Shown one piece after another: positions 1-31,245 of a stretch of DNA of 31,245 nt. The notes beneath the pieces were generated by a model that was not told the DNA's origin, did no database searches, and saw only the letters and a list, made by a program, of their open reading frames with translations. This DNA comes from a virus: positions 21,787-53,031 of the IMG/VR virus record IMGVR_UViG_3300000117_000023; one strand, given 5' to 3'. The position numbers were made by a program, and so were the translations under genes. How positions within the stretch are numbered: position 1 is the first letter of the stretch; each line of letters starts with the position of its first letter.

Positions 1-387
1 TCTAGAATATGTATGGATTCAGGATTTATGACTAATGACGATTTTAAGATTGAGAATACGGAATTACTTGAACAATATGAAAGTTCAATGCCACAATTAA
101 TTAAGGATAACGTATACATTGATGAATCACTAAATCAAAATTGGTACCTAAGTTCCGTACAATTTACCACGGGAATGATTTATCCTATGCCAAATAATAT
201 AGATGATTATGATTGGGCATTTAGTCCCGTCGTAGATATAGATCCTTCAGAATCAAAAAAGTATCCTATTCCTGGAAAAGAAGGAGAATTCTACACTACT
301 AAATTAGATACAGACGCAACTGAAAGATATACAAAGTATGATTTTAGAGGAGTTTGCAAAAGAGCAGGAGCAGTGGTAGAAGTATAG
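1..387 (+). CDS. Unrecognised phage protein, 5' end cut by window edge
   Basis: The reading frame is open from the first base and ends at TAG 385-387, giving at least 128 residues. The first ATG is at 13, but the frame continues upstream of it, so the true start is probably outside the window. The visible part is acidic, with many Asp, Glu and Tyr residues. It has no signal peptide, membrane segment or catalytic motif that I recognise. The next gene starts one base after its stop, so the two are probably co-transcribed. The only functional clue is position just before the glycan island. I assign no function. Confidence 0.6.
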   Translation, partial: SRICMDSGFMTNDDFKIENTELLEQYESSMPQLIKDNVYIDESLNQNWYLSSVQFTTGMIYPMPNNIDDYDWAFSPVVDIDPSESKKYPIPGKEGEFYTTKLDTDATERYTKYDFRGVCKRAGAVVEV

Positions 388-388
388 T

Positions 389-970
389 ATGAGTTATTTA
401 ACCCAACATAGAACTAGAATTAAAAAAAGATATAATTACTCTAAAGGTGCAATAGAATCTGGAATGATTATAGAAATGACATATAAGAAAAGGGCTAAAA
501 AGGGAGATCCATCAAAATTAATAACAAAAAAGTATATGGCATTAGTGTTAGATCCATTATATAAGGGATATATGCATGCAATGAGTTTAGAACAAATTTC
601 ATCTTCACAATTAAACACATTGGCCAAGCAATGGGGATTAACATTGGTTAATAAAGGATCTGCAATAATAACTTCTGGCATATTAACAGGTGAAAGAATA
701 CCAAAGCTATTAACGGCAACCTCAGCAACTGGAACTTACTCTACACTTTTTTCTAAATTAAAGGGTAATTTTTTAACAGCTTATAAAACATTTAATATTA
801 CGAATGTTGGAAACATTGCTGTTTGTGATTACGAATGGGATAAATCAGTATTTCGTTCAATACCAAAAATAGAAGAAATAAAACTAGAAAGACAGCTAGA
901 ATCAGAAAGAGAAGCAAAAGAAAGAAAAAGAAAAGCTGAATTAGAAGCTAAAAAACCAACAAATAAGTAG
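389..970 (+). CDS. Unrecognised phage protein with basic helical tail
   Basis: This 193-residue protein begins one base after the previous stop. The N-terminal third is basic (HRTRIKKRYNYSKGAIESG), followed by a beta-rich stretch with the pattern YMALVLDPLYKG and then a mixed region. The last 35 or so residues are a charged Glu/Lys/Arg helix, likely a coiled coil or an extended basic tail. I recall similar proteins with an LVLxP-type segment in marine T4-like phages, but I cannot name a family. There is no signal peptide or membrane segment. It is the last phage-type gene before the sugar genes, 10 bp upstream of a glycosyltransferase. Confidence 0.65.
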   Translation: MSYLTQHRTRIKKRYNYSKGAIESGMIIEMTYKKRAKKGDPSKLITKKYMALVLDPLYKGYMHAMSLEQISSSQLNTLAKQWGLTLVNKGSAIITSGILTGERIPKLLTATSATGTYSTLFSKLKGNFLTAYKTFNITNVGNIAVCDYEWDKSVFRSIPKIEEIKLERQLESEREAKERKRKAELEAKKPTNK

Positions 971-980
971 GAGAAATGTT

Positions 981-1610
981 ATGAAAATAAGTTATGCAGT
1001 TACAGTATGTAATGAATATAAAGAAGTAGAAAAGTTATTATCATTTTTATTTGAAAATAAAAGAAAGGAAGACGAAGTTGTAGTTCAAATGGATTTTGAT
1101 AACTCAACAACTGAAGTAGTTAAGGCCTGTGAAAAATGGGAATCAAAACAATCTGAAGAATATAAACTCATACAGTGTAGTTTAAGTAAAAATTTCGCAC
1201 AATATAAAAATAATTTAAACAAAAACTGTAGTGGAGAATGGATATTTCAAATAGATGCAGATGAAATTCCAAATAAATACTTAATACAGGCTCTTCCATA
1301 CGTTTTAGAATCAAATTCAGATGTAGAAGCTTATTGGGTACCAAGAGTAAATACAGTTGCAGGTATAACTGATAATCATATTGCAAAATGGGGATGGAAA
1401 CTTAACGAAGAAAACTGGGTAAACTTTCCTGATTGGCAAATGAGAATATATAGAAACGAAGAAAACATATATTGGGTTAAACCAGTGCATGAACAGTTAA
1501 AGGGTTATACAAAATTTGCAAACCTTCCAGCTGAAGAAAAATTTGCGCTATATCACCCAAAGGATATTGGTAGGCAAGAAAAGCAAAACGCATTCTACGA
1601 AACTATATAA
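981..1610 (+). CDS. Small family 2 glycosyltransferase
   Basis: This is a GT-A type glycosyltransferase of 209 residues. It starts with the usual first strand of the family (ISYAVTVCNEY) and a turn with QMDFDNSTTE, and carries a DxD-like nucleotide-sugar and metal site in FQIDADEIP near residue 90. The C-terminal half (WVPRVNT, HPKDIG) resembles the short GT2 proteins of lipooligosaccharide clusters, but it is shorter than most family members, which run to about 250-300 residues. A ribosome-binding site TAGGAG lies just before ATG 981. The donor and acceptor cannot be read from the sequence. It is the first gene of the glycan island, and a promoter lies immediately after it. Confidence 0.85.
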   Translation: MKISYAVTVCNEYKEVEKLLSFLFENKRKEDEVVVQMDFDNSTTEVVKACEKWESKQSEEYKLIQCSLSKNFAQYKNNLNKNCSGEWIFQIDADEIPNKYLIQALPYVLESNSDVEAYWVPRVNTVAGITDNHIAKWGWKLNEENWVNFPDWQMRIYRNEENIYWVKPVHEQLKGYTKFANLPAEEKFALYHPKDIGRQEKQNAFYETI

Positions 1611-1614
1611 AAAT

Positions 1615-1643
1615 TTTACCATGTTAAAAATATTTATTATATT
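1615..1643 (+). promoter_or_regulatory. Promoter P1 of the glycan island
   Basis: A -35-like TTTACC (1615-1620) is followed by a 17-bp spacer and a -10-like TATATT (1638-1643). The whole element recurs almost unchanged at 8498-8526 and 14972-15000, each time in a rare intergenic gap. A transcript starting near 1650 would carry an AAAGGAG site (1662-1668) ahead of ATG 1679. The box does not fit the TTTG / TAnnTTTG promoter known from Bacteroidetes, so it may be a phage-specific class. Confidence 0.7.
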
Positions 1644-1678
1644 ATAGATATAGTAATTAATAAAGGAGAATAAAGGTT

Positions 1679-2533
1679 ATGAACAAAAAAGTGTTGGTTA
1701 CAGGTGGAGCGGGTTTTATTGGAAGTAATTTAATCAAGCAACTTTTAAGTAAGGGATATAATGTATCGTCAATAGATAACTATGACAGTGGATCTGAAAA
1801 CAATCACATTGATGGATGTACATATTATAGAGGAGATGTAGTTGAATGGTTACCTAATAGTAACAGAGATTTTGATATTTGTTTCCACCTAGCAGGCCTT
1901 AGTAGAATTCAGCCATCTTTTACAAATCCGGATAATACAATAAGAATAAATACAATTGGAACTCAAAAGGTATTAGAGTTTGCAAGAAAAAACAATACTA
2001 TGGTAATATATGCCGGATCATCATCTAGATGGCATAACCCATACCAATCGCCTTATGCAACTTCAAAATATTTAGGTGAAGAACTGTGCAAAATGTACAG
2101 AAAAACTTATAATTTACATATAGAAATCGCAAGATTTTATAACGTGTATGGACCTGGTGAAATCATAGATGGAGATTGGGCTGCAGTAACTGGTATTTGG
2201 AGAAGACAAGTTAGAGACGGTAAAAACATCACAATTGTTGGAGACGGAGAACAACGAAGAGATTTTACGTATGTTGGTGATATTGTAGATGGCTTAATTA
2301 AAATTGCAGAATCAAGAGAAAGACATGATGATGCATGGGAATTTGGAACAGGAATGAATTATTCTATTAATGAAGTCTATGCGATGTTTAAAAGCAGGTT
2401 TGGTGTAGAAAAAGAACATGTTGCAGACCAAAGTGGAAATTATAGAAAAACTTTACGAGAAAATAATGACTCTCTAGAAAGGTTAGGATGGAAGCCTGTT
2501 GATAGACTTAATAAATATATTAGTGAGTTATAA
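1679..2533 (+). CDS. NAD-dependent nucleotide-sugar epimerase/dehydratase (extended SDR)
   Basis: This 284-residue extended short-chain dehydrogenase has a Rossmann motif GGAGFIG at residues 9-15, an acidic residue ending the second strand (SIDNYDSGS), and the catalytic YxxxK in SPYATSKY. It also has the family segments RFYNVYGPGE and RRDFTYVGDIVDG. The overall pattern is closest to UDP-hexose 4-epimerases of the GalE/WbpP group, but C4 epimerisation against 4,6-dehydration cannot be settled by eye. It is somewhat short for the family, which usually runs to 310-340 residues. It is the first gene behind promoter P1, with strong AAAGGAG and AAAGG sites upstream, and is followed by the fused glycosyltransferase after 1 bp. 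Confidence 0.85.
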   Translation: MNKKVLVTGGAGFIGSNLIKQLLSKGYNVSSIDNYDSGSENNHIDGCTYYRGDVVEWLPNSNRDFDICFHLAGLSRIQPSFTNPDNTIRINTIGTQKVLEFARKNNTMVIYAGSSSRWHNPYQSPYATSKYLGEELCKMYRKTYNLHIEIARFYNVYGPGEIIDGDWAAVTGIWRRQVRDGKNITIVGDGEQRRDFTYVGDIVDGLIKIAESRERHDDAWEFGTGMNYSINEVYAMFKSRFGVEKEHVADQSGNYRKTLRENNDSLERLGWKPVDRLNKYISEL

Positions 2534-2534
2534 T

Positions 2535-4967
2535 ATGAGCAAACAAAACAAATTTAAAATAGTAATACCCTCATATAATAATGAAAAATGGGTAGAATAT
2601 AATACTGCAAGTATAATTAGCCAGACTTATAAAAATTATGATGTATTATATATTAATGATAAATCTACCGATAATACACCAAACTTAATAGAAAATATAA
2701 AAAACAAATATAATTTAGAAAATTGGACAATACTAAATAATCCTAAAAACATGCAAAGAGGATACAATGTTAACCCTAATGCACCACATATTATTGATTT
2801 TATGGATAGTGAAGATGATATTTTACTATTTGTAGATGGAGATGATTGGTTAATAAATGATAAAGTATTAGAAAACTTAAATAATTACTATAATCAAAAC
2901 GATCCATGGATGACATACGGTGGAATGTATTGTTGGCCAAGCAGTCAAAAGGCATCACCACAAAATACAGAATATAGTGACCACGTCCACAATAATAATC
3001 TATATAGAAAAGACGTTTGGAGAGCAAGTCATTTACGAAGTTTTAAGTGGTTCTTATATAAGCAAATAAAAAAAGAAGACCTTATTTGGAGCAAAACAGG
3101 AGAATACTACTATAATGCTGAAGACTTGGCAGTATCTTACTTTTGTTTAGAGATGTGTCCTAAGCATAAGATTGGAGTAGTTGACTTTCCAACGTATGCG
3201 TATAATGAAGATCCTGAAATTGTAGCAAGAGGATTAGCAAGGCAAGATAAAGATATTGAAGACCCACAAGGACAAGAAGCTGAAATACGTGAAAAAACAC
3301 CATATACTACATTACCATGTGATGACCCTGAATATATTGTAGTACCAGAATTATCCGGAGGATTAGGAAATATGATGTTTCAACTTGCTGCAGCAAAAGG
3401 AATATCAACAAATTCTGGCCACACACTTAAAAGTGATTTTTCGCATGTAGGAACTCAACACAAACTACCTTCTAGTTATAAGGAAAATATGTTTAGAAAT
3501 ATACCAAACCTTACAGCAAATATCCAAGTAGAAAGAATGGATGTTCCAAGTTTTGAGTATACAGGAGTAACCCTAAATAGAGTAAATACACAATTAACTG
3601 GATATTTTCAATCTCCAAAATACTTTAACCATGTTAAAGAATCAATAGTTAAATTGTTTTCTCCGTCTGAAAAAACAAATTCGTACATATCAGCAAAATA
3701 TGGAAACTTAGATAATTTTGTATCTTTACATGTTAGAAGAGGTGACTATACAAAACTATCTGAACACCACCACAATTTAGATATAAAATATTATCTAAAT
3801 GCAATAGACTATTTTCAAGGCCACAATTTCATGGTATTTAGTGATGATATAGAATGGTGTAGAAAACATTTTGATTTTTCACCTGATTCTATATTTGTAG
3901 AAGGAGAAGAAGATTTTATGGATTTACACATCATGTCAAAGTGTAAACATAATGTAATAGCAAATTCTACATTTAGTTGGTGGGCAGCATATTTAAACCA
4001 AAACCCTAATAAAACTGTTATTTATCCTGATAAGTGGTTTGGACCGAAAAATAGCCAGTTTTCTACTAGAGATCTATTTCCAAATGATTGGGTTTGTTTA
4101 TCTGAAGATTTACATAAATTAGAAGTAACAGTTGTTGACGATGAATTTAAACACCTACATGTACCAAATGGAAGATATTCGCATGTTCACAAGAAAATAT
4201 CTAAACATATAAAATATAATAGAGACTTAAATAAATATGGTGGAGAAATAAGCCTATTTACAGATTCAGTTATATACACAGATGCACATACAAAGGTTAA
4301 TAGTAAATGGAAGCTTGGCTGGATAATGGAATCTAGAGAAATAAACCCAATCCCATATAATACTTTTGATGCATACAAAGATAATTATGATTTTATATTT
4401 ACACATGACCCTTTACTATTATCAAAATATCCTGATAAAACTAAACCATATGTTATTGGTGGATGTTGGATAAAGGACCATAATTACGGAATCCATAATA
4501 AAACAAAAGATTTATCAATGATTTTTTCAGAAAAACAACAAGCTGAAGGTCATAGATTGAGACACATTGTTGCAAACGAAATAAAAGACAGAGCAGACTT
4601 GTTTGGAAAAGGTATAAATAATCCTGTTGATACAAAAGAAGAAACGTTATTAGATTATAGATACTCAATAATCATAGAGAATACTAAACAAGACAACTAT
4701 ATTACAGAAAAATTGATTGATTGCTTAATTGTTGGTACTATTCCAATATACTGGGGATGTCCTAATGTATCCGACTATTTCAATATGGAAGGTATACCTA
4801 CGTTTAATACATTAGATGAATTAAAAAACATTTTACCAAAACTAACTGAAGACTTTTACAACTCAAAAATAGAAGTAGTAAAAGAAAACCTTGAGTTGGC
4901 AAAAAAGTTTTGTATAACTGAAGATTGGTTGTATGAAAACTACCTTAAGGAGATTACAAATGCATAA
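2535..4967 (+). CDS. Three-domain glycosyltransferase fusion: GT2, GT11 fucosyltransferase, GT10 fucosyltransferase
   Basis: This 810-residue protein joins three enzymes. Residues 1 to about 250 are a GT2 domain, with VIPSYNNEKWVEYN and the metal site VDGDDW near residue 101. From about residue 266 follows a GT11 alpha-1,2-fucosyltransferase-like domain: its GDP-fucose loop is GGLGNMMFQLA, the family signature HVRRGDY is at 399-405, and NSTFSWWAAYL follows. The last part, roughly 560-800, ends in the GT10 alpha-1,3/1,4-fucosyltransferase signature (IENTKQDNYITEKL at 714-727, then GTIPIYWG). ATG 2535 is preferred over an upstream TTG that would overlap the previous gene. GDP-L-fucose synthase follows with an 8-bp overlap, which supports GDP-L-fucose as the donor. 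The order of transfers and the acceptor are unknown. Confidence 0.88.
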   Translation: MSKQNKFKIVIPSYNNEKWVEYNTASIISQTYKNYDVLYINDKSTDNTPNLIENIKNKYNLENWTILNNPKNMQRGYNVNPNAPHIIDFMDSEDDILLFVDGDDWLINDKVLENLNNYYNQNDPWMTYGGMYCWPSSQKASPQNTEYSDHVHNNNLYRKDVWRASHLRSFKWFLYKQIKKEDLIWSKTGEYYYNAEDLAVSYFCLEMCPKHKIGVVDFPTYAYNEDPEIVARGLARQDKDIEDPQGQEAEIREKTPYTTLPCDDPEYIVVPELSGGLGNMMFQLAAAKGISTNSGHTLKSDFSHVGTQHKLPSSYKENMFRNIPNLTANIQVERMDVPSFEYTGVTLNRVNTQLTGYFQSPKYFNHVKESIVKLFSPSEKTNSYISAKYGNLDNFVSLHVRRGDYTKLSEHHHNLDIKYYLNAIDYFQGHNFMVFSDDIEWCRKHFDFSPDSIFVEGEEDFMDLHIMSKCKHNVIANSTFSWWAAYLNQNPNKTVIYPDKWFGPKNSQFSTRDLFPNDWVCLSEDLHKLEVTVVDDEFKHLHVPNGRYSHVHKKISKHIKYNRDLNKYGGEISLFTDSVIYTDAHTKVNSKWKLGWIMESREINPIPYNTFDAYKDNYDFIFTHDPLLLSKYPDKTKPYVIGGCWIKDHNYGIHNKTKDLSMIFSEKQQAEGHRLRHIVANEIKDRADLFGKGINNPVDTKEETLLDYRYSIIIENTKQDNYITEKLIDCLIVGTIPIYWGCPNVSDYFNMEGIPTFNTLDELKNILPKLTEDFYNSKIEVVKENLELAKKFCITEDWLYENYLKEITNA

Positions 4968-5859
4968 TATATTAGTAACAGGCGGAACAGGAATGGTAGG
5001 TAAACACTTACAAGAAATACTTCCTAATGCAACATACATTGGAAGTGAAATTGACTTAAAAGACCCTATAATTACAGACGCCTTATTCAATAAATTGAAA
5101 CCTACACAGGTTATCCACCTAGCGGCAAAAGTAGGAGGAATACAAGAAAATATTGCAAAACCTGCAGATTTTTTTGATGACAACATTTTAATCAATACTA
5201 ATATATTAAGATCTTCGCTTAAATATGGTACTGAAAGGTTTATTGGAGTTTTAAGTACTTGTGCATATCCTGATAAAGTTAAAAGTTATCCAATGAAAGA
5301 AGGAGACTTATATACAGGACCACCTGCACCTACTAATTTTAGTTATGGTTACGCAAAAAGATGTATGGCTGTACAAATAGATGCGTATAATAAACAATAT
5401 GGAACTAAATACAATTATGTAATACCTTGTAATTTATACAGTGAATATGACAATTTTGAAAATAAAGGAAAAGCTCATTTTGTTACTGCATTATTACAAA
5501 AAATATTAAATGCTAAAAATAATACATTAAGTCTACTAGGCACAGGAAAACCACTAAGACAGTTTATGCATGCCGGAGATCTTGCAAAGATAATTAAATT
5601 GATGATAGATAATAATATTTATGATAATTTTAATGTTTCCACAAAGGAAAATCTTTCAATAGACTATATGGCAAAAATAGCACTTGAAGTTACTGAAAAT
5701 AATTATGAAATAGAATATACTAATAATGTTGATGGTCAATTTAGAAAAGATGTTTGTAGTTCTAAATTGTATGAAACATTTCCTGATTTTAAGTTTACAC
5801 AGTTTAAAGAAGGAATTAAAAAGGTTTATGAGATAATGAAATATGGAAACAAAAATTAG
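4960..5859 (+). CDS. fcl: GDP-L-fucose synthase (GDP-4-keto-6-deoxymannose epimerase/reductase)
   Basis: The protein converts GDP-4-keto-6-deoxy-D-mannose to GDP-L-fucose with NADPH. It is 299 residues, close to the usual length of about 310-320. It has the Rossmann motif GGTGMVG and the Fcl hallmarks HLAAKVGGI and LSTCAYP, with the catalytic Cys and Ser/Thr. The catalytic pair is Y129/K133 in SYGYAKR, and a conserved His lies in GKAHFVTALL. ATG 4960 is chosen over an upstream start because AAGGAG (4946-4951) sits 8 bases before it and the Rossmann strand begins at once. The substrate would come from Gmd, encoded 2.7 kb downstream in the next transcription unit. The consumer is probably the fused fucosyltransferase just upstream. 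Confidence 0.9.
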   Translation: MHNILVTGGTGMVGKHLQEILPNATYIGSEIDLKDPIITDALFNKLKPTQVIHLAAKVGGIQENIAKPADFFDDNILINTNILRSSLKYGTERFIGVLSTCAYPDKVKSYPMKEGDLYTGPPAPTNFSYGYAKRCMAVQIDAYNKQYGTKYNYVIPCNLYSEYDNFENKGKAHFVTALLQKILNAKNNTLSLLGTGKPLRQFMHAGDLAKIIKLMIDNNIYDNFNVSTKENLSIDYMAKIALEVTENNYEIEYTNNVDGQFRKDVCSSKLYETFPDFKFTQFKEGIKKVYEIMKYGNKN

Positions 5860-6580
5860 AAAAATGATATTGGAATCTGCATATTATGCCAAACATGGCC
5901 ATATGCCAAGTGCACTATGTATTGTAGAAATAATGTGTGCATATGATAAAATAAGAACTAGTGATGATGAGTTTATTTTAAGTAAGGGTCATGGATGTTT
6001 AGCATATTATGCATATTTAGTGGAAAAAGGACTATTACAATTTGATGAACTAAAAAGTTTTGGTAAAAAAGGAAGTAGGCTTGGAGGTCATCCAGATAAA
6101 AACAAAGTACCAGAAGTTTATGCATCAACAGGTTCACTTGGCCAAGGATTTCCAATGGCAGTAGGAGCAGCTCTTGCAAGAAAAATAAACGGAAAATCTG
6201 GAAAAATATTTTGTTTAGTTGGAGATGGAGAATGTAATGAAGGAACAATATGGGAATCATTGCAAATGGCAGTTAAGCTTAATTTAGATAATATTATTTG
6301 TATAGTTGATGTAAATAATTCACAAGTAAGGTCTTTACCAACATCAAATATAGCTAATAAGTTTAAAGCTTTTGGTTGGAATACTGAAGAGTTAGATGGC
6401 CATGATATTAATTCATTGGTTAAAGCCATGTCTTCACAAGAGTTTAAAGGTCCTAAAGCAATAATAGCAAATACTATAAAGGGTAAAGGCTTTAGTAAAT
6501 TAGAAGAAGATATGTTTGCATGGCACCATAGAGCTCCTACAGATGAGGAGTATTTAGAATTTTTAGAGGAATTAAAATGA
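5843..6580 (+). CDS. Transketolase-like enzyme, N-terminal (TPP-binding) subunit
   Basis: This 245-residue protein matches the first half of transketolase. It has SKGHGCLAYYA with the active-site His, GSLGQGFPMAVGAALA, and the thiamine-diphosphate/Mg motif GDGECNEGTIWES with a following Asn. Split transketolases occur in sugar clusters, where the N and C halves form the active unit. Here the partner follows with a 4-bp overlap. Its presence among NDP-sugar enzymes suggests transfer of a two-carbon unit to make an unusual or branched sugar, or supply of a sugar precursor; the substrate cannot be deduced. The 17-bp overlap with fcl indicates translational coupling. Confidence 0.88.
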   Translation: METKIRKMILESAYYAKHGHMPSALCIVEIMCAYDKIRTSDDEFILSKGHGCLAYYAYLVEKGLLQFDELKSFGKKGSRLGGHPDKNKVPEVYASTGSLGQGFPMAVGAALARKINGKSGKIFCLVGDGECNEGTIWESLQMAVKLNLDNIICIVDVNNSQVRSLPTSNIANKFKAFGWNTEELDGHDINSLVKAMSSQEFKGPKAIIANTIKGKGFSKLEEDMFAWHHRAPTDEEYLEFLEELK

Positions 6581-7479
6581 TAAACAAATTTCAATTAAAA
6601 AACAATTTAAGAAAACAATTTGCAGTAAGCTGTACAGAACTTCTTAAAGAAGATGAAAAAGCGGTAATATTAATAGGTGATATTAGTCATTATTTATTAA
6701 AGGATTCTGAAGCAGTTGCACCAGATAGATTTTATAATATAGGAATATGTGAACAATCAACTATAAGTTTAGCTGCTGGAATGGCACTTGAAGGAATGAG
6801 ACCAATAGTTCACAGTATTGCACCCTTTCTTGTTGAACGAGCATATGAACAAATTAAAGTAGGATTAGGCTATCAAAAAACAGATGTAACACTCGTAGGA
6901 GTTGGAGGAACTTATGACTATGCAGATCTTGGTTGTACACACCACTGTTATTCTGATATTGCTTTAATGCGAGCAGTACCAGGTATGGAAGTTTATGAAC
7001 CTTCAACATCAAAGGAATTTACACAACTATTTAATGCTGCATGGGCAAACGGAAATCCAAAATATTTCAGGCTTTCAGCATTTGAACATAGTCATGAAAT
7101 AGATACTGTTTATCCTGGAGAGGTAAATATAATTAGAGAGTCAAAAAATGATAAATGGGTATTTGTTTGTGGTAATTTACTAGATGACGTATTAGAATTA
7201 CCTGAAAGTTTTGGTATAATATATGTTTCAACACTTTCTCACATATCTGAAAAGTCACAGAAAATAATTAAAGACCTAACAAGTATAAACTCGACAGTAT
7301 ATTCAGTTGAGAATCACTTTAAGATAGGAGGTTTAGGTGACCTAGTATCAGATTATTTTGATTTTAGTGTAACTAGAATAGGACTAGATAGAAAATTTAT
7401 TACTGAATACGGTAGCTACGATGACTTAAGAGAAATAAGTGGAATGGATAAGAAATCAATTTTAGAAAAGATATTATGA
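6577..7479 (+). CDS. Transketolase-like enzyme, C-terminal subunit
   Basis: This 300-residue protein is the second half of a split transketolase. It has the pyrimidine-binding domain with the catalytic Glu in IGICEQSTISLAAGMALEG, followed by APFLVERAYEQIK and GTYDYADLGCTHH, and ends in the smaller C-terminal domain. It overlaps the N-terminal subunit gene by ATGA and is followed by an SDR gene with the same overlap, so all three are likely made together. In the protein families this pair also resembles the E1 subunits of 1-deoxyxylulose-phosphate synthase-like and pyruvate-dehydrogenase-like enzymes. The neighbouring sugar genes favour a transketolase-type reaction on a sugar. Confidence 0.87.
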   Translation: MINKFQLKNNLRKQFAVSCTELLKEDEKAVILIGDISHYLLKDSEAVAPDRFYNIGICEQSTISLAAGMALEGMRPIVHSIAPFLVERAYEQIKVGLGYQKTDVTLVGVGGTYDYADLGCTHHCYSDIALMRAVPGMEVYEPSTSKEFTQLFNAAWANGNPKYFRLSAFEHSHEIDTVYPGEVNIIRESKNDKWVFVCGNLLDDVLELPESFGIIYVSTLSHISEKSQKIIKDLTSINSTVYSVENHFKIGGLGDLVSDYFDFSVTRIGLDRKFITEYGSYDDLREISGMDKKSILEKIL

Positions 7480-8492
7480 AACTAAATTACGAAAAAATAT
7501 TTAATTCTGTAGATTTACAAAAATTAAAAAATAAAAATGTTTTAATAACTGGTGCAAACGGTCTGATAGGAGGATTTTTAGCAGAGTTTTTTGATTATTT
7601 GAACAATAAACATTCATACAATATAAATTTAATTCTTACAAGTTTATCTAAAAAACCTAAGAGGATAGAAAAATTATTAAATGATTGTAAATATGTTAGT
7701 GCAGACTTATCTAAAGATACTCTTGATTATGAAGAACAAAATATAGACTATTGTTTTTACTGTGCAGGTTATGCTCAACCTTCAAAATTTATGTCTAGAC
7801 CAAATGAAACAATAGCTCTAAACACTTCAGGATTAAATAATGTTTTTAGCAAAATTTTTAACGATAATCCAAAAGCAAAGTGTATATTTTTATCTAGCTC
7901 TGAAGTTTACTCTGCAAATAAAACAAACGATTCTCATAAAGAAACAGATCTTATTTCTATTGATATTGATAATAAGAGAAATTTTTATATTCTAGGTAAA
8001 TTAGGAGGAGAATCTATAGTAAATAATTTTAGAACAAAAGGGTTTGACGCAATTTCTGCAAGAGTTTCTTTATGTTATGGTCCTGGAATATTACAAGATG
8101 ATGCAAGAGTAATGAGCGAATTTGTACAAAAAGGATTGACACAAGAATATATTCAGTTATTTGACGAAGGAATGGCATCTAGAAGATATTTACATATTGA
8201 AGATTTTACAGTTATGTTATTAAATACTACACTGTTTGGTAAGAATGGACTTTACAATATAAGTGGAGAAGAAGAAAGTTCTATACATGAATTAGCCTGC
8301 ATAGTTGGAGAAAGATTAAATAAAGAAGTTAAGAAAGGAAAGTCTAGTAATTTAGTTTCCTCAACTGCTCCAAAGATAGTTTGGAATTCTGTAGATAGAT
8401 ATAATTCTGAATTTAGTAAACTTAATTTTAAGCCACTAAAAGAAGGAGTATTAGAATTTATTGATTGGTATATAGATGAATTTAATTATTAA
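7476..8492 (+). CDS. NAD-dependent sugar epimerase/dehydratase (extended SDR)
   Basis: A 338-residue extended SDR. A 20-residue N-terminal helix precedes the Rossmann motif GANGLIG, as in SDRs of the UDP-glucuronate decarboxylase-like type. Other landmarks are LSSSEVYS, the catalytic pair in FYILGKLGGE (YxxxK), RVSLCYGPG and SRRYLHIEDF. It overlaps the transketolase C-subunit by ATGA and ends the first promoter unit, since promoter P2 starts 5 bp after its stop. It may act on the product of the transketolase pair, but that is only inferred from gene order. The exact reaction (epimerisation, dehydration or decarboxylation) is not readable. Confidence 0.83.
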   Translation: MKLNYEKIFNSVDLQKLKNKNVLITGANGLIGGFLAEFFDYLNNKHSYNINLILTSLSKKPKRIEKLLNDCKYVSADLSKDTLDYEEQNIDYCFYCAGYAQPSKFMSRPNETIALNTSGLNNVFSKIFNDNPKAKCIFLSSSEVYSANKTNDSHKETDLISIDIDNKRNFYILGKLGGESIVNNFRTKGFDAISARVSLCYGPGILQDDARVMSEFVQKGLTQEYIQLFDEGMASRRYLHIEDFTVMLLNTTLFGKNGLYNISGEEESSIHELACIVGERLNKEVKKGKSSNLVSSTAPKIVWNSVDRYNSEFSKLNFKPLKEGVLEFIDWYIDEFNY

Positions 8493-8497
8493 AATAT

Positions 8498-8526
8498 TTT
8501 ACCGATTGAAAAATTTTTATTATATT
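8498..8526 (+). promoter_or_regulatory. Promoter P2 of the glycan island
   Basis: TTTACC (8498-8503), a 17-bp spacer and TATATT (8521-8526) form the second copy of the P1/P3 element. The spacer is less conserved than between P1 and P3, which supports real constraint on the two hexamers. It lies in the 69-bp gap before gmd. The predicted leader contains AGGAG at 8547-8551, 10 bases before ATG 8562. Confidence 0.7.
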
Positions 8527-8561
8527 AAACTATATTAAATACAAATAGGAGAAACAAATTA

Positions 8562-9551
8562 ATGAATAAACGAGCACTAATAACTGGTATTAACGGACAA
8601 GATGGTTCATACCTATGCGAACTATTATTGAGTAAAGGTTATGAGGTTACTGGTATTCTTAAAAGAAACTCTGTAGCTGAAAACCAAACTGCAAGAATAC
8701 CTGATGAAGTATTTAGTAATATAAAACTATTTTACGCAGATATGTTGGATATGTCTTCATTGGTTAGAGTTTTACAGGAAGTAAAGCCACATGAAATATA
8801 CAATCTAGCTGCTCAATCACATGTTAGAATAAGTTTTGATATGCCAATTTACACAACACATTCAATAGCAACTGGAACGTTAAACCTTTTGGAAGCAATA
8901 AGACTTGTTTGTCCACAGGCAAAAATGTACCAGGCCAGTAGTTCAGAAATGTTTGGAAATACAATAGACGATGATGGATACCAAAGAGAATCTACACCTC
9001 TTAATCCAGTTTCTCCATATGGTTGTGCAAAAGTATACGCTCATAATATTTGTACAAATTATAGAAATGCATATGGAATGTTTATATCAAACGGTATACT
9101 ATTTAATCATGAGTCACCTAGAAGAGGTACAAACTTTGTAACTAATAAGGTAGCAAAAGAAGCAGTAAGAATAAAATTAGGATTAACTAGTGAATTAAAA
9201 CTAGGAAATTTAGAAGCAAGCAGAGATTGGGGACACGCTAAAGACTATGTAGAAGCTATGTGGTTAATGCTTCAACAATCTAAACCAAATGACTTTGTAT
9301 GCTCAACAGGTATATCACATACTGTTAAAGACTTAGTAGAATATGTTTTTGGAAAATTAGAGTTAGATTGGAAAAAATACATAAAACAAGACAAAAAATT
9401 CTACAGATCAGAAGAACTTCAGTATTTAAAAGGAGATTGTTCTAAAGCAAAAACTGAGTTAAATTGGAAACATGAATATACATTTGAAACAATGTTAGAT
9501 GAAATGATAACATATTGGAAAAATTACTATACAAAACAGGAGAATAAATAA
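8562..9551 (+). CDS. gmd: GDP-mannose 4,6-dehydratase
   Basis: The enzyme turns GDP-D-mannose into GDP-4-keto-6-deoxy-D-mannose, the common precursor of GDP-L-fucose, colitose, perosamine and rhamnose. The 329 residues fit the bacterial family (about 320-370). Hallmarks seen are the NADP site GINGQDGSYL at residues 9-18, YNLAAQSHVRISF, the catalytic segment QASSSEMFGNT, the Tyr/Lys pair in VSPYGCAKVYAHN, and the Gmd-specific SPRRGTNFVTNKV. It has a clear AGGAG ribosome-binding site and leads the second transcription unit. The next gene starts on the last base of its stop codon and encodes a 3-dehydrase that can use a 4-keto-6-deoxy sugar. Its product is therefore likely shared between a fucose branch (fcl, upstream) and a dideoxy-sugar branch. 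Confidence 0.93.
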   Translation: MNKRALITGINGQDGSYLCELLLSKGYEVTGILKRNSVAENQTARIPDEVFSNIKLFYADMLDMSSLVRVLQEVKPHEIYNLAAQSHVRISFDMPIYTTHSIATGTLNLLEAIRLVCPQAKMYQASSSEMFGNTIDDDGYQRESTPLNPVSPYGCAKVYAHNICTNYRNAYGMFISNGILFNHESPRRGTNFVTNKVAKEAVRIKLGLTSELKLGNLEASRDWGHAKDYVEAMWLMLQQSKPNDFVCSTGISHTVKDLVEYVFGKLELDWKKYIKQDKKFYRSEELQYLKGDCSKAKTELNWKHEYTFETMLDEMITYWKNYYTKQENK

Positions 9552-10966
9552 TGGTTATAAATAAAATAAAAACAGCATATAATGATTTTAAACTTAAAAG
9601 ATTAAAAAAGTCAGTTTCAACAGGAGTTAGAAAATATATTAATGCCAAACATGCAAATAAAACATGGACACCAGGTGTAGATTGGGTACAGTATTCTGGT
9701 CCATTTTTTGACGGAAATGAATATGGAGCAGCAGTTGATAATTTGATGGATGAATGGTTAATTTATGGCCAAAAATGTAGACAGTTTGAATTAGAATTTG
9801 CAGACCATTTAGGAAAAGAGTATGGAATTTTAACAAATTCAGGTAGTTCTGCAAACCTTCTTATGACAAGTGTATTGAAATCTAAGAAACTTAAGAAATT
9901 AGGTAAAACAATGAAAAAGTTTCAATTAGAACCAGGTGCAAAGTTTATTACTCCTGTTGTTTGCTTTCCTACAACAATCAATCCAATAATACAGTGCGGA
10001 TTTGAACCTGTTTTTGTAGACGTTACAATGCCTAATCTACATATTGACTTAGACCAAGTTGAAGCACTATTAAAGAAAGATAAAAAGAAAGAAATTAAAG
10101 GTATAATATTTGCACATGTATTAGGTAATCCTCCTGATATGGATAGAGTTATGGCTATAGTTAAAAAATACGATTTAATATTTTTAGAAGATAGTTGTGA
10201 TGCTTTAGGTTCAACTTGGAAAGATGATAAACTCGGGAGTTTTGGCGATATTTCAACTTGTTCATTCTTTCCAGCTCACCACATGTCAATGGGAGAAGGT
10301 GGATTTGTTGCAACAAATAACAATCAAGTAAGATTGGCACTTGCAGCAATACGAGACTGGGGTAGAGCATGCTATTGCAATTCAAATAAACCAGGTAATG
10401 TTACAGGAGGAACAGCATGTGGTATGAGATTTGGAGCATGGTTTCCAGACCAAAAAGATATTATTTTTGACCATAGATATATTTTTGATGAGGTTGGATA
10501 CAATATTAAACCACTAGAACTACAAGCAGCTATGGGATTAGAACAACTGAAAAAGCTAGACTATATGCATGATAGAAGAAAACAAAATTTCAAGAGAATG
10601 CATGAAATCATGAGTAAATATGATAAGTATTTAATGTTGCCTTCTGCATTGCCTGAAGCTGATGTATCTTGGTTTGGTTTCTTAATCACATTAAAGGATG
10701 AAGCAAAACAGCACTTTCAAAAAAATGATTTAGTAAACCACTTGGAAACGGCAAAGATTCAAACCAGAAGTTATTTTACAGGAAATGCATTATTTCACCC
10801 TGCATATGTAGATGAAGCTAAAAAATATAAAGATCCTAGAAATGATTTTCCTAATGCTACAAAATCTACTACAGATACGTTTTTTATGGGTGTATGGCCA
10901 GGAATGACTGATGAGCAATTGGATTATATTGAAGAAGTAATGCATAAGTTCATGTGGAAATACTAA
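9551..10966 (+). CDS. PLP-dependent 4-keto-6-deoxysugar 3-dehydrase, RfbH/ColD-like
   Basis: This 471-residue member of the DegT/DnrJ/EryC1 fold has no PLP-binding lysine. The usual GK position reads PAHHMSMGEGG, with His 243/244. That replacement is the mark of the sugar 3-dehydrases RfbH (CDP-linked, uses a 2Fe-2S cluster) and ColD (GDP-linked), which remove the C3 hydroxyl by a pyridoxamine mechanism. Three cysteines, C274, C276 and C290, around DWGRACYC and ACGMRFGAW resemble the RfbH cluster region. Directly downstream of gmd, it could make GDP-4-keto-3,6-dideoxymannose, the colitose precursor. Alternatively it uses another keto sugar. It also has a basic N-terminal extension of about 40 residues. 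Confidence 0.85.
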   Translation: MVINKIKTAYNDFKLKRLKKSVSTGVRKYINAKHANKTWTPGVDWVQYSGPFFDGNEYGAAVDNLMDEWLIYGQKCRQFELEFADHLGKEYGILTNSGSSANLLMTSVLKSKKLKKLGKTMKKFQLEPGAKFITPVVCFPTTINPIIQCGFEPVFVDVTMPNLHIDLDQVEALLKKDKKKEIKGIIFAHVLGNPPDMDRVMAIVKKYDLIFLEDSCDALGSTWKDDKLGSFGDISTCSFFPAHHMSMGEGGFVATNNNQVRLALAAIRDWGRACYCNSNKPGNVTGGTACGMRFGAWFPDQKDIIFDHRYIFDEVGYNIKPLELQAAMGLEQLKKLDYMHDRRKQNFKRMHEIMSKYDKYLMLPSALPEADVSWFGFLITLKDEAKQHFQKNDLVNHLETAKIQTRSYFTGNALFHPAYVDEAKKYKDPRNDFPNATKSTTDTFFMGVWPGMTDEQLDYIEEVMHKFMWKY

Positions 10967-10967
10967 T

Positions 10968-11951
10968 ATGAAAAAAACCGTATACATCACTGGCTGTTTA
11001 GGATTTATAGGTTCATATGTAACTAGAGCCTGCCTTGATAAAGGATGGTGGGTAAGAGGTGTAGACAAAATGACATACGCGTCCAGGCCTGAGTTACTTG
11101 ATGAGTTTTCAAAATATCCTAACTTTTACTTTGAGCAAACTGATATAGTAGATATGAAAGGATTATATGAGTGTGACTATGTAATAAATACAGCAGCTGA
11201 ATCACATGTTGATAATTCGATAGTTAGTAGTGATGATTTTATTCACTCAAATATTGTTGGTGTGCATAATTTATTAGAGCTTATACGAACTGTAAAAAAA
11301 GAAAGAATGCCTGTATTTTTACATTTTAGTACAGATGAAGTATATGGTGATATAGAAAATGGTTCTCATACAGAGACAGATTTATTAAAACCTAGTAATC
11401 CATATTCTGCAACAAAAGCAGCTGCAGACCAATTAGTATTGGCTTGGGGTAGAACATATAAAGTACCATATGTAATAGTTAGACCAACAAATAATTATGG
11501 AATAGGTCAATATGTTGAGAAACTTATACCAAAAACTTGCAAGTATTTAACACTTGGCAAAAAAATACCTTTGCACGATAATGGTACTCCAGTTAGAATA
11601 TGGTTACATGCAAAAGATACAGCTACGGCAATAATAAAAATTATAGAATCAGGTGTAAAGAATGAAATCTATAATATTTCTGGTAATTTTGAAACACAAA
11701 ATATAGAAGTTGTAAATAATATTTTAGAACATATGGAAATAGATACTAATATCTATTTAGGACCAGGTGATGCAAAAATAGGCAAAGACAATTCAGAATA
11801 TATTGACACAGATTTTTCTAGACAAGGACAGGATATTAGATACTCTATTGATGATAGTAAATTAAAGGCCTTAGGATGGAGTAATGAGTGTGATTTTTAT
11901 GAAGAATTACCAAGCATTGTTGAATACTATAAGAAAAATTTTGTATGGTAA
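10968..11951 (+). CDS. dTDP-glucose 4,6-dehydratase-like enzyme (RmlB family)
   Basis: A 327-residue extended SDR with RmlB landmarks. These are GCLGFIGS at the nucleotide site, VDKMTYAS, AAESHVDNSI, the catalytic TDEVYGD (T122-D123-E124), the pair Y146/K150 in PYSATKAAADQL, and RPTNNYGIGQYVEKLIP. The tail QDIRYSIDDSKLKALGW also matches. These fit dehydration of dTDP-glucose (or another NDP-glucose) to the 4-keto-6-deoxy sugar. No RmlA-type nucleotidyltransferase is encoded here, so the host would supply the substrate. The third-strand region differs from typical RmlB (shorter insert after TYAS), so nucleotide preference is uncertain. It starts 1 bp after the RfbH-like gene. Confidence 0.85.
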   Translation: MKKTVYITGCLGFIGSYVTRACLDKGWWVRGVDKMTYASRPELLDEFSKYPNFYFEQTDIVDMKGLYECDYVINTAAESHVDNSIVSSDDFIHSNIVGVHNLLELIRTVKKERMPVFLHFSTDEVYGDIENGSHTETDLLKPSNPYSATKAAADQLVLAWGRTYKVPYVIVRPTNNYGIGQYVEKLIPKTCKYLTLGKKIPLHDNGTPVRIWLHAKDTATAIIKIIESGVKNEIYNISGNFETQNIEVVNNILEHMEIDTNIYLGPGDAKIGKDNSEYIDTDFSRQGQDIRYSIDDSKLKALGWSNECDFYEELPSIVEYYKKNFVW

Positions 11952-11956
11952 AAAGA

Positions 11957-12712
11957 ATGAAAATACTTATAACAGGGTCAAATGGTTATATAGGCAAAGC
12001 TTTAACAAACCATTTATTAAAACATGACTTAACACTTTTACATAGAGGTGTATGCGACCTAACAGATGAATGGCAAGTAGATAGATTTTTTGATGAAAGA
12101 TATGACTTGGTTATTCACTGTGCAGCAATGGGAGGCAGTAGACTAAAGTCTGATTCTCCAGACGCTTTAATAGCTAACTTAAAAATGTTTTTAAACCTAT
12201 ATAAACATAAGGATAAAATAGAAAAATTTATCCATTTTGGCTCAGGTGCACAACATCACTCGTTAGAGACTTATTATGGATTAAGTAAGAGGGTAATCTC
12301 AGACTTAATGAATAGTGATAGAGATCGATTTTATAATTTTATAATATATGGTTTATTTGATAAACATGAAATAGATACTAGATTTATAAAGTCTTGTATA
12401 AATAAATGTAAAGATAAAAAACCTATAATAGTTTATAAAAATAAGCAAATGGATTTTTTCCATATGGAAGATCTAATGATATTGATTGACGAATGTATTA
12501 ATAATAAGCTAACAGACCGAGAGTTGGAATGTGTTTATTGGGAAATATTTGACCTATGTAAAATAGCAAGACTTGTTATATCTGAAATGGGTACAGGTGA
12601 ATTAATATTAGGAGAACATGGACTAGACAAGCCATATACTAGAGTAGGAAAAAAATACAGAGCAGGAAATTTGGAAGATAAAATTAAACAAACCATTGGA
12701 GAACTAAAATGA
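11957..12712 (+). CDS. Short SDR nucleotide-sugar reductase/epimerase
   Basis: A compact SDR of 251 residues starting at MKILITGSNGYIG (Rossmann motif GSNGYIG). It continues with VIHCAAMGGSR and a YxxxK pair in TYYGLSKRV. It resembles the 4-keto reductase or epimerase/reductase branch (RmlD, ColC, GDP-fucose-synthase-like proteins) more than the dehydratases, and it is about 50 residues shorter than most. An ATG at 11945 would add four residues and a 7-bp overlap; I prefer 11957 because the Rossmann strand then begins at residue 2, as in the family. In context it could reduce the 4-keto dideoxy sugar produced upstream. That link is inference. Confidence 0.75.
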   Translation: MKILITGSNGYIGKALTNHLLKHDLTLLHRGVCDLTDEWQVDRFFDERYDLVIHCAAMGGSRLKSDSPDALIANLKMFLNLYKHKDKIEKFIHFGSGAQHHSLETYYGLSKRVISDLMNSDRDRFYNFIIYGLFDKHEIDTRFIKSCINKCKDKKPIIVYKNKQMDFFHMEDLMILIDECINNKLTDRELECVYWEIFDLCKIARLVISEMGTGELILGEHGLDKPYTRVGKKYRAGNLEDKIKQTIGELK

Positions 12713-13695
12713 AATCAGCATTTTTATCAGAAATGAGTTTCACAGGTAAAGTACCTAGAAATCATACAAATATGAGAACAGAATTTGCATGGATGGTTGC
12801 ATTAGATGCACATCACCAAAATATAGGTGAGTACAAGCAGGTATCAGGATACGACCATGTATTTATTATTTTACCAAAACTAAGAACAAATTTATCAGCT
12901 GATGCTACAATTCTTGGTAAAGTTGAAAATACAGCATCTGTATTTTATAGTCCTACATTAATTACTGAACTTAAGAAAACCAATGCTAAAGTATACATCT
13001 TACAGGAAGGCCCTTCTTGGCTATTTAATGATTATGAGGTACCACAACAGTTTGACTATATAAATAGTCTTATGTCTTGTGACGGTATATTTGCACATAA
13101 TGAATTGGATGTTAAATTTTATAAGGGAATAACATATGGTAATGTACCAGTTCACGTTATTCCTTCTCTAATGATTGAAGATTTACTTCCAGCTAGTAAA
13201 ACACTAACTGTTGAAAATAAAACTATTATGGGTGGTAATCTATCAAGATGGTATGGTGGTGCACAAAGCTTTTTAGTTTCTAGAATATTTGGAAATCCTA
13301 TTTGGACACAAACAAGCCATTCAACTAGAGAACTTGAAGCTGGAATAGATGGACTTAATCATTTGCCAAGAGTTTCATGGGTAGATTGGATGAAAAATAT
13401 AGGAACATATAAATATGCAGTTCACTTAATGCCAACAGTTGCAGCTGGAACATTTAGTTTAAATTGTGCATATTATGGAATTCCGTGTATTGGAAATAAG
13501 GATGTAGATACTCAAAACACTTGCCACCCAGATTTATCTGTAGATGTAAATGATGTAGAACAAGCCGTTAAACTTGCAATAAGATTAAGAGACGATGAAG
13601 AGTTTTATAGTACATGTTCAGCAATGGCAAGGTTTGGTTATGAAGAAAACTATACAGAAGAAAAATGGAAAGCTAAAATGGAGAATATAGTATGA
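12709..13695 (+). CDS. Probable GT-B type glycosyltransferase
   Basis: This 328-residue protein overlaps its neighbour by ATGA. The pattern suggests a two-Rossmann GT-B fold. The N-terminal half has YDHVFIILPKL, VYILQEGPSWLF and CDGIFAHNELD, and the C-terminal half has IPSLMIED and a donor-side segment (MPTVAAGTFSLNCAYYGIPCIGNKDVD) typical of the nucleotide-sugar-binding end of glycosyltransferase families 1 and 4. The classic EX7E motif is not evident. Position between SDR genes and a GT2 in one transcription unit supports a role in glycan assembly. Sugar donor and acceptor are not readable. Confidence 0.6.
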   Translation: MKSAFLSEMSFTGKVPRNHTNMRTEFAWMVALDAHHQNIGEYKQVSGYDHVFIILPKLRTNLSADATILGKVENTASVFYSPTLITELKKTNAKVYILQEGPSWLFNDYEVPQQFDYINSLMSCDGIFAHNELDVKFYKGITYGNVPVHVIPSLMIEDLLPASKTLTVENKTIMGGNLSRWYGGAQSFLVSRIFGNPIWTQTSHSTRELEAGIDGLNHLPRVSWVDWMKNIGTYKYAVHLMPTVAAGTFSLNCAYYGIPCIGNKDVDTQNTCHPDLSVDVNDVEQAVKLAIRLRDDEEFYSTCSAMARFGYEENYTEEKWKAKMENIV

Positions 13696-14966
13696 TAGAG
13701 AATGTAAGTTTCGTCATAAATACAGCCCGTAATGAGTTAGACAACCTAAAACTATTATTGAAATCCTTACAGAAAAATTTAGATAGAGATACACATCAAA
13801 TTCTAGTGTTTATTGATAGTGATAACGAAGGAACATACGAATGGTTGAAATCTATTAAAAATGATTTTAATGATTTAAAGATAATAACTCATTCATTACC
13901 TCCCTGTATAGGATACTCTAGAAATAATAATCTATTAGTAGAATTAGCTGATAATGAAATAGTAAGTTATTTACAAAGTGACATGGTTATATCTCCTGGA
14001 TATGATACAGATATTCTTCGTGATATAGAAAATAACTGCATATTATCTGCAACCAGAGTAGAACCACCATTACATGGAGAATCTTCTCAAACTATAACTA
14101 AAGATTTTGGACTAGAACCTAATGGCTTTGATTTTGATGAATGGAATAATTATGCTCTAACAGTTAAGCAAGATAAAGAATCTACTTTCTTCTTTGCACC
14201 TATTACATTTTATAAAAGTCTGTGGCTAAGCTTAGGAGGATATGATACATATTTTAGAAGATCTAGAGAAGATTCTGATTTTGTACAACGATGTGTACAT
14301 AAAGGCGTAAAGTTAAAACAAACACATAATGCTATAGTATACCATTTTACTTGTACTTCTTCAAGAGGAAAAGATTGGCACAATCCAAAAAACACAGAAG
14401 CACAAGAAAGAGTACAATTACAAAAACAGGCAGATATAGTAGAAGTTAAACGATTTATTAGAAAATGGGGTAACCTTAATCACGGTGAATCAAAGCTAGT
14501 AAAGTATGATGTAGACTTTACAATTTTAAACTCCATAAATTTTCATCCAAACTTTATTGCACAAATAGAACCTTTGGCATCTAGAGTATGGATAGATTCA
14601 GATTTATCTGAAATAAATGAAATAGTACTAAACGAACATAAATTAGCCAATAAACTTCTTGGTTTTACAGAAGACCAATGGGACACGGCAAAACAGTTTT
14701 ATAATTTAGATGACTATTCAAATGTGTATAAAGATTTAACAAAGGAAAAACTATTACAATATAATGTATTAGTTGAAATAAATGCACTAAAATTTACACA
14801 AGATGATGCAAATGTCCTTAACAGTTTACATAGTATTATTGAAAATACTGAAGTAGGAGACTATGAATACGGTAATTTAATATTTAGAATAAGGTCAAAA
14901 AACACTATAAATTCAACTGAAATGAGTAATCCAGTATTTGATAATAAATTGTTAAATATTGTATAA
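13692..14966 (+). CDS. Family 2 glycosyltransferase with C-terminal extension
   Basis: Residues 1 to about 260 are a GT2 domain with VSFVINTARNELDNL, a phosphate-binding turn (IDSDNEGTYEW), the QSDMVISPGYD segment at the DxD position (SD rather than DxD), and the acceptor-side SREDSDFVQRC. The last 150 residues or so (from about 275) are an extra domain of unknown role with no membrane segment. The gene overlaps the previous one by ATGA and closes the second transcription unit, with promoter P3 starting 5 bp after its stop. The replaced DxD residue may change metal dependence, or the alignment by eye may be off. Confidence 0.8.
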   Translation: MIENVSFVINTARNELDNLKLLLKSLQKNLDRDTHQILVFIDSDNEGTYEWLKSIKNDFNDLKIITHSLPPCIGYSRNNNLLVELADNEIVSYLQSDMVISPGYDTDILRDIENNCILSATRVEPPLHGESSQTITKDFGLEPNGFDFDEWNNYALTVKQDKESTFFFAPITFYKSLWLSLGGYDTYFRRSREDSDFVQRCVHKGVKLKQTHNAIVYHFTCTSSRGKDWHNPKNTEAQERVQLQKQADIVEVKRFIRKWGNLNHGESKLVKYDVDFTILNSINFHPNFIAQIEPLASRVWIDSDLSEINEIVLNEHKLANKLLGFTEDQWDTAKQFYNLDDYSNVYKDLTKEKLLQYNVLVEINALKFTQDDANVLNSLHSIIENTEVGDYEYGNLIFRIRSKNTINSTEMSNPVFDNKLLNIV

Positions 14967-14971
14967 AACAT

Positions 14972-15000
14972 TTTACCATGTTAAAAATATTTGTTATATT
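14972..15000 (+). promoter_or_regulatory. Promoter P3, placed for leaderless transcription
   Basis: TTTACC (14972-14977), 17 bp and TATATT (14995-15000) match P1 in nearly every base including the spacer. A start 7-8 bases downstream of the -10 box falls at about 15007-15008, directly before ATG 15009, and no ribosome-binding site is present. The mRNA is therefore predicted to begin at or almost at the start codon. The -35 box begins 6 bp beyond the preceding stop codon. Confidence 0.68.
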
Positions 15001-15008
15001 ATAAATAT

Positions 15009-15458
15009 ATGAAAATAAAAGTACAAATCGCAGAATCTTGTAAGATTCACAAAGACGTAACAATAGTAGAACCAGTAAATATGTATGGTTGTGAAGTTAA
15101 ACAAAATGCATTCATAGGTCCATTTGTAGAAATACAGAAAGACGTTACAATTGGAATAAATTCACGAATAAGCAGTCACACATTTATATGTTCAGACGTT
15201 GAAATTGGAGATAATTGCTTTGTTGCACATGGTGTAATGTTTATTAACGATAAATTCGACGCACCTTTACAGGATTGGATAAGTAGAAAAACTAGAATAG
15301 GTAATAATGTTAGAATAGGTTCTAATGCAACAATACTTCCAGTAGACATAGGATACGGTGCAGTAATTGGAGCAGGATCCGTTGTAACTAAGGATGTTCC
15401 AGCCAATACAATAGTGTATGGAAATCCAGCAAAAATAATGGGGAAAACAAATGAATAA
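15009..15458 (+). CDS. Left-handed beta-helix sugar N-acyltransferase (WlbB/FdtC-like)
   Basis: A 149-residue hexapeptide-repeat protein. Runs of [LIV]-G-x-x-x repeats (IGPFVEI, IGINSRI, IGDNCFV, IGNNVRI, IGSNATI, IGYGAVI, IGAGSVV) span most of the length, and it ends with DVPANTIVYGNPAKIMG. That is the pattern of the acetyl-CoA-dependent acyltransferases that modify amino sugars on nucleotide carriers, and the His in CFVAHGVMF is a likely catalytic base. An upstream TTG at 14991 would extend it into the promoter, so ATG 15009 is used. It overlaps the Gfo/Idh gene by 8 bp. Together with the next two genes it resembles WlbB in the diacetamido-uronate pathway. Confidence 0.87.
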   Translation: MKIKVQIAESCKIHKDVTIVEPVNMYGCEVKQNAFIGPFVEIQKDVTIGINSRISSHTFICSDVEIGDNCFVAHGVMFINDKFDAPLQDWISRKTRIGNNVRIGSNATILPVDIGYGAVIGAGSVVTKDVPANTIVYGNPAKIMGKTNE

Positions 15459-16314
15459 ACAAGAAAAAATTGGATTAATCGGATATGGTTATTGGGGTAA
15501 AATTTTATATAAGACTTTACTTAAGTTAGGATATGAAAATGTAACAGTTTGTGATGTATCAGGAAATGGTGATATAAAAAACTATTCTGAGTTGGAAGTT
15601 TCGCATGTAATGATTGCAACACCACCATCTACACATTATGAAATTTGTGACCACTTCTTAAGAAGAGGTGTAAACGTATTTTGTGAAAAGCCACTAGTAA
15701 CTGAGTATGAAGAAGCTTACAGACTATATGAAGTAGCAGAAAAAACAGGAGCAAAATTATTCACAGATTGGACGTTTACATATAATTATGCAGTTCAACG
15801 ATTAAAACAAGAGTATGATGCAGGTTTATTAGGAAAAATAGAATCTATTTCTATGCATAGATATAATGTAAATATTACACATATCGTTGATGGTACCACA
15901 TGTAAATGGGACTTAGCATGTCATGATGTTTCAATAATACAATATTTAGTTGGAGTAAAACCTGTACAAGTTGATTGGACAGAGTATAGTAAGAGAATGA
16001 ATGGTCCTGATAGTGCGTTTGGTATATTAACATATAAAGATTTTGCAGCAACAGTAAATGTTTCATGGGTATATGGAGACAAATTTAGAGAATGTGTATT
16101 TGATTTTGAAAATGCAACTGTAATATGGGATGATAAAACACAAACAATGACCTACTACACAAAGGCTGAATCTCATTCACATAGACAAGAAACTGTGGAT
16201 TATGCATCATTTCCTTCACCACTTGAAAATTCTATAAACAACTTTTTGAGTGAAAATACTGCAACAGCTAATAAAGAAATAACATTACAAACTTTAGAAA
16301 TATTAGAGGATTAA
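15451..16314 (+). CDS. Gfo/Idh/MocA-family sugar dehydrogenase (WlbA-like)
   Basis: A 287-residue NAD(P)-dependent oxidoreductase. The dinucleotide site is GLIGYGYWG near residue 8, the family signature CEKPL has K80, and D154/H158 in WDLACHDVS fit the catalytic D-x3-H of the family. Members such as WlbA oxidise the C3 position of an NDP-sugar to a ketone, ready for transamination. It is somewhat shorter than the usual 310-350 residues, with the loss at the C-terminal end. Its position between an acyltransferase and a DegT aminotransferase is the arrangement expected for making an N-acylated 3-amino sugar. Confidence 0.86.
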   Translation: MNKQEKIGLIGYGYWGKILYKTLLKLGYENVTVCDVSGNGDIKNYSELEVSHVMIATPPSTHYEICDHFLRRGVNVFCEKPLVTEYEEAYRLYEVAEKTGAKLFTDWTFTYNYAVQRLKQEYDAGLLGKIESISMHRYNVNITHIVDGTTCKWDLACHDVSIIQYLVGVKPVQVDWTEYSKRMNGPDSAFGILTYKDFAATVNVSWVYGDKFRECVFDFENATVIWDDKTQTMTYYTKAESHSHRQETVDYASFPSPLENSINNFLSENTATANKEITLQTLEILED

Positions 16315-16317
16315 ACT

Positions 16318-17496
16318 ATGGTAAAATTTAATGACTTAACAGCACAATGGCATGAAATAAAAGATGCAGCACTTCCAAGAATAAACACCATGTTTGAAAA
16401 TTCAGCATATGTTAATGGACCTGAAGTACAAAAGTTTGAAAAAAACTTTGCAAAGTGGAATGGTAATAAACATTGCATTGGAGTATCAAGTGGTTTAGAT
16501 GCCTTAAGAGTTGCAACCCAAGCACTTAAGTATACAGGGCATGTTCACATATACACTCAAGCAAATACATATATTGCAACAGTATTAGGTCCAGACCAAG
16601 CCTTGAATGGTAATTGTACTATTCATTTAATAGACCACGATCAATACTTTCAACTTGATACAGAAAAATTGCTTAATAAACTAACAACAAACACTGAAAA
16701 GTTTTGTGATGACCATCACTTAATTATTCCAGTTCATTTGTATGGCCATCCATGTGATATGGAAACAATTATGAAGTATGCACAAAGTTTTGGTTGTGAC
16801 GTATTAGAAGACTGTTCACAGGCGCATGGAGCAAAGTGTAATGGCAAACAAGTCGGAACATTTGGAGATATTGCAGCATTTTCTTGTTATCCTGGTAAAA
16901 ACTTAGGAGCAGCAGGTCAAGCTGGAGTAATAACAACAAACGATGATACACTTGCAGAAAGATGTAATGAAATAAAAGAAGTAGGTTCTAAGGTAAAATA
17001 TGTACACAATGTTAAAGGTGGAAACTATAGAATAGACCCTATTCAAGCAATAGTTTTAGATGAAAAATTAAAGCATTTAGATTTATGGAATGCAAATAGA
17101 AGAAAATTTGCAGAACATTATAGCTATATAAATAATCCTGAAATATCTGTTCCATTATTAGAACCAGCTCCTTGGTGTACAGAACAGGTATTCCATATTT
17201 TTCCAATATTAGTCGGAGATGGAGAAGTTGATAGGCAAGAATTAATGAATTATATGCAAGACCAAGGATCCCAAGTAGGAATACACTATCCTATTTGTAT
17301 AGAAGAAACAGGAGCATATAGTGATTTAGGTAAAACTAATCACAATCCTAGAACAAGAGGAAATGCAGACAGACTGGTAAGTTTACCTATCCATCCATTT
17401 ATGTCATCAAGTGATACAGAACAAGTTGTACACATATTAAACCAGTGGGTTAGTGATAAAAAACTTGCACAAGAAGCTGGAGCTTTTAAAGACTAA
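16318..17496 (+). CDS. DegT/DnrJ/EryC1 PLP-dependent sugar aminotransferase
   Basis: A 392-residue aminotransferase, the usual length. It has the N-terminal FNDLTAQWHEIKDA, the substrate-binding YVNGPEVQKFE, GVSSGLDALRVA, the cofactor-binding LEDCSQAHGA, and the PLP lysine K194 in CYPGKNLGAAGQAG. Unlike the protein at 9551-10966, it keeps the lysine and so should be a true aminotransferase. This subgroup (WlbE, FdtB, QdtB) aminates C3-keto sugars using glutamate. With the dehydrogenase and acyltransferase upstream it completes a ketone, amine, amide sequence. It is the last enzyme of the glycan island. Confidence 0.9.
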   Translation: MVKFNDLTAQWHEIKDAALPRINTMFENSAYVNGPEVQKFEKNFAKWNGNKHCIGVSSGLDALRVATQALKYTGHVHIYTQANTYIATVLGPDQALNGNCTIHLIDHDQYFQLDTEKLLNKLTTNTEKFCDDHHLIIPVHLYGHPCDMETIMKYAQSFGCDVLEDCSQAHGAKCNGKQVGTFGDIAAFSCYPGKNLGAAGQAGVITTNDDTLAERCNEIKEVGSKVKYVHNVKGGNYRIDPIQAIVLDEKLKHLDLWNANRRKFAEHYSYINNPEISVPLLEPAPWCTEQVFHIFPILVGDGEVDRQELMNYMQDQGSQVGIHYPICIEETGAYSDLGKTNHNPRTRGNADRLVSLPIHPFMSSSDTEQVVHILNQWVSDKKLAQEAGAFKD

Positions 17497-17729
17497 TGGA
17501 CTACTACCTAATATTTAAAAAACAGCCAGATGGCCAACTACTAATTGGAACAGATAATGGCTTTGGAGTATTCTGGGCAGATCAAGGTTTTGAAGCATTA
17601 ACAAATCTAATATCTAAAAGTCCTTCATACCTAGAAGATATTGAAATAAAAAATAGTCAAAATAAAACAGAAAGCATACCTGATTTTTTAGAAAAAGTTT
17701 CTAAATTAAAGTTAAGGGTATTTAACTAA
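17496..17729 (+). CDS. Small unrecognised protein
   Basis: A 77-residue protein that starts on the last base of the previous stop (TAATG), so it is translated with the aminotransferase. The N-terminal half looks like a small beta-sheet (YYLIFKKQ, LLIGTDNGFGVFW), the C-terminal half helical. There is no signal peptide, membrane segment or known motif. It may be the end of the third transcription unit, since an AT-rich box follows. I cannot assign a function. Confidence 0.6.
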   Translation: MDYYLIFKKQPDGQLLIGTDNGFGVFWADQGFEALTNLISKSPSYLEDIEIKNSQNKTESIPDFLEKVSKLKLRVFN

Positions 17730-17745
17730 ATAATAAATACAGATA

Positions 17746-17757
17746 TATTTATATATA
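17746..17757 (+). promoter_or_regulatory. AT-rich box TATTTATATATA, possible promoter element
   Basis: This 12-base sequence lies in the 30-bp gap before ATG 17760 and recurs exactly at 18219-18230 in the next sizeable gap. Both are preceded by GATA or TTGATA. It could be the -10 region of a second promoter class, but two copies in an AT-rich genome are weak support. No ribosome-binding site separates it from the ATG. Confidence 0.35.
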
Positions 17758-17759
17758 GT

Positions 17760-18014
17760 ATGGCAAAACCAAAAAAATACGGTAATTACATAAAGGCAAT
17801 TGGATATTTATCAATTAGGGCCATTGTTCTTCTTCCTAGAGAGGGAAAAAATAGACTTGGCCAAAAAACGACAACTCCAGGTTCTTGTGAGTATTTCGTA
17901 TATCACACAAAAACTAAAATGGCAGGCCCATTTAAAAGCTTTGTTGTTGCTATGAATACTGCTGAAGAAATGATAGGTAGACACTATACTAAAAAGGATT
18001 TGAAAAAGAAATGA
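17760..18014 (+). CDS. Small basic unrecognised protein
   Basis: An 84-residue Lys-rich protein. Residues 1-30 contain a hydrophobic IRAIVLLP strand, the middle (SCEYFVYHTKTKMAGPF) looks beta-rich, and the tail is a basic helix (YTKKDLKKK). It overlaps the next gene by ATGA. No ribosome-binding site precedes the ATG, which lies 2 bp after an AT-rich box. The charge would suit nucleic-acid or phage-structure binding, but nothing specific is visible. Confidence 0.6.
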   Translation: MAKPKKYGNYIKAIGYLSIRAIVLLPREGKNRLGQKTTTPGSCEYFVYHTKTKMAGPFKSFVVAMNTAEEMIGRHYTKKDLKKK

Positions 18015-18199
18015 ACGAACCTGGAAAATTAGCAAAAGATCTTCAGACACATAAAGGAATCCTAAAAGCTGGAACTAATGTACAAGTGGTTGGAACAACT
18101 ATTGTAGGACCTCCATGTTGCCCAAAACAGCATTATGTAGTTGAAGACCAGTTAGGTAAGAGATACACTCTCGATTCAAGTTTTCTACAGAATAAGTAA
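18011..18199 (+). CDS. Small unrecognised protein with a CC pair
   Basis: A 62-residue protein overlapping the previous gene by ATGA. From residue 20 it reads as a small beta-barrel-like stretch (GTNVQVVGTTIVGPPCCPKQHYVVEDQ, quoted in parts: GTNVQVVG, GPPCCPK, HYVVEDQLGKRYTL). The strand pattern hints at an SH3-like fold. The adjacent cysteines may bind metal or form a disulfide. No family is recognised. It is the last gene before the 74-bp gap ahead of the L,D-transpeptidase-like gene. Confidence 0.5.
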   Translation: MNEPGKLAKDLQTHKGILKAGTNVQVVGTTIVGPPCCPKQHYVVEDQLGKRYTLDSSFLQNK

Positions 18200-18218
18200 T
18201 ACTTTAACTATTTCTTGA

Positions 18219-18230
18219 TATTTATATATA
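18219..18230 (+). promoter_or_regulatory. AT-rich box TATTTATATATA, second copy
   Basis: An exact copy of the box at 17746-17757, here after TTGA and directly before a hairpin. If it is a -10 region, the transcript would start at about the hairpin and run into the gene at 18274. The 74-bp gap around it (18200-18273) is the longest in the window. Confidence 0.38.
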
Positions 18231-18249
18231 CGAAGTTAAATGAACTTCG
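18231..18249 (+). other. Perfect 7-bp hairpin in a 5' leader
   Basis: CGAAGTT (18231-18237) pairs fully with AACTTCG (18243-18249) around a 5-base loop AAATG. No T-run follows, so it is unlikely to be an intrinsic terminator. It lies between an AT-rich promoter-like box and the weak ribosome-binding site (GGGGA) of the gene at 18274. It may protect the 5' end of the mRNA or modulate translation. Confidence 0.5.
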
Positions 18250-18273
18250 ATAGCAAAATATGGGGAAAAATGA

Positions 18274-18885
18274 ATGGAATTCACTAGAGAAAAAGTAAAA
18301 GAAGTTATTGTTTCTAAAGGCTACAAGTGGTTTAACGACAACAATAATAAAGGTTACGATGTAAACGTAATTGGAATCAGAAACTCTGAGACTGATGGTA
18401 AAGTTACAAATCATTTTGATGACACACTAACACTTTCTTACAAAGATGCCGCAGGTGAATGGAAATTTCATCAATGGGAAGCTACTACAGATCCAGGACA
18501 ATATTGGATAGAGAATCCTATGAATAAAGATGGATGTGCAATTCTTGTACCAGGACAATATAGAGGATCTCATAAAATAAGACTTCACCAAGGTAAATAT
18601 GAGGCACTAGGACAACGAAGACCTGTAAAAGTTTATAGAGATAATGATAGAGACCTCGAATATGATACTGATGAGGCTACTATAACTGAAGGTGTTTACG
18701 GAATAAATATACACAGGTCAAATCCATATACTGAATCTTATTATGTAAATAAATGGTCTGCAGGTTGCCAAGTTTTTAAAAAAGTAGATGATTTTCATGA
18801 TTTTATGGAAATATGTAGAAAAGCTCGAGATATATGGGGTAATACATTTTCATACACACTTATAGAGAGTAAAGATTTTGCATAA
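18274..18885 (+). CDS. Putative cell-wall enzyme with L,D-transpeptidase-like His...SxGC pattern
   Basis: A 203-residue protein. The telling part is residues 143-169: H147 in GINIHRSN is followed 15 residues later by S162-A-G-C165 in WSAGCQVF. Spacing and residues resemble the active site of YkuD-type L,D-transpeptidases, where His and Cys act on peptidoglycan stem peptides. I recall related WSAGCQVF proteins in marine phages. No signal peptide is seen, so export would need a holin or virion delivery. A lysis role is plausible, since a holin-like gene lies at 28682 and a membrane/coiled-coil gene at 25853, but it could be virion-associated. ATG 18274 is used; an ATG at 18270 is out of frame. 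Confidence 0.6.
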   Translation: MEFTREKVKEVIVSKGYKWFNDNNNKGYDVNVIGIRNSETDGKVTNHFDDTLTLSYKDAAGEWKFHQWEATTDPGQYWIENPMNKDGCAILVPGQYRGSHKIRLHQGKYEALGQRRPVKVYRDNDRDLEYDTDEATITEGVYGINIHRSNPYTESYYVNKWSAGCQVFKKVDDFHDFMEICRKARDIWGNTFSYTLIESKDFA

Positions 18886-20174
18886 TGAGATTAGTGCAAG
18901 AAAATAAAGTGAAAATAGGAAAGTCTATGCGTAATAATATAGAATACTTCTACAACACTAAAAATAAAAAGTTTTACTCTAGACATGATTCTGGAGCAGA
19001 ATATATAGAACAAGAAGAATTAAGTTTATCTAATTTATTATATAACCTAAAACAGGAAAGAGATAGATTAGACTGGACTGACGATGGAAAGAAACTATTT
19101 CCTGAATTGGCGCCAAAAGGTAAAATAGGTAAAAAAACCATCGATAAAGGAGAATCAAAAATGATGAAAAACGAAATTAAAACAATGATTAAAGAAGAAC
19201 TAGTAAGGGTGATATCAGAACAACTATTATTAGAAAAATTTGAATCTAAAACAATGGCCAAATTGGCAAAAGAAAAAGATTTTAAAGGCAACTTCTTTAC
19301 AGCAGCCGCAAATACATATGATATTGCATGGGATAAAGTACCTGAGTCTGCTATAACAATGAATAAACCAAGTGGTAATGCTGAAGTAATTAATTTTTTC
19401 TTTGTAAAGTCACGTAAAGTAAACCCATTTAAAGGTAATTCATGGGATGGAACACTTTATCCAGGATTAATTGGAGCAACTAAAGGTAAAAAGCATATTT
19501 ATGCACACAGACCTAGTTGGAAATCCTCAGATAAACCTTCAATAAGAGGAGCTAAACCAAGCCAAAGAATGGGAACTCAATCAGCTGGTGTACATAACTT
19601 TAAAAGATATTCAGCAGTTGCAGACACAGTATACTCAATAGATATTTCAGGAATAAAAGGAGCTACTACAACTAAAAAGGCTGGTAGAGCTGATGCAAAA
19701 GCAGGTGCAACTGCACTTATTTCCGCAAAACAAATAGCTTCTCAAAATAGACAAAGATATGAAAAAATGCTAACTGATAGATTGGCAAATTCTAGTCCAG
19801 GCGACCAAATAATTAAAATGGTAGATGCAGTTACCAAAATGTATAAATCTTCTGTTGATAAACAATTAGATATGTTAAAGAAGAAAAAAGTTTCTTCTGG
19901 TTGGAATGATTCTGCTAGTAAAATTGATAGAGCTTACCGTGATATTATAAGAGAATTTGAGTACTATCTAAGAGCAGAAAACAGCGTTGTTAAAGGTGCT
20001 GAAAGAGATAAAGCAGCTAAGTTAAAGGCTGGAGATAAAGCCTCTTGGAGTGAAGAAAAGTATTACCAAAAAGAAATGGTTAAATATGCAAGAAGTATAC
20101 AAAAACTATTCAAAGAATTAAAAGCAAACCTTAAAAAAGTAGACACTAGTAAGGATTATATAGACCTTAGATAA
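18885..20174 (+). CDS. Two-part phage protein; second part has its own start and capsid-signal-like N-terminus
   Basis: The open frame encodes 429 residues and begins on the last base of the previous stop. Residues 1-92 form one unknown basic/acidic segment. Residue 93 is a Met (ATG 19161) preceded by a strong AAGGAG. From there the protein starts MMKNEIKTMIKEELVRVISE, like the amphipathic N-termini of marine phage internal or structural proteins and like the gene at 28899. Cleavage after ISE or LLE would be possible. The rest (to 429) is Lys-rich with several helices in the C-terminal 200 residues and no recognised domain. Either one long protein, or both long and short (337-residue) products, are made. 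Confidence 0.65.
   Translation: MRLVQENKVKIGKSMRNNIEYFYNTKNKKFYSRHDSGAEYIEQEELSLSNLLYNLKQERDRLDWTDDGKKLFPELAPKGKIGKKTIDKGESKMMKNEIKTMIKEELVRVISEQLLLEKFESKTMAKLAKEKDFKGNFFTAAANTYDIAWDKVPESAITMNKPSGNAEVINFFFVKSRKVNPFKGNSWDGTLYPGLIGATKGKKHIYAHRPSWKSSDKPSIRGAKPSQRMGTQSAGVHNFKRYSAVADTVYSIDISGIKGATTTKKAGRADAKAGATALISAKQIASQNRQRYEKMLTDRLANSSPGDQIIKMVDAVTKMYKSSVDKQLDMLKKKKVSSGWNDSASKIDRAYRDIIREFEYYLRAENSVVKGAERDKAAKLKAGDKASWSEEKYYQKEMVKYARSIQKLFKELKANLKKVDTSKDYIDLR
19147..19163 (+). promoter_or_regulatory. Internal ribosome-binding site and ATG inside the 18885 frame
   Basis: AAGGAG at 19147-19152 stands 8 bases before ATG 19161, the best ribosome-binding context in this part of the window. The ATG is in frame with the longer gene. 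By contrast no such site precedes ATG 18885, which relies on stop-start coupling. The site therefore probably produces a shorter second protein. Confidence 0.6.
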
Positions 20175-20192
20175 AAATAGGAGAATAATATT

Positions 20193-20540
20193 ATGGCAAA
20201 AAAAGAAACTGTAAAAAAGAAAGTAGCAACTAAAAAAGCAGCAGTTAAAAAGACTGCAAAGAAAGTTGTTAAAAAAGTTTTAGATAAAACACAATTAGAT
20301 GAAAAAATCGTAGCAGAATACAAAGAAAATAAATCGTTATATGATATGATATTATGCTACACTAAATGCTATGGAGGATACGTATTAGCTGTAGGAGCTG
20401 GATGTTCTTTTAGTGCAAGTTTAACACTTGGATTATCATTATTAGCTGTAGCAGGTATTTGGGCTTATTGGCAAGTATGTAAATGTAAAGCTTGTAAAGT
20501 CAATAGTGCAACATGTAAGGCAGATGGGACGTGTTGTTAA
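20193..20540 (+). CDS. Lys/Ala-tailed membrane protein with Cys-rich C-terminus
   Basis: A 115-residue protein in three parts. Residues 1-30 are a histone-H1-like tail of KK/A/V repeats (KKKVATKKAAVKKTAKK). Residues 61-92 are hydrophobic and small-residue rich (GGYVLAVGAG, LTLGLSLLAVAGIW), enough for one long or two short membrane segments. The end is cysteine-dense (VCKCKACKV, then ADGTCC); nine Cys occur in all. AGGAG precedes the ATG. It could be a holin-like or DNA-to-membrane tethering protein, or a virion protein. Nothing decides between these. The nuclease gene follows after 1 bp. Confidence 0.6.
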   Translation: MAKKETVKKKVATKKAAVKKTAKKVVKKVLDKTQLDEKIVAEYKENKSLYDMILCYTKCYGGYVLAVGAGCSFSASLTLGLSLLAVAGIWAYWQVCKCKACKVNSATCKADGTCC

Positions 20541-20541
20541 C

Positions 20542-20931
20542 ATGGAAAAATACATATACAGAGGAAAACTAGAGAGAGTTGTAGATGGTGACACTATTGA
20601 TGCTCTCATTGATGTTGGCTTTGATGTCTGGGTCAAAAAAAGAATCAGATATAAAGGAATCGACACCTGGGAATCTAGAACACGAAACCTTGAAGAAAAA
20701 GCAAAAGGACTCCAAGCAAAAGCAAGAAACAAAGAATTATTAGAAATAGTTAGTGATAAACCTGGCTATTTCTTATTGAAGTCTTATGGTGTAGGAAAAT
20801 ATGGTAGAGTACTTGGAGAAATATTTATAAGAGATGCAAAAGGTACTGAGATGATGGTTAACACAACTCTAGTAGCAGAAGGCCATGGTTATGTTTATGA
20901 TGGTGGCAAAAAACAATTATTTAAGGGATAA
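20542..20931 (+). CDS. Staphylococcal-nuclease-like (thermonuclease) protein
   Basis: A 129-residue OB-fold nuclease. The Ca-binding site D15/D17 in VVDGDTID and the catalytic R36, D41, E44 in RYKGIDTWE match the staphylococcal nuclease residues D19/D21, R35, D40, E43. R89 in KYGRVLGE matches R87. All key residues are kept, so it should cut DNA or RNA with Ca2+. No signal peptide is present, unlike secreted members. ATG 20542 is used because an upstream in-frame ATG (20506) lies inside the previous gene. In a phage it may degrade host nucleic acid, process DNA, or be packaged. Confidence 0.9.
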   Translation: MEKYIYRGKLERVVDGDTIDALIDVGFDVWVKKRIRYKGIDTWESRTRNLEEKAKGLQAKARNKELLEIVSDKPGYFLLKSYGVGKYGRVLGEIFIRDAKGTEMMVNTTLVAEGHGYVYDGGKKQLFKG

Positions 20932-20933
20932 AA

Positions 20934-23900
20934 ATGAAAAAGTTATTATTAATATTGTCGTTAGTACCAACATTATTGTTTAGTCAAGGAAGTTGGATCC
21001 ACATCCAATTAATGACAGATAATTATCCATCTGAAACAAGTTGGAACATTACACCTCCTGGTGGATCACCTATTATTGTAGAGAACGATAGCAACATGCT
21101 ACCAAATACAATGTACGATACTATTGTTTTTCTTGGTGGAACTATTGTTGCTGGTATATATGACCAATTCGGTGACGGATTAGGTTCATCTCAATGGGGT
21201 GGTACTGACGGTTGGTTCATGATTAGTAATTCATGTCAAGACACTTTAATGTATGTTGCAGGAAACTTTGGAGATACTTTGGTACAAACATTAACTGTAG
21301 CTCCTTGTGCTCCTCCAACTATAGGATGTTTAGATCCTAACGGATTAGATTATGACTCCACTGCATATCTGCCTGGTCCTTGTACATACCCAGCATGCGG
21401 TGGTTTATTATCTGACACGGTTCAGCAAACTTGTTTACCAACTGGTCAAACACTAGTACAATTCTTTTGGCAAAACGATACATCAAACGGTAACTGTAAT
21501 CCAGTTAGATTTTGGTATTGGAACGAAAATGGTGTAGGTCCTTTTCAATATGGACTTGCTCCCAACCAACAAGATTTTGCAGTATATGCGGGTAATGGCC
21601 AAATGCCTCCTAACTGGTCTGTAGAACATTATGGTATGGTTGAATTTGCAGATAGTACATTTTCAGATACTATGGCATATACACCTACTGCATGTATAGC
21701 TGGTTGTACTGATCCAACTCAACCAACTTATAATCCTTGGGCAACATTCGATGATGGTTCTTGCTCAGGAACATCTTGTGATACAAACTTAACACACCAA
21801 ATAACAATGGAAATCACTTTTGATAACTGGCCAAGTGAAACTGGTTGGTCTATGACAAGTGGTGGTTATGGAGTAATACAATCTGAACTTCCTGGTGCAT
21901 ATAATTTTAACGATATAGGTCAAACTTACACTTACAATTTCTGTGTGGATAAATTTGCAGGATTTGAGTTAATTGTAACAGATTCATATGGTGATGGAAT
22001 GGCCGGTTCTACATCAGGTGGAACATTAGATGGTATGGTTGTTATTTATGATTGTTTAGGAGATACTATTTGGTGGATGGACAATCCTGGATTTGGAACT
22101 ACATTATATTCTGGAGTACAATTTGGTGTACCATGCTTGTCATCTCCTCCAGTACCTGGTTGTATGGACGATGATTATCAAGAGTATGACCCATTAGCTA
22201 CTGTCGACGATTCAACTTGTACAAATTTACATATTTATGGGTGTACGGATCCGTCTGCATTCAACTATGACCCTACAGCTTCAATAAATGATGTTGTTCC
22301 GGATTGTAGTTATATATTAGAAATAAGAGATGCAGGTGGTGATGGATGGGGTAATTCTTATATTGGTGTTTATCAAAACGGAATAAACTTTGGTACATTC
22401 ACAATGGGACCAGGAAACTATGTTCAGTCGTTCCCTTTAACATTAGATTCGGATGCTCCAGTTCATGTATATTATTTTGAAGTTGGAGGACCACAACAAC
22501 CACCACAAGAAGTACAATTCCAAACATGGCATAATTCTTTCACACTTATGTTGAATGACCCAGATAGTACTATATTGATTGAAGAAGGAACCAATCCTTT
22601 TGCAAACAATGGACAAGGAGCACTACAATCATTCCAGTCTCCGTTTTGGACAACTTATTCTGCAATACCTTTTTGTGGTGATTATTGTATAGAAACAATT
22701 TTAGGATGTATGGATTCATTATCATTCAATTACAACGATTCTGCTAATGTAGATGATGGTAATTGTGAACCATTTATTTTTGGTTGCACAAACGATTTAG
22801 CATTCAACTACGATTCTTTAGCTAATACAGATGATGGCTCATGTGTTCCAATTTCTTATGGTTGTTTGGATCCAATAGCAGACAACTTTAATAGTTTAGC
22901 AAATACAGATGATGGTTCATGTTACTACATTGGTTGTACTGATATTGCAGCTTGTAATTATGATGCTTCTGCTACAGTGAATAATGGATGTCAATATCCT
23001 CCACAATACTATGATTGCAACAGTGTATGCTTATTAGATACAGATGGTGATGGTATATGTGATGAGTTAGAAATACCTGGTTGTACTAATCCTATTGCTT
23101 TGAACTATGATATTGCAGCAACAGACGATGATGGAAGTTGTACATTACCAATATACGGCTGTACAGATCCACTTGCTTTCAATTATAACTCTTTAGCAAA
23201 CACAGATAACGGATCTTGCGTACCAGTTGTAAATGGCTGTACAGATCCTTTGGCTTTCAACTACGACCCTATTGCAAATACTGACAACGGTTCATGTATT
23301 GCTATTGTTTATGGATGTATGGATCCTAACTCATTTAACTACAATCCACTAGCAAATACTGATAACGGAGCCTGCATACCATTTATTCTAGGATGTACAG
23401 ATACTTCGGCAATTAATTATAATCCTTTAGCAAATACATCTGATGGTTCATGTATTGCACAGCTACTTGGATGTACTGATTCAACAGCATTCAACTATAA
23501 CCCTCTTGCTAATACAAACGATGGATCTTGTATTGCTATATTGTTAGGGTGTATGGATGCTACTGCATTTAACTACGATCCTAATGCTAATACAGACGAT
23601 GGAAGCTGTATTCCTATTGCACTTGGCTGTACAGATCCTACACAGTTTAACTATGATGCTAATGCGAATACAGATGATGGATCTTGTATACCTTATATCT
23701 ATGGATGTATGGACGCAACAGCATTTAATTACGATCCATTAGCTAATACTGACAATGGTAGTTGTATTCTTGTAATATTTGGATGTACAGACTCAACGGC
23801 ATTAAATTATAACATCTTAGCTAATACTGATAATGGAACATGTATATTACCTATTATTGGTTGTACTGATGTAGGTGCATGGAATTACGATCCCTTAGCT

Positions 23901-24317
23901 AACACTTCAGATTCTACTGCATGTCTATATGATGCAGGTTGTTATGGAGGTCCTGGTAATCCTTATTGGTTAAATGATGGATGCTTTGCATGGGTAATCG
24001 ATGTAGATGATTATTGTTGTACTAACGAATGGGACGCAAGTTGCCAATCAATGTATGACTATTGCCAATTAGGTTGGCCAACATCAGTAGAAGATATAAG
24101 TTCTATGGGAATTATGGTTTATCCAAACCCAACTGGAGATATATTAAATATAGATACAAGACTAGAAGTTGAGGTAGAAATATATGACCTTATGGGTAAA
24201 TTAATGACAAAGGAAAATTCTAAAAGAATTAATTTGTCAAAATATCCAAACGGTGTATATAATTTGATACTTATATATAATAACAAAAGATTTACGACAA
24301 GGGTAATAAAACAATGA
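20934..24317 (+). CDS. Large secreted repeat protein with type IX secretion sorting domain
   Basis: 1127 residues. A signal peptide (MKKLLLILSLVPTLLFS, then Q18) leads to two related beta-rich domains (DNYPSETSWN and DNWPSETGWS) and to about 19 Cys-containing repeats of the form GCTDPxAFNYDPxANTDDGSC. These include eleven exact 26-residue units at about 716-1001. One TSP3-like Ca-binding stretch, DTDGDGICDELE, splits the repeats. A Cys-rich segment (DDYCCTNEWDASC) and a C-terminal domain of about 75 residues follow: YPNPTGDILNI, DLMGKLM, YPNGVYNLI. This is the type A sorting domain recognised by the Bacteroidetes type IX system, so the product should go to the cell surface or outside. A role in adhesion, surface masking or biofilm is inferred. 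Confidence 0.9.
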   Translation: MKKLLLILSLVPTLLFSQGSWIHIQLMTDNYPSETSWNITPPGGSPIIVENDSNMLPNTMYDTIVFLGGTIVAGIYDQFGDGLGSSQWGGTDGWFMISNSCQDTLMYVAGNFGDTLVQTLTVAPCAPPTIGCLDPNGLDYDSTAYLPGPCTYPACGGLLSDTVQQTCLPTGQTLVQFFWQNDTSNGNCNPVRFWYWNENGVGPFQYGLAPNQQDFAVYAGNGQMPPNWSVEHYGMVEFADSTFSDTMAYTPTACIAGCTDPTQPTYNPWATFDDGSCSGTSCDTNLTHQITMEITFDNWPSETGWSMTSGGYGVIQSELPGAYNFNDIGQTYTYNFCVDKFAGFELIVTDSYGDGMAGSTSGGTLDGMVVIYDCLGDTIWWMDNPGFGTTLYSGVQFGVPCLSSPPVPGCMDDDYQEYDPLATVDDSTCTNLHIYGCTDPSAFNYDPTASINDVVPDCSYILEIRDAGGDGWGNSYIGVYQNGINFGTFTMGPGNYVQSFPLTLDSDAPVHVYYFEVGGPQQPPQEVQFQTWHNSFTLMLNDPDSTILIEEGTNPFANNGQGALQSFQSPFWTTYSAIPFCGDYCIETILGCMDSLSFNYNDSANVDDGNCEPFIFGCTNDLAFNYDSLANTDDGSCVPISYGCLDPIADNFNSLANTDDGSCYYIGCTDIAACNYDASATVNNGCQYPPQYYDCNSVCLLDTDGDGICDELEIPGCTNPIALNYDIAATDDDGSCTLPIYGCTDPLAFNYNSLANTDNGSCVPVVNGCTDPLAFNYDPIANTDNGSCIAIVYGCMDPNSFNYNPLANTDNGACIPFILGCTDTSAINYNPLANTSDGSCIAQLLGCTDSTAFNYNPLANTNDGSCIAILLGCMDATAFNYDPNANTDDGSCIPIALGCTDPTQFNYDANANTDDGSCIPYIYGCMDATAFNYDPLANTDNGSCILVIFGCTDSTALNYNILANTDNGTCILPIIGCTDVGAWNYDPLANTSDSTACLYDAGCYGGPGNPYWLNDGCFAWVIDVDDYCCTNEWDASCQSMYDYCQLGWPTSVEDISSMGIMVYPNPTGDILNIDTRLEVEVEIYDLMGKLMTKENSKRINLSKYPNGVYNLILIYNNKRFTTRVIKQ
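22704..22931 (+). repeat. Short run of 78-bp coding repeats
   Basis: Units start with the GGxTGx Gly-Cys codons at 22704, 22782 and 22860 (steps of 78 bp), and a diverged one begins at 22932 after 72 bp. Each encodes one GC-D-x-x-FNY-x-x-x-AN-DDGxC unit of the secreted protein. It is a separate block from the longer array at 23079. Confidence 0.8.
23079..23936 (+). repeat. Tandem array of eleven 78-bp coding repeats
   Basis: Unit starts are at 23079, 23157, 23235, 23313, 23391, 23469, 23547, 23625, 23703, 23781 and 23859, an unbroken 78-bp period. Each encodes 26 residues with two Cys, an FNYxPxANT core and DGSC. Codons differ between copies more than the protein does, so the units are old and held by selection. 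It is not a CRISPR array: units are coding and contiguous. Confidence 0.9.
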
Positions 24318-24730
24318 TAAAATTAAAAAAAGTACTACAAGAAGTCACAGACCATAATTTTGAAATGAAGTATGTGAAAGATAAAAATGCTAATAAAGTT
24401 ATCGACGTATTACAAGGCTTGGGCTTTGGAGTTGGAAGAGGCGATGTCGCAGCAGCAAACAAAAGACTTAAAACATACGAAGGTGGTAGAATGTTTAAGC
24501 ACATGCAATATCACGTTGTACGGGGTAAGTCTGATGTCTATTTTATATATCAGACACAACATTACTTAAGAGATAGCAGTGTTGATGTCACTAAAGTATC
24601 AATTGATATATATGATGACTATCAAGGAAAAACAAGTGCCAAGCGTAAAGAAATAGGAAATGCACTAGTACCAACAGAAAAATTCCTAAAAGGACTTAAT
24701 CGCGTTAATGTACTAGACAAAGCGAGCTAA
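24314..24730 (+). CDS. Putative capsid-targeted phage protein of unknown function
   Basis: This 138-residue protein starts on the ATGA overlapping the stop of the secreted repeat protein. It begins MIKLKKVLQE-V, the peptide shared with genes at 26531, 27867 and 30935, with L-Q-E as a candidate prohead-protease site. The remainder is basic with an alpha/beta pattern (KVIDVLQGLGFGVGRGD, DVTKVSIDIYDDY) and no family I recognise. It sits between two genes for exported proteins, so the signal-like N-terminus is not a secretion signal: it is too short and charged. A structural or internal head role is inferred only from the N-terminus. Confidence 0.65.
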   Translation: MIKLKKVLQEVTDHNFEMKYVKDKNANKVIDVLQGLGFGVGRGDVAAANKRLKTYEGGRMFKHMQYHVVRGKSDVYFIYQTQHYLRDSSVDVTKVSIDIYDDYQGKTSAKRKEIGNALVPTEKFLKGLNRVNVLDKAS

Positions 24731-24739
24731 GGAGAAACA

Positions 24740-25843
24740 ATGAAAAAATTAGTACTAATATTATTTTGCTTGCCTTTGTTGGTAAATGCACAAAGCTCTA
24801 AACATACAGGTTCTCAACTAAAGATAAAAGATTTATTTAAGTTTGGTACTATTTATGGAGCAGTCAATGGCAACACCTCGATATCTGATGAAAATGTGTT
24901 TTCTGTTACAGACGGATTAGAAACATTTACATATAAAACACCATTTGACTATTCAGTTCTTTTTGGTATTAGAAAAATAAAACGATTTGGATATGAGCCA
25001 AAAGAAGCATTTAAAAATGGTACAGAAAATACATTCTCAGATGCAGCGGCAATTGGAAGATGGAACAATAAGGTAGAATTCTTATTTCAAGGAGAGTATA
25101 AAAGACAACAAGGTGAAACTTATTTAGACCAACATCACATGCTTAGATATGTAGGAAGTGATGGTTGTTCTAAAAAGCTTTGTTTAAACCACTTTCTTGT
25201 GAAATTAGAATATCTTGAAGATGGCTTTGCAGATATAAAATACTTTGAAGCTTCTCAAAGACTAATATATAAATCTCAAAAAGTAGATAATTTAACATTT
25301 AATTTTGGAGCAGCACAAAGACTAGCAGAACCTTATGGCTACGATCCATTAGAAGAATGGTTATTATCAAACGGAAATTTACACTATACTTTTTTAGCAT
25401 TAGAAGAAGGATATACAACTCAATTTGATGGTCAAGGTGGAGTTGAATACTTTGACCCATCAGGTAATTCAGTTGCAACAAGTACTGAAGTATGGGAAGC
25501 TGTTGTTATTCCAGAAATGCTAGCAAATTATACAAAAAAGAAAAGAAACGAATTAAAAAGCACAATTCAACATTCATTTGTGGCAGGATTTGATTATTAC
25601 AAATACGAAAAGAAAAGTTGGTTACATGCATGGGGTAGTATAATGCCATATCATTATGATGCAGGTGGAGAATTTTCATATCATAAATACAATGAAGGAC
25701 AATGGATGGATTATTCAGGCGGAATTGTATATGGGCACTGGTTTAATAAAAATTTAGGTATATTTTTAGAAGGAACATATAACAAATATTGGAATAGAAC
25801 TTGGCACGGATTTAGTGTAGGTGTAAACTACAGAGTATTTTAA
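24740..25843 (+). CDS. Putative outer-membrane beta-barrel protein
   Basis: 367 residues with a clear signal peptide (MKKLVLILFCLPLLVNA, then Q18). The mature part is rich in alternating aromatic/polar strands (NKVEFLFQGEY, HFLVKLEYL, LTFNFGAAQ, SFVAGFDYYKYEK, GGIVYGHW, GIFLEGTYNKYW). It ends GVNYRVF with a C-terminal Phe, the usual ending of outer-membrane barrels recognised by the BAM complex. AAGGAG precedes the ATG. A phage-made barrel could block receptors (superinfection exclusion, as proposed for lambda Lom-type proteins) or alter uptake. It resembles no named family that I can place. It lies beside the secreted repeat protein. Confidence 0.72.
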   Translation: MKKLVLILFCLPLLVNAQSSKHTGSQLKIKDLFKFGTIYGAVNGNTSISDENVFSVTDGLETFTYKTPFDYSVLFGIRKIKRFGYEPKEAFKNGTENTFSDAAAIGRWNNKVEFLFQGEYKRQQGETYLDQHHMLRYVGSDGCSKKLCLNHFLVKLEYLEDGFADIKYFEASQRLIYKSQKVDNLTFNFGAAQRLAEPYGYDPLEEWLLSNGNLHYTFLALEEGYTTQFDGQGGVEYFDPSGNSVATSTEVWEAVVIPEMLANYTKKKRNELKSTIQHSFVAGFDYYKYEKKSWLHAWGSIMPYHYDAGGEFSYHKYNEGQWMDYSGGIVYGHWFNKNLGIFLEGTYNKYWNRTWHGFSVGVNYRVF

Positions 25844-25852
25844 GGGAAGAAA

Positions 25853-26137
25853 ATGGCAAAAGAATTAAACGAAGACACAGGGGTAACAGTAAGTATAAAG
25901 ACACTAGGAGGAATAGCTGCACTAATAGCTACAATAGTTGGTATGTGGTTCGCACTCCAAGCGGATATACAAGAAGCAAAAGAACTTCCTGTTCCTCCAC
26001 CTCCAGCAATTACTAGAATGGAATTCGATATGAAAGACCAATTAGTTCGCCAAACTATAATGACAACTCAAGATGACGTAAAAGAAATAAAGGAAAAGCT
26101 TGACAAACTTGAAGATAAGATTGATAAGCTTAGATAG
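25853..26137 (+). CDS. Single-pass membrane protein with coiled coil, spanin-like or structural
   Basis: 94 residues. A short N-terminal part is followed by one membrane helix at about 17-37 (LGGIAALIATIVGMWFALQAD), a proline run (VPPPPAI) and a C-terminal coiled coil of heptads (VKEIKEKLDKLEDKIDKLR). I recall very similar small proteins in marine myoviruses. The arrangement resembles inner-membrane spanins, which span the periplasm with a coiled coil during lysis, but no partner o-spanin lipoprotein is seen next to it. AAGGGAAG precedes the ATG. Confidence 0.65.
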   Translation: MAKELNEDTGVTVSIKTLGGIAALIATIVGMWFALQADIQEAKELPVPPPPAITRMEFDMKDQLVRQTIMTTQDDVKEIKEKLDKLEDKIDKLR

Positions 26138-26147
26138 GAGATATAAT

Positions 26148-26531
26148 ATGACAAAGTCAAAGAATACATCATTAAAAATATTTTGTGGATATTTGTTAAT
26201 TTTAGCCTTAATGATATGTTGTAATAGTGTAAATGCCCAAAGCCCTTGTGAAAGTGATGATATTTGTGTAGTACAGTTTAATGCTGGATTTAATGAAACG
26301 AACAAAGTAGCTTGGCTTGGAGAATTAGGAGAATGTGATACAAAATTTATAGACATTCAAAAAGATGCAACAGCAGCAGGTAAGTATAAAATTGTTGTTG
26401 TGCCAACCATTGTTATTTATATTGAAGGTGAAGAAGTTGCAAGGTTTCAAGCAAATATAATGATGCAAATGGAAGCTACAAAAAAGGAAGTACAGTCGAA
26501 AATTGATGAAATCATAATGGATGCATTTTAA
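26148..26531 (+). CDS. Secreted thioredoxin-fold protein lacking the CxxC motif
   Basis: 127 residues. A signal peptide ends VNA with Q31 as the first mature residue, so the protein is periplasmic or surface. The mature part follows the thioredoxin plan: strand CVVQFNAGFN, then a helix, strand KFIDIQKD, and the cis-proline segment VVVPTIVIYIEGEEVARF. Where the redox CxxC should be the sequence reads N-E-T-N, so it cannot act as a disulfide oxidoreductase there. Two Cys near the mature N-terminus (SPCESDDIC) could pair. ATG 26148 is used because TAGGAG stands 8 bases upstream. A binding or scaffold role is more likely than catalysis. Confidence 0.7.
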   Translation: MTKSKNTSLKIFCGYLLILALMICCNSVNAQSPCESDDICVVQFNAGFNETNKVAWLGELGECDTKFIDIQKDATAAGKYKIVVVPTIVIYIEGEEVARFQANIMMQMEATKKEVQSKIDEIIMDAF

Positions 26532-27232
26532 TGATTAAACTAAAGGATATATTAAATGAAGGAGTCTACGACCCAGGAATCTTTAAAGCAATATTCACTG
26601 CAGGTGGACCAGGTAGCGGTAAGTCTTACGCTGCTGCAACACTATTTGGTATGCCAGAAAAAATGCCATTCGTCTCGGCAAAAGGACTTAAGTCAGTTAA
26701 TAGCGATAAATACTTTGAAACGTATCTTAAAATGAGTGGATTATCACAAGATATAGCATCATTAAAACCTGCAGAATTTGAAAAAGCAATGCAGTTAAGA
26801 AAAAAAAGTAAATCAGTTAGAGACACTGCACTTAAAAATTATATAAATGGAAGGCTAGGCTTGCTTATTGATGGTACAGGTAAAGACTATGGAAGTATTT
26901 CAAAACAGAAAACAAGATTGCAAGATGTAGGTTATGACTGTTTTATGATTTTTGTAAATACTGACCTAGATGTAGCATTAGAACGAAACTATGACCGAGA
27001 AAGAAAACTACCAAGCGAATTGGTAAAGTCATCTTGGCAAGCAGTACAAAATAATATGGGAAAATTTCAAGGATTATTTGGAGCAAGTAACATGCTAATC
27101 GTTGACAATTCAGAATACAAAGAATTTTCAAACATTGTTAAAAAAGGTGCAAATGAGTTTACAAATAGAAAAATACAAAATCCTATTGCAAAGGCTTGGA
27201 TAAAAAAAGAACTTGAAATAAGAAAAAAATAA
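26531..27232 (+). CDS. Zeta-toxin-like P-loop kinase with capsid-targeting-like N-terminus
   Basis: 233 residues. It opens MIKLKDILNE-G, the shared peptide ending in L-N-E before Gly. The P-loop GGPGSGKS is at 25-32 with K31, then a Lid/helix region and VNTDLDVALERNYDRERKLP, as in zeta-toxin and related nucleotide/sugar kinases. Zeta toxins phosphorylate UDP-GlcNAc and poison wall synthesis; whether this one does is unknown, and it lacks an epsilon antitoxin next to it. The absence of an antitoxin would suit a protein kept inside the capsid and released in the next host. The gene starts on the last base of the previous stop. Confidence 0.8.
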   Translation: MIKLKDILNEGVYDPGIFKAIFTAGGPGSGKSYAAATLFGMPEKMPFVSAKGLKSVNSDKYFETYLKMSGLSQDIASLKPAEFEKAMQLRKKSKSVRDTALKNYINGRLGLLIDGTGKDYGSISKQKTRLQDVGYDCFMIFVNTDLDVALERNYDRERKLPSELVKSSWQAVQNNMGKFQGLFGASNMLIVDNSEYKEFSNIVKKGANEFTNRKIQNPIAKAWIKKELEIRKK

Positions 27233-27870
27233 TGATAAAAATGACAGAAATATTAACATTAGATAAATTAGTTTATTCTACAGATGTTCCTAAAAAGCAT
27301 CGAGAAATGATGGCGAATATACCTAATACAATATTTGCAGATTTTGATATAAGTCAGTATAAATCCACTCCACCACCTAAAAATAGTTCTAATCAAACAT
27401 TTAGAGAAATGATTAGTTTAGATAAAATTATAATGCCACTAAACCAAATAAAGGCAGCAGACCATATAGATAATTACTTTAAGGAATATTTCACACAAAA
27501 CAAGTTAGATTTTCCTGCAAAGGATGTTAGAAAAATAGTACAAGATTCCAGACCTATTATTCAAACGTTAAAGTATTTTTATAATAGACCTAGACCAGTA
27601 CAAATTGCAAAGGCTCTTTCTCTAAAGTTTCATAATGAGCCACTAGAAACTGCAAAAACTCCATCTTACCCATCAGGACATTCTACTCAAGCTTTCTTAG
27701 TTGGAAAATATCTATCTGCTATATATCCTGAACATTCAGTAAATATTATGAAACTAGCAAACGATATATCTAAGAGTAGACTTGCAGCTAATGTACATTA
27801 CCCAACAGATTCAATATTTGGTGAAAGAATTGCATTAGCTTTATATTTATATATGAGAAATAAACTATGA
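27232..27870 (+). CDS. PAP2-family phosphatase, soluble type
   Basis: 212 residues with the full PAP2 active site: K114-x6-R121-P122 (KYFYNRPRP), P147-S-G-H150 (YPSGHST), and S182-R-x5-H189-x3-D193 (SRLAANVHYPTD). This fold removes phosphate from lipids, nucleotides or other small molecules. No strong membrane segments are present, so it resembles the soluble acid phosphatases. It starts MIKMTEILTLDKL, close to its neighbours' N-termini but without the Glu at the cleavage site. It starts on the last base of the kinase gene stop, so kinase and phosphatase may be made together. Confidence 0.88.
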   Translation: MIKMTEILTLDKLVYSTDVPKKHREMMANIPNTIFADFDISQYKSTPPPKNSSNQTFREMISLDKIIMPLNQIKAADHIDNYFKEYFTQNKLDFPAKDVRKIVQDSRPIIQTLKYFYNRPRPVQIAKALSLKFHNEPLETAKTPSYPSGHSTQAFLVGKYLSAIYPEHSVNIMKLANDISKSRLAANVHYPTDSIFGERIALALYLYMRNKL

Positions 27871-28682
27871 TACATTTGAAAAATATATTAAGCGAAGGAA
27901 GGCCAATGTTTCAAGAAAAGCCAAACCAGTTTGCATATTTAGACTTTAAGAAATGGGCATACAAAAACAAAAAGTCTGTTAAAGGCATATTAAGTAAGGC
28001 TGTAAAGGATGGTAGAGATCCTGGAACAGATATATTTCTTGCACTAAGACAGGTTTGGTTAGCATGGGCAAATAAAAATGCTAAAGAATGGAGTAGAATT
28101 CCTAATAAAGGACCTCAAGGAAAAGATTTTGGTAGAGCATTAGCTGTAATGATGAAGAGTGATAACTTAATTATTAAGAAATCAGGTAATACACTTACTC
28201 AACTTGAATCTGCCACTCCTGAAAATGCACCAGCATATTTCAAAGGATTATCTAAGAAAGAAAAAGATGAACGTGAGAGAGTAATTAAAAAAAGAAGTAA
28301 AATGAAATCTAACGATCCTGATGCATACAAGCCATTTAAAAGTGATAAAGGTAAAAAAACAAAACCTTCTTCATCTACTCTAAAGTTTAAAAAAATGTTT
28401 GGCGAATTAAACGAAGATGAACAACAGTTATTTGCTGAAAAATTATCTGCAAAAATTAGAAAGTCATTAAAAAACAAAGCAGCAAAAGCAAATGCTCCTA
28501 TGGGTGCACTAACAACAATATATAATAAAGGTTTAGCAGCATGGAGAACAGGTCATAGACCAGGTGCAAGTCAGCATGCATGGGCCATGGGAAGAGTAAA
28601 TTCAGTATTAACCGGTGGTAAAGCTAGAAAAGTTGATGCTGCTCAGTGGAAACAAATATCTAAACATAGGAAGAAAAAATAA
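27867..28682 (+). CDS. Putative capsid-targeted protein with marine-phage domains of unknown function
   Basis: 271 residues, very basic. It starts MIHLKNILSE-G (shared peptide with L-S-E before Gly). A middle segment has the pattern APAYFKGLSKKEKDER, DPDAYKP and KKTKPS (three separate stretches). This is a kind of sequence I associate with phage and giant-virus domains of unknown function; I believe DUF5824, unverified. The C-terminal part (YNKGLAAWRTGHRPGASQ, WAMGRVNSVLTGGKARK) is another conserved block seen in marine phages. A further L-N-E lies at GELNEDEQ, which may also be a cut site. Packaging into the head is inferred. Confidence 0.68.
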   Translation: MIHLKNILSEGRPMFQEKPNQFAYLDFKKWAYKNKKSVKGILSKAVKDGRDPGTDIFLALRQVWLAWANKNAKEWSRIPNKGPQGKDFGRALAVMMKSDNLIIKKSGNTLTQLESATPENAPAYFKGLSKKEKDERERVIKKRSKMKSNDPDAYKPFKSDKGKKTKPSSSTLKFKKMFGELNEDEQQLFAEKLSAKIRKSLKNKAAKANAPMGALTTIYNKGLAAWRTGHRPGASQHAWAMGRVNSVLTGGKARKVDAAQWKQISKHRKKK

Positions 28683-28897
28683 TGTGGAACATATTTAAAG
28701 ATGATAATGAATGGAACGAGAAAACTGTAGTTGGTTTTATTGCATTTTTGGTAATGTGTGCAATAATGATAGCAGATTTAGTAACAGGAATAATTGGAAC
28801 CGATTTAATAATTAATGAATTTGTATATGATTCATTTACACTAGTAGTCTTAGGATGCTTTGGAATCGCAGGCATAGAAAAATTCGCAAAGAAATAA
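28682..28897 (+). CDS. Holin-like protein with two membrane segments
   Basis: 71 residues. A short charged N-terminus (MWNIFKDDNEWNEK) is followed by two hydrophobic helices at about 17-37 (VVGFIAFLVMCAIMIADLV) and 48-65 (YDSFTLVVLGCFGIAGIE) and a short basic end (KFAKK). Size and layout fit small phage holins. I recall similar proteins in marine phages annotated that way. Its position among internal-head genes is unusual for a lysis gene. The L,D-transpeptidase-like gene at 18274 and the spanin-like gene at 25853 could be its partners, but the three are not adjacent. Confidence 0.65.
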   Translation: MWNIFKDDNEWNEKTVVGFIAFLVMCAIMIADLVTGIIGTDLIINEFVYDSFTLVVLGCFGIAGIEKFAKK

Positions 28898-28898
28898 T

Positions 28899-30440
28899 AT
28901 GAAATCAAAAGAAATACGAAAGATAATCTCAGAAGAAGTAAACAGAGTCCTTGAACAAGAACAAGGTCTTGTTGAATTATCCAAATTAAACGAAGCTAAA
29001 CTTAGAAAAGGCGACATCATTAAAATGCAGGACGGAGAATATGGTGTAGTTAATAAACTTAAAGGTAAAGTAGCTTATATAAAACTTAAGTCAAGTCCTG
29101 GAACTTTCCATCCAATTGAAGCTGATAGAACTACCTACAAAGGTAAACACAAGGGTAAAGATTTATATTTAGAATCTTTGAATGAAGCTAGAGACTTTGT
29201 AGTAATAGACCCAAGAGGTAATGCAAAGCCAGTTGGCATGAAAATACAAGGTGCACAATATGTTAAGAAGATGGGTGGCCCTAGAAAAGGATACCATTTA
29301 GTATTGTCAAAAAATGCAAAGAAAGCTAGAAGAGCAGTAGAAAAGCATGGAGCTACATCTTCAAAAACTCAAAATTTAATGTTTGATTTAATGTATGAAG
29401 GTCCACAAGTTGCACCTCAAAAAAGAATGGAGTTCGGTGTAGAATATGTAGATGGTAAAGGTAAACCTAAAAAAGATAACTCATTAATTAAAAGGTTTAA
29501 AACAAAAGCCCTAGCAGATAAATATGCAAAAAAAGGAAATAAGATAGATAAGGTTGGTGGAAAGTACACAGTTGTTCAGGTACCAGTTCAAGAGATATCA
29601 GAAGTAGATTATCAGTCAAAATTATCTAGAGGTCATAAACCAGATCACTACCAATTAGGAACATCAGACTTTAAATCATTTAATGAAGGTACTAAATTAG
29701 CAAGAGGTCTTAAGCCACTGTTAATGATAGGTACAAAGATAACTAAAAAAATTGGTGAAGAAGCACTATTAAAACTTTCAGATAAGTTTGACAGAATAGA
29801 CGATGAATATGCTGGTGATATAGCAAGTCATCTAGATATGGCAATTGAATTGATGCAAGACGGCGACAAAGGAGCTGCTACTAAAATGTTAAAGCAATTC
29901 AATAAAAAATGTAAAGATGTACTAAAAGGAAAATCAGTTGGATCTGTATTTGAAGGCAAATTAACTGAAGCTAAAGAAGATTATAAATACAAGAAACAAG
30001 TTGGCAAAGCGTTTGATAAAATAAATGATGCGATGTTTAACTTTAGACATGCATTTGGAATTAAGCAATTAACAAACGACGATATGAAGTTAAAGAAAAA
30101 GTTCGAAGCGTTACAAGCTAATATATTTGCGCTGCAAAGAGAAATGAGGAAGGACGGTTTATCTGAAGGTTCAATTACTGAAGCTACAAGTCTTTGGAAA
30201 AAGTTTGATGAAAAGCAAAGATTGTATGGTGATGGAATGGATGTAGAAATGGAAATGAAAACAATCACTAAAGATATAGGTCAGCTTTATAAAGATATGG
30301 AACAAGAAGCTGAACCAGAAGGTGGCAAAGTTGCTAATAAATATGGCAAACAGATAGATAAACTTGAAAAATCTTATAAAAAGAAAAAAGCCGAACTTAA
30401 AAAAATAATGGCTAAAATAGACAAGTTGGAACAATACTAA
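28899..30440 (+). CDS. Large putative internal head protein with multiple protease-like sites
   Basis: 513 residues. The N-terminus (MKSKEIRKIISEEVNRVLEQ) is a charged amphipathic helix like the one at 19161. Sites matching T4 prohead-protease consensus (L/I)-x-E before Ala/Gly follow: LNE-A (30-33), LNE-A (94-97), LTE-A (355-358), LSE-G (421-424) and ITE-A (426-429). ISE-V (233-236) and FNE-G (261-264) are weaker. They fall between apparently separate domains, including a small beta domain at 33-96 and a charged coiled coil at 430-513. It could be a polyprotein cut during head maturation, or a scaffold/prohead core. It is Lys-rich. No family name is recognised. Confidence 0.72.
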   Translation: MKSKEIRKIISEEVNRVLEQEQGLVELSKLNEAKLRKGDIIKMQDGEYGVVNKLKGKVAYIKLKSSPGTFHPIEADRTTYKGKHKGKDLYLESLNEARDFVVIDPRGNAKPVGMKIQGAQYVKKMGGPRKGYHLVLSKNAKKARRAVEKHGATSSKTQNLMFDLMYEGPQVAPQKRMEFGVEYVDGKGKPKKDNSLIKRFKTKALADKYAKKGNKIDKVGGKYTVVQVPVQEISEVDYQSKLSRGHKPDHYQLGTSDFKSFNEGTKLARGLKPLLMIGTKITKKIGEEALLKLSDKFDRIDDEYAGDIASHLDMAIELMQDGDKGAATKMLKQFNKKCKDVLKGKSVGSVFEGKLTEAKEDYKYKKQVGKAFDKINDAMFNFRHAFGIKQLTNDDMKLKKKFEALQANIFALQREMRKDGLSEGSITEATSLWKKFDEKQRLYGDGMDVEMEMKTITKDIGQLYKDMEQEAEPEGGKVANKYGKQIDKLEKSYKKKKAELKKIMAKIDKLEQY

Positions 30441-30935
30441 ATGAAACTAGCAGACATAATATCAGAAAAAAATAAAGGCCTTTGGGCAAATATCCATGCA
30501 AAAAAGAAACGTGGAGAAAAGTCAAATCCTAATTCTAAAGAATATAAAAGAGCTAAGGCAGCAGGCAAAAAGATTAACAGAAAAGAAAGTGTTATCTATA
30601 GAAGTAAGAAGCTCGGTTTAGAAATTGTAGAACATTCAGAACCAGTAATATTTCAAGAGGCAGAATACCAAGGTAAAAAGGTTGAACTTAACAAGGTTAG
30701 ACGTGGTGGAAAAGGTAAATTTTATGTATATGCTAAAAACCCAAAAGGAAATATCGTAAAAGTTGCATTTGGTGCAAAAGGTATGGCAATAAAAACAAAA
30801 GACCCAGATCGTAGACGTTCATTTAGAGCTCGTATGGGTTGCGATAAGAGTCCTGGTCCTAAACATAAGGCAAACTATTGGTCATGTAGAATGTGGTCTG
30901 GACCAGACGCAGTTAAAAATATGTTGAAAAAATAA
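30441..30935 (+). CDS. Putative capsid-targeted protein with two basic marine-phage domains
   Basis: 164 residues. It begins MKLADIISE-K (I-S-E at 7-9), followed by GLWANIHAKKKRGEKSN, a segment I recognise as common in marine T4-like phages. A second site, FQE-A (71-74), leads into a basic domain with VRRGGKGKFYVYAKN, DPDRRRSFRARMGC and KANYWSCRMW, with C134 and C149. The parts look like two small modules separated by a protease site. Their role is unknown; strong positive charge suits DNA binding within the capsid. The gene starts directly after the previous stop. Confidence 0.72.
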   Translation: MKLADIISEKNKGLWANIHAKKKRGEKSNPNSKEYKRAKAAGKKINRKESVIYRSKKLGLEIVEHSEPVIFQEAEYQGKKVELNKVRRGGKGKFYVYAKNPKGNIVKVAFGAKGMAIKTKDPDRRRSFRARMGCDKSPGPKHKANYWSCRMWSGPDAVKNMLKK

Positions 30936-31231
30936 TGATAAAACTACAAAACATATTAAATGAAGCAAATATAAAGGTTAACAATGTTACTGCTAATTTC
31001 AGAGTAATAGCTACGCCTACTTCATTAAACAATATGATTAGATTTATAGCGGCTTCAAGTAAAGATCTTGACATCTTACAAGATATAAGTAAAGATGAAA
31101 TTAGAGAAGCTATTCTAAAATATGCCAACAAACAATTCAGAGAAATAAAATTTTTACCTGTTAAATATGACGAAGGTGCAGGGTACGGATTTAAAATTGA
31201 TTTGAATACAGTTCTTAAGAGGTTAAAATAA
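30935..31231 (+). CDS. Small putative capsid-targeted protein
   Basis: 98 residues starting MIKLQNILNE-A, an ideal match to the T4-like signal (L-N-E before Ala). The rest (VTANFRVIATPTSLNNMIR, DILQDISKDEIREAI, FLPVKYDEGAGYGFKID) has an alpha/beta pattern without a known family. The start codon overlaps the last base of the previous stop, and the next gene overlaps this one in the same way, so it belongs to a coupled string. Confidence 0.68.
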   Translation: MIKLQNILNEANIKVNNVTANFRVIATPTSLNNMIRFIAASSKDLDILQDISKDEIREAILKYANKQFREIKFLPVKYDEGAGYGFKIDLNTVLKRLK

Positions 31232-31245
31232 TGAAATTAAAGAGC
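31231..31245 (+). CDS. Start of another gene, cut by window end
   Basis: ATG 31231 overlaps the previous stop by one base (TAATG) and opens with MKLKS before the window ends. The start resembles the shared N-terminal peptide, so this may be one more capsid-targeted protein. Five codons are too few to say more. Confidence 0.4.

What the first reader, a model, noticed from the sequence alone, without database searches (positions are those of the whole stretch)
26531..27232. Toxin-type kinase predicted to travel inside the capsid
A zeta-toxin-like P-loop kinase carries the capsid-type peptide (MIKLKDILNE before Gly) and has no antitoxin gene beside it. Packaged enzyme release at infection would act on the new host before any transcription, for example on cell-wall sugar nucleotides. 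This combination of tag and toxin fold suggests an injected effector.
Basis: partly seen in the sequence, partly recalled or inferred. Interest (0 to 1): 0.7.

Follow-up and report, generated by a model that had tools for sequence, protein, structure and literature searches.

The report
Phage kinase tagged for capsid delivery
A marine bacteriophage gene makes a small kinase whose first ten residues match the address label that T4-type phages use to load proteins into the head, so the enzyme is probably carried in the virus particle and injected with the DNA; what it phosphorylates is unknown, and the cell-wall-toxin idea is not supported.

Summary
The ORF is real (26531-27232, 233 aa, dN/dS about 0.1) and matches Pfam Zeta_toxin above cut-off. 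Its tag MIKLKDILNE|G has the register of the T4 IPIII capsid targeting sequence: hydrophobic at 4, 7, 8 and Glu at 10. Those positions are conserved in relatives while 5 and 9 drift. The same tag sits on unrelated neighbouring proteins and, in related contigs, on a prohead core protein. It also marks non-structural enzymes found by published mass spectrometry in Synechococcus phage S-CREM2 virions, including an NMNAT-like cytidylyltransferase. In many related phages the kinase lies 6-11 kb from the gp21 prohead protease, and its next gene (or a fused domain) is an NMNAT-like nucleotidyltransferase plus a KxDG ligase-like domain.

So packaging is well supported, though this protein was not itself shown in a virion. 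"Zeta toxin" is only superfamily-level: the model fits bacterial polynucleotide kinase and seryl-tRNA kinase better than zeta, UDP-GlcNAc-specific residues appear not conserved, and the polynucleotide-kinase arginine is absent. Best reading: a T4-type internal head cargo kinase working in a co-packaged nucleotide or RNA-end module. New variant of a known kind.

The parts
26531..26560 (+). 10-codon capsid-targeting-type propeptide MIKLKDILNE; predicted cut after Glu10, before Gly11
   Evidence: register h4,h7,h8,E10 as in T4 IPIII (PMC9026906); low entropy at 4,7,8,10 and high at 5,9; residues 1-10 mean pLDDT 50 against 86 for 11-20
26561..27232 (+). mature P-loop kinase, residues 11-233 plus stop: Walker A GGPGSGKS, Asp59, DGTG at 114-117, lid RNxxRxR 152-158
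   Evidence: PF06414 36.4 bits; model pLDDT 85.2, pTM 0.81; VIA-align Z 16.4 to CthPnkp, 15.6 PSTK, 13.6 zeta, 13.1 T4 Pnkp
24314..24730 (+). tagged neighbour MIKLKKVLQE|V, unknown function
27232..27870 (+). PAP2 phosphatase with tag-like N-terminus MIKMTEILTL lacking Glu10
   Evidence: Pfam PAP2 8.9e-14; orthologues also lack Glu10
27867..28682 (+). tagged neighbour MIHLKNILSE|G with DUF5824
28899..30440 (+). tagged neighbour MKSKEIRKIISE, 513 aa, unknown function
30441..30935 (+). tagged neighbour MKLADIISE with KGLWANIHAKKKRGEK motif and a weak, below-cut-off DUF5754 match
30935..31231 (+). tagged neighbour MIKLQNILNE|A, unknown function

Best explanation
It is an internal-head cargo enzyme of a T4-type phage, probably of a marine Bacteroidota host. 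Residues 1-10 act as a capsid targeting sequence that draws the protein into the prohead core; the gp21-type prohead protease cuts after Glu10 and leaves a 223-residue kinase in the capsid, which enters the next host with the DNA, as T4 Alt and the IP proteins do. There it most likely phosphorylates a nucleotide-type substrate (a nucleic-acid 5' end is my first guess, a nucleoside or dinucleotide such as nicotinamide riboside or NAD the second), working with co-packaged or fused NMNAT-like nucleotidyltransferase, KxDG ligase-like protein and HAD phosphatase, before phage genes are transcribed. Shown by sequence: tag, its conservation, gene context, fold class. Inferred: cleavage, presence in this virion, injection, substrate.
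For: Tag register equals the T4 IPIII CTS: targeting at residues 4 and 7, processing at 8 and 10, L/I-x-E (PMC9026906), and the same positions are conserved here. Divergent relatives keep LxE|G although the upstream sequence changes: MKTFAELQE|G in Melnitz, MIPFILKE|G in HTVC008M; E10 invariant and L8 over 90% in A1. It is kept even where the kinase is an internal domain (Atu_ph07 SEVTE|G, L056 NPLTE|A, L061 PLKE|G). Prohead protease in 12 of 15 and MCP in 14 of 15 related contigs; kinase 6-11 kb from gp21 in most, amid terminase, portal and core genes; core protein MKLKRILKE, protease ...QMIVE, MCP ...QLISE share the logic. S-CREM2: 5 of 25 MS-detected virion proteins against 1 of 115 undetected have the exact register, Fisher p=0.0007 (PMC10665884). 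A citidylyltransferase was also seen in S-SM1 virions (PMC3037559). Atu_ph07 gp53 (tag-kinase) lies in CDS 31-76, where 29 proteins were found in virions (PMC6102473). Partners. Nucleic-acid kinase fold.
Against: No relative of this kinase was seen by name in a virion proteome (Atu_ph07 Table S5 could not be read). The window's record is a 62-kb fragment in which no head genes were seen. E10-G11 is part of a wholly conserved stretch, so conservation of the site could partly serve the fold. The window lineage lacks the NMNAT-ligase gene next to the kinase (one relative, G001, has it elsewhere). T4 Pnkp Arg38 is replaced by F/L/Y in all 39 relatives. The ligase-like domain got no convincing structural match. 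No late promoter was demonstrated. Non-structural proteins in CsCl-purified virions can be contaminants, as the S-CREM2 authors say.
Confidence: 0.6

Rival explanations
1. Packaged zeta-type toxin: the injected kinase phosphorylates UDP-GlcNAc or related cell-wall sugar nucleotides of the new host.
For: Zeta_toxin is the best Pfam hit, 36.4 bits; zeta is the top Foldseek hit by E-value; Lys31, Asp59, the acidic residue of the DGTG motif and lid arginines match zeta K46, D67, E116, R158/R171, essential per PMC6356619.
Against: By structural Z, CthPnkp (16.4) and PSTK (15.6) stand above zeta (13.6) and PezT (12.7). Zeta E100 and T128, in contact with UNAG, map to variable positions 98 and 126 (mapping by motif offset only). 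No antitoxin, and conserved partners are nucleotide enzymes.
Confidence: 0.08
2. Packaged NAD-metabolism enzyme: the kinase makes NMN (or phosphorylates an NAD-type compound) and the coupled NMNAT-like enzyme makes NAD, countering NAD-depleting defences or feeding injected ADP-ribosyltransferases at entry.
For: Next gene in 38 of 75 loci, or fused in 6, is an NMNAT-like protein; its profile hits in PDB are headed by NMNATs; NMNAT-like proteins found in cyanophage virions; zeta-like AvrRxo1 makes 3'-NADP (titles and abstracts of PMC5087710 and PMC4938570).
Against: Sequence and fold matches are to polynucleotide, seryl-tRNA and zeta kinases, not to nicotinamide riboside kinases, though these are not excluded. 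The window lineage keeps kinase and NMNAT apart.
Confidence: 0.22
3. Ordinary cytoplasmic phage kinase; the N-terminus is not a packaging tag.
For: No direct virion detection of this protein; many phages carry Pnkp-type kinases not known to be packaged (PMC7824862).
Against: Tag register, its presence on unrelated neighbours, head-gene linkage and the S-CREM2 correlation.
Confidence: 0.12
4. The protein is a prohead core component whose kinase activity is incidental or lost, acting in head assembly.
For: It carries the same kind of tag as core proteins and lies near them.
Against: Walker Lys, Asp59, D114, T116 and lid Arg residues are invariant in 39 relatives, which points to catalysis.
Confidence: 0.06

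Closest known systems
T4 internal head proteins Alt, IPI, IPII, IPIII with capsid targeting sequence cut by gp21
   Same: 10-residue N-terminal tag with the same register and L/I-x-E cut site; T4-type prohead protease in related contigs; enzyme cargo (Alt is an ADP-ribosyltransferase)
   Different: cargo is a zeta/Pnkp-type P-loop kinase in an island of many tagged genes; presence in virion not shown for this phage
Virion-associated enzymes of Kyanoviridae: S-CREM2 SAM hydrolase, APH-like kinase, cytidylyltransferase (PMC10665884); S-SM1 citidylyltransferase (PMC3037559)
   Same: same tag register on the S-CREM2 enzymes; NMNAT-like enzyme of the same kind as the kinase's conserved partner; seen by MS in virions
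   Different: the S-CREM2 kinase is APH/ChoK-like, a different fold family; those authors did not tie the detection to a targeting sequence in the sections read
Zeta/PezT toxins (PF06414)
   Same: P-loop kinase superfamily and catalytic Lys, Asp, acidic DGTG-motif residue and lid Arg
   Different: no antitoxin, UNAG-contact residues apparently not conserved, viral cargo context
Polynucleotide 5'-kinases (CthPnkp, T4 Pnkp) and PSTK
   Same: best structural superposition; HAD phosphatase and ligase-like partners
   Different: Arg38 of T4 Pnkp replaced by F/L/Y
Polyvalent proteins of phages (Iyer et al. 2017, PMC5512222)
   Same: multidomain injected conflict proteins; relatives L068, L071, L074, L086 are 1213-1756-aa fusions with this kinase at or near the N-terminus
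   Different: the terms 'zeta toxin' and 'P-loop kinase' do not occur in its main text

Membership tests
T4-type capsid-targeted internal head protein | 10-19-residue N-terminal propeptide with targeting residues 4 and 7 | tested here: met
   L4 and I7, entropy 0.19 each over 34 distinct N-termini (PMC9026906)
T4-type capsid-targeted internal head protein | L/I-x-E cleavage motif ending the propeptide | tested here: met
   L8-N9-E10|G11; Glu10 in 39 of 39, L/I at 8 in 38 of 39
T4-type capsid-targeted internal head protein | S77 prohead protease encoded by the phage | tested here: inconclusive
   met in 12 of 15 related contigs; the window's own record is a fragment that was not searched with the family, and no such gene was seen in its ORF list
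T4-type capsid-targeted internal head protein | present and processed in virions, ejected | not testable with these tools
   only siblings tested by others (PMC10665884, PMC6102473)
Zeta/PezT UNAG kinase toxin | Pfam Zeta_toxin over curated cut-off | tested here: met
   36.4 against 22.3 bits
Zeta/PezT UNAG kinase toxin | catalytic K46, D67, E116, R158, R171 equivalents | tested here: met
   K31, D59, D114 (Asp for Glu), R152/R156/R158 invariant (residues from PMC6356619)
Zeta/PezT UNAG kinase toxin | UNAG contacts E100 and T128 | tested here: inconclusive
   positions 98 and 126 vary freely, but the mapping is by motif offset, not by superposition
Zeta/PezT UNAG kinase toxin | adjacent antitoxin gene | tested here: not met
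   neighbours are a weak thioredoxin-like secreted protein and a PAP2 phosphatase
Polynucleotide 5'-kinase (T4 Pnkp type) | P-loop kinase fold with D35 base | tested here: met
   Z 16.4 to CthPnkp, 13.1 to T4 Pnkp; the equivalent Asp of the Atu_ph07 relative is aligned to D35
Polynucleotide 5'-kinase (T4 Pnkp type) | Arg38 equivalent three residues after the base | tested here: not met
   F, L or Y in 39 of 39; Ile in Atu_ph07
NadR/NRK-type nicotinamide riboside kinase | sequence or fold match to NRK | tested here: inconclusive
   not among listed matches, which does not exclude it; NMNAT-like partner present

The most novel reading that the evidence does not exclude
T4-type phages of marine bacteria inject a complete small pathway, a kinase, an NMNAT-like nucleotidyltransferase, a KxDG ligase-like enzyme and a HAD phosphatase, each with a capsid tag or fused as a gp21-cleavable polyprotein, to repair RNA ends or restore NAD before any phage gene is expressed.
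Probability: 0.3. Interest if true: 0.85.

Novelty: new variant of a known kind. Interest (0 to 1): 0.62.

Why it matters
If right, a 10-residue N-terminal rule (hydrophobic 4, 7, 8; Glu 10) predicts which proteins T4-type phages carry into cells, and turns dozens of 'hypothetical' genes near head clusters into testable injected effectors. The kinase with its NMNAT-like and ligase-like partners would be a candidate pre-transcriptional counter-defence. The rule can be tested at once on existing virion mass-spectrometry data.

Tried and rejected
(1) UDP-GlcNAc toxin as main reading: rejected on partners, structural ranking and the variable UNAG-contact positions. (2) Classical Pnkp membership: not filed, Arg38 missing. 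(3) Ligase-like domain: AlphaFold model only pLDDT 72, pTM 0.51; Foldseek found nothing; VIA-align listed several RNA ligases at Z about 4 over the KTDG region, too weak to use; its assignment rests on motifs KTDG and EGxxF only. (4) Atu_ph07 gp53-58 as ADP-ribosyltransferases: only a YRGM-like motif seen by eye, no Pfam, PHROG-function or PDB match, left as a guess. (5) Late promoters TATAAATA: not above chance, 13 found, 9.3 expected. (6) The window record has no NMNAT-ligase gene, but it is a fragment. (7) PADLOC: no hit for the window kinase; one weak VakA hit in L080, not followed. (8) Avoidance of internal LxE in mature kinases (30 seen, 58.6 expected) against enrichment in untagged proteins (161 seen, 125.5 expected) is suggestive, but the sequences are related, so it is not used as proof. 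(10) The Atu_ph07 supplementary table could not be read.

Full report
WHAT IS THERE. The ORF at 26531-27232 (+) begins MIKLKDILNE|GVYDPGIFKAIFTAGGPGSGKS and ends in TAA. Its start and that of the next gene overlap the preceding stop codon, which suggests translational coupling. The window lies in a 61,953-base virus fragment, G000. Against four orthologues dN/dS is 0.10-0.14. It matches Pfam Zeta_toxin (36.4 bits, cut-off 22.3) and PHROG 12810 and 2071.

RELATIVES. 79 distinct loci in IMG/VR, plus Pelagibacter phage HTVC008M, Methylophilales phage Melnitz and Agrobacterium jumbo phage Atu_ph07. In 39 aligned relatives E10, K31, D59, D114, T116, G117, R152, N153, R156, R158 and W169 are invariant.

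THE TAG. In T4 IPIII ten residues suffice for packaging; residues 4 and 7 target, 8 and 10 govern processing, and gp21 cuts after L/I-x-E (PMC9026906). Here residues 4, 7, 8, 10 are L, I, L, E. Across 34 distinct kinase N-termini the entropies at 4, 7, 8, 10 are 0.19, 0.19, 0.32, 0, but 2.97 and 1.81 at positions 5 and 9; positions 2, 3 and 6 are also fairly conserved. Divergent relatives have other leaders but keep the site: MKTFAELQE|G (Melnitz), MIPFILKE|G (HTVC008M), and even inside fusions SEVTE|G (Atu_ph07), NPLTE|A (L056), PLKE|G (L061). The exact register begins members of 20 of 338 ORF families in the fetched loci, against 0-2 at shifted positions. In G000, 8 of 14 ORFs from 24.3 kb of the window through about 1.8 kb past its end have a hhxE tag (0.6 expected), elsewhere 2 of 59 (2.5 expected). 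The tag is poorly ordered in the model (mean pLDDT 50 for residues 1-10, 86 for 11-20). Caveat: Glu10-Gly11 is contiguous with a conserved segment, so the site's conservation is not independent of the fold.

HEAD CONTEXT. Related contigs carry the S77 prohead protease (12 of 15) and the gp23-type capsid protein (14 of 15). From the coordinates the kinase is 6-11 kb from gp21 in most of them; in L015, L046 and L056 the order is kinase, NMNAT-ligase (or second kinase), terminase, portal, protease, core protein (names by position and sequence, gp21 and gp23 by Pfam). Head proteins there follow the same rule: core MKLKRILKE, MKLRNLLKE or MSQFDIRKWKSSLNE, protease ...QMIVE, capsid ...QLISE or MSNIGNLLNE.

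INDEPENDENT CHECK WITH PUBLISHED VIRION PROTEOMES. Synechococcus phage S-CREM2 (Kyanoviridae) virions were analysed by others (PMC10665884, Table 3). I read 86 kb of its genome. The exact register is on 5 of 25 detected proteins and 1 of 115 undetected (Fisher p=0.0007). The five are SAM hydrolase MKDFDSFLEE, gp13 MKDLHSFLTE, APH-like kinase MKRFDAFLTE, gp136 MQTFSMFFSE and cytidylyltransferase MKNFSSFLTE; the last is described there as an NMNAT homologue. A citidylyltransferase was also found in S-SM1 virions (PMC3037559). The S-CREM2 authors caution that such proteins might be co-purified. In Atu_ph07 the kinase is part of gp53 (numbering from AUZ94813 = gp1, consistent with ClpX gp2 and topoisomerases gp4-5 in the paper), which starts MKWNDLNE, heads a row of six paralogues starting M[RK]W[ENQ][QD]L[NT]E, and lies in CDS 31-76, where 29 virion proteins were identified (PMC6102473). 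Whether gp53 is among them I could not read.

WHAT THE KINASE IS. AlphaFold2 model pLDDT 85.2, pTM 0.81. VIA-align: CthPnkp Z 16.4 (165 residues, 2.5 A), archaeal seryl-tRNA(Sec) kinase 15.6, zeta 13.6, T4 Pnkp 13.1, PezT 12.7. Foldseek ranks zeta first by E-value. Profile search of PDB sequences: CthPnkp, PSTK, zeta, T4 Pnkp, with adenylate kinases between. Zeta residues K46, D67, E116, R158 and R171 have counterparts; E100 and T128 fall on variable positions by motif offset (residue roles from PMC6356619; columns). T4 Pnkp Arg38 is F, L or Y. It is therefore a separate subfamily; its substrate cannot be read off.

PARTNERS. In 38 of 75 loci the next gene, and in six loci a fused downstream segment, encodes an NMNAT-like HxGH domain (PDB profile hits headed by NMNATs) followed by a domain with EKTDGQN and EGxxF motifs reminiscent of covalent nucleotidyltransferase ligases; the ligase assignment is not confirmed structurally. 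L079 and L080 fuse the kinase to an NT5C-type HAD phosphatase, and in HTVC008M a tagged NT5C HAD protein, a DUF6267 KWDG protein and an NMNAT-like protein lie within 13 kb of the kinase. The window's own record has a HAD-like protein starting MIKLKDILNN about 6 kb downstream with a PHROG 415 (polynucleotide kinase) match; its relatives start MIKLKDILHE|G. In the window lineage the NMNAT-ligase gene is not adjacent; the 170-kb relative G001 has it near its head genes.

VERDICT. Packaging: strongly supported by inference, about 0.8. Injection: follows from T4 precedent. Function: nucleotide or RNA-end phosphorylation preferred, NAD chemistry next, cell-wall toxin unlikely. Known principle (capsid-targeted internal proteins), new cargo type and conserved cargo module.

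Noticed in passing
window 27232-27870: PAP2 phosphatase whose N-terminus resembles the tag but lacks Glu10 (MIKMTEILTL); orthologues MIKLSEILLL and MISLVDIVNL also lack it. Perhaps targeted but not cut.
   Followed up: partly
window 20934-24317: 1127-aa secreted repeat protein with a type IX secretion C-terminal sorting domain (Por_Secre_tail 3.9e-11): a phage-encoded T9SS substrate, implying a Bacteroidota host.
   Followed up: partly
window 981-17496: About 16 kb of sugar-nucleotide and glycosyltransferase genes, including a split transketolase (5843-6580 and 6577-7479).
   Followed up: partly
L006 2910-4873 (G000 14.9-16.9 kb): GroEL-family chaperonin gene (Cpn60 2e-69) with a GroES-like ORF just upstream in the phage record.
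   Followed up: partly
L068 4142-9412, L071, L074, L086: 1213-1756-aa fusions: kinase, GDTV domain, NMNAT-like and ligase-like domains (and in three an NRDR-containing Ntn-hydrolase-like stretch), with LxE-like sites between some domains; possibly a gp21-cleavable cargo polyprotein.
   Followed up: partly
L126 7704-10313 (S-CREM2 gp12): Cas9-annotated protein detected in virions; its start looks misplaced or extended, since a tag-like LRFASFMAE|AA lies about 25 residues in. No Pfam match at E 0.01.
   Followed up: partly
L117 39484-46418 (Atu_ph07 gp53-gp58): Six tandem paralogues, each with an M[RK]W[ENQ][QD]L[NT]E tag, in an MS-defined virion gene cluster; function unknown.
   Followed up: partly
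L056 10666-11871, L061 9676-10866, L064 548-1717: A second kinase paralogue behind a DDGP domain, again preceded by LxE|A/G, follows the first kinase directly in L056 and L061.
   Followed up: partly
window 30441-30935 and relatives: KGLWANIHAKKKRGEK motif recurring right after tags in several cargo proteins.
   Followed up: no
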